64,000 nt of DNA, from positions 2,211,001-2,275,000 of the forward strand of contig NW_024067666.1 of NCBI RefSeq assembly GCF_009389715.1. Reading direction: 5' to 3'. Below are positions 1 through 64,000 of this stretch, in pieces. Numbering within the stretch: the first letter of the stretch is position 1; each line of letters starts with the position of its first letter. The position numbers and the translations under genes are program-made. Source of the DNA: Phoenix dactylifera (lineage: Eukaryota; Streptophyta; Magnoliopsida; Arecales; Arecaceae). A model generated the notes under the pieces. That model searched no databases. It was not told the origin of the DNA and saw only the letters and a program-made list of their open reading frames with translations.

Positions 1-444
1 CTCTTTTCTCCCTTTTATTTAGAAAACTGCTGTCGATGTTCTGCTGATACTCTATGGAAAATTCTGAAAAATTCGAGTCTCCTCCTTCTCATCCTCCTGT
101 GCTGCTTTTTTTATCGGCTGCATTGAAGAGGATTTCTTGCGAGTGTTGCTCATCTATCTGCTTTCTCTGCTATGACTCTTTCAGAATTACAACGGCTGCC
201 TGAACTCGACCCTGGGGAAGTTCTGGGCAACTGTCGGAAAGTTCTTGCAACTGCTACAATCACTCTGTTGTTTCTCTTTCCTGCCATTCGGTTGGTCGCT
301 TCTTGTTGCCGTTTGGAACAGCTGATGAGATTAGCAGGGGCCTGAAATGGGGGTTCCCCACCTCACTCCCTAATTTGTGACACACCCATGTAGTAGCTGG
401 GTTTGGGTTGTATCTTTTGCATGGAAGAATGATTTTTTTTTCTC
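1..444. other. Intergenic, no gene recognised
   Basis: I see no supported coding region here. The short reading frames are not conserved-looking. A stretch near 397-435 is an imperfect inverted match to 1011-1045, so the right edge belongs to a larger inverted repeat surrounding the MITE that follows. Confidence 0.5.
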
Positions 445-447
445 TAA

Positions 448-904
448 GAGCTCGTTTGGTTCGCGGAAAAAGACGGGAAGAAAGTATAGTCAACGGGAAA
501 GTAATGAGATACCTCTTGTTTGGTTGGAGTTTTCAAAGAAGAGAAATGAAAAAGTTGTATTTCCATGAAATGTGGGAATCAAAGACTTTTCCATGAGAAA
601 CATGAGAAAGTTACTTTTCCATGAGGTGGGAATCACTCCATCTTTATTTTTTTCCAAAAAGTCCCTTCAGCATTAAAGAGGTATTAAAGACCTAATTTTT
701 ATTAAGAGTATAATAGGAATTACACATAACTTTTACAAGAAAGTGGATGGTCAACCAAACATAAGCACTCTAAAAATTTGTCACTTTTTCATGTTTAACT
801 AAACATTCCAAAAGTACATTCGCAGGTATTCTTTTTCTAGGAATCTTCTTTTCAGGAATCATATTCTTAGGAGGAAAAATGCTTTCCGCGAACCAAACGA
901 GCCC
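448..904. mobile_element. Tourist/Harbinger-like MITE
   Basis: The element is 457 bp long and has terminal inverted repeats. The left end reads GAGCTCGTTTGGTTCGCGG and the right end is its near-perfect reverse complement, with one mismatch at the second base. It is flanked by TAA at 445-447 and TAA at 905-907. A 3-bp TTA/TAA duplication with this type of end is the usual signature of PIF/Harbinger-derived MITEs. There is no coding capacity. The interior is AT-rich and contains repeated TTTTCCATGA-type words. Confidence 0.8.
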
Positions 905-1444
905 TAAGTATCAACCATTGGATTTGTGCAGACAGAGAAAAAAAGAGATTGGGGTGCTTTGAAATTGTGAAAAATATGCTCCAATAATTGTTGGCATTGC
1001 TGAAGAAGATCAACCATTCTTTGGTGCGAAAGATACAACCTAAGCCATGGAGGTCCTCATGGAACATTTTCTCCCAACAATATAAACATATTCTTGCAAC
1101 CGTAGGGCTAATCAGTTAAAAGCTGCGACTAATAGGACTGATGTGGTCCAAATATGAGATTTTTCTTTCTTTCTTTTCTTTTTTTATCTGTTGCAAAAAA
1201 TCTCCTTTAAATGTGAGTTCTTGTGGATCTCAAAGTGGATAGTTACGCTTTTTAGAGTGGATGATATGTGTCCATATATCTTTTAAATATTTGACTGCAG
1301 AAAATTCTGATAATTTGGGTACACTGAGGATTGTGATCTGTGGGGATTTGTGTAGCTCACAATCATCACTCCATCAAGTAGTAGGGATTTTCTACAACCT
1401 CAGGAAATTCTTATGGTTGTTGTATTTGGCATATTTTATCAACT

Positions 1445-1883
1445 TATAATAACCCAAGACCTCACCCAAAATGGCTTGCTGGAAGGTATTATTTGGATTC
1501 TTTGATCCTGTATAAGTACCCAAGATCTACCCAGCGAATAACCGATGTGGGACTAAACACACGCCCGTACGGATCCTCACATACTCTCTCTGTTCAAGCT
1601 CTAACGTCCTCGTCAAGCTAAGGGTTCAAATCTATTCAAATCTAATTACAAACACCACGATTGGCCCGTGGTCAGCCCCAATGGATCCGTGTTGCAGTGT
1701 CCCCTAGTCCACATAGGTTATAGGCCGGGTCTGCTCTGATACCATTTGTAACAACCCAAGACCTCACCCAAAATAGCTAGCCGGAAGGTATTATTTGGGT
1801 TCCTTGATCCTATATAAGTACCTAAGATCTATCCAGCGAATAACCGATATGAGACTAAACACACGCCCGCACAGATCCTCACA
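1445..1883 (-). mobile_element. Complete TRIM retrotransposon (copy 1)
   Basis: This is a miniature LTR retrotransposon of 439 bp. Two 137-bp direct repeats (1445-1581 and 1747-1883) flank a 165-bp interior. Read on the minus strand, TGGTATCAGAGCAG (1731-1744) lies two bases inside the 5' LTR and matches the classical initiator-methionine tRNA primer binding site. The element ends in CA, and TG at the other end has decayed to TA in the older copy. CAACT occurs at 1440-1444 and again at 1884-1888, giving a perfect 5-bp target duplication. There is no coding region, as expected for TRIMs. A related copy in the same orientation lies at 32547-32949. Confidence 0.92.
1731..1744 (-). promoter_or_regulatory. 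Primer binding site of TRIM copy 1
   Basis: On the minus strand the sequence TGGTATCAGAGCAG begins two bases after the LTR end. It is complementary to the 3' end of initiator tRNA-Met, the most common plant retroelement primer. It fixes the orientation of the element. Confidence 0.9.
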
Positions 1884-1888
1884 CAACT

Positions 1889-4780
1889 ATTTAACTCTAG
1901 GTCTCAGTTAAAGGCTTAAGGATTAGAAAAAGCAGATTGTTTGCTGTTTGCACCGAGCAGGGATATGTAAAAGCAGATTTGTTAGTGCAGCACAACATGT
2001 GAGCTGGAAATTCTTGTTTGGAATATTATTATTATTAGTGTTTTTAAATGAATGGGTTAAATCTTCCAAAATAAGATGTTGAAAATATTTAGATTTTTTT
2101 AAAAAAAATTGTTTTAGAGATCAATCTTCCGCCTATCAAACATGAACAAAATGAACACTTTTACCTATGTATCAAGCATGAACAACATGAACAGCGGTAA
2201 TGTATCTACAAACAAAATTATATTATAAAATTATCATAGGTAAGCACTTGGAAATTGCCTTCTATGATTTAAATACAGGTTCCCCTGTCCAAGGAGGAGT
2301 GCAACTGTTGAGCCATAGCCCAAGTTGCTAATTAAACCATAAAATTAGTCAGTCATCTCTTTTTGCGCTTCCCAGAAAGTAGTTTGGGCTGGCCCAATGG
2401 AAGTGTAAACAGGATCGCGACCCATGAGCTAACTTCCAGGTGCATCCAAATGCAACCCCCTCTTACTGCAGCTGGTTGGCTCCATTTGATTGCTCATACG
2501 CTTAGAATTCTGTTAAGGTAATAGGAAGCATAATATATCCTGGCATTTGTAGACTACTGCATATGAAGCCATTTGTAGTTTAGGCCTAAATAGATCTTGT
2601 CACGTGTGATTCATGTGAGGAATGTATGGATGGCTGCGATCGTTTGGGAGAAAGCACAATGGTTGTGATCCACTGTCTTCCTGGTATTTATGTTCTTTAA
2701 GTGGAGAACTAATTAGCAAATATTCTTATTTAAGGGAGGCTCAGGACCATGGAGTGAGGTTCCTAAAAGTTTGTGTCATAATAATAGAGATACCATAGTT
2801 CTAAGGAGTTGAGATTGGAGTAGGCTAGGAGCCTTGCATCTAGTCTAAAGATTAATTCTTAAAGCTTTGAGCATTTCAATCCCAATTCAGAACTCTCAAA
2901 CACAAACTCTCACAGTCAATATTGGCACGTTTCTTTTGTAAAATACCTACAAGCTATTGTCCAAACTCTTAGGCAATTTGCCCACATATTTCTTGGAAAG
3001 AGTGTGGTCTCAAACTCTTAGGCACCGTAAATAGTGGCAATATTAAGACTTGCTCTTGCTTTGTTGCTTTGTTTTGAATCGACACCCAATGTAAGATGCC
3101 GGTGAGAGCTGCAGGGGGGAATGTTCCATAGCAGCAGTCTTCCTTTTTTTGTGTTTGTGAATGTGAGCATGGAATTTTCATAGAAACTTTGGCCTCTTGC
3201 AAGTCCCATCTTTCCAAACCTTGTCAAGTTAGCATGCGCATGACTACTTTTATTTGTGATATGTGGAAAGAAGGGTGAAGGGCTATTGGATGACTATTTG
3301 AGCAATGGCTTTTCCCTACCTTACCTCCTTGTGGCCCCTGTGAAGCAATGATGGGTATTTAGGAAGTACCTGAAAAAATTTGAGGTTGGCAAATTGCAAT
3401 TATCCTTTTTTTTTCCCTTTTGGTAAGAAACAAGAATTTCTTGTGAGAGTGTTTGTAGATGCAATGCAAAGTGACCCAGCCAATATTTTCCCAAGCCTGA
3501 AGGCAATAATTTGATTCAGTTTCATATATCCATACACAGAGGTGCATACTCTGTGCTTGACGAGGAATAGATTGTTATTATGTTTGTAACTTACAAATTC
3601 TAATATGTAGGCTACATGTTAACATTTGAGTACTTTGGATTTCTTGCCTTGATGTAATCTTATTGTATTATCTTTAATCAGCAATGAATGTCTCCGGGCT
3701 TCTACCCAAGAAAGATTTGTATCATTTTCAGAGATAGGATTAGGCTTGGGCAGGGCAAAGAGGCTGCTACCTTTGCTTGTACTGAGGAATCCTGGACTTT
3801 GTTTTGGCACATATCGTCCACAGGGGTCATTTGAAATTCAGAAATTAGGAAAACAGTTGGTTGTCAATGGGCTTAGCTATGCATGACCACAATACTTCTC
3901 AGTAATCTTAGTTGGTATTATAGGGATTAAGATTTCCAAAATCTCAATTATTATAGTAACCACATATTAACTATTATATTTAGCAGTTGATTTGAAAAAT
4001 TAATAACAGAATTATTATTTTAAAATTCTAGAAGGTATATTAGAAAATATTGACCTCCCAGATATCAATCTAGATACAAATTTTGACCCCATATATGGCT
4101 AGGATGACATGATCCCATATAGGCTAGTCAAATATAATATTACCTTCAGCGCAACCAAACTAATGCACTCTAGACCTTAAATCTAGACTAGCTAATTGTG
4201 TATAAACTCCTAAATTATAGTTTGGAGCAAGATTAATTCAGACTTTATTAGACTGTGGTTGACCAACAACAGTTCAAGCATTCAGTTCCACTCACATCTT
4301 ATGAAATTTGACTAAATGAAACCAGGTCATTCTTCAAAAGTATAGAACAGTATCCCAAGGCTTAATTTTTTTTTATTTTTATTTTTTATGAAGAGTGAAG
4401 CAAAGCCACCCGTTTTTTATTTGAAAAGAAAACTTTACAAAAACTATTTATAAAGAATTTACAAAAAAAATTTTTTATAAAAGATAGTGATCTCTAAGTA
4501 GACTTGTTAAACTATTCAACAAGCTGAACAATGTCATATGTAGTTTGAAGAATCTTTGTATCTTCAATGTACAATCATATAACCTCTATATTTTAATGTG
4601 AGTCGGCTTTTTTTTCTAAAAAGAAGAATCAACGTCTCTTAACGAGATTATTCTCAAATTTGATATGAGAATCTAATAGCTTCTTTGAACATTCCAGCCA
4701 AAAAGGTTGTGAAATTTTCTGCAAAACCTAATAAATAGAAACTTACCTTCGGTCGTTATTAAGAAGTTAGCGTCACGAGC
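1889..4780. other. Intergenic, AT-rich, no gene recognised
   Basis: No reading frame here resembles a known family, and the short ORFs on both strands lack supporting splice or codon structure. The DNA is AT-rich with decayed low-complexity tracts. The last few hundred bases grade into the promoter region of the XLG gene. Confidence 0.5.
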
Positions 4781-4793
4781 GGATTCTATTTGT

Positions 4794-5215
4794 CACGTGC
4801 AACGTGTCAGCTACTCCTTCACTAGATCAAATGCTGTTCCCTGTGTCATCCAGGACAGCCGAGTCACGCCTCGTGCCCCAAATTACGGTGTACGGTCTCA
4901 AGGAAAAGGAAAACGGCGGGCCCCACTCAAGATTCCGAGCACGGATAAGATAAGAAGCGCGTGGGTCCCAGCGGTCAACCGCTCTCCAGGTCACTCAGTG
5001 GGCGACACTATAGGGTCCCACTCTTCGCCATTCCCCCGTCCTTGCTCTCCCGCTTGCCTCCCCCACCCTCACTCGCGCGTGCTCGGAAAGTTGGGTAAAA
5101 AAAAAAGGGAAAAGTATAATAAAGAAAAAAAAGCTAGGGTTAGGGTCAGGGTTCGTAAAAATTTTCCGCCATAAGACCGAGGATAAGCTCCAGAATGGAT
5201 CCTGATCTCTTCTAG
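4794..5215 (+). promoter_or_regulatory. XLG promoter/5'UTR with G-box, telo-box and uORF
   Basis: Upstream of the XLG start the DNA becomes GC-rich. A palindromic G-box CACGTG lies at 4794-4799. A TATA-like TATAATAAA sits near 5115. A telo-box-like run of TAGGG/CAGGG units lies at 5135-5153. A short upstream ORF, ATG at 5195 to TAG ending 5215, would encode MDPDLF and ends 22 nt before the main ATG. Which of these are transcribed depends on the TSS, which cannot be read from the sequence. Confidence 0.45.
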
Positions 5216-5237
5216 GGCTCCGGCTCATCGCCGAAAA

Positions 5238-8200
5238 ATGGAGCGGCGCGCCAAGAAGATGCTCCCGGCCGTATCCCCGCCGCCGGCTGTGGACTCCGCC
5301 GACTACTCCTTCGCCATCGAGTACCATGGCCCCCCGGTTCCATATGAGATCCCCGAGGCGATACCCATCGAGATCGAGCGGATACCCGTCGCCGCCGTGG
5401 CCGCCCCGTCGGCGCTCCCCGACCCCCTCTCCCTCCCCGTTGTCCAGCCCCTCCCGTCCCCTGGCCCGCTGAAGAAGCCCTCCAAGAGCGGGCGGCTCGC
5501 CGCCGACCCGGCCGGCGCGTCACCTACCTCCGTCATCGAGAACCACGCGGCGATGGACCGTCTCGACTCCGTCGAGGTCTCCGGCGAGGTCGGCAGCTCC
5601 GGCGTGCTGGAGTCGGCTGGGTTTCCTGACCGCTCCGCGGAGCTCTCGGAGGGTATTGGCAGCTCCGGCGCGGTGGGGTTCTCCAGCGAGCTCAAGGAGG
5701 GGGAGGGGTTCGAGGGTTTTTCGGAGGGTATTCATAGCTCCGGTGTTTTGGGGTTCTCCGGCGAGGTCAAGGAGGGCGAGGGTTTCGAGGGTTCTTCTGA
5801 GGGCACCGGCAGCTCCGGCGTGGTGGGATTCTCCAGCGAGTTCAAGGAGGGCGAGGGGTTGGAGGGTTCACCGAATGACATGGTTCATGGCAGGATTTCG
5901 ACGGAGTCGGCTCTCAGCTCGGAGTTTGACTTCCGGTCATCAGCCTCGGGGGATGATGAGGCCTTTGATACCCAGGCAAAGAAAGCTGTGCTCGTGACCT
6001 TCCAAGATTCCGCCCAGTCTAGTGGCTCGGCTTCCCCGGCGATTGGATTAACTCCTCGAGGGAGGATGGAGGAATCCGGAATGAGGGTACCGAAGGGAGC
6101 TTGCTACCGATGCTTGAAAGGAAACCGGTTTACGGAGAAGGAAGCATGCTTGGCTTGCGACGCAAAGTACTGTAATGGATGTGTGCTGAGAGCGATGGGC
6201 TCCATGCCGGAAGGGAGAAAGTGTGTTTCTTGCATTGGGTCTTCGATAATGGAGACTAAGAGGGAGAAATTGGGCAAATCCTCCCGAATGCTTAAAAGAT
6301 TGCTGAGTTCGTCGGAAGTCCAGCTGGTGATGAAGGCTGAGAAAGACTGCGAGGCGAACCAACTAAGACCAGAAGATATCTGCGTGAATGGGAAGAAGCT
6401 TACCCAAGAAGAGATGGTTTTATTGCAGAGTTGTCCGTGCCCGCCCTCTAAGCTGAAGCCAGGATACTATTGGTATGATAAAGTTTCAGGTTTTTGGGGA
6501 CAGGTGAGCAAACAATTATCATATGCATATTTTCATCAAAAGGTATCATATCCATATATTTAATCAAAAGAAAAAGGAAAGAAAACTTTCACATGCATGT
6601 CTACTCGATTGTTTTTTCTGAGAAGAAGTTGAACTCAATTATTGGAGTTTTGATTGTGGAACCCGTGAAATTTATTCTTTAGTTTTGGGACACAAGTCTA
6701 TCTCATTATATGGAAAACATTTACTTTCTCCCTTTACCTTTGCCTTTTATTCTACAAGAAATTGGAATGTGTGGACGGTGCAATATAAGAGTTAATATTT
6801 GCCGACATGAACTTATTACCATTCGTTTAAATAATTTTCCATTATATGGATTCGTGATTCAATCAAATGTAGCTTAATATTTCAAGTGAAAAATTGTGCT
6901 TTGTTTCACAAGGTGCATGAGCTTACTCATTAGAGTACTTATGAAGTTCTCAGCAAGTTGTTTGGATTTTTTTGATGAACGAATTAACAGCAAGGACACA
7001 AACCTGACAAGATCATCAGTCCACATCTGAATGTCGGGGGCAGCATTATGCGAAATGCAAGCAATGGGAACACTGGGATCTTGATAAATGGACGAGAGAT
7101 TACAAAAGTTGAGCTACAGATGCTTAAGGTTTATCAACAAAGCATTGTATATCAACTTCAAATTTAATCTAAATATAGAACCAGATGTAAACATGTCTAT
7201 CTTGCAGTGGGCAGGAGTTCAGTGTGCCGGGAATCCTCACTTTTGGGTAAATGCTGATGGGACGTACCAGGAGGAGGGGCAGAAGAATATAAAAGGGCAG
7301 ATTTGGGGCAAGGTGAGTCCCGGTATTCTTGCAAATTTTTTATCTTCATTTTTTTGTAGGCCATATTTGAGAAATTGATACATTTTTTATTACTTGTTTG
7401 GCAGCCTACAATGAAGCTGCTTTGTTCTGTTTTATCATTGCCGATTCCCAGTAAGCCTGCAAATCCTTCTGGTGAAGAACTGGATAACATGGTCAATAGA
7501 GCTGTTCCTGACTATCTTGAGCAAAAAACACTCCAAAGAATTCTTTTGGTTGGGTATCATGGATCAGGGACAAGTACCATATTTAAACAGGTACTACAGA
7601 TTATATGGATACAGATACATCCAGACATGAAAACAAACATATTATGTACATATATATGGTTGAGCTACAATCATACCTGTACTTGAGGCATGAAGGCATC
7701 TAACTTGATGCTTAGTTCAGCCAAATATATGGATAATATGCCAAAAATTTTAGATTCAACAAAAAGAAGTATTTGGAAAAGTTAAGAGCAAATTTTAGGT
7801 AGTAAACATGGTTTTGATCAAGTTTGCCGTCTCGGTATCGGATCTCGTATTGGTGCCACACTAGTACAGTATCAGTATAGTACGGTACAAATTTTTTTTG
7901 TTGTACCGAGTCTCGGTATACCATCCATACCAGATACCGGTATCAACCGGTACGGTATGGTACTCCCAGTACTGTCTGGTTTGGATTGGTAAGGTGTACC
8001 ATGGTCTGGATGGTAGTAGCTAGGTTCTTCCTACAAGCCATGTCTATTGATGCACCCATTCTTGATGTTTTTTGCCTAGTTTTCAATTGTTCATCTTTAA
8101 TGTGCTTTCAAATCGACCATAATCTAGTCTAAGTTAGATTAGCTAATGTAAATTATTTATCATTCTAGAGTTGCAGTACTGCATTTTTTGTTAAAAAAAT

Positions 8201-11200
8201 ACCAAATGAGTTTTTTTTTTTTTGTTATTTTATAATATCTGTCATTATTTCTAGATGCTTCCTATGCACTCTCATGTCTAGAGCTTTGGTTTTTCTACTA
8301 TTGCATCAAGAAAAGATGCAGTCTCTAGATAAAAATTATTGAAAATTACAGATGTGATCATCACTGTTATAAACTTTTATTCATTTTTGCCATAAGGATA
8401 TGTTTTTTTCATTTTTGAAGCTGTACTGAATCAAAATAGTTGGTGATCCATAGATATTTATATTTTGTCAGTCGAATGAAATAGTATTTTATGAAATTGG
8501 AGATATTTTTATTCAACTTTAGGGGACAATTCTTGTTCTTATGCTCAAGAGATGGATCCCAAGCATCTTCGTAAGAGAGATAATGAGATCAACTGAAAAT
8601 ATTTATAATGAAATTTATTATTGTCATGTGAACTCTCGTGGCACTTTTTTAGTTTCTAACTTAAAACCGTCAGCGCTGCTTCTCCAAACTTGAACTATTG
8701 TGCGCTTTTAACATGCTTATTGTTGTGGGGAATTCTAGGAAGAAAAATATGAGAATATAATCTTCAAGTTAGAAAAGAAAGAGTATTAGTATTTGATAGA
8801 ACATATTCACATGCATAGTACAAGTTGCACCAGAGATTATTAGTGTAGACTTGCATCATGCCATGTAGGAGGACCAGCATGTGAGATAAGTTAATTAATA
8901 TAGTTTTGGAGTTATGAACAATACCAAGCCCTAGGCCAGTATTATTTCTAAGAAAACCAATTTATATTGGAAAATAATTGAGTAAAGGACTCTCTTTGGT
9001 CTTTTATTTTATGGAGAATATCCATGCAAAGGATGTAATTTGAGATCTTAGTAATGTATACGAGCCTGTAGGCACAAATGTTAGAAATAGTACTGGCTGG
9101 ACAGCTTTTAAGTGCTAAAATCGTATATCAAGGGTTAACCTTAGTCTTTGTGTAATTTTACTTGCCACCGATGATTTTTACTTGCAATGTCAAGTAAACT
9201 TACTTCAGAAAGAGCAGAAGTGGACAGTGTAAGGCATATATCAACATAAAAGTATTACTTTGCTTTGAGAAGGGAAGAACTAGATCTTTTGGCTACATTA
9301 GCAAATAGTTTACTGGCTATAGAGGGATGGCGAGTCAGAAGGTGGTCCTATAACTATACCCGGGCTCAGTGGCGGAGCCAGTCATTCACCCAAGTAGAGG
9401 CAGTAATAGCATCTGATAATCAATGACAATCTATGGGTTAATCTACAAATTATCATAATTGCATACAAGCCAAGCATGAATGTCAATATAATTCTTTTTT
9501 TTGTTTTTTTTCATTTTTTTAATTTCCAGCACCATTCTAGGTACATGAGTTGGAAGAATATTTAGGAATACCCATAGATGATCTCTAGAAATCTGAAGAT
9601 TTTATAGGAAAATAGATTTTAACTTAGCATATAAGAGTTCTTTCTTTAAGAGTTTTGGTCATGGTATGCGCACATGTTCTAATATCACCATCTGGATAGC
9701 ATTTAGACTGTCTATGTTTCAACTATAAGCCCGAAACGGTGCCACTAGAAGCATCAAACTGTTTCTCAAAAAGAAAGAAAAAGGAAAAGAAAATAAATAA
9801 GATTATTGCCTATGCTAATTAGTGATGCTTGTTCAGGCTTTCATTGCCCCTTCTTAAAATGCCCAATTGACAGTACTAATCTGTATGAATATCTCATAAG
9901 TGTGGATCCTTAAAATGCTTATTTATTACAATGATTGCTTTATTAAGAAACTATACTTAAATGTAGAGCATGTCCTGGTCTTGGGGGGCTTGGGGGCTTT
10001 GATTATGGTCCGAGGCCATGGCTTGCATTGTTGTGGGCCACTAATCCACTATACTTTCCCCAAAAAAAAAAGAATGGATGGGAGTCCCATACAGTGGCAT
10101 GCCATGCTATGTGGTTGGGATGGAGTAAATCGTTACAGATTCGGAGTCAGTTTAATTCTAAATTTGGATGAGGTAAATCTCTTCCAGTTGTTAATTCGAA
10201 TCTGAAGGGAGTAGATCATTTATATATTAGCATAAGTTGGTTAAATTCCCACTTTTCAGTGGTTGCAATCCATTAGTAAGATTTTCTAGACTTTGTAACT
10301 CACTGGCTTGATATCATTACCTTACATTTTTCTAATTAGATGTTATCAGCAAGGTCTGATTGATTTTGACTCCTGATCGCATGCATCTTCACTCATTCTG
10401 ACCTGCCTTGTCTGCCATTCTAATTGAGGTCTGAAAAGCATCCTTTGATGCTTGAGTTTACATTTTATATTCACAATTATTTTTCTGACAAGCTTTTTCA
10501 TGTTACAGTAAGTACAAGCTCTATGTATCTGACAATATCCTAACTTAATGAAGATGATTGCATAAAATGCAAGTTGTTTTGCTAACTGCCAAATATGTAC
10601 TAGTTTGAATTAACATCCTTCTAGATCTCTTCTAGACCGCCTTACAACTATCCTCCTATTATACCACATACTTTTTTTTTATTTAAAAGGTCAAGGCATA
10701 TGCAGTTCACCATATATTGCAGAATGTTACATCTATGTGTTAACTTTGAAGTCACTCTTTACATATTCAATGTTGTCAGCTAGCTGATTGAATTTGTTGA
10801 ATACTTATCTCAGGCCAAGTTCTTGTACAGAAGTATCCCTTTCTCTGAGGATGAACTTCAAGATATTAAGCTTATGGTACAGAGCAACATATATAACTAT
10901 CTTGGTATACTACTTGAGGGGCGTGAACGGTTTGAGGAAGAGAGTTTGGCTGAGAAAAGGAAAAACCAGCAACTACGTTCTTCAGGCACAAGTATGATCT
11001 CCTGCTAGTTTCGGTTATCTCTTTTACCATTTCTTCTATTAATTATCAAGAACAAGGTTTTTAGTGTCAGTATTGGACCTTGTACAAATAGTTCATTATA
11101 TTAGGTTGGGTTGGTACGGTACACTCCCATGTTGAAATATGGTATGCTCCTAAAGGAGACAAAATAGTTGACCATCTCTTGATACAATGTTGTTGCTAGC

Positions 11201-13361
11201 CCTTGTATCGTACCAATGCCTTATTGGGTCGGTACAATATGCCTGGTAATGGCGGGTATGGGTCGGTGAACCATTAAGATATTACTGTTCATCAACTTCT
11301 TCAAGTTTTCATTTCTTTATGGGCACATCAAGGCTGCGTATCCACCCTAGTATATGAATTCCATTGCTTTTGTCAATTGTTAGTTACTGAATATTGAAGC
11401 CCCAACATATAGTTGCTATGATGTATTGAAACTCAGCCATTGATATATCTATAGTCGGTAACTATATATTTGTGCAACATGGATGGGTAATTTGTCGTCT
11501 TTGCTACAATATGGATCCTAAATGGATGCCAAGGTGGTGCAATAGTTGTTCCTTTATGACGATCTCTTTATTAGGAAAGGACTGTTGGAGAGTTAGTATT
11601 GTTTCGAGACAGGATCAAGTTCAAACTAAAGAGGGCAAGAACCTAAAAAGGTTTAGGTGAAGCAAACATATAGGAAAATTTTCCTCCCATAGATTAGTTT
11701 TCTTAATTTAGTTGATTTGTATGGAATTGGGATGAACATGTGCTTTGAGATAATGACACTGGGGATATTTAAACGTCCCATGTTATGGACTCTGGAGAAT
11801 ATCTCAGAGAAGGGAAGTTGAGGATACTTAGAACCTTTAGATGCTCTATATCGGAAAATGGAAGGCCAGGAGGTGTATAGAACCTTAGATATGGGAACCT
11901 AATGGTGAATTCTTGTAAAGTCCTTCTAGTGATGCCTAATAGTTTCTATCAGTTAATGTTGAATGGGTATCTAAAAGAATTATGAGCGTTTGACTTGCTT
12001 GTTATGATGAGGAGAAGCTTGACAAATAACCGCTAATTGGTTATAGAGGCAATCAATGCTAGATGATGATGGCATTGGCATTAGTTATATCAACTGCATC
12101 TTCTTCACTTTTGTTTGAGGAAATCTTGTGTGCTTGTATATAAAACTTTTTTGCAGCTGTTTATCCTTTTTGATGTTGATTTAGAGTTTCTTTTAGAGAT
12201 GGATATTTTTGTCATCGTAGAAGGAGCGAAAAATTTGGGGCAAGACATGCTTTGGTGGACGAACCTCTATCCTTGCTGTTTAGGTCCTTTTCTTGACTTT
12301 TTTTGACTGGCCTCTCTTTTTTCAATGTGTTCCTCATAACAACCAAGGGTTAGGGATGTAAGAACTTCTAATTTTCATGTTTGCTACTTGCATATATGGT
12401 TAGAGAATGTCTTCTTAACTGCATTAGAGAATGTCTTTCAGACCATACCTCTAAATCATATCTGGTTGCAACATTGTCTTTGCAACTTGTGTGTTGCTTT
12501 TTTCTTGTTTTACTACCATATAAGCGTAAGTTAATTCATTCCAAGAGTATAGGTATTTTCTGTTATCTTGATTTTCATTTCTTATGTAGCATAGGCCAAT
12601 TTTATGAATCCTCATTTGCCAAGTTTATTTAGGGCCACTTCTGATGTTGTTTCAAGTTTCTCGTTCTCTTTCCTTACAACCTTCATCCAAGTTAACTAAG
12701 GTCTTCCTCTCATTTTCTGGCAACCTTCAACAAAGCAACTCTCGATACTGAAACGTTCTCAGATTTTTGTTGTACATGTCCAAACCATATTAATTGATTT
12801 TCCAACACTTTGTCCTTAATTATGCAATTCTTGCAACTCCTCAAATATATTCAATTTTTATTTTATCCTTTTTAGTTCTACCACACATCCTTCTTAACAT
12901 TCTCATTTCTATCATACTCAAGTTGTTTTCTTTTACTTTATTTTCTTGCATGTTATTTATTGCCTAGCACTCTGATCGATACAACATGGCAGAGTTTATT
13001 ATTGTTCTATAAATTTTTTCCTTAAGTTTTCAAGGTATATGCGTATCACATAATATTTCAGATGCACCTCTCCACTTCATCTAGTTAACTCAAATTCTAG
13101 TATATGTATCATCGTCTATCTTCCCGTTATTTTGTATGATAGATCCTAAATAATGTAATCATGTCATCTCTTGGTCATCAATTTTAATTAGTATCACATC
13201 TTCATTTCCATTCTAACTAAACTTACATCCATATACTTTGTCTTTGTTTTACTAATCTTTAAGCCCTTATCCTGTAAATTTATATTCCTTATACTCGCCT
13301 TTTCTATTCATATTTGTATACTAAAATCATGCACACTGGATTTTTGTATCTTGATTTAGTT

Positions 13362-13414
<53 letters not shown>

Positions 13415-16400
13415 CTTTGGGAAAAGAGAAGAAAGATCTGGCTGGTGGAGTTACAAAGTCGAGGTGGGCGTTGTGAGCACTGAACTGCTGCCAAGTTCAC
13501 ATACAGCTGGGTATCACGAAAAGCCATATTTATTTTCTTTGATCTGTCATCTTAATAAATTATTTCATGCTCAATAATAAAAAAATTCTGGTTTCTATTA
13601 ATGGATGCTCAGCTCTATCTTTTTCTTTTCTTTCTGTTTTAACTTCATATTTGTAAAGGATATTAAGTTATGCTTTGAACTTTTTCAATGTGGCTAATAT
13701 GATTCAAGACTGCTATTTAATTGCTCAAGAACCATATTAAAGGTAAATTTGTTAGCAGCAGGAAACAAGGAATTAGACGAACATGATGATACAACTGAGT
13801 ACTCCATTGGTCCAAGGCTGAAAGCATTTTCTGATTGGCTTCTCAAGGTTATGGCTTCTGGTAACCTAGAAGCTATTTTCCCAGCTGCCACTCGTGAATA
13901 TGCCCCATTAGTTGAGGAACTGTGGAATGATGCTGCTATTCAAGCGACATATAGGCGTAGAAGGGAACTACCACTGCTTCCTAGTGTTGCCAGTTATTTC
14001 TTAGAGCGGGTAATTAGCATTTCTGTTTCTTTTTCCCTGAATTATCTTCATAATACATTAAATACTCTGTACTCCTTAGCATATATGATTCTTATCGCTT
14101 CTTATTTTGGTGCATAGAAGTTTATCGTTGACCTCCCTCCATCTTTGTATATAAAAGGATATCTTGAATTATGGTTCAGTCAGTCTGTGTTTCATGTACT
14201 AATACGAAAGTAAAGTGTCTGAAGATGGTGCTAGTATGTCAACATAGGACAAGACTAAGATATCTGTAGGGCCGTAGTTGGATATAAGGACAATAAATCA
14301 GAAATCTTGATTGTTGGAACAATAGATATGGCCTGAAAGTTGAACATAAAAAAAAAGGGGGGGAGCCTTGAAAATGTTATGGCAAATGTGTAGGATTATG
14401 CATAGGGAACTATGAATCTAGGGTTTTATTGAATTTTAAAGGGAGTCTAGTAGTTTAGCTAACTATTATGTTACTGCTGAACTGAATTTGCTTTTAGTTG
14501 AACCATTGCTTGATGGGTCCCAGTTGCAACGATTGAATCTCAAATCCACGGTATTTTCACTTTTCATAGGATTTTGAAGTGATTTGAAGTATATGGAAGG
14601 ACAGGAGCGGTGCCCTTAAATAGAAAAGCTTGAAGTGGATTACTGCATGTAATCATTACCACCATATAGACCTAGCGCTGGAATGCGGGCGGGATGGGTC
14701 AGATTTCTATGCAGCCTGATCCCAACCCAAAAAAATTTCAGGCTTTAGGTTGCACTGAGAAGCTTGAAATTTCTTTCAAAACTTTGACTAGAGCCCAAAC
14801 CCGAGCTCTTCCAGGCTCCAATCCAAAGTGAGAGAGAGCGGAAAGAGGGCGTGGGGGAGAATAGTGAGAGGAGAGAGAGATCAAGAGGGAGAAGAAACAT
14901 TGGGGGGGGGGAGGGGAGAGAGATTGGGAGGGAGAGAGTAGATGGAGAGAGATCAGGTGGGACTAAGGAGAGAGAGGAGAGAGGGGGGGGGAGAGATTGG
15001 GTGGGAGAGGGAGAGGGAAGAGAGAGATTACGAGGGAGAAAGAGAGGGGAGAGGGAAGAGAAATTGGGTGGGAGTGATAGAGAGATAAAGGAGAGAGAGA
15101 TCAAGAGGAAGAGAGAGAGGAGTGGGGAGAGTGGAGAGGAAAGAGAGATCGGTGGGAGAGAGAAAAAGAGAGGGGAGAGATTGTGGGAGAGAGGAAGGGA
15201 GAGAGATCAGGAGGTAGAGAGGAGGGAGAGCAGAGAGGGGAGAGAGAACTGATCGGACCCATTGTCGGGCTTGGACCGGGCCTATCGTTGGGCTTGGACT
15301 TCCTGCCAGATCCAGGATGGGCCAAGTATAGAAAAAAATATCCAAATTCTTATTTATTATCTCATCAGAGTTTTCATAGAATAAGGTTCTATTAATTTAG
15401 TATAGCAAAAAATTTGCAGGATGTCTCATCCGTAGAAATACATATAAATATTGGATTATCCAGAAAATCGATTGATTCCTTCTTTTTTGTTGCTTTGTAA
15501 GAGTTCATATTATGGAGGAACGACAGAGACTATGAATCAATCAATAGATTTAATTCTTCAAATTATTAAGAAACAAAGGATCTGTTTTGTCATTTCTACG
15601 AATATAATATTTTAATTATGTTTACTGGATAACTTTCCAATTTGTATGTTAGGGAGTAGATCAAAGTTTCGCTATATGGAGTAAGAACTCAGCGGGACCT
15701 CGATGCCAACTTATAATTTATTCATACCTTATTTTTGCGGCCGAGCCTGACCTAAAGCCATCTCGCTTGACGGGCCTTGGGGTGGCCTGGGCCTATTTCC
15801 TCCTATATGTACACCCAATCAAAGAAGATCTTTACATGCAACCATTATATAGGTGGTAGATAAGTTCCTTGTTGCTGTAGGTGCACAAAACATAAAAGGG
15901 AAAGAAAACCTCTTTTCCCAAGGGGAAAGGTATAGGCTCCTGTTATGAGTTGTAAAATGGAATAGTGTACATTAGCTCTAACTTAAAGACTCCATGACAC
16001 AAGGTTATGAAAAGTAGAAGATGACTTCTTGATGACTGAGAGAAAAAATTTAGAATTTGAGTTTGCCATAAGTAAGCATACCTAAAGTATTCTTTAATTT
16101 AACCTAAATCCTAAAACCCTTAGATTTACTTAGCTGAGCCTATAAGTAAATTAGGACTTTAAGGCACCAATCCTACTCAAAGTCTATAAGCAACCACAAA
16201 AAAGCTCTTTGAATATGTGCGAAGATTATAGTAAGATAATAAAGTTAATAACCAGACCTGCTCTCCAAATAACTTGTGTCCTGAAATTGGTATAAACTTC
16301 CCCTGGTTGTATGGTTAAAACCTGGTCTTTCAATGATCAAATAGTCAATGCAACAAATCAGGACCACATTAGATGGAAAAGTTATTTATTTCATTATATT

Positions 16401-18278
16401 TGTTTTCCTTATAGGTATCTTAATTACATTCTTGAGGAAAAAGGGAAACTTAGCCAATCAAGTGCTTTTGTTTCTTTTATTTGCTCCATATAAGGGCACG
16501 ATGTTTTTATATATCAGTCAAAAACATGAAATTGGCCAATATTGCTATTGACTTTGGTGGAATTCACTAGCTAGAAAATGTTGATAAGAAGCGAGATTTT
16601 TAGTCAAATTTGTTGCATAGTCCCCCTTTCTGGTTAGATCTTGATGCTTGTCGTAATTGTTCACTGTCTTCTTCCTGTGATATCTACTTCCTTATTATCA
16701 ATTCACAGCAGACATAAGCTTCTAGGATTTTGTCTCCTGTTACATATCACATTATTCATCCCAATAAAAATAATTGGTTGATTGAAACTTGGTCTGTACA
16801 TGAAGTATTTGTAGTATCTTATTAATATTTTCAGAGGCTTCCATTTAATCTAAGAATGTTGTCGGTCATTTCTTCAGGTTGTTGATATATCTAGAGTGGA
16901 ATATGAGCCCACTGACAAGGATATCCTCTATGCTGATGGAATAACTTCATCTAATGGACTAGCATGCACAGATTTCTTTTCTTCACAATTGGCTGCTGAT
17001 GGAAGCGGCAATGATGATGCTGATCAGCAGGACACATTACTGATAAGGTTGACACACTGTCTGCACTCGGTGATTATAATAATGCATGCAGGATAGAGTT
17101 AAAATTTATCATTTGTTTATGCGGAGATTGGTTGATTACTGTAGTTAGATTTATAGTGTGTTGAAAGACGTGCACACTGTGAAAGAATATCCTCAACCCC
17201 TTACTCAAAGCATCAAGTACATTATTTACAAATAAAACCATCAGCTTTTCTTGTCTTGAGCAGCACAAGAGCCACTTGTTGTGCAAATAGTTCGCGCTTA
17301 AGAGGATTTGATGGAATCATGTCATTTCATCATCTCTATCAAAATTTTGACATCTTATCACAAAAATGAGACCAAAAGTTTTCTAAATGTGCAATAAGCA
17401 CACATTTAACATTTTTTTCTATGAGAAGTTTACAAGGGATTACACCTATGTATTCTAACTTTCTCCCCTAGCTGTATCTAGTTTGATGAGAAGTTTAAGC
17501 CCATTTCTGATGGAGATACACCATTATGTCTTGTTTAATGACCTAGATGGATAGTTTCTTGCGATTCAATGGTGCAAAGTTGGCGACTTCAGGAGCTTGA
17601 GTTACAACACATCATTGATTGCTCATTATTTAATTTTGACTTTCAGAATATGCTAAAGCTTGAACCTTTGAAATCTCTTTTTTTTTTTACAGGTATCAAC
17701 TCATCAGACTGCATGCAAAAGGCCTTGGAGAGAACTGCAAGTGGCTGGATATGTTTGATGATGTCAGGCTTGTTATCTTTTGTGTTGCCCTGAGTGACTA
17801 TGATGAATACTATGAAGATGCAAATGGAGTGGCTATAAACAAGATGTTGGAGAGCAAGAGATTCTTTGAGAGCGTCGTTGGTCATCCAAGCTTCTATCAG
17901 ATGGATTTTCTTTTGATACTCAACAAATTTGATCTGCTGGAGCAGAAGATAGACATGACCCCGCTTACCGTATGCGAATGGTTTGACGACTTCGATCCAG
18001 TTGTAAGTCGTCATCATTACAGCAACAGCCGCAGCATCAACAATTGTGCCACCATGGCGCAGCATGCCTTTCACTACATTGCTGTGAAATTTAAGAAGCT
18101 ATTTTGTTCTCTTACTGGGCGAAAACTATATGTTACACTAGCAAACGGGTTGGACTCGGATTCAGTAGATGTAGCACTCCGATATGCAAGAGAGATCATT
18201 AAGTGGGAGGATGAGAGGCTGGTGTTCAGCTCCAGTGAATCATTTTACAGCACCGAGCCGAGCTCGTATTCTCCCTAA
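5238..18278 (+). CDS. XLG: Extra-large GTP-binding protein (XLG), 8 exons
   Basis: Plant-specific atypical G-alpha. Family members pair with G-beta/gamma in immunity and development signalling at the plasma membrane and nucleus. Exons: 5238-6503, 6991-7128, 7208-7312, 7405-7590, 10814-10991, 13762-14009, 16878-17047, 17693-18278. Phases agree throughout, giving 958 aa, slightly longer than the usual 850-900. The N-terminal part carries an IPVAAV stretch typical of XLG1/2-type proteins, three 25-aa repeats (136-210), and a Cys-rich region with four CxxC pairs (289-334). The G-alpha-like part has a modified P-loop GYHGSGTST (553-561), helical-domain exons, and NKFD (841-844). The DVGGQ switch is absent: MFDDVRLV occupies that region, and the TCAT motif is replaced by a VTLANGLD stretch. 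Both changes are typical of XLGs and predict weak GTPase activity. Exon 6 has alternative in-phase acceptors. Introns 4-6 are 2.8-3.2 kb and repeat-rich. The exact XLG1/2/3 class is uncertain. Confidence 0.95.
5643..5867 (+). repeat. 75-bp coding minisatellite in XLG exon 1
   Basis: Three consecutive 75-bp units encode 25-aa repeats of the form xSEGxxSSGxxGFSxExKEGEG followed by a short linker. The repeats sit in the poorly conserved acidic N-terminal region of the XLG protein. They keep the reading frame, and copy number could vary between alleles. Confidence 0.85.
7825..8015. repeat. GGTACGGTA-rich dispersed repeat in XLG intron 4
   Basis: Dense, partly self-complementary runs of CGGTATC, GGTACGGTA and TACCGGT-like words occur within intron 4. 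A diverged relative with GGTACGGTACA and GGGTCGGTACAA words lies at about 11100-11280 in intron 5. The sequence can fold back on itself. I cannot assign it to a named family. Confidence 0.5.
11100..11280. repeat. GGTACGGTA-rich dispersed repeat in XLG intron 5
   Basis: This shares GGTACGGTACA and GTCGGTACAA type words with the repeat at 7825-8015, in a more diverged form. It carries no coding signal. Confidence 0.4.
12690..13315 (-). pseudogene. Decayed LINE reverse transcriptase remnant (RTE-like)
   Basis: The minus strand inside XLG intron 5 retains scattered fragments of the 3' end of a plant LINE ORF in shifting frames. [13 protein letters not shown] corresponds to the usual SKTEYM-type block. 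Further on are traces of the LYGTECW region. Next comes [20 protein letters not shown], the RWFGHVQRR-type block, and finally a GRP-type tail near 12690. Many stops and frameshifts make it non-functional. Block order agrees with one copy inserted opposite to the XLG gene. Confidence 0.75.
13364..13412. repeat. (CT)n microsatellite in XLG intron 5
   Basis: An uninterrupted 49-bp TC/CT dinucleotide tract directly adjoins the upstream end of the LINE remnant. It is likely polymorphic. Confidence 0.95.
14827..15250. repeat. Homopurine (GA-rich) tract in XLG intron 6
   Basis: About 420 bp are almost entirely A and G on the plus strand (GAGAGA, GGGGGAG and GGGAGAGAGA words) with only scattered pyrimidines. 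Open frames on both strands across it are a by-product of base composition and not genes. Flanking GGGCTTGGACCGGGCC-type sequence at 15260-15320 suggests it arrived inside a repeat element. Confidence 0.85.
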
Positions 18279-20076
18279 TGGTTGGAGTGGAAAACTGTGT
18301 AAGTAGATCAGCTTTTTCATTTTTTTCCCCAGTATTCCCTACACTGTACGTCTTTCATGTGTGTATACATTATTTGTAATAGTGTAATTATTTAGAAAAG
18401 CTTCCACCTGCCCCTTGTGACCATACGGGGAGAGCATGGAGCGTCTTGACGGTTGTAATATGAGTACTTAAGTTGCCCATCTCAGCAGAGTCCACACTAT
18501 GAGCAGCTTAATGGACATGGATGGGTTAGATGGCTCATGCGATTATGTTGCAAATGTGTCAAATGATCTCTCTTAGTGGGAAAAAAGCCTGTATTTGTCC
18601 AGCGACAGCGTCTCCTAAGCTCGAGGCAGGAACGATGATGAAACCTCGCTTCCCTCTGGGAATCATTCAAACAAATACTCAAAATCCGAGCCGGCATGGC
18701 GTCTAATGTCATGTGCTAAGCGGTTCTCTTTGGAAAATCAGGCTTTATTTTGGTTTGCCATTGCATTTGGATTGCAAAACTATTTTAGAACACCACGATC
18801 GAGCAAGATGTGTACTTACCACACAGGTAGCTCGGGTTTGGTCCTTATTGTACCCAAATCCAAATTTAAATATAAATCCAATGAAATTTATATCCATATC
18901 CAGTATTGTATCCAAGAAATAAAGTACTAAATAAGCTATCGTGCTACATATTTTGGAGTATTTTTAAAAATTATTTAAACGTACCAAATATGACATCTCA
19001 CAAGTTATGGAACATGAAAAAAGGAATGTAAAAAAATAAAAAGTATATTTTAAATATATTCAAGTATTACTTTTGTTATTTAAGCATCAGTACAATCTAG
19101 AAATATGAGAAACGAAAAAAGATTGTACACTACTGAGCTTAGTATAAATGCTAAATCACAATCTATAACAAATATATTGTAAAAAAAGACTATAACAATT
19201 GATATGATAGCAATCTAATCGAACAAGATGGATTACAGTTTTACTGCTCTTTTACTTGTTTTTGATAGATACCCATAGATATATATGTATTTATATATAC
19301 GAGTATGAATATAATTTGGTCCGTTTTTAGATTTTTGGACACGGATCTACCTGAACTAAACCCGGCCATTTATGGCTTCAACTTTAATTTTTTAGAACCC
19401 AAACTCAACACAATAAAATATTAGGCTTGTTTTTCATACGCATCCTATATTTTAGGTCTCTTCCGACTAGGTTAATAGATTGTTGGCAGCCAATGGCATG
19501 AAAGATGAATAACTGAGAGAAATGTAAACCGTATTCTCATACTTGGTAAACCAAAAGAAAAGATAGAAAGAGAAGGGGGAAAAGAGGAAAAAATTAGTTC
19601 AAAAAAGTTATAAGTATTACCATTGCATTTACTGCATCCCATCTGAAAATCTAAAAGAAGTATCATCACATAAGCACAGGACATGTGATACTTAATAATT
19701 ACCATATACCAGACTACCAGTAACAGCCATCTAATGCACAATCCACGGTTATCCGTTTCTTGATAATTGATATGGAACTAATCAATAAAATGTTCAAGTA
19801 TTAGATCCTCCAAAATAGGCTGATAAAACTTAAAAACAAAGCTGGAGATTAGCTAGCAAAAGTTACTGTAAATCTAAAAACCATTTGCAAGCCTGCTCAG
19901 AGACATGAACAATTTTGTTTTCTTTTTTTCATGCAGTACAAACATAAATGCAAAATAAAATTGGTAGTAACAACTGATCGACAGAGACATGGAAGAAAAC
20001 CTTAGAACGTGGTATAAATAACAGAGACATCGTAGAACTCGAGAGGATCCCTTCTCTCAAGACCAAATCCTCGGTT
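18279..20076. other. Intergenic downstream of XLG; repeat remnants
   Basis: The first 300 bp probably include the XLG 3'UTR, with TTTGTAATAG-type AT-rich sequence near 18370-18390. Two patches (about 18830-18910 and 19260-19440) are rich in direct and inverted words such as TATCCATATCC and CCCAAATCC, characteristic of a degenerate dispersed repeat. No gene was recognised. Confidence 0.5.
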
Positions 20077-20259
20077 TCATCCGGGCGCAAAACGATCCAT
20101 CAGCATGCACACGGTGGCGTCCGAGAGGATCACTTCCCTCCTCTCCTTAGCTTCAGTTCCATGCTGCTTTGCTAAAACAAGCTCTTCTTGTGGTTCGCCA
20201 TGTTCTCGCGCACATCGACGACCGCCCGATTCAACATTACCACTAGACTCGACATCTCC
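20077..20259 (-). CDS. Possible C-terminal exon of an unknown small plant protein
   Basis: On the minus strand a 60-codon frame runs from a TAG just above 20259 to TGA at 20077-20079. It ends in REVILSDATVCMLMDRFAPG. This frame has no ATG near its start, so it would need an upstream exon. An overlapping frame on the same strand does start with ATG but ends at a TAG near 20172. The dense GC and clean hydrophobic C-terminus look more like coding sequence than the surroundings. I do not recognise the family with certainty. If real, the gene would point away from the retroelement, whose nearest edge is about 0.66 kb upstream. Confidence 0.3.
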   Translation of the reverse strand, partial: GDVESSGNVESGGRRCAREHGEPQEELVLAKQHGTEAKERREVILSDATVCMLMDRFAPG

Positions 20260-20894
20260 CTATTCCTCTCTCTCGCTCTCTCTCCCTCTGAGTTGGCCTG
20301 TTTTAATGCTTTCTTTGTGAAGAATGCAATGGAGGCTTCCCACTTGGGTGTAAGCTCGTTTTTGTACAAGCACTGTATTAGTGGGATAGAAGGAAACCGT
20401 AGGTTCGAGGAACCTGGGGAGTCGACAGTTTGGACCTGGAAGCAAAGGTGGTTGGTTGGCTAGATTTTGTTTTGAGCGAGATGGGTGGGTCCGGATGGAA
20501 CAGCGTCCTCTCGTTTGCTTCTGTCGTGAGCGACGAGAGACCACGCAACCCGAAGGCCTAGCGGGAGACGGCGGGATTGCTTAGAAATATTCCGAGCCAG
20601 GATTTTAGGCCGAACCCTTAGGTCCCTTACCCGAGATCTCCATATGAATTCTATACCAAATCAACCAAATCTTAGGGCTTATGTTGTTTCCTCATAGGCC
20701 CAGTTGCAGAAATTCCGCATATGTGGGCTGTTTGGATTGCTAGCTCACTTGCTGGGTTGAGCCCAAAGTCCATGAAGTCTCTGAAAAGCCCAAAGTTCCA
20801 ATCTGCCAGGTTGAATTCCTCAACCATTCCCTCCTCCTCCCTGTTTTCCTTTTGATTTTTATAGATTTTCTTCTTAGCCTTCTTCAAAGCTTTG

Positions 20895-20922
20895 CTTTCC
20901 AACCCTAACCCTAACCCTAACC
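20895..20922. repeat. Telomere-like (AACCCT)n tract, target of retroelement insertion
   Basis: CCAACCCTAACCCTAACC-type repeats (about four units) end exactly at the left boundary of the retroelement. The sequence resumes after its right boundary as TAACCTAAAG, so the empty site was a continuous AACCCT tract. Such tracts act as telo-boxes in plant promoters and 5'UTRs or can be interstitial telomeric repeats. Confidence 0.85.
20918..20922. repeat. Target site duplication, left copy (TAACC)
   Basis: TAACC immediately precedes the left terminal TGTTG of the reversed LTR. It is repeated at 26682-26686 directly after the right LTR. A 5-bp duplication is the normal product of retrotransposon integrase. 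Confidence 0.9.
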
Positions 20923-21859
20923 TGTTGCTGGAAATTGGACCCGGGGGCGGCCGTCGGCTGAGGAGGAGGAGCTCCGGCGCGAGAATGGCGGGTGGCGGTC
21001 CGTCGGCGGGCGGCGTCCTCCGGGAGACCTGCAAGAAGCCGGTGGCCGGGCTCCCCGGCGCCGGCCCTCCGATGCTTAAGTCAGAGGGGGGCTTAATTTT
21101 GGAGAAGGAGATGTAGTTCGTATGTAGCAGTCCAAGCCAGAAAATTAGAGTTAGGAGCCCTCCTCCCCCGGGAGGAAGAAGCCTCCCTTTTTATAGGGAG
21201 GGTGGCAGGGTTACCTGTGATGTGACTGGGCGAATTAATGGGTTACCGTCACGATTGGATGTGGACGTGTGAAGTAATGAGTTGCCGTGGATGGCCCGTT
21301 CCCATCATGGGAGGAGATGGCGCGTAGCCAGAGCTTGCTTGTGGCGCGCAGTGCAGTACATTCTTGGAATGGTGAGGCGTTGACAGTCGTAGCAGGGTAT
21401 GGTTCCTGATTGATATGTCGTGGCGTGGCTGGCAAGCAAAGCATGGTGCGGTGAGGCTGCTGCAGGGCATGGCCGCAGCATACAGATGACGAGGTCGGCC
21501 TTCTGAGGTCAGCTCGACCTTCTGTGCTCGGCCTTCTGAGCTCGGCAGCCTTCTGAGCTCGGCCTCGGCAGCCTTTTGAGCTCGGCAGCTTTCTGTGCTC
21601 GGCAGCCTTCTGAGCTCGGCTCGGCCTATGAGCTCGGCCTTCTGTGCTCGGCAGCCTTCGGAGCTCGGCCTCGGCAGCCTTCTGAGCTCGGCTCGGCCTA
21701 TGAGCTCGGCCTTCTGTGCTCGGCAGCCTTCTGAGCTCGGCCTCGGCAGCCTTCTGAGCTCGGCAGCCTGCTGTGCTCGGCAGCCTTCCGAGCTCGGCTC
21801 GCTGTCGGATTTGGGTGCTTTAATTGTATTTGTGGGGTGGTCCATTTTTCCCCCCAACA
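20923..21859 (-). repeat. LTR copy C, reverse orientation
   Basis: This 937-bp copy is the reverse complement of LTRs A and B. It starts TGTTGCTGG (complement of the CCAGCAACA end) and finishes CCCCCAACA (complement of TGTTGGGGG). It pairs with LTR A as an inverted repeat of about 911 bp with an 83-bp spacer. On the minus strand it carries the TATAAAAAGGGAGG promoter block at about 21185-21200. Confidence 0.93.
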
Positions 21860-21917
21860 CTACCCCCCGACTTCCGAGTTCGAGCTGCTTTTTGGCTCGG
21901 GCGAAGGAAGTAGTCCA
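21860..21917 (-). repeat. Reversed internal fragment next to LTR C
   Basis: These 58 bases are the reverse complement of 25688-25745, the internal sequence with the polypurine tract just before LTR B. This shows that LTR C was a 3' LTR still joined to its own upstream interior. The junction with LTR A occurs at a shared CA dinucleotide (21916-21917). Confidence 0.88.
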
Positions 21918-22827
21918 AATACAATTAAAGCACCCAAATCCGACAGCGAGCCGAGCTCGGAAGGCTGCCGAGCACAGCAGGCTGCCGAGCTCAGAAGGCT
22001 GCCGAGGCCGAGCTCAGAAGGCTGCCGAGCACAGAAGGCCGAGCTCATAGGCCGAGCCGAGCTCAGAAGGCTGCCGAGGCCGAGCTCCGAAGGCTGCCGA
22101 GCACAGAAGGCCGAGCTCATAGGCCGAGCCGAGCTCAGAAGGCTGCCGAGCACAGAAAGCTGCCGAGCTCAGAAGGCTGCCGAGGCCGAGCTCAGAAGGC
22201 TGCCGAGCTCAGAAGGCCGAGCACAGAAGGTCGAGCTGACCTCAGAAGGCCGACCTCGTCATCTGTATGCTGCGGCCATGCCCTGCAGCAGCCTCACCGC
22301 ACCATGCTTTGCTTGCCAGCCACGCCACGACATATCAATCAGGAACCATACCCTGCTACGACTGTCAACGCCTCACCATTCCCAAGAATGTACTGCACTG
22401 CGCGCCACAAGCAAGCTCTGGCTACGCGCCATCTCCTCCCATGATGGGAACGGGCCATCCACGGCAACTCATTACTTCACACGCCCACATCCAATCGTGA
22501 CGGTAACCCATTAATTCGCCCAGTCACATCACAGGTAACCCTGCCACCCTCCCTATAAAAAGGGAGGCTTCTTCCTCCCGGGGGGGGGAGGGCTCCTAAC
22601 TCTAATTTTCTGGCTTGGACTGCTACATACGAACTACATCTCCTTCTCCAAAATTAAGCCCCCCTCTGACTTAAGCATCGGAGGGCCGGCGCCGGGGAGC
22701 CCGGCCACCGGCTTCTTGCAGGTCTCCCGGAGGACGCCGCCCGCCGACGGACCGCCACCCGCCATTCTCGCGCCGGAGCTCCTCCTCCTCAGCCGACGGC
22801 CGCCCCCGGGTCCAATTTCCAGCAACA
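21916..22827 (+). repeat. LTR copy A, forward, 5'-truncated
   Basis: This 912-bp copy lacks the first ~26 bp of the LTR (the TGTTGGGGG end) but has an intact CAACA end. It contains many GAGCTC and AAGGCTGCCGAG words and two copies of a 72-bp unit (22001-22072, 22073-22144). A TATA box lies in CCCTATAAAAAGGGAGG near 22550. Open frames through the GAGCTC repeats are compositional and not genes. Confidence 0.92.
22001..22144 (+). repeat. 72-bp direct repeat inside the LTR (two units)
   Basis: Two adjacent 72-bp units begin GCCGAGGCCGAGCTC and differ at very few positions. They are repeated in LTR B and in inverse in LTR C. They lie upstream of the TATA box in the U3-type region, where such repeats often act as enhancers (inference). 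Confidence 0.8.
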
Positions 22828-22829
22828 GT

Positions 22830-22847
22830 TGGCGCTAGAGGAAGGGC
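22830..22847 (+). promoter_or_regulatory. Primer binding site of the LTR element
   Basis: TGGCGCTAGAGGAAGGGC begins two bases after the CAACA end of LTR A, the expected position for a tRNA primer site. It is not the initiator-Met site. The TGGCG start would pair with a tRNA ending CGCCA, but I cannot name the tRNA. Confidence 0.7.
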
Positions 22848-22860
22848 CCGAGTCGTGACC

Positions 22861-24303
22861 ATGAAGCTAAGGAGCAAAGGGGCCTCCAATGCCTCCCGGC
22901 GTCCCGCACCAAGTCCTAGACACTCAGTCCAGAACTCGCCACCAAGGCCTCCGGCGGATCAAGTCCCTGAAGTCCAACCAGAGGAGTTCAACCTGCTTGT
23001 TCAACAAGTACAAGCACTCACTGTGGCCGTTCGAGGCCTACAGCAAGTAGAAGACCAGCCTCTACTCCCTCCTCACAACCATGAGTCCTCAGGACGCCGC
23101 TCGCAACATCATTTTTCTGTAGAGCGTCGCCACCACCAAAGCTCCCACCGAACTCGACCATCGAGCCGGGAGGGCTTGTCGCGCATCCATTATCCTGCGA
23201 GCTCGCGCCGAAGCCTGACGCCTCGAGCTCGGGAGCACCCATCTGAGGCGGGGCCTGCCCCATGCCGAGCTGCAACAAGAGTCCCACCCGAGCTCGGCAG
23301 AAAGGTCGAGAAACTCGAGCGGCAGATCGAGGCGCTCCACAGCCAGAAAGCAAGGCGTGAAGATGACTTTGAGTTCACCACCAAGTCACCTTTCTCTCGC
23401 CAGATCGAAGATGAGCCGGTCCCACCGAGGTTCAAAATGCCTCAGATAGAGCCCTACAACGGGACCACCGACCCCCTTGACCACTTGGAGAGCTACCGAG
23501 CCCTTATGGCATTGCAAGGGTCCTCGGAGGCCGTGCTCTGCAAAGCCTTCCCTGCAACCCTCCGAGGAGCGGCTCGGCTTTGGTTTTCCGGTCTGAAGCC
23601 GAGCACTGTGTCCTCCTTTGAGCAGCTCGGCAGGCAGTTCGCTGTCAACTTCGCTGCCAGCCGACGCCAGCGGCGAACATCAGATTCTCTCCTCAATATC
23701 AAGCAAAAGGAAGGAGAGTCCCTTAAAGACTACATCGACCGTTTCACCGCTGCAACGTGGGAGGTTCGCGATCTCGACCAGTCAATTGCAATGTCAGCAT
23801 TGAAGACTGGAGCTCGGTCCTACAAATTTGTCTTCTCGATTGAGAAGAGCTTCCCTGCCGACTTTGTTGAAATGTTGGCCCGAGCTCGCAAGTACGCCAA
23901 GGCTGAAGAAGCCATGGCCTCTCGGCGGGAAGCAGCCAAACGACCTGCCAAGATGCAAAAGAAGCACCTCGAGGAGCGCTCCCAACTAAGCAGCAGATTC
24001 CCATGGCACGAGGAGAATCCTCCTCGGCCCAAAAGTCCAGCTCGGCAGAGGTTTTCCCTCCAAAAATTTGAGGAATACACTCCCCTCACATCCACCCGAG
24101 CCGAGATCCTCATGGAGATTGAGGGTCAGGGTTACCTCCGACCTCCCCCAAAAACATGGCCGTCAGAGTTGCAGAAGCACTCGAAGAAGTACTGCCGCTT
24201 CCACCGAAATTACGGCCACGACACGGAAGATTGCTACCGGCTCCGTGACGAGATCGAGGCACTCATCCGCCGAGGTCGACTGGGTCGGTTCGTCCGTGAC
24301 TAA
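22861..24303 (+). CDS. gag: Retrotransposon Gag protein
   Basis: The structural coat protein of the retroelement is intact over 480 residues. I chose the ATG at 22861 because the frame upstream offers only GTG. The N-terminal third is basic and Ser/Pro/Arg-rich. The core has the plant Ty3/gypsy gag domain, with PYNGTTDPLDHLESY followed by AFPATLRGAARLWFSGL and the SLKDYIDRFTAATWEV block. The C-terminus carries a zinc-binding-like CRFHRNYGHDTEDCYRL motif. It is followed by a stop and a degraded protease region, so Gag would be made alone. An intact gag in a gutted element suggests mobilisation by a related autonomous partner. Confidence 0.92.
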   Translation: MKLRSKGASNASRRPAPSPRHSVQNSPPRPPADQVPEVQPEEFNLLVQQVQALTVAVRGLQQVEDQPLLPPHNHESSGRRSQHHFSVERRHHQSSHRTRPSSREGLSRIHYPASSRRSLTPRAREHPSEAGPAPCRAATRVPPELGRKVEKLERQIEALHSQKARREDDFEFTTKSPFSRQIEDEPVPPRFKMPQIEPYNGTTDPLDHLESYRALMALQGSSEAVLCKAFPATLRGAARLWFSGLKPSTVSSFEQLGRQFAVNFAASRRQRRTSDSLLNIKQKEGESLKDYIDRFTAATWEVRDLDQSIAMSALKTGARSYKFVFSIEKSFPADFVEMLARARKYAKAEEAMASRREAAKRPAKMQKKHLEERSQLSSRFPWHEENPPRPKSPARQRFSLQKFEEYTPLTSTRAEILMEIEGQGYLRPPPKTWPSELQKHSKKYCRFHRNYGHDTEDCYRLRDEIEALIRRGRLGRFVRD

Positions 24304-24369
24304 AAGGGGGGAGCCAGAAGAACGGGACCCTGAGCTCCCTTTATGAAGACCAAAAGGGTGTTGAAACCC

Positions 24370-24708
24370 CTCATAGCCATGCTGTAGTTATTGCAAAGTC
24401 TGACGTAAAAGGACTCGTGGATAATAAAAGCACTACGGACATCTTGATGCCTTCCAATGGTTGTAAAACAACTGGAGAAAATGAGCAACCCTCCGGCCGG
24501 CTTCACAGAAGGTCTCATACCTGCGAAAGGGGTTCTCGGCCTGCTAATCACGGCTGTGCGCGCGCCCCGAGAAAGTACTGTGAAGCTAAACTTTTTTGTA
24601 GCCCAGGTCGGCTCGGCCTTCAACGCTATTATTGGCCGACCAGGCTCTCTCCGAGCTGCGGTCCCTATCTGCCACCCCCTCGTGCAATTCTCCACTAGCC
24701 GAGCTTAA
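24370..24708 (+). pseudogene. Degenerate retropepsin remnant
   Basis: Two frames together recall the protease segment that follows gag in this lineage. The first reads GLVDNKSTTDILM, where the usual active-site block is DNGSSADIL, so the catalytic Gly is replaced by Lys. After a frameshift the second continues with LIPAKGVLGLLITAVRAPRE and then AFNAIIGRPGSLRAAV, the conserved YNAIIGRP block. A stop follows at about 24706. No reverse transcriptase is found downstream. Confidence 0.8.
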
Positions 24709-24972
24709 CATGGAGAAGAAGACGCTCAATATAGCTCCTATATACTACATATCAACGACTCTGTGGCCTTGGGGGGCAGTGCCGCAGCCCAAAACTCAAC
24801 GCCTACCTCCTAAGGGTCTCCAACGACTCTCCGCCGGTGCTGAGCTAAGTCCTGAGGGACTTCGAAGCTCGGGAATCGTCAAAATGCCTACAAAAGGTAC
24901 GAGACGTCACTTCGGCTTTAAAATAATTTCAATATTCAATATATTCCCAGGTCGGAGAAGGCCAAAGCTGAC

Positions 24973-25552
24973 CTCCGAATATCTACATCTCCAACGTCGC
25001 CCTGATCTGAGTGGGGGCGCACGGTCGCCAACGGACAAGGTCCATCGTCTCCGGATATCTACATCTCCAACGTCGCCCTGATCTGAGTGGGGGCGCACGG
25101 TCGCCAACGGACAAGGTCCATCGTCTCCGGATATCTACATCTCCAACGTCGCCCCGATCTGAGTGGGGGAGCACGGTCGCCAACGGACGAGGTCCGTCGT
25201 CTCCGGATATCTACATCTCCAACGTCGCCCCGATCTGAGTGGGGGCGCACGGTCGCCAACGGACGAGGTCCGTCGTCTCCGGATATCTACATCTCCAACG
25301 TCGCCCCGACCTGAGTGGGGGCGCACGGTCGCCAACGGACAAGGTCCGTCGTCTCCGGATATCTACATCTCCAACGTCGCCCTGATCTGAGTGGGGGCGC
25401 ACGGTCGCCAACGGACAAGGTCCATCGTCTCCGGATATCTACATCTCCAACGTCGCCCCGATCTGAGTGGGGGCGCACGGTCGCCAACGGACAAGGTCCG
25501 TCGTCTCCGGATATCTACATCTCCAACGTCGCCCCGATCTGAGTGGGGGCGC
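24973..25552 (+). repeat. 76-bp tandem array in the LTR element (7.6 units)
   Basis: Seven complete units start at 24973, 25049, 25125, 25201, 25277, 25353 and 25429, with a partial unit from 25505. Each starts CTCCGGATATCTACATC and contains GAGTGGGGGCGCACGG. Units differ by a few bases such as GTCCATCG versus GTCCGTCG. The overlapping frames on both strands that repeat every 76 bp are artefacts. The array lies in the 3' untranslated part between gag/pr and LTR B. Confidence 0.97.
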
Positions 25553-25724
25553 TGCTGAGTCGACCACAAGCCAAAGAAGGCCGCTGAGTCAACCTGGAGC
25601 ACTTAACTCCAACTGCATTAGAGGTACATCCTACTTGGCACGTACATCTCTATACATATTTGGCTATATTACAGGATGATCGACGACTGGACTACTTCCT
25701 TCGCCCGAGCCAAAAAGCAGCTCG

Positions 25725-25745
25725 AACTCGGAAGTCGGGGGGTAG
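25725..25745 (+). promoter_or_regulatory. Polypurine-type tract before LTR B
   Basis: The purine-rich stretch GGAAGTCGGGGGGTAG directly precedes the TGTTG start of LTR B, the position expected for the plus-strand primer. It is interrupted by pyrimidines, so it is a weak match. Confidence 0.55.
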
Positions 25746-26681
25746 TGTTGGGGGAAAAAATGGACCACCCCACAAATACAATTAAAGCACCCAAATCCGA
25801 CAGCGAGCCGAGCTCGGAAGGCTGCCGAGCACAGCAGGCTGCCGAGCTCAGAAGGCTGCCGAGGCCGAGCTCAGAAGGCTGCCGAGCACAGAAGGCCGAG
25901 CTCATAGGCCGAGCCGAGCTCAGAAGGCTGCCGAGGCCGAGCTCCGAAGGCTGCCGAGCACAGAAGGCCGAGCTCATAGGCCGAGCCGAGCTCAGAAGGC
26001 TGCCGAGCACAGAAAGCTGCCGAGCTCAGAAGGCTGCCGAGGCCGAGCTCAGAAGGCTGCCGAGCTCAGAAGGCCGAGCACAGAAGGTCGAGCTGACCTC
26101 AGAAGGCCGACCTCGTCATCTGTATGCTGCGGCCATGCCCTGCAGCAGCCTCACCGCACCATGCTTTGCTTGCCAGCCACGCCACGACATATCAATCAGG
26201 AACCATACCCTGCTACGACTGTCAACGCCTCACCATTCCCAAGAATGTACTGCACTGCGCGCCACAAGCAAGCTCTGGCTACGCGCCATCTCCTCCCATG
26301 ATGGGAACGGGCCATCCACGGCAACTCATTACTTCACACGCCCACATCCAATCGTGACGGTAACCCATTAATTCGCCCAGTCACATCACAGGTAACCCTG
26401 CCACCCTCCCTATAAAAAGGGAGGCTTCTTCCTCCGGGGGGGGAGGGCTCCTAACTCTAATTTTCTGGCTTGGACTGCTACATACGAACTACATCTCCTT
26501 CTCCAAAATTAAGCCCCCCTCTGACTTAAGCATCGGAGGGCCGGCGCCGGGGAGCCCGGCCACCGGCTTCTTGCAGGTCTCCCGGAGGACGCCGCCCGCC
26601 GACGGACCGCCGCCGCCATTCTCGCGCCGGAGCTCCTCCTCCTCAGCCGACGGCCGCCCCCGGGTCCAATTTCCAGCAACA
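25746..26681 (+). repeat. LTR copy B, forward, complete
   Basis: This 936-bp LTR begins TGTTGGGGG and ends CCAGCAACA. It differs from LTR A at only a few places, such as the length of the G run near 26436 and a CCACCC/CCGCC difference near 26610. A TATA box lies near 26412. It is followed by the TAACC duplication. Confidence 0.95.
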
Positions 26682-26686
26682 TAACC
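26682..26686. repeat. Target site duplication, right copy (TAACC)
   Basis: TAACC directly after LTR B matches 20918-20922. Confidence 0.9.
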
Positions 26687-26969
26687 TAAAGTGGATCTCG
26701 ATGTCTCTAATCCCGATCCACCCCCTTCTTCCCTTCTACATATGTTCAGCACCACTTTAATACTTGCATTTTATGCATTGCCTTCTGTATCGGATTTTCA
26801 TGTGGTAAGGGTTCAGTAGGAGTGGAGTTCAAAAATATGGTAGTTTTGGAAGATTATCAAGAAAGCACCTGATGGTATCTCACTGTAATGATTAGAATTT
26901 AGGTTGATTTTGGCCTCTTAAAATAGTTTTTAAATTTTTTATTTGTCTAATGTGTTCTAAAGATTATCG

Positions 26970-27000
<31 letters not shown>

Positions 27001-29535
27001 CCCTTTTTTGCATTGGAAAACATCTTTCATTTAGCAAGCAAGGAGTGCTTAAACAAATACAAGCTTGAAAAGATGAGCTGAAATGGTCCAACCATGTGTA
27101 AGATATGGTAAATTTGAGTTTAAAAAGTTATCTAAGTTTGAAAAAGATCCCATAGGCTGTTTAGTTGGCACGTCTATAAAAAATGAGCTCATATCAGATT
27201 TAAAATCACTAAGTTTTATAACAACTTTCTTCTAATTGCTTTCCACTAAAATTTTGCTAGAAAATAAACCTGAAAAACAAGTTTCGTGATAAAATTGTTG
27301 TATTTCTTCCTTATTATAATTAACTTGATAAGGTGAGTATCGTAGAGCTCTTATACTACTTTGAACTAATAGACAAGCAACTTGTTTGACACACAAATTC
27401 TGCTCCAAACATACCTATGAAACCTTGTCCCCATTACTAGCTAGCTTTCTAAGTCCTTATTTGCTAAATAATTTCCATGAAGGTTTACCAATAGTACTAT
27501 TGCAAGCTTTTTCAACTGAAGTGGAATGAATGCAGACAACTTATATCATCTACTTATGCCATATACCGTAATCATGTTTTAAACATAAGTGATACATTTA
27601 TTTATGATTAATGTAAGGATATGGACATATGCAATCTTGATGGCTCATAACCAAGTAGGCAACCATTGCAGATTTATAAGAAGCTTTATATATCTGCATA
27701 TCGATAGAAAGCCACAAGAAAAGCAACTGTGCAAACTCTAGATATGGCACTTGTTAAGAAAGAAATTTGTAGCCACAAGGTTTGTTTTTCATTAGCTATG
27801 ATAATATGCTTATATACGCTATAAAAGGGATCGGTATCTCTACATCAAAGTGATCAATATCTTTACATCAAAGAAATTATATGGTCCGTATAAAGAAAAT
27901 CTCTACAAATATGTACATAGTTGGCAAAATCGAGGAATGATTTCCATCACTTGAGATTATATAGCTCTCTGCCAAATCCAATTGCATGGTTGGCTGAGAA
28001 AATCAAGAAATGATTTTCATCCGTGGGATTGTATAGCTGCCCATATTTGTCTAATCTAATGCCAAGAGAAGTAATTATGATTTCCATCAAATCAAGTAAT
28101 GATTTCCATCAACACTTTTGAGCCACTTTTGAAAGGCATTATAGTTTGGCTAGTGCAAATTGGAACGGTCTCACTTACGTGCGAACTTATAGTTTGGTTT
28201 ATATGTTTGGCATGGTCTAGATAATGTGATTCTGCATGGTTTGTCTTGGTTTGGATTTTGAAAATAATATGGCCTATGCGGTTTGGTTTTGCTTGATACC
28301 TATGATTTTTCTGAGGATATTGCCTGTACGAGACTGAATGGTACGATCCTACTTTAAAATAGTGATGCACTTATCTGCAAGATCTTATATGATTAGTATC
28401 TTTTCGTTGGATGTTTTCAAACAGGTTTAGGAAAGCAGATATTGATACAGGTACAGGCAAACTGTGGGTACCATAACAATGGACAGCCACAAGGGTTAGC
28501 ACATTATGAGGGGATCCAGGTTGATTACTAAATAATGGGCATTTATCTCTATAATCTTCTTCCAGGTTGATACTTAATTTCTGTATAATCTTATTATAAT
28601 ATCATGTTGCCTTTTTTTTCCTGTAGCTTTGCAGTTCAGCATGCTGGATTTTATATCTGTATGATTGTCTGTGCGTGCTGTTTCTTAGGCTTCTGATAGA
28701 GCAAGTGATTATTTAGTATGTGAGACTTTTATTTCTTTTCTAAACAGGAATTTGGCTATCAATTTTTTTTTTTTAGCTTTGAGAATGAGGGGATCCAACA
28801 AGTTTACCTTATTATTAGAGAAAGAGGAAAGAATAGAAGATAATCTGTAAGACAACTCTAATTTTTAACTGTAAAGCTATATATTCTGCAAAAATATTTG
28901 ATTGTCCATAAAATTATTCAATTCTTGTGGTAGCAATTTTATATTTTTTAATATGTATATATATGTTAAAGAATATATATATATTAATGATAATTTACAA
29001 TTATAAACTTTGATTATAAAAAATCTAATTATTTCTTAAGAAATGGCCTTATTTTTTCTTCTTATTTATCATGTATGATTCGATCATTACATACAGTAAC
29101 CAAGTCTGAAATTAGCATGTCTTTTTATCTTTAAACTTTTGATGCAGGATCGATGCTCAACTTGTGTCTGTCTTAACCTCAAAACATATAAAATATGGTT
29201 AATTTTATTGTGAAACAAGGTATTATTGCAAAAATTGATAAATATAACCAACTATCATTAAGAATTTCATCTTTGCTCTAGTTTTTGTTGTTTTTGATAT
29301 TGAGACAGTCCTTCCTTATCGATAGGCAATGAGTTTTGGATTTGAATTGATGTCGTTTCATTGATTCTTTCTAAAAATTTTATTTTAATTAGAATTTAGT
29401 TATTCATAATGCATGATGATCCCTTTTTAAGACTAAATGGTTAAAACGCCCAACTCATAATTGGCACTTAATGACTAACCTATAAACTAAAAAAAAAGAA
29501 AGGTCACACAAATTGATGTGAGATGCCACATTTCG
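26687..29535. other. Intergenic, no gene; poly-C tract and local repeats
   Basis: No coding region was recognised. A 28-base C run lies at 26970-26997 and is continued by T and CCCCC then T6. Between 27930 and 28115 the word AATGATTTCCATC recurs about four times in diverged copies, a decayed local tandem repeat. The remainder is AT-rich. Confidence 0.55.
26970..26997 (+). repeat. Poly-C homopolymer (28 bases)
   Basis: Twenty-eight consecutive C residues are followed by TCCCCCTTTTTT. The complementary strand is a G-quadruplex-capable poly-G run. Length may be imprecise because homopolymers are error-prone. Confidence 0.9.
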
Positions 29536-29539
29536 AAGA

Positions 29540-30490
29540 CTTTCTCTCTTCAACTGTTCCAGAGGAACGGTCTCGACATTCGTTTCTGGGAGGATGGTTA
29601 GATTGATTCTATCATCTCTCCATTCTCTTTTTGCAAGCTTATACGACAGGGCAATGAAACATAATACCTCTGGGAGGATGGTTTGATTGATTCATATCGG
29701 ATGGAGGCTCTGCATGAGATTCTTGCTCTGGTAAGATTCTCACTGCTCGCCAATGTTCCACTATGGAAGTTAATTCCCAATGGCATTTATTCCGTTGAAT
29801 CTTATTATTCATTCTTGAACAATGGAGGCCTCTTTTTTGTGGCTTGCATTAAAAAACAAACTTCACACTGGGGAAGTTTTAGCCAAGAAACGTTGGAATA
29901 TTTTTTTAGTACACCGGCTCCTCACACAGAACGCATATGAGTGCAGCCAAAACAATTAATGCCAGGGGTGCTGCTTATGTGGTAATAGCTCTGAATCAGT
30001 TAATCACTTGTTCACAAGGTGCCCATTTACAAAAAGCATCTGGTCCACTATCAAAATGCAATTGAAATTGAGGGACTGGCCGGCAACTCTTCATGATCTA
30101 TGAACCCAATGAAGAGCCAAAAAATCGTCAACTATTGATCAGAAGAGCAGATGATCAGCTTCTTGCAGTCATTTGTTAGAAAATTCGGCAAGAACGAAAT
30201 GCGAGGATCTTTCTCAGAATGAATCATTCCATTCATGCAACACTTCAAAAGGCACTAAACACATAGCATAATTGGGAGTGTCTCTTGCATCCAAAAAAAT
30301 AAAGGAGAAGCATCAGCAACTTTGGAGGAGTCTTGGCAACCATCTATGCAACTGATTTCTTATTCTCTCTCTCTTCTCCCCTGTAAATTCTGCTCCTCCT
30401 TCAGTTTGTAAATATCTTTTCTGATCTAATAACATCTGGGGGAAGCTGCCGGCTACCTCCATTCACATCACGACAACAACAAAGTAAAAA
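29540..30490 (+). pseudogene. L1-type LINE 3' end (zf-RVT region) remnant
   Basis: Fragments in several frames follow the order of a plant L1 ORF2 C-terminus. NGLDIRFWEDG comes first, and the WEDG block is repeated around 29670. Next is VPLWKLIPNGIYSVESYYSF with LNNGGL. After a frameshift come the Cys/His region CLCGNSSESVNHLFTRCPF with TKSIW, and then IRQERNARIFLRMNHSIHA. Stops and frameshifts make it inactive. It is followed by a non-coding tail that ends in an A-rich stretch near 30472-30490, as expected for a LINE 3' end. The 5' part with the reverse transcriptase core is missing. Confidence 0.85.
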
Positions 30491-31247
30491 AACCACTACT
30501 GTTCCTGAGTGCAAGAGCTATTGCTCAGCCATATATCACCAGAGACATGTAACGGATTTTAGCTATCTCATCATGATTTCTCGTTCTTTAGGATAAGAAA
30601 GTTGCTGATTCATGCATCAATAATTCTCTGGAAAGATGCAAAAAGCTATTGTTTCGGACAATCCTACACCACCAGTCTTCTGGTGTAAGTGCTTGTCCCA
30701 TCAAGTTGGACGGTAAGATGTAAAGGAAATCTATGTGAGCCCGGAAAGTAGATGCTTGCGTCCAAATATATTGTTCCATGCGAGAAAAAAAGAGTTAAGT
30801 GTACTGGTTTGTGTCCTTTTTTCGCCTGTCCTCGCCAATTTGTTTTGAGTTGTTGTTGTATCTACGACCGTGAACAAAGATGGCTGTAATGGTGGGATGC
30901 TATGATCGACCTGGGAAAACATGGCCAAGCCACTGAAAGACTTTAGCTAAAAGCTTGGAAGGACAAGGGATCTATAGGCTGCATGGTGACGCGAGACCGG
31001 GGAGCGTAGTGTGTTGGTGTATATGAGCCCGTCAATTGATCATTTACCATTCTTATATAACCACCGTCAATTGATTATTTACTATTTTTGTATGACCACG
31101 GTCAATTATAAATAGGTGAGCTCTCTTATACTTATTGGAATACACAGAAATATTCTCAAAATTCTTCTCTCCTTTCTCTACTACGTTTTTAACATGGTGG
31201 ACTCCCATCCACTCAGTTGAGACAAGATCGACGTGACCCTTCACAAG

Positions 31248-31413
31248 GAGAAATTATATCCTACACAGTGCACTCAGTTGCCGATTACAGCTGCTCTTTT
31301 CTATAAACTCCATTCATCAAGCGCTTATCTAGATATGCTACTATAAAAATAAACAGCTATAATTGGAGGCATGCACGGCCGCATAGTGCATGCCCTATAG
31401 GATATAATTTTTC
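31248..31413. mobile_element. Small MITE-like inverted-repeat element, copy 1
   Basis: The left end GAGAAATTATATCCTA is mirrored by the right end TAGGATATAATTTTTC. The interior contains AAACTCCATTCATCA. The boundaries are approximate because I could not fix a target duplication. Confidence 0.55.
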
Positions 31414-31447
31414 TTTAAAAAGTGACGAAAATTGCCAACTTTTAGTT

Positions 31448-31634
31448 GGAGAAATTATACCCTAAACCAGCATATATGCACCATACGGCCAAGCGTAATG
31501 CTAATTCCCTCATCTTATTTTTATGGACCCCATTCATCATCGACTCATCATGATGATTGGCCCACAGGAACGAGATAGGGTTATTAGCATGGTGCATGGC
31601 TACATTGGTGCACACGGTGCAAGATATAATCTTT
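31448..31634. mobile_element. Small MITE-like inverted-repeat element, copy 2
   Basis: The left end GAGAAATTATACCCTAAACC resembles copy 1, and the right end GCAAGATATAATCTTTC is its rough inverse. The interior CCCCATTCATCA matches the interior of copy 1, so the two are relatives lying side by side in the same orientation. Confidence 0.5.
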
Positions 31635-32546
31635 CGATTGGTTTTGCACAAAATATGTGTAGATATGAAGCAATACGTATGAGTTGAAATTCTAATTTTA
31701 TCTCCAGATGTGTTGACCAACGTAACTATAATTTTTTGCCATTATTTCAATGAAACATATGCGTGTTTTACTATATTTTCAATTGTTGAGAGTGAAGAAT
31801 TCTTGCAGAAACTATTCAAGCGTTCAAATTTCCATCACCATAATCATCTTTGACATGAAAAATAATTGATGTAAAGAGCAACATGTAAGCGGAGCAAATT
31901 TTGTGATGGATGTGCTGAACACTCCAATTAATTGTGTTTTCCCTGTGCGACAGCGATATGCCAAGCACCTCATGAGTTCAAGATTGCATATTAATTTGGA
32001 GGTAAATCTTTGAACAGATGCAAAATAAAATATTTACTTAAGTGGAAATGAATTGAGTATGATGATAAAAAATCTTGCTTGCACCCGTGTCATGAAGTAG
32101 GGCACGAAGGGTATTTACATTGCTATGTGAAAGGGTGTAACATCAATTATAGGTGTCAACATTATTAATTACTTCTCCACGCATCAAAATTCCAAAAGGA
32201 TATATATATAGACGGTGCAAAGGCCTTCAAAAAAGTCCTCTAATATATAGTACTCTTAATATCACTCTCTTCAATTAAGGATCCTTCATCTATATTGATG
32301 TAGAGAAATAATGGCCATAATGTATATGCCATGAAGATGGCATCACATAGTAGGGAATAAGGGATGGTGAATTCAAGAGGCTTTTCCTTTTCAGATGCTG
32401 CATTAATAGCTCAATTCCCTGTTATTTTTATCATATACATTGTTATATGAGGTTAATGATTTATCATTTTCGTATTTCTAAATTTTTAAATTTTTTATTT
32501 TTTTCAATATATATAGGTTTCCAATTAATACTTCTAGTAGTACTAG

Positions 32547-32949
32547 TATAACAACTCAGGATCTCATCCAAAAAAACTTGTCGAAAGATATTATTTGGGT
32601 TACTTAATCATATATAAGCACCTAATATCTACTCAGCGAATAATCGATGTGGGATTAAACACACGTCTGTAGTCCTCGTCAGGCTAAGAGTTCAAATCCA
32701 TTTAAAACTAATCGCAAGTATCACAATCGACTCATGGTCAGCCCCAATAAATTTATATTGCAGTGTTTCCTAGTCTACATAGGTTATGGACCGGATCTGC
32801 TCTGATACCATTTGTAACAGTCCACAATCTCACCCAAAAAGACTAGCCGGAAGGTATTATTTGAATTCATTATTCATGTATAAGTATCCAAGATCTACCG
32901 AGCGAATATCCGATGTGGAACTAAACATACGCTCGTACGGGTCCTCACA
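32547..32949 (-). mobile_element. TRIM retrotransposon (copy 2)
   Basis: Same family and orientation as the copy at 1445-1883. The right LTR (32813-32949) is 137 bp, and the left LTR starts at 32547 with TG decayed to TA. About 40 bp around the left LTR/interior junction are deleted. The tRNA-Met primer site (minus-strand TGGTATCAGAGCAG) lies at 32797-32810, two bases from the LTR. Flanks are ACTAG (32542-32546) and GCTAG (32950-32954), a 5-bp duplication with one mismatch. LTRs are more diverged than in copy 1, so this copy is older. Confidence 0.88.
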
Positions 32950-32954
32950 GCTAG

Positions 32955-35569
32955 AGATAATGATCATGTTGATGATAGCACCGACTATTTTTTGAAGCTC
33001 AAGGTATCATGCACATATTTATGTTTTTGGAGTTTTTAAAATTTTGGTGGATATTTATATTTGATATTATGTACATATAAACCATGCCGTTATTGTTATA
33101 TACGTTTTCCTATAAGTTTAGTATATACATATTATATATAATATGGCGATGTTTTAAAGCGTAAAAAGTTAGACAAACTAATGATGCTTTCTTCCATCAT
33201 CATTTCAACCGCAGCGTAAAAGGCTTTTGGAAGCTTTCAGAAAGCGTCGTGAGCCCGCAACGCACCAAAATATTGTTCTTCATGCTGTGCGGCAGCTTAC
33301 AAAGCTTGTATACCTTGCGTTGCTGTCGGCGGAGAAGAAGATGATGAGATTTTCCATGCTTGCATTGCCGACATCCATACGATGCTTTGGGAAACGTTGG
33401 CACGGAAATTTGTAACGCACCTTCATGCCGGCAAAATGATTTGCAAAACATCACCTTTGACCCCTTTTCCTACTGTAGTGCACTGAAGACGGAACGGTAT
33501 CCCATGGCAGGGAAAAGGAACAGTGACTTTAGGTGCTTTCTTCTTCTCTGGCTCTGCATCAATGGCTCAATCCCCTGTCAACTGACCGTCCTATGATGCG
33601 AGCTTGATTGGCCCACACACTATTAGCCCGCATGAGTCCACAAGGGCCAATGCACAGGCTTGCTTGTATCACCATGGGTGATTTCCATGACCATGGAAAA
33701 CCTGTGCTTCTACCACTTGCAAGGGTCTTTAATTTGGAATTGTACTATAACAACTGCTACAAATTCCATTTGTCGATCTAATACGATAGTTAGGAATGAA
33801 TGCAATGCATAGGGATAGATGGTATCAGGTACAGTTCAGTCATTCTTCCAGTGCCACATTAATATTTAATTGGATTGCACCAATATCCACTTGCCGCATC
33901 AGTTTGAGAACAAATTTGATATAGTTTTTGGAGGTGCGTACAGCAACCCACCCAGCCAAAAATTCTGGTACTGTCCTTCTGTCAAAACCTATAGTAGAGC
34001 AGAGGGAAATGGACCAGCCTGAGGAGCGTTCACGCCTGGATCCTTTTCGGCGAGCTTGGCGTTGTAAGTTTTCAGCATGCAGTGATGATGGTAAGAACTC
34101 CATCAAATCAAGTTGAAACTTTAAAGAAGGTGGATGGCCAGTAGGTGACAGATTGGTTAGAGACCCCAGTGACTGATACCAACATCATCATCACCATGAA
34201 TGGCAGAGACTGCCACCCACCCCAGAAGCCAGTCTGAATCTATTCATGAGGTAATGGCGTAAAGGATTTTTTTCCCCTTTTTTCCCCCTTGAGGACAAAA
34301 GATAATGTGGCATAAATTAAGGTAATGTCAATATCTTTTTTTCAAAAAGATAATGACTTTTTCTCTCTTTTTTTTGGTGCGGGTACAGAAGCAGTTGGTC
34401 CCAACAACTACAGTCTATATATGCAACCAAAAAAAAAAAAAAACAGTGAATCAAAGTGAATAACTCGGACAAATCCAGTGGGAATCTAGACTCCCGTATG
34501 AGAATATTTGTTGTACATGTTTCAAAATTGGCAGTCCAGTAGACTGCCATATCTTTTCATGTAGATGATGTAATACATGGACCTCCTGATATTGTCCAAG
34601 GAAGCCTTAATGTGTTGAAGACTGACCATATATTCTTTCATGAAGAGTAAACTATACATGCCCAATTTGATCACCAAAGAGAGAGAGAGAGAGAGAGAAG
34701 AAAGAAACATGCCAAAGAATCTTGATCAGCAAAAAAGTGTAATTCAACACCATCTGCATTTTCACAAACACATTCAGCAACAAGCACTATTTTTAGTAGT
34801 TAATAATTTAGTGTTTATGAAAATGGAAATGTTTTTTTTTTTCTTGTTTGGTAATATATATGCAAATGTTCTTGAATCGCACTTCTTTTTTTTTTTTGTT
34901 GATAAACAAGGTTCTTCAAACAATCTCATAAGTATAACATCTACTACTAGATTCCGGCTGGTTTTTAAATCCTCGTTCACCAATAATGCCTGTTGAGGGC
35001 TAACTTATCAAATTAGGATTCATTTCATAGTTTGATGTGCTTTTTTTCAACTAGTTGAACTAATTCAGGCATTACATGGAGAATGCCACCATACCAAAAA
35101 AATAAATAATGAACAAATAAAGGCCATCCTCGTCTGCTGAACCTGAGTTATATGAGATAATTAGCAAGGTAACTTTGTAGCATTATCACATGCATGGTCA
35201 CTTGCGCACCCAAAAAAAAAACAAAAAAGGCACTGTGTAGCGCATGCTGAAGGCTGTCGACCTTGGGGTTTTCTGAAGTAATGATGTGCTTAGATCTTTG
35301 GCTGATTAAACTCTATGATTTCAAGTTAGCTCAGAACCAAGCTTATTGTGTAATTCGAGTGGGAAATCCAAACATGAAAAGCCCATGATCAATAGGGTGC
35401 TATTCTTTTGAACTTACAGTCCATTTTCCGAATCAGACAGTATAATATATGCAGGTTAATTGAGAGTTGATGGGATGATTTTCTTGTTCCAAAGCAAAAC
35501 TTACAACAAACCACACTTCTCCCTCAAGTTTAGAAGGATTTGATTTTTTTTTTTGGTTCTTTTCAAACT
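32955..35569. other. Intergenic between TRIM copy 2 and KAN4; no gene
   Basis: No gene was recognised. A patch at 33460-33580 is a diverged duplicate of 32330-32425. A GA microsatellite lies at 34679-34699 and T-rich runs near 34835 and 34880. The last ~300 bases before 35570 would include the 3'UTR of the KAN4-like gene. Confidence 0.5.
34679..34699. repeat. (GA)n microsatellite
   Basis: A simple GA repeat of about 20 bp. Confidence 0.85.
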
Positions 35570-38500
35570 TCACAAACGCTTATGAAGGGTCAGTTCCTTC
35601 GATGATTCGACACATTCAATTTGCCAACTTTGTCTTCCTAAGGTGATTTCTAGGTTCGGTAGCTTATGGAACATGTTGGCATCAGTCTGCAGAGATGGCG
35701 AAAAGCTTGTCCTCAGGTTTGTTCCCCCTTGGCCTCCCCTTGGAGATAGATGGAGGGCTTCTCCTACCTCCACCACTGCCTATTCAAACAGCACAAAAGA
35801 AAAAAAAGGAAAATACGATCAGTCTAATGCATAACGTAATTAAAACAGAATGAAATGATGGATAATAAGGGATTGATCCAGTAAGTGCATCAAGCAATGT
35901 GGATTTAATTTCTATGAATTGTTATGCTAATGAAGTTTTCAATGAAGCTTATGATCGAATTTTGTTCAAATTGCATTTACACATAATCCATTTTATATTT
36001 AGAACAAAAAAAATTCATGCAAGGATACATAATTTATATGTGTGAATTTTTTTGACATTTATTTTTTAGTTGCTGCAAAATGTTTGGTCTCTCCTTCCTG
36101 GAGGGTTATTGTTTCTTGTTTACATTTCGTAAATAGAAACAGGAAGAAAAAAAGTACATAATTCATTAATTTATGTGCGTCCCATCCAAGTCAGAACAGT
36201 AATATTGAATTTATTCTGGGGTTGAGGACCAGGCATTTACTGTTGCAGAATGACATTACCAAAAGTTGGGTCCCCATGTTATATTGCACACATGAGAATA
36301 AAAATTTCTATAGACCGCAGGCAACATGCACAGGGAAATGAGACACTTGAATGTTATATCTTTCATGAGCAAACTAGATCAAGATGTCCTTGAGGGACAA
36401 AGTTGATACCTGCACAGAAATTAACTTCTGTGCGTACTCCCTGGTGATAGCATTATCCAAGTGATTGAAAAATTATTGGAGCCAATTTCTCTCGACTAAA
36501 CAAAAGGTAGCACCTAAAATTGAAAAATGGAAAATTTTATGGTAGACATATACCTGATTTTCTTTGTTTAAAAAATTATCACATTTGAGGTAGCAGTGTG
36601 ACATCTCATTTTGCTGCATCGCTGCATTCCAAGTGTTCTCCTCCGTGGATGCATATGGTCCTCTGGAAATAAAACGGAGCTTGGTGTTAGCTAGGGAGTT
36701 AAGACTAGAAAAGTTTTCTTTCAGAGGCTCTTATAGATTACAGATGCATGTGGTGCTCAATGCTCATAGCCTGTGGAGTGTGGACTAAAACAAGTTGTTG
36801 CATCTGAGTATATCCAATAGATTAATAAGATAGAATTAAAAGGGTTAGGAAATTCACAAAGACAAAAATAGGGAGGGATCATCAGTCTAAAGAGACATCA
36901 ATGACTGCAGTGTGTGTGCATATTCTGGGTATTGCTTAAGCTTGAAGACATTAGGGACAGTTTCATTTTGTATGTTCCCTGTCTTCTCTGAATGTTTGCA
37001 GTTGATAGCCATCATGGTGCAATCCAAATGGGACACGGACAAACTGCCAACCCATCGACAACTTTTTAATGAGAATTAAATCCCTCCAGCCATCATTATT
37101 CCTGTTGGGCTTCTCGGATAAGTTAAAATTATGTTCATGTCCTTCATGTCCTAGGTTCTATCTTCATTTGGCCCAGGAGCACAAATATAAAGCGTAACAT
37201 GAATTTTTAACGTTCTGGTCACAATACATGCACAGAGAGAAAAAGAGTTCTCCATGCACTGGAACCGTATTCTACAACCACTAGTGCAGCAGAAATACCA
37301 ATGGCTAATACATATTGCTAACAGCTCCACATTGAGAGCAACAATATTTTGGCAAAGAAGAATATATTCCAGTTTAATCTTCGAAGGTTTCAGAACAGAA
37401 ATTACACTTTTTATTCAGCTGATATATAAAGTAATATGATATACGGACAACGAGCATGTTTGTTTCTCCAATAATATGACTTACTTATTATCCCATGCTA
37501 CTATTTATACTTGTTTTCTTGACTCAAACAAATAAAAAGCAGTATAAAATCATAGAATATGTCATATATGAACGCTAATAAAATTAACGACCATGAAGAC
37601 TCCCATTCAACTTTTCTTTCTAGAATAATAAGCATAAGAATCTAAATTGTATCTCATTAAGAACAAATATTAACTTTTAATGAAGACCCCGAGACCATTC
37701 CATGATCTTGATGGTAAGTGATAACCTGCAGATTTAGATGTTTAATTTGCGGCATTTTGGTATATGTAAATCCTCGTAGCATAGTAAGAGAAGAATCCTG
37801 TTTTGCCTCCTCTAAATCTTCTGGAAACTTCTTGAAAAACATTTTACCCTCCATTTGTAAGGTGATCCCTTCACTCTCATGGAACATGCTATGTGTGAGA
37901 ATATTTTTCTTAATAACAGATATCTCACTTTTTTCTTAAGATATTAAAAAAAAAACTCTTGATGTTTGTAGACTGACTTAGATCATATTTATATTCCAAG
38001 ACATTAAATAGCAAGCAGTTAGCAGATGATGAAGAACATGTAATCCTTTTATTCCTTCAACCATATTCTCTGCCTAAGGTTATGACAAAGCTGGATTACC
38101 AGTCAAATCTCACAACAGGAATTAACTATGTTGGTCAAATTTCTCAAAATAATCTTAAATACCTCTCACAAAGCAGTTCCCTTTCAGAACCATTTGTGAG
38201 AGTGACAGATACCATTCTTAATAAACATCTATAAATATTTAAAAGCGATCTCTACGGCTGCAAGACTAAACACCAGATGGAGATCAAATAAAGAAACACA
38301 TGCAACCCTTCTCTTATCTTATTTAACCATCCCAATCTCAATATATTGGCCACCTGGGCCCCTAGTCTATATATCTGACCAAAGCCATTAACAGTGGAAG
38401 TCAAATTCCAGAACTTGCAATTATTAAATGGTCTCTACCCCAGGCCAACTGATAGAACCAACCAAATACAACCAAAAACCTAGATAAATAATCTAAAACT

Positions 38501-40142
38501 CACATCCACACTGCGTTCATCAGCGCCGGTGCTTAAAAAAAAAAAGACTATCTTAACGTATAGCCACCACCATGCTAACTAAACTAATTAACCAAAATAT
38601 TCCATAGAAATGGCATATGGATTGAGCATTCCCACATGGAAGACCGCATGTATGAATGCTGATCGAATGGCTGTGATTCGATGCCTCATGTGGTGACTAT
38701 TGGTGCCTGCCCAGCCCATGTTGTACCATTTTCTTTTTTTTCTTTGTTAACTTTTATGAATTTCTTTTGATAGAGGTTGTTGTAGGGGAGAAGGAGAGGA
38801 AGTGGACAGACCTAGGGGATTTGGGTAGTGGCGTTGGTGGGGTTGGTGCACTGAGGGAATAGAAAGGGCTGATCCCAGCTCTGTCGCATGATAGTCCTCC
38901 CTCCACTTCCCCCATTCCTCCTGTCCTCTGGTTCATGCCCATGTCTGTCTGGCCTCGGCCTGCAAACAATTCATCCACCACTAAGATCCAAATGGCCGTG
39001 CTTTATGGGACAACAAACTAATAATTCAAGCAAGGAAAGGCCAGCCCAATCCCAGCTTCTGATGGCAGTGAGGTGACTGGGTGATGGCATCTGCCCTCCT
39101 TAGACTACCAAAGAACAAATGGCATGTAAAGGGACTATTTGAGGGAGGGAAAATCCAAATACCTGCCCCTCTGTCGGTGCTCTTCACTGTTCTATACATC
39201 TGCAACAACACCCGCAGGAAAGTCATTAAACATAATAAAGCAAAGAAAGAAAAGGATCGAAGAGAAAAATCCACTATGCTCAGATTACTCCATAGATGCC
39301 ATGATGTCCTTAGTACTTGTATGCTGCAGCACCCCATCACAAAACCCTAACCCTAGCTAGCTAGCAGGAAAGTGCTCATAATAACAACAGCGGCAGCAAC
39401 AATGGAGAAAAGCATCACGCACAATTTTGGTTACTTCTTATCTCAGAAAAGAGGTCCCTTTTCCTTTCTCTTCCTACCTGAAGGTGGCTTTTCACATGAG
39501 CCAGTGTTAAATCCTTCACATTCATCAGCTCCAAAACCGACTTTGGCGTGGCCCCTACCCACATGGATTTATAGAATTATCTCAGTGTGAGAAGCAATCA
39601 TGATGAGAAAATCGTAGTTATATAACACTTAGAACGTCTAATGATACAAAGACAGGAAGGTACGAGGAAGCTTCTAAGGGAGAGACATGCTTACTCTCAT
39701 GACCACCAAGGAGCTCGACGGCGTGCACAAAATGGGAGTGGAGGGTGCTGGTCCACCTCATCCTTGGAGCCCTAATGCTTCTCTTTCCTCCATGAAGTTT
39801 CCGCTTGAATCCGTAGATCTGAGGATGGTGGGAGTGATGGTGGTGGTGGTGGTGAAGGTTGTGGTAGAGTTGGTGGTGCAGCGGATCCGACGCAGCCGTC
39901 TTGAACCCAAGGCTCAGCGTTGGCTCGCCATGGCCAGGATCCTGGACCCCCTCTGAGTGCAAGAAACCTTGGTCATGACTCATATCGCTCCCGCTGCTCC
40001 CGGAGTCTGACATCGAATTATAGTCCCAGAAGAAAGCCCTCCTCATGGATTCATTAATGGATATCGCCGGCGGGCTGATCTGGAGGGAAAGATCGGGGAA
40101 GGCCGTGAAGCCGGAGGCCGTTGATGTGGTTCCTGTTGTCAT
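35570..40142 (-). CDS. KAN4: KANADI transcription factor, KAN4/ATS-like, 6 exons
   Basis: A GARP-family DNA-binding repressor. KANADIs specify abaxial fate, and KAN4 (ABERRANT TESTA SHAPE) separates ovule integuments. Minus-strand exons: 40142-39695, 39554-39478, 39199-39163, 38959-38812, 36662-36554, 35779-35570. Phases agree and give 342 aa, typical for the family. The start is certain because an in-frame TAA directly precedes the ATG. An EAR-like PDLSLQISPP lies at residues 16-25, then a Ser/Asp-rich segment, LSLGF, and a seven-His run. The GARP domain spans about 120-180, with RAPRMRWTSTLHSHFVHAVE and LTLAHVKSHLQMYRTVK, split over exons 1-3. The C-terminal motif is LPNLEITLGRQSW. The SDSGSS, PQIYG and ELMNVKDL features favour KAN4 over KAN1-3. 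The exon 4 donor, GTCTGT, is weak; reading through it would stop after a further 21 residues. Confidence 0.93.
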
Positions 40143-42279
40143 TTATCTAAGCTCAAGGAAAAAGCAAACAAATGGGGGAGGCCAAGGTAAAGTCCGTGCA
40201 AGAAGGTATCCGAGAGAATGGAGGTTTGGTGAAGGGGGTATGGCAAAAGTAGAAGGGTTGGGAGAGCAGGAAAAAGGAAAGGAAATAGTGGAGTGAAACA
40301 GTGAGAGAAAGAGAAAGGTGGTGGGAAAGGAAGGGAACTCATGAAAAGGAAAGCGGGTGGGGGATTGGGTAAATAGATGTGTTAGTGATTAGATCATAAG
40401 TGCCTTATGATTTCTATAGTTTAGAGAGTATGAAAGAGGCTATAGAGAGAAGGAGAGAGAAAGAGAAAAGGTTCAGTAGTAGTGATGAGCTAATAGCAAG
40501 GGTATAGGGTCTCTAGGCTAATTTATACTGCCACAAAAGGGCAGTGAGATGTGAGGGAATTGCAAGGCCTCCAAGATGGAAAGAACTGGACAGAGACTGA
40601 TAGAAAAGGAGAGGGTACATATACTTTTTTTTTTTTTTTTTTTGCGCTAAGGATGTACATATACTCCTTTCAAGTAATTAATCCATCCGTCCTATAAAAA
40701 AATTAAAAGAGAGAGAGAGAGAGAGGAGTCTATTTTGAGAAAGCAGAAGTATAATACCTAGAGAATGAGAATGGGGGATACTTTTCCCCCTTTATGTGAA
40801 ATGGGAGCGAAGGTCTTGGAATGTGAGAAATTTCAGAAAAAACTAGAAGATTGGGACCTAATTTCCCCACTACGACTGTAGGTGCGCCTGAATGAGAATC
40901 GGATGCGAGAATAGAGAAACGACCATGGGAAACGCTTGCTTGTATGAATTGCAAGGGAACTGGTTTGAGCCATGAGGCTTGTGCTTGGGTGAACTATTAA
41001 GGCATAAGATAATGAGATAGGAACTGTAGCAATTGTAATGGTCCCCTCTTATACGCCAAACTGCATTTAGTGGAAGAAATCATGAACTTTGACTGAAATC
41101 TATTCGAGGGGTTCTCAATTTTGCACTTAAGGTCACTTGAGGCTACAATGGACCAGTAAGCATAACGGGAAAAAAAAGCTTGCAAGGTATACATATGCCA
41201 ATATAGTATTGTACAAAATTAAAATCTAGTATTGTCGTATGTTGATCAAGTCGAGGGAGTACTTGATGCATTTCATCAACAATCAAATGATATAAATTTT
41301 TATGAGGGTGGCAACTAGTGTGGTTGGTGAAGTTTTTTAGAACTAGTACCAAGAGTCTCACTTTAAGACCTTCCCTCACCTTAATATCAAGCAGAATTTC
41401 TCCATGTCAGTTCTAAAAGAAATTGTCAATTTATACATGCATAATTAATAGACATTTGTTTTTTTATTAAGAGGAGGGATATAGAAGCGAGCATGTATCA
41501 ATCAGCAATGTTATAAACTTACTCATTTTTCTACATTGACAAATTGTTGGTAGGTATCTTAATCAGAATTTTAGCTTCTTTCTTCTTCTTTTTTTGACTT
41601 TCGACAAGATGTCTCCTAGATAATTACTTATCAATGGAGTCTAAGGTAGCTGTGTTTGCCCACCACGCATGCAAGAACAGTCTACTTGGATTTTCGTCTT
41701 GCCTATTTTCTTCAAAGTTACTGGCTGAAGGTGCATTACTTAGTTGGAGAATAATTTCTAACCTAATTCATATACAATAGTAGATTTAGTTTAAAAGCAA
41801 CATATCTCCAATCCTAAAAAGCACCTCTTAATATTTAGACACACAGTAGATACTCCTTCCAAACGGAGGAGTTGCGAATGATTTACCTTGCATGCTTTTG
41901 CAAGCTATCAAACATTGCTAAATCCCACAATTAATGGAGCATGAATCAAATCCATGCATTTGCAAAATCTGCAAGAACCTGCAACACAATCACTTACCAG
42001 CCATCAACTTCACAACTTATCATTTCATCAGAGACATCCGATACATTATCACAACTTATCATTTTCTTAAATTAGACCTTGATTAAGCAATCAAACTCGA
42101 TCTTTATATGAGGGAACCGTTTCCCAAGATTGGACCTGTCTTCTGTGAGCCACGGCCAAAGCAAGGCCAAATCCCACTACTTTTGATTTATTTAAAGTTT
42201 CTTTGATTGTGAGAAGAGGAAAAAAAACGGAGGAATGCAGCTCCCACGCTCACATGGAGGGCATCTCCTGTGCGTGCCG
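40143..42279. other. KAN4-like promoter side and intergenic DNA
   Basis: The 500 bases upstream of the KAN4-like ATG are purine-rich (GGGAGAG and GAGAGAAAG words), typical of a 5'UTR or core promoter on the opposite strand, where they read as CT-rich. A T20-type run lies at 40627-40643 and a GA repeat near 40709-40724. Beyond 41000 I see nothing coding. Confidence 0.5.
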
Positions 42280-42603
42280 CACGTGCGAGACTAGGGAGCG
42301 ACGACGACCTTTCTTTGTCCATCTCCGCACGTATATGCACAGCTGCGCCAACCCCCACACGCGCTCACTGACGCTGCGTTCGGATGTCCGGCGACATCGG
42401 CGCTGTGAGCCACGTGCCGGGTGCCTCCAGGCCTCTCCGGACGCCCAACCCAACGGCTAGCCTTTGTCCTCGCCCGCCCGGGTGCCACCCCGACCCCCTA
42501 TATTCCCTCTCCCTGTCCAGAAATTCTCGAGCCCCTCGAGGCCACGTGGCTCCCATACAACTCTCCCACGTGCTGTCCTCACGTGCCACTTGGACGTGAC
42601 GTG
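42280..42603. promoter_or_regulatory. Cluster of five G-boxes in a GC-rich island
   Basis: Palindromic CACGTG occurs at 42280-42285, 42411-42416, 42543-42548, 42567-42572 and 42580-42585, followed by ACGTGACGTG at 42594-42603. In plants CACGTG binds bZIP and bHLH factors, and repeated ACGT cores make abscisic-acid or light response units. The island (42230-42620) is GC-rich in AT-rich surroundings and lies 2.1-2.5 kb upstream of the KAN4-like start. No gene start is recognised next to it on the plus strand. Its target is unknown. Confidence 0.6.
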
Positions 42604-45600
42604 TTATACTGTTATTCTAACTTGCAGCTTCCGTCCGCTAAGGTGATGGGGATAGAATTGTACGTAGCGCAGTTTAAAGCAGACGACTTGTGTAACGGAG
42701 TTATGTATATGAAAATTTTTAAGAAAACTACACCATATTATATCCCTGTCCATATAACTGCTCGTAAGAACATTTTTTCAATGCACAAACTCCGCTTTAA
42801 GGCTCATTTTGATACATGCATAATAAAAGTGTATCAGATATATATACCTCCATCAGACACAACAGTTAACCACTTAATGCAATACTCAAGCGAACAAAGC
42901 CAACAACCCTAACCAAGTATTTTTACATTAAGGTTTGTACCAACATATATCTATTGATTAATAAATAAATGCGATCATCCAAGGATGGGATAAAAATGGT
43001 TCAATGAACTTCAAAACAACCTATTTCTACAAAAGAAATAAATATGATATGTATAATCTAACTATTATTTTATTATACTGATTATAAAGTATGTTTTACT
43101 TGCAATGTTCATGATTTTTCTTTGTATATGAATAAGGATTTTTTATCATTGGATATAAATACTTTTGATCATTGTTGTGTTGGTGTTTTTTCCTTAGACA
43201 AACTTACACGTAGTGTTGTTTATACTTTGTAGAAATAGTTGCTTGAATCTATGAAAAGTTGAGGATCATTTTGTATTTTTTATATTAATAACATAATAAT
43301 AAGTTTAAATATCATGCAAATCGGAAAATATTCTTTTTACTAAATGAACATTTATTAGAACAAATAATATGATAATTCGAGGACTGTGCCAATCACTCAC
43401 TAAATCATTATTTAATTACTCGGACTCATATGGTAGCCGGAGATTAATACAATACAAAAGAGGATCGGTGGTGTCAGTCAAACATTGCTATCACTAAGTC
43501 AATTACTAATGTCTGTATCGGATTGATGAACTAAGCAGCGGTATAATAGATTATTTTTAGCATTTTCTCATAATTTTCATTATTAACTATCGATTTTCTT
43601 ACAATAACAATTACTATTTGATTTCTAATAAATTCATTGGACAGCAAAGCTAGTTAAGGAAATTTTCCACTGCAACTACAACAAACGGTAACGGATAGGG
43701 ATCAGTTATCCGGGAATATCGGATTTACCGAATCGAAGCCTTTGGAACGTAGTGGGATCCGATTGACCTTTTTCTATTGTTAATATAATAAGGTTATCTA
43801 TTCCATTTAATTCTTTTATCTTCTGGTGGAAACAAGGAGAAAGAACTTTTCGAGGCGAGGGCGGGGGTGAAAGGGCAAGGGGTAATCATTTGTTAATGGA
43901 TTTCGAAGCTGTGGTCAGCGCCTGATGCGCTGAGCTCTTGGAAAAAGGAATTAATATTGCTACCTTTCTATGCCTTTTTTTTTAAAAAATCATGGTCCTA
44001 TATCCTTATGTTTAAAATAAAAATATCGCAATCGGCGATCTCAGAATTGGGCGATTTATTGGTCAAATTAAGTACACTAGTCATCTCTTTTTTTTTTTGC
44101 TAAAAGTCATCTCTTTCTGCCATAGTAATGGGGCATTGGGAAACTAATATATAAGATTTTGTTTGTAATGAAGCATATGAGTTGTACATAGTTCATGCAG
44201 CTTAGCTTGAAGCAGGGAGAACGTTGGACTAGCCGAATTTAATTAGGCATTCACTAGCTCTCGCCAGGTGCAAAGCTCATGCATGAGGCTTGAATAGGAT
44301 GGAGAAGGTGGTAGCCCTACCTTAGATGAACATAAAGATTAATATAAAGGAACCGATTGTATCTCTTGCATGAAAGAATAATTGATCTTCTTTTGCTATG
44401 CTAATATTAGATCGCACCTTGCATAGATCTTAAAGCATTCCGAACTCTTTGTTTCATTCATTGATACAGATCTTGAAGTGTCCCTTGCACGATATAACAA
44501 TTGAAGTTGCGAAAAAAAGGTGAATTATTCTATTTCGCGAAAGATACAACTTGCTTTGGGTGGGTCCTACCAAAGTAGGGTACCTTTTGGATCATAGACT
44601 ATGAAAAGGGTGCATTCATGTTCACCGTAGGAGGCAGCATAACTATTAGCCCACTTAGTATTCATTTTTTGCTATGAGGAGGTTTTATGTTCAAACACCT
44701 AGGTGTTTGATATAAGTAATTCTTTTAAGGTTTCTATAGCAAATTACTTGGTGATGCGTTTAGCATTATTCTTACATAAAAATGATTATTACTTAGAATG
44801 GAGGTAGAATAAATTATTACATAGACCGGTGCATATATTTGGCATCTCACAACTTGAAGGACCTCATACAAAATGTGGCTTGAATGCTTAATAAGCATCT
44901 TGCACCTTGGTTATTTAGAATGAGATGATGCTCTAGATAAATTATATTAAAAACACCGCTTTTGAAATATGAAACTTGATCAACATAGATAACTAATATT
45001 ATGAGACTAACTCTTATCAAATACACGCAGAAGATTGTTCGAAACATAGCCTTTTAAAAATTGGACTTAGCATGAAGGTATAGAAAACATGCTAAATTAG
45101 TTAATTATGCCATGACAATCTCGAACTATGGCATACTCTGTAATTGCACCGCTCCTCCATTAGAGTAGCTTCAACATGAAAAGTTTGGAAGGTTTTTATT
45201 CAAGTTTATCACCTGGATAATATTTTTATTTTCTTGAAAATGATTGGAGATGCCCAGCCTTTTTCCCTGAGGCATTGATAAAGTTGTCGACCGTTGTATC
45301 ACGCGAGTTATGTCATCCGGAAGCATGGATTTCTGGGGAAAGATCTGATCATGGTCCACCAACATAGGACTACTGTGGCCATGCAACGGATGGGTCCCAT
45401 GACTCCCATCCATTGGGTGAGCCACGCGAGCTTTGCCATCGATCCCATGATTTCAATTGACCTCCTTCTCGGTGGAACCACTGGCTAGCTATATGTCGTT
45501 TATCGTACGATAAATCTAAAAGAATACTGCTAATTTTCTGTTCATGTCCCATGCATGCTTTAGTGGCATGTCTATCATGGCTCAGAATTATGTAGTTGAT

Positions 45601-48600
45601 TCAAAACGCTGGGCCTCAACTGCACGTATCCTGACTTACATATAAATATGTATGACCATAAATATAATGCTTCATTAATTTAGATTAATATGTTTGTATC
45701 TTCTTCCTTAGCTATATATATAGAGGGATATGTTAAAACTTTAACATGGCATTTCTCAATTGGTCCTATCAAAATGGATAATAACCCATCCTAATTACTC
45801 CTATGTTGCATGTATTTTAGCAGTTAAATTAGAGAGAGCAATCCCATTTATTAATATTTTTTTTTATTTTTTGATGATAAGATATAGTACCAAATATTCT
45901 TATCCAAAAGAGACTATTGTTTGGAGAAGGAGGGATTCAATCGATCCATGAAACATTTGAGCTCTCAATATATATACGACAAACAAGATCGACGAGCAGC
46001 TTCATTCAAAAAAAAATGTCTGCTCTCTTTAACCTTCCAAGGACCTTTGCAGATCAGCTTTTCTTTTTGCTTTCCGTGATAACTTTTTCAGCCAACCAAC
46101 TTTTCCATTGTCCGACTCCTAAAGAAACTATCGTAGTCCTTGGCCATATCAATCATTCGGTTTTAGACCCCTTTGCCCATTGTAAGAACAGGGAACTGAT
46201 GCACCCCACCTAAAGGGGACTCAAACGTACACATATACACACACACACAAAAAAAAAAATCTTCATATAAATATTTTTCCCCACGTAATAATTAAAAGAT
46301 GCTCGCAAGTTACGATGCAGTGCCCTCCAACTTCTAGAACGCAATCCGAAACCCCACCCAATAGGCCGACCGGATCCTTCGCAAGATTGCTCCAAATCCA
46401 ATGCCCAAGAATAATCGTGTCTTCTCCTCCCCCAGCTCGCCGAGTTAAAAGATACCATCTATCTCTCTCTCTCTATCTCACTTACTACATCACCGACACT
46501 CGGGCCCACGGACTAACGTGAAAGCATGAGGTTATAAAAAACCCCAGTCAAACCCCAAATCGACACTCAATAATTGAGTTAAAAAGCCAGAGCACTTTAC
46601 ACCACCTTTTTTTTTCTCTTTCATTCTTCTTTTCTTCTTCTTAGACAAAGAGATCACCACACTTTTTACCTGCCTCAACTTCGGCCTCAAAAGACTCAAC
46701 AAAAGAATAGAGGACACGCTCCTAGGGGGGGAGCCTACGGCTACGGCCTTCCTTGTGTCTTCTGAGCTCAAACTTTGAGAAACGAGTGGCAGTGTGAAAA
46801 CAAAGAAACATTGCGTTCATGTCCATGCCCATCTGTCGCCTCGTAGATTGGAGTCATTTTAACCATTTGTAGGGCGAGCTGGGTGCCTGTTGAACCCAAC
46901 GACGACAGCCTTGGAATTTATTAGGGATGGAGGTTGTGGTGGATGGATGGATTGATGCTTCATGTAACCACTGCATGGAACATCCATGCCGCCACCTTCA
47001 TTTGAGCTGGTTAGTAACTGAACATTTGGGTTCACCTAACCTTGCAATAAGGGCATGGATTGGTGAAATTGCAATAAGTTTGATTTTATCATGGTGCGAA
47101 TCCATGCGCATGTGATGGATCTCAGGCATGTAGATGAATCCATTATGGTGGTCCACATAGGTTCCCTCAAAATGATAGTTTGTCTCATAGGATGTGATTC
47201 CTCCGATAATTTAGTAGATCGAGGGATTATTCTTGCATTATTTTTGGTGTACGTCCAAGAGCTTTTGCAGATAGTAAGCCTTATTGAAACTTGGTTGGTT
47301 ACAAATTGTTGACTCAATCTATCACCATGTTGATAGTTAAAGTCGAGCAACTAATGTAAGTAAAATTAACATCCTATTTTGCTACATTTGAACATTTGCA
47401 AAATAAATAATGTTAGTTTGGCTTGTACAATTCAAGTGGCCTGGCTTCTAAATTAATATATTAACATCATATAGACTACATAAAATAGTCAGGTTCGCTA
47501 AACGATAACGTAGTTGAACAAGATAGTATTGAATAACAAATTTGTCATTTTATTATTGTTATTATGGAATAGAGTTTAAAATGTATATGACATGAAAGCA
47601 AGAGAAATGTACAATCTTGAAAATTCTATCTTATTAAGTCTAGGATTTTTATAATATCTCGCACGCATCCAAATATGTATATTTTAAAAATCATTATTTG
47701 TTGTTAGACTATATGCAAAATCATAAGAAGTACTCTGTTATTTGTTTGTCCATGCAAAAAACTTATCATAGTATACAAAGTTCTGATGCGTTATGGAGGG
47801 TGGACTCCATAATTGGTTCCTATATAATTTTAAAAATTTTGTTTCCCATCTATGATGGGTTGATTTCTAGTATCAAATGAATGGAATATTATCTCATCCA
47901 TGGCAAGGAGTCCCAATGTCATAAGCCTTCCCAATCTATAAAAATCCTAAACTCTTATGTTATCCAACTCTCTTTCCATCAAATGCATTGAGACCTATTC
48001 GCAAACCAAAGGATACATTGATACTTTTGTTTTACGTTACTTGTTTGCATGACCAAGCTTGATCGATTGCTACCTTCTCATTACTTACACCAAAGTTCTC
48101 CATCTAATGCACATCATACATTTCCTAGTGTTGATCAATAAGAACTATTATATATGTACCTGAAAGAAACAATAATCAAACATACATATCGCTTTCAGTT
48201 CCTCAAATCGTATATCAATACCTTAACACATCTATACAGGTATTCTGTTCTTGTGTTGCTTTCAATTAATCTTTCCAGTGTCTTCAGTATTTTTCTGTTT
48301 GTTTGTCCCAAGACGTGTTAAGATCTATGTATCTTTATTCCCATAAGACTGTCGCATTCCCATTTCCAAAGCTGTCACATGGACCTGGATATGTCTGTGT
48401 CCTAAACTTAGGTTTCTTATAATCCTATTTGAGGTGTGAATCTATTGATGAATTCTCCCCTTTTGACCCTTTCCCACTCCCCTACCTGGGCTCGAGCACT
48501 GTTGTGCTGTCATGCACCCTACTAATATAAAAAGGACAGGGACAACCAAAAGCACCTTAGGACCTCTCTCCATCTGTGGACAAATCCTATGCCATGTTCT

Positions 48601-50042
48601 TAGGGAAGGGGTTGGGGGCCCTTATTTAATCTTCCATGACGTAAGGATGGGAGTTTGAGACTTTTGGTTGCAGGAAGGGAATTGATTAATCTTTTGAAGT
48701 GATGTTGTTATGGACTTATTGTATGAGATACTGAGCACGTAGTGATGTTGGAAGGGAACGAGATGGGGGAATAATCTACAGTGGAGGCAAAGGACTTTGT
48801 TTGACTGTCGACTCCATAGCCACAGCTTTATGTCCGGGTGAGCCCACATGACCATGGCTCCTTAGTGAGCAAAACATGGAATTTGGTCAGTCCGAGTCTT
48901 GCATGCATCATTACTGCTTGTGAATAAAACCAACATCCATTGGATGCATTGTCCATCATGTAATCCAGAGATGAAACCAATAGATCCCAACCATATCCAT
49001 TTGGCAGACTGAAATGTTGAAATATATATATGAGTTCGAGGTACATTTGATGACGTCGATCGCAGTTGTTACAAAGGACAATTTAAGTAGTTAGCCTATT
49101 GATAAGACTGTCATGCAAATATTCCACAACATGAATTGTCATACGTTAGAAAGCAGCTAATTAAGTTGGATTGACCATTTCATTTGGCCAACATGGAGGG
49201 GAGAAGTATTAATTGATAATATTTTATCTGATTTCCGGTTTCAACTTAGTCAGCATGGGTTGTTCTTAAATGGAGGTGATCATAACTCTGGCTAGCTACA
49301 TCTTATTTATCATGGAGGGTAACTTAAAGAGGAGAAAAGGTTGTTTGGTATTTATGTCGTTTATTATTCACCTCTTAGATGTTTAGAACCAACTTGATTA
49401 GTACATGGCCTGCAGGTAGTTTTTATAGCTTGGGCTACAGATAATTTGTTTTATTCTGATTAATTTCATAGATTCAAAAAAATAATCAAAATGATGTGAA
49501 ATTAATCAAACTAGTTAATTCGAACAGCAAGATCGGCCTCACCAAGATGTTTTAGTATGTTTAGTATTCATCCTTATATAAAATAGACATTACGGCAATT
49601 AACATACATAGTCTTCAACAACTCCTGTTATTAATATATTTTTTTTAGAATTAACCGTTAAGCGTCCATTTTGGAACTCCTCATCTTTAACTCCATTTAA
49701 ATTGAGCTGTATGTGTAGTTGATTCTGTCTAGTTTGGTTAGAAACATTTACAATGTGTTATTCTTTTTCAAGTAGTATTAACTATACACTGCTTTTTGAT
49801 GTGATTCATTCACTATCTCAGCTTTCCATTGTAAAGGACTTACACTGTAAATCCATAATTAACTATCTTGCAGGCATGCACTGTTTAAGAATTGTTTGAT
49901 TTGATTGGAAGGACCATAAAAGGCTTGGAGGCTTGCAAGGCCTAATGATCAATAAAGAAGAAAAGGATAAAGTCAGGTAATCTGGCCATGAGGAAACTGA
50001 TGAGTTGCTTAGATATATTCAGTTACAACAAGTGATTGAGAG
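42604..50042. other. Long intergenic stretch, no gene recognised
   Basis: All reading frames here are short and do not resemble known families. A promoter-like block at 46290-46780 has moderate GC, CT-rich tracts and TTATAAAAAA near 46533. Another TATA-like ATATAAAAAGG lies near 48527. Neither leads into a recognisable coding region. These could be starts of non-coding transcripts, but nothing in the sequence proves it. Confidence 0.45.
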
Positions 50043-50089
50043 CTAAGAAGATGAGACATCCATGGAATCCAACTTCAAATTGCAGGCAT

Positions 50090-51400
50090 GAGTGATGAGG
50101 GGCCTCCATTGTACTAGCTGAATTCGGCGATGAGCGACGGCCGGCTTTCCACTCCAGAAAATTTGATGTGTAGACACTCGATATCGTCTTTGAACAGATG
50201 GATCAGCGTGATGGGTGATGTCAAAAAAAAGCATGAATACTTCTGCTAACAGTGCCATCTGATTCCCTTCTGCTGTCACATTAGCTAAGAGTAGCTCATC
50301 AATGATTTTGGTTTGCTTTCTAGTGTTCTGCTTCACAAGGCCAACTTTTAGGCTTGGGCCTGGTTCCTTTATGCAAGTGTTCGTCAACATTGCAAGTAGT
50401 TCATTAATTTTATGAGAAAAGAAAGCAGAGCTACAGGCTATTTGAACCAAATTCATCAAGGCAACAGGATAATTTCCTAGCCAAGGTGTTGTTTGATGAA
50501 TAAGAGCCTCTCTGGAGAGCCAATCAGCTGGCTGATTTACCTCCCTATCTATATACATGAATGATGTGCATACAACAAAAGAAGAAAATAAAAACTTTTC
50601 AAAATTGGTTATGCATAGCATTTATCATCTAGGTACATCACCTAGTTAGTGTTTTTTTTCCTCTTCTCTCAAGATTATGAGGGAGCCCATTTGATGAGTC
50701 CAATCGGTGTAAGTATCTGGGCTAGTCTGAGACTTGAAGCCAGAACTTTCATAGAGGAAGAAATCCCACCTGTATAAAAATTCTTGAGGATACACCATTT
50801 AATTTGAGAGTCTCTCACTACCTAGATAGCTTGAGAATTAAAATGGAAGTAGGTACATCTGATTCGCTCCCTTCAACGCAGCTTGTAATTCCAATAAAAT
50901 AGACTAATGACATGAAGAGAGATGTAACAAGCATCTCTTTACTTTTTTGATCTTTGAAATGCTCCATCAACGTTGAGTTTGACGTAAGGTTGGTCATGGG
51001 GCATGCAATTGAAGTGAAGTGTCCAAGGAGCTCCAAAGACCAGTAATGCTCCAATATCTAAGAAAGTCAAGCTCAGTGGTGTTAGCTTCAGAGTTGGATT
51101 TCAAACATGCAAGACCTCCATTGCTTGAGAAGGGAAGGTTTGGACTGTAAAATGGAAAGCAGAATTTTGTTGTTGAGGACGGTTTCAATGCATGCTGTCC
51201 AGGGAGTCAAGGTAAGCAAGAATGGAAGCGCTCTAAAAAGGCTTTTGCATCTCTGTGCAACTAAAGAGAGTGAGTGCATTGGAGCTGAGATGTGAAATAA
51301 CCAGCAAGACTGAGTACCCAAGCAATGAACTAAGATATGATTACAAGGTTGGATATCAGAGTTGCATCTGGTGCATAACCTATCTAACGGGCAGGTTGTA
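50090..51400 (-). pseudogene. LINE C-terminal remnant with RNase H-like fragments
   Basis: Minus-strand fragments follow the order of a plant L1 tail. First come a Cys/His patch with CNSDI and HILVHC-like residues near 51340-51390, and then PYVKLNVDGAFQRS near 50950-51000, the conserved start of the RNase H domain. Last is MYIDREVNQPADWLSREAL near 50510-50565, the conserved end of that domain. Stops and shifts interrupt it. A 192-codon open frame (50621-50043) overlaps the last part but continues into unrelated sequence, so I do not treat it as a gene. Confidence 0.65.
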
Positions 51401-51599
51401 TTAGGTCGGGTATGTAATAATGGGTTAAATGGGTCTTAATAAAGAGATCTTAAAAGGTCGAATTGTAACCATGTAGACCTAATCCTATTTAATGTTGAGT
51501 CTGGTCAGCTCTTTTATAACCCAAACTTGTTTATCTTGCGTTAGTTATAGGTCAAATTGGCAGATTATGGCACCAAATTGCCAGCCCTTGGGGTGGCCG

Positions 51600-51890
51600 T
51601 GAATTTATTTTTTTTTTTGGTGGTAAAAGTGGCATTTCATATCACTCTAGCGTGGGTACATTCTGCCAAATCAGAAGAAAGTAGACGGTACAGGAGTAAG
51701 AGCATCTCTGATACAGACGTCCAGCTCACTTCTTTGATATGCCGAGCAACAAATGAGGTGATCCAGCTAGCTGCTCTGTTCGCCTCACGGAACACATGAG
51801 TCGTCTGAAAGGAAGCCAAATCTCAAATCAATCTGCGTATCTTCCGGAGCAGAGGATGAACATCCTCGTGTCTATCCAATTTAATCTAAG
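51600..51890 (-). pseudogene. Second LINE RNase H tail fragment
   Basis: On the minus strand a clean stretch reads TTHVFREANRAASWITSFVA, the typical C-terminus of plant LINE RNase H domains, and ends in AECTHARVI. Preceding residues (LDRHEDVHPLLRKIRRLI) also fit. It is a separate insertion from the LINE at 50090-51400, because the same domain end occurs twice. Confidence 0.75.
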
Positions 51891-52417
51891 CTAATAAAAT
51901 AAATATATAAATAATATCATATATATAGTATATTATATCTAATATTATTAAATTAAAAATTATTAAAAAGTGTGCCATCACATCAATGAATGCTTAAAGC
52001 ATCAATTTAATGGAAATATTTTATGTTATTATTTTATTTTAAAGTATTTGTTCAATCTGACCTAGTTTTATTAGCGTAACGAAATCTAGACCGTTACAGG
52101 CTATTTCAATCCAAATTCAGCTTAAAATAGGGTTGGGTTAAAAATAAACTCAATCAAGACTAGATTGGATCGAATTAGAATTGAGAGATATGAACACTAG
52201 ATTGGATTAACCCAAATCAAGCCGTTCAAGGGCAGTCCCAGCGGTAGCCTTGTGATTTCTCCACCTCGAGTAAGCTGTTCTTAGCCCCGTCTTCTAAACA
52301 CCTTCCTCCCTCGCTCGCTCTCTCTCGCTCTGTCACACTCGTTCTGTCGATTGTTTGGAAATTGGCGCAGAGAGACATTCAGCGTGCGATTGCGGAGGAG
52401 AGAAGAGAAAATGGAGG
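51891..52417. other. Intergenic and 5'UTR of the TMEM147-like locus
   Basis: A repeat-like AT-rich part (GGGTTGGGTTAA words near 52130) gives way at about 52230 to a moderate-GC region with a CTCGCTCGCTCTCTCTCGCTC tract. This is a typical plant 5'UTR just ahead of the first exon. Confidence 0.5.
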
Positions 52418-54474
52418 ATGACGGTGTTCCACTTCTTCAACTGCGCCATCCTCACCTTCGGCCCTCATGCCGTCTACTTCTCCGCCACTCCTCTGTAAGC
52501 TCTAAATCCGCCATCTTCTTCTCCAAGAAACCCCTCCTAATTTCCACACCCGACCGATTGGTTTCATACCTTCTTATACTCCGAATCCATCCAATAACAA
52601 TTCGGAATTGTCGCAAAAACCCTAGGTCTTTAGATTTATGACTCTGCTAATATCTTTAGGAAAATGTGATATGATTGGAATTAGTTGTGATTTGAGAGAT
52701 GATGCTCGCTGCTCGCATTTGATTTTCTTGAATTTGGTCGGCTCGTGGCAGCATCTATTGTGGATTTATTCCCATGTTGGTTGCAGATTCCTTGAAGTGA
52801 ATGGTGTAGTTTGGAAAAAGGACCGTGATGTTAAGATTGTGCGTATATTCTTTTGGAAAATTTGATTTTATGCTTTACCCATCCATTTTGGGATTTGATC
52901 CCCGCTTGCCTGATGGAGATATTGGGCGTGGTGGAATAAAAGACAAAAATGGCTGCCATATACCACTGTTGCCTGATGTGGCAGACGTATGTTAAGAGAA
53001 GGCGTACGATTAGAGATATTGGGTCTCTGGCTGGGATAAATCTTGCAGTGGAAAGAAAGGATTGTTAATTATCGAAGCATCAGTGCTTGGGAATAATGGG
53101 GTGTTTGAGATAATGCAGGGCATTTAAGGTGAGGCCATGATGATATTCATTTTTAATTAATGGCTCAAAGGCTGAAATGCCATAAGAACGGGGCAGAAAA
53201 CAGCGATGGACACAAGCATCTGGATGCTGAAATGATGCATGACAGGGGCAGGGCCCCACGAGAGGAGGAGGCAGTTGGGTGGCACCGGAGAAGAAGGTGG
53301 AGGAGGGTCAACGGCCTTCAATGCGGTAGTTTGAGGACAATGTGTGGTCCATCCTGTAATTGGTTCCCACCTCCAGGCCGAGCTGGGGAAGGCGCTAGAG
53401 AGGGGGAGTTAGGTTTTCTCCAATCCTCCTTTGTTTCTGACCCATGCTAAACTGCATATATGTGGTCTATTAGCAGCTTTAGGGTCCATTTTATTCATCG
53501 CAGTACATGGAAAACCTATGTTGGATGCGACCCCTTTTTGAGCATCAGAAGGGGACAGCCTGTGGAGTGTACCTTACCATGAAAAAACCAGAATGACCCC
53601 TTACCATAGAATTTGAATCCTTGGTGTGGTTCCTGAAAAGCTGGATCTGAATTTCATGGTTAGTAGTATGGATATTAGGATGCTCTTATATATTGTGTTT
53701 CATTGACAAGAGAATGTAAGTAAACATGGTTGTGAAAAAATGAAAAAGAGAAGCTAGGACCCTTTTTTGGGGGTTCCGAGTTTGAATAAAGATTTCTCCA
53801 ATATAAAAGTGTTTCTTTCTGTTGACTTTTAAATTTTTTGAGGTAATTTTTTATTTTTTATTTATATTTGAACTTTTCAATTTGATTCCTCATTGCTATG
53901 AAGTCATAAATGATGAAGGTATACAAAAATGGAAAAAAGTGAAGTGAATTACTAAGACACACAAAGGAAAAATGAAGAAGGTCTAGAGATGGCAAAGGAG
54001 GAAAGGCGTGAAGTAATTATAATGCTATAAATAATAAGCTCAAACCTAGGACATAGATGCAAGGGATGAGGTACCAATATTAGTATCTTACTAATAACAT
54101 ATGGATGGGTAAGGCATGATATCTTAGCATGCCTAGATGCAGTATGCCCCATAGTTCTGGAATGGTAAAAATGAGTTGATGCACCATGTCTGTGTTGGTA
54201 TCGACACTGGAAGCTGCTGATTTAGTACATTATATAGTAGGTAGGTATCCGTAATTGTCGATACTCAAATTCTTGCATGGATGCCTTTGGCCACTCAATC
54301 TTGTTGGAAACATGCCAAAGTGCACTGAAGTGCTGAATTACATAAATCGTGATTAGGTTAGTACTGACTAATCTTAGTTATGTTTGATGGTTCCATATCT
54401 ATATATTCTTATCTCTAATTTTCAAGTATTAATTTGTAGTTATAATTGCGTATATATCTATCCAACAGTGAGGA

Positions 54475-54483
54475 TTATATTTT
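54475..54483. repeat. 9-bp target duplication, left (TTATATTTT)
   Basis: It is identical to 55986-55994 on the other side of the foldback element. Nine bases is the standard Mutator-type duplication. Confidence 0.88.
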
Positions 54484-55985
54484 GGGTTTTTTGCATGGAT
54501 ACCCTTCTAAATATCGGATTTTGCGTGAATACCCTTCCAAAATTGATATTTGCATGTATACCCTCGTAAAATACTTGTTTTGCTATTCTATCCGCTTTTA
54601 TTCTTATTTTTGCATATATACCCATGCCATCTAACGCCGTTAAAAAATTAACGGTTTCAAATTAAAATGACTAAAATACCCTTAATGGGTAAGCGTGCAA
54701 ATAGAAATTTTTATAAGGGTATGCAAGCAAATAGTAACTTTACAAGGATATTCATACAATTTTCTATATTTAGAAGGATATTTACGCAAAACAAATCCTA
54801 GTAGATGGAAAGAATTTAGATACATTAATTAATGTGATAGCCTTTATAATCCTGTATTTATTAGGAAATGTATTTGGTTCTATGACCAAAGGCCTATTTC
54901 TTTATCATGAATATAACAAAAATATATAATAGGATTTGCAAATTGGCTGCATCTAGATTTACCTCCTGCAATTGATCTGATGATGGGATTAATATCATAA
55001 GGGGAGTAGGGTTCAAGCGTGGAAGGATGGCAACAAGCATAGGTTCATAGAATCCAAAGGAACCTCGGCCCGTCAGGATTCTCTCTCTCGATCTATTACA
55101 CTATTGATACTTCTGGTGTCTCAGTAGCTGGTTTTTTTTTTTTTCCTTCTGTTTTTTTGTTTTTGTTTCTTGTAACTTTTGAAGGGAGAAAGTGAGGGAA
55201 CACTGAACGAAATATGGGCCGTGTCAATTTTCTGCAATGGAATTGGATTTTGGAAGAAGGTCTGGGATTTTTTTTGTCCTCGTGAGAGGAGAGCTGGGAG
55301 ACGACAAGTTCCGTCCAATCAGTCATATAGATAAAAAATAGTGTGATATGAAATTTGGCTTGGTAAGTCATGGTTCATCTGTTCTGACGGAAGGTCAATT
55401 GCAAGTCTTTCAAGTCATGGGTCACAGACCAGGGAGGAAGGAGGAAGGAGATTGCAATCTCGCCGTCGTGAATGCCCGCGGGCGAATGCCAGCGATCGCG
55501 ATCTCGCGAGCGCGATCTCCCGGTCGCGTCGCCCGCGATCCCGTGGAGGGGGAGGGGGGGAAGACGGGCGCCGGGGGGAAGCCGGGGGCGGGGGGGAGGG
55601 GGTGATGTGGAAGCCGGGCGCGGGGAGTGGGGAAGACGGGCGCGAGGAGGGGGAAGCCGGGCGCGGGGGGTTGGGGAAGACGGGCGTGTTGGGGGGGGGG
55701 GACGGGCACGGTGGAAGGAGGGGGAGCCGGGCGCGGGGGGGTGGGGGGGGGGGGCAGACCGGCGTGGGGGGAGGAAGGGGAGCAAGGATAATAACGTCAT
55801 TTCATATTTTAATTTTATTTTTAATTAATAAAAATATGATTTTTTTTCACACCGTTAGAACAACCGTTATATTAGGGATATTTGTACAATAACAGAGTTT
55901 TACGAGGGTATACATGCAAATACCAATTTTCAAAGGGTATTCACGCAAAATCTGATATTTAGAAGGGTATCTATGCAAAAAACCC
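54484..55985. mobile_element. Mutator-like foldback element (non-autonomous)
   Basis: The element is 1502 bp and lies in the first intron of the TMEM147-like locus. The left end begins GGGTTTTTTGCATGGATACC, and the right end is its inverse with one mismatch near the tip. The inverted similarity extends about 110 bp with words such as TTGCGTGAATACCCTT and TTGCATGTATACCCTCGTAA. The perfect 9-bp TTATATTTT duplication fits a MULE. There is no transposase. Inside, about 54690-54800 is a diverged extra copy of the right arm. The interior includes a strongly GC-rich block (55440-55790). Confidence 0.88.
55440..55790. repeat. GC-rich, G-tract block inside the MULE
   Basis: CpG-dense sequence (GCGATCGCGATCTCGCGAGC words) runs into repeated GGGGGGAAGACGGGCGC and GGGGAAGCCGGGCGCG units with G runs up to 9-10. 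The plus strand has strong G-quadruplex potential. Open frames across it on both strands are composition artefacts. It may be captured gene DNA followed by a decayed minisatellite. Confidence 0.6.
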
Positions 55986-57907
55986 TTATATTTTTTGCAA
56001 AGATGCATGATAGTTATGTGTACATGCATGATGGCATGGTTGACATTCAACATAAAATATTGAGCTCATAATATAATCAGCTTATGCACTTTTTAGTAAT
56101 TTGAAATTTGAGCTTATAGTTACTAGTCAAATTACTTTCTGGCAATATTCATGCTTTTGATCAGCAGAACTTATGCCAATTGCTTATTATGGTAAATGGT
56201 TGTTCTTTTTCCTTTGTCCTTATCCTATTGATGAATTAGATGATTATGCTTTTTCAAACATCAAATTTATCTGGGTAAGTTTTGCCGCTGTCAAAATTTG
56301 GGAGAGCAATACATAACCAGTTTGTATCCCTAATGTTTCTGAAGTCTGGTTTATTATAGATAGATTTTAATGCAGTTTGTCTTAATGCAGATCAGAGTAT
56401 GATACTATTGAAACTTCTTTCAAAGCTGCTGCTGTTTATCTTGGAACAGCATTAGTGAAGGTTTGTAATCTATTTGCTGTTAATATTCTTGTAAATATAT
56501 GAAAGAAGGAGAAGTTTATCCCAGAATACCTATAAAAGTAGTGATCTAAGGATATTATTTCTGATAACTGCTTAATACTTCCAAGCGTATATTTATTCAA
56601 ATATGTATATTTCATCAGCTTCTTTAGCTCTCCAGATCAACATTTTGCTTCTTCCATAGTTGGAGAAAAAGTTTTAAAGTTCTGATTTGACTCACTTGAT
56701 TGGTGAACAACCATGGGATTTGCAGTTTCTCTTGACACCAACCAATGTGTTAACCTGCAAAAAAGCCAGATTTATTTTTTATTTGAAAATGTGCGAAGGA
56801 CCTCTTCTCAAAGTTCAAGAAAGCCCTTAAAATCTATGAGAGATGTTCCAGTTAACATATTGTTGAATAAATATGAAGATGTTAAACACAGGCAATGTGA
56901 AAATTTGTATTAAATCATCGAAAAAGTCATTTTATAGTTTTCCAATCTTATCATGTCCGGTCTATTGTCTATAATTGGATATTAGAATTATGTTAACATA
57001 GCTGTTCATATATTCGTTTTTATAGTCTCATCTTGTTTGTTGATCTGATGTTGATGTAGTGAAATTATTTTTGAATTTTGTTGAGCCACTCAAGAACTAA
57101 TTATTTATCACTTATTTTCTCTAATGGTTACAGTTCTTTATCAGCAGAAGGTTGCTTGTTACTTCTAATATTGTTTATTCTATAATTGCAGCTTGTTTGC
57201 CTGGCAACTTTTCTCAAAGTATCTGAGAATGACAGTTTTGATTCATGTCAGGTAGTTTTGGCATGTTCAGGAGAATGTCTTCATTTGGTTTCATAGTGCT
57301 TGAACTTTCAATATGTATTTTTCTTGCAAAAATCCCTCCCTCTCTAGAATGTTATATAACTCCTCAATAGCAGGCTGATTCATTATGCATCATGATTTGC
57401 ACTAATGCATGCACATTCAACAGTACCACATTATTTTGTTCAGGCTGCATGCTACATGCCATGTACTATCGAATTTTCACATTTGAAATTTCTTGTTATA
57501 TAGTATGTAAAGATCCTATGATTGCACCTGACTTTGTGAGCAACATTATTTCTGTCCATCTCAGTTGACATATATGCTTGCCAGCATGCTTGTGAATATA
57601 ATAAAAAAGTCGCTGGATCTTGCAACTATTTGAGAAGAGCTTTGGGATGACAGCCTTCAAAGTTGGTGGGCTTTTACATCAAAAAAGAAAAAAGATAGTG
57701 GGCTTTGAATTATTCTCCTCTTTGATGATGGCTTTCATCAGTTGGCAGCTTTTTTTATGCTTGTCAGAGACCAGCCTAACAAATGGAGATTGCCACCAGT
57801 TCAGTTATTTGGTCAGGGAAGGGTTACCCACGTCCTTTGATTCTATGTACCCAAAAACAAAGCCAAAGAAACTTGTCATGCTTGCAGCATCTTGGCCTGC
57901 TCTCTGA

Positions 57908-58997
57908 TTGAAGCATATGCTCTTCTTTTTTTTTGGTACAAAGCATGTGTTTTTTATATTAATTTAATTTCTCTGCTCCAGCTGAGTACAAATGGAGCAA
58001 GCTCAGCCTCTTGTACTTTCAGAACTCTTGCACTGTCATTTAAGTCACTTTTGATTGTAAGTTTTGAGCTAAGCTGACTGGGTGAAGTAAAATTATCAGG
58101 TATACCCACAGCAATGTTATAATCATTTACCTGCACCTCCAGTTGTGAAGGTTCTTCTAATTTGTGGTTTTATGCCAATTTTTCCCCCATTAATGAGAGC
58201 CTATCCTTTTTTGATCTGCTTGCTTATTATTAGAATCTGCTGACAAGGTTTAGTCTGAGCACTCTACAGAAGGTTGGTATGTTGATGGAATCTCATTGCC
58301 CCATAATTTGAAATATATTTTTTATGAGACCTCGCTGTGAAGTCCTCATTGAATTTGATCAGCATTTTAAATCATGTCCTCCACGGATCCAAGTTGGTTT
58401 CGGAAAAAACAAAAAAATACAAAAACTTATCCGAAATTTATGTTTGTTACACTTATATTCAATAGTATGTAAAATCTATACTTACATCCGATTAAAGAAA
58501 TGGATGGCCAAAGGCTGTTGGTTGCATAGTCTGTTGTGAGGTCAGAATACCATCAAGCCCTGCTGCTATCATCTGTGATTAGCTTTAAAAATCATTACTT
58601 GCTAATGAACTTTATCAACATTGTCAAGATGATCAGACAGAAGTGGCATTAAGTGAGCAAATTAGTCATAAAACGAGCTTATTTAATTTCATATATCGTT
58701 TAATGAATGAATATGAAGTAACAGTGCAACCTGTAATAAAAATAAAAATAAACACCATCTTAAACAACTTTAACATGATTTTTTTTTTTTTTTTCTGATG
58801 ATGGCATCATTAACATGTTTCTCTGAAACAGCCGTTCTCTTGAAAACACAGAATTGAAACATTGCACTGATCAATATAAACTGCTTTTAATCAAATATCA
58901 ATCTTTCAACCAATATTCAATTCATCATTCGGCCCCAAATATCCAAAGGAAAATAACAAGGACAATATTATGTTGAAAGAAACTAAGTTGCCATCTT
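57908..58997. other. Intergenic between the pseudogene and PETM
   Basis: No gene was recognised. A T-rich run lies at 58780-58795. The last ~200 bases presumably contain the PETM 3'UTR, since PETM reads leftwards. Confidence 0.5.
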
Positions 58998-59366
58998 CTA
59001 CTCAGCTTCCTCTAAAGTTGCTTCCACTCGAAGAAGAACGAAGCCCACGGCCACCCCAATCAACACAAGGCCATTCATGATCGCTGCAATCTTAAAAATC
59101 TCATCTGCCGCACTGAAGGTGGAAGAGAGAGCTCCACCTTTGCCCTTCTTTCCCTGCGATAAGGACCTGAGGGAGCTCACAACCATGGCGAAGGACTGGG
59201 TAGTGCAAGCTGGAAGGCCGAGGTTGGTTACTTTGTTGTGAGCTTTGAGGCCTCCATAGGAGTTCAGTCCTTCAATGTAACCCACACTGGACTTCTTTCT
59301 CATTGAGGAGCTCAGGGTGCACGAGACAGCAGCTGCCGGGAGTGTTGCTGAAGAGAGAGCTGCCAT
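58998..59366 (-). CDS. PETM: Cytochrome b6f complex subunit 7 precursor (PetM)
   Basis: A small thylakoid subunit of the cytochrome b6f complex, which passes electrons between photosystems II and I. The coding part is one exon of 122 aa. Residues 1 to about 85 are a Ser/Ala-rich chloroplast transit peptide with a conserved [14 protein letters not shown] block. The mature part is a single membrane helix, about 37 residues long, containing [20 protein letters not shown] and ending [10 protein letters not shown]. Family proteins have the same layout and length. A 122-bp intron lies in the 5'UTR (59507-59386, donor CAG/GTATC, acceptor TGCAG/ATTG), with the ATG 19 nt downstream of the acceptor. 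Neighbouring genes are unrelated. Confidence 0.94.
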
Positions 59367-59385
59367 CTCTGAGAGAGCTCACAAT

Positions 59386-59507
59386 CTGCAGCATAAACTA
59401 TGTTATCAGTTCTGAGAGTATAAAACTATTTGATTCTACGATTAAGTAGTGGAGGACAGAATTATAAGTAGGAATTCAACAAGGAGAGAAGGATGAATGT
59501 TTGATAC
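59386..59507 (-). other. 5'UTR intron of PETM
   Basis: On the minus strand CACAACAG/GTATCAAAC forms a good donor and TATGCTGCAG/ATTGTG a good acceptor, with a T/C-rich stretch between. Leader introns of this kind are common in nuclear photosynthesis genes. The 5' exon end (TSS) is not visible. Confidence 0.7.
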
Positions 59508-59639
59508 CTGTTGTGTGTTTAAGGCTAAAAGAATGAAGAGGTGGGAAGGAGGAAGGGAGAGGAGTATTGCATGATAAAGGGAGGGCGAGTTTTGGATAAG
59601 GTGAGAGGAAGGATGTTTGGCTGCCAAAGAGATTACATC

Positions 59640-60614
59640 CTCACTTTGGAGAAGAGTTTAAATGTTGGCCAGGAAAATTGGAGGTCTAAAATTATAGGCA
59701 CTTGATGAGACAAGTCAGAAGTTAGGTCTGCCTCTTTTTTTCCTCCTGGAAGAGAAATTTGTGAATAATTTGTTATCAGCGATGGGTATGACAAATTCTT
59801 GGATAAGATGGGTTAAGATAGGATAATTTTTTTATTGGATAAATTAATTTTATCTGATAATTATATTGTCTAGTCTTGATTGAAAGATACAAATACCTCA
59901 CTATTTGTATTTACTTTTTCATAACAAACTAGTATTTTTGAATATTTCTACAAAATTAGGTTAAAATTTTTATAGAAATTGGACAGGTTGCCCTTGCATT
60001 TTTGAAGAACTTATCCAAATACGATCCAGATTCTAGCTTTTGGGCTGTAGAAAGAAAAAAAATCTACTCAAATTATATGAGATTTGAATTGAATGGTGTT
60101 TGGTTGATACGGGGTTATGCTTAAATAATCTGTCTAATCCATAAAGTCTGTAGGATTTTCAGCTCAATTCTATATAAATATCGAAACGTATCCTAAAAAT
60201 AGAATAAAATATAAGAACAATTCTAGTTTCATGGTATTTAAGATATTATTGATTCCTGAATATTCTTGTTCTACCAAAATATCGGAGATTAGCAATTTGA
60301 GGCTATTTCTAGACATGTTTGCCATTTTTTTAAGAGATAAAGCAGGAAGAGGATGAATAAATAGCTTATTCTACCCTTTTGTAATGTATATTAGACCTTA
60401 ATAATTTGTGTATCAGATATATTTTTTTCTCATCATCCAATATCCATGCACACCGATATCCTCTTCACCCCCGGAGAGCCACATAGAAATGTCTACGCGG
60501 ACAGGTACGTCGGACTAACTCTCCATTCGAGGGAGTCGAAGCTTTAGAACGATTTCCCATCATACACAAAGCTTATCAAATCAACGGCCTAATTTTCTCG
60601 ATCGGCTGCTCTCC
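59640..60614. other. Intergenic between PETM and the NFD6-like gene
   Basis: The two genes are divergent, so this ~1 kb should hold both promoters. The middle is AT-rich and repeat-like. The DNA near 60450-60620 becomes GC-richer toward the NFD6-like start, which carries a telo-box-like CCCTAAACCCT at about 60683-60693. Confidence 0.5.
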
Positions 60615-60739
60615 TTGGGGCGCAAAATTATCGTTTCGCCCTCTACCGTCTTTTATTGTGTCGCCACGCCCTCCCAGAAAATCCCTAAACCCTCGAAGCC
60701 AGCAATCCCCGGAGCCTCAGCTTCTCTTTCTTTCTCGAA

Positions 60740-61111
60740 ATGGCTTGGCGTGGGTCGATCTCCAGATCGCTGCACGCCGCAGCGCGGTCGTCCTCCTCCT
60801 CCCTCCGTTCCCGGCCGGCTCCCCCCCGCCTTCGCCCTCCGCCGCTTGCCTCCCCTCGGCTCCCGCGCCGCCGCCTCTCTTTCGCCTCTCCCAGGTAAAT
60901 CCGTCCATTTTCTCCCGATTTCCTCTGGTTGTCGATTTCTCAAGTGGCTTTTTCCGGCAGGACTTTGGGAGAGCTAGGGTGCGCCCAGTCTCTCCTCCCG
61001 CTCCACAGCGTGGTCGCCGTGCCCCGCCTCACCTCGCACCTTTCCGTCAGCGCGAGAGCGTGCTGTGAGCTCTCTCAGGGTACCTTTCGTCGCACTTGTC
61101 AAGATCGCTAG
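60740..61111 (+). CDS. NFD6-like (nuclear fusion defective 6) small protein
   Basis: Exons 60740-60894 and 60961-61111 are joined by a 66-bp intron (CCCAG/GTAAAT, CCGGCAG/GACTTT) with matching phase, encoding 101 aa. The N-terminus (MAWRGSISRSLHAAARSSSS) is Arg/Ser/Ala-rich without acidic residues, a typical mitochondrial or plastid presequence. The C-terminal half has the family block RTLGELGCAQSLLPLHSVVA followed by RLTSHLSVSAR. Arabidopsis NFD6 is an organellar protein needed for polar nuclear fusion; its biochemical role is unknown. Family genes often have further 3'UTR introns and alternative C-termini, so the sequence after 61111 may still be transcribed. Confidence 0.82.
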
Positions 61112-61610
61112 TTATCTCCTTTCTTTGTGAGTCTTGTCATCGGTCTAGTCTTGCTTTTCTAGGATGTCAATTGCATGATTGAAAGAAAATAAAAGGCTAT
61201 CTTTTTTTATGTTGTTTTGAATCGATACTTATATGATACGATGGGATCTTGCATTAGATGGTTAGGGTTTTTGAGATGCTTGTTTTTATTGTTTTTGGGA
61301 TTGGGATTTGATAGGGAAAAATGGAAAAGATGGTTGATGCAAGAGACAGGCTGGCATTCGGTGGGAAGCATTGATTTCTAAGTTGATGTAGGTTCCTCTT
61401 TTCTTAATTGCTCTTCCTGCAGTGAATGGATAGGAAAGTTTAAATTTAGAGAGAAAACTTGGAAAGTTGAATGATTTGAAGAGTAAGAAAAAGAAAACAC
61501 AATCATGTTTTGCAAATTACATGTGACTGATGAATCTGGTTCCCTGTATTGTTTACCTTATAAGTATTGATGTGAATGCATCTCTTACGTTTCTGACATT
61601 TTTTTAAGTG

Positions 61611-61613
<3 letters not shown>

Positions 61614-61643
<30 letters not shown>

Positions 61644-61652
61644 TGCATGCAT
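61614..61652. repeat. (TATG)n microsatellite
   Basis: A tetranucleotide GTAT/TATG tract of about 39 bp grades into GCATGC at its right end. Confidence 0.95.
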
Positions 61653-62764
61653 GCTTTGTTTTACATTTTAATGTTTAAATTTGATGTAATTAGTTTAGAG
61701 ATAGATCAACATGTCTTTACATGTCCGTATTGATGCATTGTCTTATTTGTCTCTTTCTTGGATTAACTAGAAGTTAGTACTTTGTTATTTCTCCATCTTT
61801 CACTGCAATATTTAAATGAGTATCAGGATGAACTAATTAAAGTACTTGTGAGACCATTTGAGGTCTCCTTTACTGACTGACAAAAAGGGTATATTAAATA
61901 GTGTTTAATTGGGAGTTGCAGTGACATTTTTTTTACCGCCATCTTTTGTTGATCATTGTTGCATACTTCTGAGATGGCTTGTATTAGAAGGTTAAGACTA
62001 GTCTATTCTTTTCTTAACTTATCGTTTTATTTGAATTCATTTTTGGTTGATTTGAGGTAATTGGGATTGAGATTTGATAGGGAGGAATGGGAAAGATGGG
62101 TGATGCAAGAGAGAGGACAGGATTCAGTGAAAGCAGGAGGATGGTGATGTTGTGTCAACCACTGTAGGTTTTCTCTTTCCTAACGGTTATTCCAAAAGTA
62201 AATATGTAAGATTAAAAGAAAAAGTATGCATAGCAGAAAATAAAGTTGGACAAAAGTATAAACATAACTCTTTGGTAAAGATGATTTTGCCTAACACTGG
62301 ATCTTTCTTTTGATGTTGTACTAAATTGGTAGCTCATGCTAGTTCAGCATAATGTAGTAAAGCAACAACATAGTACATGCATATTTTCTTTTCTCTTTTT
62401 CTTTTCTTGGGCCACTTTGCGGAGGTTGTTGTTGTTGAACATTTTATTCTGTTTTTTAATTCTTCAAGAAATTTTATCGTTTATCTTGTTGGTCATATAT
62501 GAATATAAAGAAGTGAGCTTTTCATGCATTCAAATTGATGTTCCCCTTATCCATGTTCCCCCTTGGTCCTTTTGCTACCTTTCTCTATTTGAGTATTATG
62601 TTTTGAAAGCATGAAACTCTGCGTAGCATTTAGTTTTGATTTTCCGCAAAACATGAAAGTGCATGTTGCCTAATGAAGTTAATTTTTTAGGACTATCATT
62701 GGTGTTAGATTTATTAATTTGACATTTAATGATGAGTCATAGTTAGCAGCTACATATCAAGGTT

Positions 62765-62860
62765 ATCATCAATGTTGTCACTATCATCAATATTGATATC
62801 ATCGCTAGCATCATCATTTATATCGTTACTATTATCAATATAATATCATCAAGACTATAA
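62765..62860. repeat. ATC-rich low-complexity patch
   Basis: Recurring ATCATC/ATCAATATT words form an imperfect trinucleotide region with no coding signal. Confidence 0.6.
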
Positions 62861-64000
62861 CCTTTAGAATTGTCATCACTGAACTTGTTCAGAAATATCA
62901 TAAAGAAAGGAACATAGGAGTTTGTCATTAGGTATTTGACCAAACAGCATCTTCTGATTCCTACAGAACCTATCACTAAAATACCCCTTAAAAGGTATAT
63001 GGTTAAGTAGAGGGGATCCCTTGTACAGCTTGAGATATGACCAATTTCAACAATCATTTGGCTGATTTTGTTGATTTTTGTGAGCATGGCAGAAGAAACA
63101 TCCTCATTACTGAATAAAAGAAACACCTACTACTCAGTTGATGTCCTTTTGCTAAAGCTGATTCATATCTAAGCTTGAATTAACCAATTGCCGCCTTATT
63201 TCACTGTCTTGTAACACTTCTTATCGAGAACCAATTGTCAATGTTTCAAGATGTTACCTTATGGTTATGTTACATGCTTTTTCCTATGACTTAGATGGAA
63301 AGTTATGGGACAAATACTTAGAACTTCAATGTAGTGTACCATGCAAACTTTAACTGGAATTTTTATGAAAATGAGGCTCTTGTCAATGTTGATGGCTAAG
63401 AGATGCCCTGTTCTATTGTTGTTGCTGTTGAAATGGAGAGAGATAAAACAAGGAATCTAAAAATGAAATGGTGCTTGATGAATAGTGTTGGGGTGCCTCT
63501 AGCTTGAGAGCAACTTACATCCTTGAGGTATGGTGGAAAATCATAAAATGACATTAAACCTTGCAGTGGCACATGGATGGTATGACAGATGGTCTAGGTA
63601 AATATGTTAGGTGCAGACATTTATGTGGTTGTCTAATAAATCCACACTTGAGAATAATTGAAGTTTATGTGTTGCCCAATCGAGGATAGAAAGTGGAGTA
63701 GGATTAAGTTATGCAGTGGATATGTGAAGTAAACATATGAGGAGGCACTGTCATAATAAAAAAAAAGGGGGCATATATAAGATCTGTTGGGGAAATAGTT
63801 AATCTGTATTATTAACTGTTAACTTTTCACTCTTTGGCACCACAAAAAAAATAGTAATGTATTTCGGGGAGGTGGCTACATTGGAAGAAATATTGCTAGT
63901 TTTGTGGAATGAGTCTTTGTGATTTCTTGCTGATATATTTTTCTTTCTTTCTTGGAGATTGGGGGTTTGTACACGGTTTATATAAAATCATTTGTGATGC

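Follow-up and report, generated by a model that had tools for sequence, protein, structure and literature searches.

The window, a 64,000-nt stretch of the Phoenix dactylifera assembly GCF_009389715.1 (contig NW_024067666.1, positions 2,211,001 to 2,275,000 of the forward strand), carries at 20923–26681 a gag-only LTR retroelement in which three LTRs lie inside one 5-bp target-site duplication (TSD; TAACC). From left to right, the element is composed of a complete inverted LTR, 56–58 bp of inverted interior from the side of the polypurine tract (PPT), a 5′ LTR without its first 27–29 bp, a probable primer binding site (PBS), gag, tandem repeats, a PPT-like tract and a complete 3′ LTR (Table 1). 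On the left and on the right, the element is bounded by the same LTR 3′ (U5) end. Read in reverse complement, the inverted LTR starts TGTTGGGGGG and ends CCAGCAACA. The source match of the adjoining inverted 57 bp directly precedes the 3′ LTR, and the 5′ LTR starts at the equivalent of nt 29 in the 3′ LTR (936 bp); the loss is given as 27–29 bp because the CA overlap at the internal junction can be assigned either way. A (CCCTAA)3 run (20903–20920) extends into the left TSD copy, so the target was slightly repetitive. The sequence-only reading had described a single TAACC duplication around the whole element and a 2-bp CA microhomology at the junction, and both were found again; its 58 bp of reversed polypurine-side interior fell within the range of 56–58 bp, and its truncated junction LTR was confirmed as such, with the missing part (stated as ~26 bp) corrected to 27–29 bp.

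Table 1. Features of the three-LTR element, with positions in the window.
Feature	Position	Strand	Basis or remark
TSD, left copy (TAACC)	20918..20922	.	sequence; overlaps end of (CCCTAA)3 run
Complete inverted LTR, 937 bp, U5 (3′) terminus outermost left	20923..21859	-	
Inverted element interior with polypurine tract, 57 bp	21860..21916	-	exact comparison: identical to reverse complement of 25689-25745
Internal junction, inverted interior/5′ LTR, 2-bp CA overlap	21916..21917	.	read from sequence
5′ LTR, 911 bp, without first 27–29 bp; TATA-like CCCTATAAAAA at 22551	21917..22827	+	
Probable primer binding site TTGGCGCTAGAGGAAGG, directly after 5′ LTR	22829..22845	+	position and sequence
gag ORF, 482 aa, PF03732 Retrotrans_gag	22855..24303	+	
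Tandem array, 76-bp repeat, limits approximate	24973..25552	+	
Polypurine tract-like AAGTCGGGGGGTAG	25732..25745	+	sequence
Complete 3′ LTR, 936 bp	25746..26681	+	
TSD, right copy (TAACC)	26682..26686	.	sequence

The gag ORF was matched to its Pfam family with an E-value of 3.8e-13, and the best three matches of the gag protein search were all from Phoenix dactylifera. No Pfam match beyond gag was obtained in seven further element ORFs, five of them downstream of gag (some short ORFs were left out), and the element is read as non-autonomous, its own reverse transcriptase and integrase not having been found in the scanned ORFs. As in an LTR retrotransposon, the direct LTR pair has TG...CA ends, except that the TG end was lost in the 5′ copy. 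The sequences next to the LTRs fit a candidate PBS and PPT in position and sequence. The element probably belongs to Ty3/Gypsy; no pol was found in this copy to show the order of reverse transcriptase and integrase.

The inverted 994 bp were aligned to the 3′ side of the element (99.2% over 995 columns) and to the 5′ LTR (99.5% over 911 columns), a match far above chance. The outermost 69 bp are 100% complementary (arms 20923–20991 and 26613–26681), and to this extent the two outward-facing U5 termini are identical, as had been claimed; over their full length the two complete LTRs differ, in 7 of the 911 shared columns, while the inverted and 5′ LTRs differ in 5 and the 5′ and 3′ LTRs in 4. 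By these counts the three LTRs are about equally young. The variants lie at LTR nt 284, 493, 596, 691–692, 698 and 869–870. Private changes numbered 4 in the inverted LTR, 1–3 in the 3′ LTR and 0–1 in the 5′ LTR, a change private to the 5′ LTR being indistinguishable in a three-sequence comparison from one shared by the inverted and 3′ LTRs. Depending on which of three counting schemes was used, the private share of the inverted LTR was 4/5, 4/7 or 4/8; the corresponding chance probabilities for a single given branch are 0.045, 0.17 and 0.26. In a column of G-run length (LTR nt 692), the inverted and 3′ LTRs stand together against the 5′ LTR. The inverted arms, 467 nt each, are separated by a spacer of just 83 nt at the PPT/U3 boundary and are near-perfect, not perfect, because a variant at LTR nt 284 falls within them.

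The explanation we favour, at about even chances, is a single integration of an aberrant cDNA in which the minus-strand 3′ end mis-primed plus-strand synthesis inside U3. A strand-switch cDNA is favoured because one TSD encloses three LTRs with an exact LTR 3′ end at each outer terminus, and because the inverted segment corresponds in content and polarity to early minus-strand DNA, the left 994 bp matching in layout the 5′ portion of a minus-strand cDNA (U5-R-U3 and PPT in reverse, then 56–58 nt of interior). We infer the following order of events and identity of the priming molecule. Minus-strand cDNA would have stalled just beyond the PPT, 56–58 nt into the interior, and RNase H would have stripped the RNA, freeing the stalled 3′ end (...CCA) to pair by 2 bp (CA:TG) with U3 nt 28–29 of minus-strand DNA, either its own (fold-back) or that of a co-packaged sister. 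Plus-sense synthesis, primed there instead of at the PPT, would then have crossed U3-R-U5 and gone on to copy the PBS held by the tRNA, producing a stand-in for plus-strand strong-stop DNA. A complete minus strand would have received this product in the second (PBS) transfer, which needs the PBS still present beside the 5′ LTR. Further extension would have yielded a blunt linear cDNA with U5 at each end, and integrase supplied in trans would have joined both U5 ends to a staggered target, leaving a normal 5-bp TSD. The structure resembles a rare error of copying, frozen in place, more than a new kind of mobile element.

As to the template in this mis-priming, the close spacing of the inverted arms at the PPT/U3 boundary is what fold-back predicts. 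When 18 TG sites within the terminal 260 nt of the putative nascent strand were compared, the one used (21831) tied for second place in constrained folding energy, which is modest support. Single-strand folds near the junction were not clearly better than those of shuffled sequences (z of -1.25 and -1.22 as DNA, -0.09 as RNA), and stalling caused by a stable fold was not supported, with 19/200, 27/200 and 94/200 shuffles folding at least as well. Self fold-back predicts an inverted LTR identical to the 5′ LTR at birth, yet the inverted LTR carries 4 private changes, which weakly favours a sister template or two joined cDNAs; the G-run column also counts against the mis-priming account.

The main rival, possible but in our view less likely, is that two cDNAs were end-joined. 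Either a truncated cDNA (LTR plus 57 bp) and a nearly complete one would have been joined before integration, or an intasome would have taken the U5 ends of two cDNAs, whose free inner ends were trimmed and joined by microhomology-mediated repair. The CA overlap and the 27–29 bp lost at the inner U3 end resemble such joining, of which a 2-bp microhomology is just as typical, and the inverted LTR is the most privately changed of the three, as if from a distinct parent, a difference not significant in two of the three counts. One partner, however, would have to be broken within 57 bp of the PPT in an interior of 2,918 bp (~2% by hand estimate, if breaks are uniform) and the other to have lost fewer than 30 bp.

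A replication template switch within a normal insertion would have passed from the start of the 5′ LTR (TGTTG) to the inverted end of the 3′ LTR (TGTTG), copied 994 bp and returned near LTR nt 28–29 via CA; we consider it improbable. The TSD alone cannot discriminate here because such a switch would keep it, and a perfect 5-bp inverted TGTTG is common to both LTR ends (10 of the first 12 bases match); the single G-run column is likewise in its favour. The exact LTR terminus would nevertheless have to be hit, a coincidence of ~1 in 600, because inverted microhomology of 5 bp is available at 600 of the 1,124 positions nearby (5-mers also inverted in the 3′ LTR region: 119/218 in the flank, 481/906 in the 5′ LTR). 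An inverted LTR copied late from the 3′ LTR should also resemble it more than the 5′ LTR does, yet the inverted LTR is the farther of the two (7 columns against 4), and an age fit was best with copying at time zero, copying at mid-life of the element costing 2.5–3.0 log units and at 90% of its life 9.7–12.6 across three counting schemes; late copying was thus disfavoured. The earlier proposal of a cDNA rearrangement that preceded or accompanied integration, with integrase then joining two U5 ends, is the best-supported reading on the anatomy and on the LTR comparison against a late event. Strand switch and end-joining had both been offered in that proposal; our choice of the strand switch is a leaning.

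Palindromes are a known source of misassembly, and a fold-back chimera or misjoined repeats might be suspected; an assembly or read artefact is very improbable, as the left flank does not mirror the right one and abuts the LTR terminus precisely where the TSD copy matching that of the right side lies, and the inverted LTR has variants of its own. LTR elements replicate through a transcript from 5′ LTR to 3′ LTR, from which reverse transcription rebuilds two direct LTRs. A normal R-to-R transcript from this 5′ LTR would not include the inverted LTR, so ordinary retrotransposition should yield a normal element. A family propagating stably with inverted U5/U5 ends, an idea raised in the sequence-only reading, found no support and is, on mechanistic grounds, hardly credible. 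Two independent insertions were rejected on the single TSD around everything, no second TSD being seen at the inner junction.

If real, the structure is a natural record of a plant LTR-element integrase pairing two U5 ends with a normal 5-bp TSD, and of a mis-primed plus strand that could still reach completion and integration. It also provides a searchable signature (inverted LTR, PPT, short interior and U3-truncated LTR within one TSD), by which the frequency of strand-switch cDNA integration could be measured, and a near-perfect 467-bp LTR palindrome on a chromosome is a plausible trigger of small-RNA silencing. A wider reading, which we think unlikely, is that minus-strand cDNA ends regularly stray-prime the plus strand in U3, that U5/U5 elements headed by an inverted LTR recur in plant genomes, missed by LTR finders because direct LTRs are sought at the outer ends, and that hairpin RNA from read-through of the palindrome silences the family. 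Under that reading, read-through from a host promoter across the near-perfect 467-bp arms and 83-nt spacer would give the hairpin.

In viral_contigs, where plant DNA is not expected, the junction had 0 exact matches, and 12 stretches fitted a pattern but none was confirmed as a gag relative. With the junction-spanning ORF (residues 1–75) as protein query, one of 71 candidates matched, P0199; its similarity is to the ordinary LTR reading frame, and it lacks the inverted part. No LTR element combining an integrase-type TSD with a U5/U5 inverted LTR appeared among the literature matches listed, within the limits set by the phrasing of the search.

In PMC8786324, a locust Gypsy subfamily is said to have an inverted LTR pair. 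DIRS-1 tyrosine-recombinase retrotransposons (PMC5633606) share the inverted LTR orientation but encode a tyrosine recombinase and contain an internal complementary region. The present element instead carries gag, probable PBS and PPT sequences, direct LTRs as an internal pair and an integrase-type TSD of 5 bp; no recombinase domain was found in its eight scanned ORFs. Ty1 autointegration with inverted 2-LTR circles (PMC4751563) is likewise a cDNA-level inversion giving inverted LTRs, but there the cDNA inserts into itself, joining an LTR terminus to an internal site in circles, whereas this product is linear and integrated; an autointegration product was rejected since neither LTR terminus is present at the junction (21916/21917). 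The closest precedent found is the set of Angela, Squiq and Opie complexes with three LTRs and one TSD, attributed to abnormal template switching in reverse transcription (Sabot & Schulman 2007; PMC1950507). The date palm element is like them in its three LTRs, single surrounding 5-bp TSD and similar outer LTRs; theirs have direct LTRs and two complete interiors, whereas this element has an inverted extra LTR, a second interior of just 56–58 bp and U5 at both outer ends.

Repeats and ORFs of the gag-only LTR retroelement were sought over 20500-27200, and its three LTRs, one of them an extra, complete, reversed copy at the left end (the inverted LTR), were aligned with explicit coordinates. As the sequence-only reading had described, a single 5-bp duplication (TAACC) surrounds the whole structure and two U5 LTR ends face outward at 20923 (+) and 26666 (-); the LTR 3'-terminus pattern (16 bases with Ns) occurred three times in 64 kb (expected 0.05), the third match being at 22812 (-). 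By direct sequence comparison, the inverted 57-bp piece was the exact reverse complement of 25689-25745. The 2-bp CA claimed for the inner junction was present at 21916-21917 and is compatible with either side, so the inverted interior spans 56-58 bp and the 5' LTR deletion 27-29 bp; reversed interior and missing LTR start were thus recovered, with a range replacing the fixed 58 bp and a deletion larger than the ~26 bp proposed.

Features of the three-LTR element and its target site
Feature	Position	Remark
Left TSD copy	20918-20922	TAACC
Inverted LTR	20923-21859	
TATA-like, inverted LTR	21188	facing left, into flank
Inverted interior	21860-21916	
5' LTR	21917-22827	
TATA-like, 5' LTR	22551	
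PBS-like sequence	from 22829	
gag ORF	22855-24303	
76-bp tandem repeats	about 24973-25552	
PPT-like sequence	25732-25745	
3' LTR	25746-26681	
TATA-like, 3' LTR	26408	
Right TSD copy	26682-26686	TAACC

The gag ORF matched PF03732 (E 3.8e-13). A protein search, scoring only the 7,994 candidates having most words in common with the query, found 78 matches, the top three from Phoenix dactylifera (65-78% identity, 51-60% query coverage) and the fifth-best from Elaeis guineensis (45%), which makes a palm the probable host. Because seven further element ORFs, five of them downstream of gag, gave no Pfam match, this copy is read as non-autonomous and would require enzymes in trans. It is putatively a Ty3/Gypsy element.

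The enclosure of all three LTRs by one TSD argues for a single integration. Strand mis-priming during reverse transcription was given about even confidence as the origin. In the 5'-to-3' direction, the leftmost 994 bases match the expected minus-strand cDNA after first-strand transfer plus 56-58 nt past the PPT, and are followed by plus-sense LTR starting at nt 28-30, then PBS and remainder. A minus strand would have stalled 56-58 nt past the PPT, and its end would have served as primer instead of the PPT, 27-29 nt into U3, on its own strand (fold-back) or a sister minus strand. This route would account for the U5 at both element ends, since each minus strand begins with U5, for the intact PBS, which second transfer requires, and for a palindrome centred on the PPT/U3 boundary (83-nt spacer). 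By constrained folding energy, the TG site used ranked joint second among 18 tried, and local folds were not clearly better than shuffles. The inverted LTR carried 4 of the 5, 7 or 8 changes (three counts), the chance of 4 on one given branch being 0.045, 0.17 or 0.26 by counting way; these changes may speak weakly against pure self fold-back.

Joining of two cDNAs is a possible, less favoured origin. Either route would agree with the proposal of a cDNA rearranged before integration, and exactness and LTR timing oppose a later event. Switching after integration is unlikely: the TSD alone is compatible with it, since the LTR ends have TGTTG in common in inverted orientation, but the 3' LTR region contains, in inverted form, 600 of the 1,124 5-mers of left flank and 5' LTR, so nothing would have directed a repair switch to an LTR terminus in particular. 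Over 911 common LTR columns, differences numbered 5 (inverted/5'), 7 (inverted/3') and 4 (5'/3'). Four columns separated the inverted LTR, three the 3' LTR and one the 5' LTR, this last being a G-run length equivalent to grouping inverted and 3' LTRs. A model of post-insertion copying of the inverted LTR from the 3' LTR fitted best at time zero, and half the element age cost 2.5-3.0 log units under three counting ways. The structure is probably genuine, an uncommon variant of a known error class with a mechanism that we infer, and an assembly or read artefact is very improbable. In standard LTR-element replication, the transcript starts in R of the 5' LTR and ends in R of the 3' LTR; since the inverted LTR falls outside it, normal new copies are expected, and the suggested family multiplying with inverted U5/U5 ends is scarcely credible. 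If read through, the near-perfect 467-bp palindrome arms (83-nt spacer) might, speculatively, yield hairpin RNA.

The insertion site holds (CCCTAA)3 (20903-20920), the sole tandem of at least two such units in the window; lone AACCCTA boxes lie elsewhere (e.g., 39343, 39349). A 28-C run in the right flank (26970-26997), 288 bp past the element, may mark a place where sequencing or assembly is unreliable. The inverted LTR promoter is directed at overlapping ORFs at 20175-20580, about 340-750 bp left of the element, where two minus-strand ORFs had no Pfam match. Farther left is an extra-large G-protein gene (5238-18278), whose first exon (5238-6563) has protein matches in Canna and other plants, several bearing the name extra-large guanine nucleotide-binding protein (120 of 425 matches listed), and contains three in-frame copies of a 75-bp unit (5646-5870). 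Two ORFs downstream of this exon match PF00503, one below threshold (30.9 versus the Pfam cut-off of 48.8 bits). A dispersed repeat family occurs at 1444-1883 and 32546-32949, about 31 kb apart (75-90% similarity to the reference copy), and 99-bp inverted arms (54484-54582/55887-55985; 90% complementary, 1,304 bp between) are possibly an unannotated transposon.

Word-based matching of open-licence PubMed Central papers gave no report of this exact arrangement among the matches listed. Autointegration is able to yield inverted 2-LTR circles, according to an excerpt of PMC4751563. DIRS-1 likewise has inverted LTRs and, as excerpted in PMC5633606, a tyrosine recombinase. The closest precedent found was the set of elements of Sabot & Schulman 2007 (PMC1950507; rice 1, maize 1, Triticeae sequences 2, Arabidopsis 0), attributed to abnormal template switching, which likewise have three LTRs and a single 5-bp TSD, but whose LTRs are direct, whereas here one is inverted.
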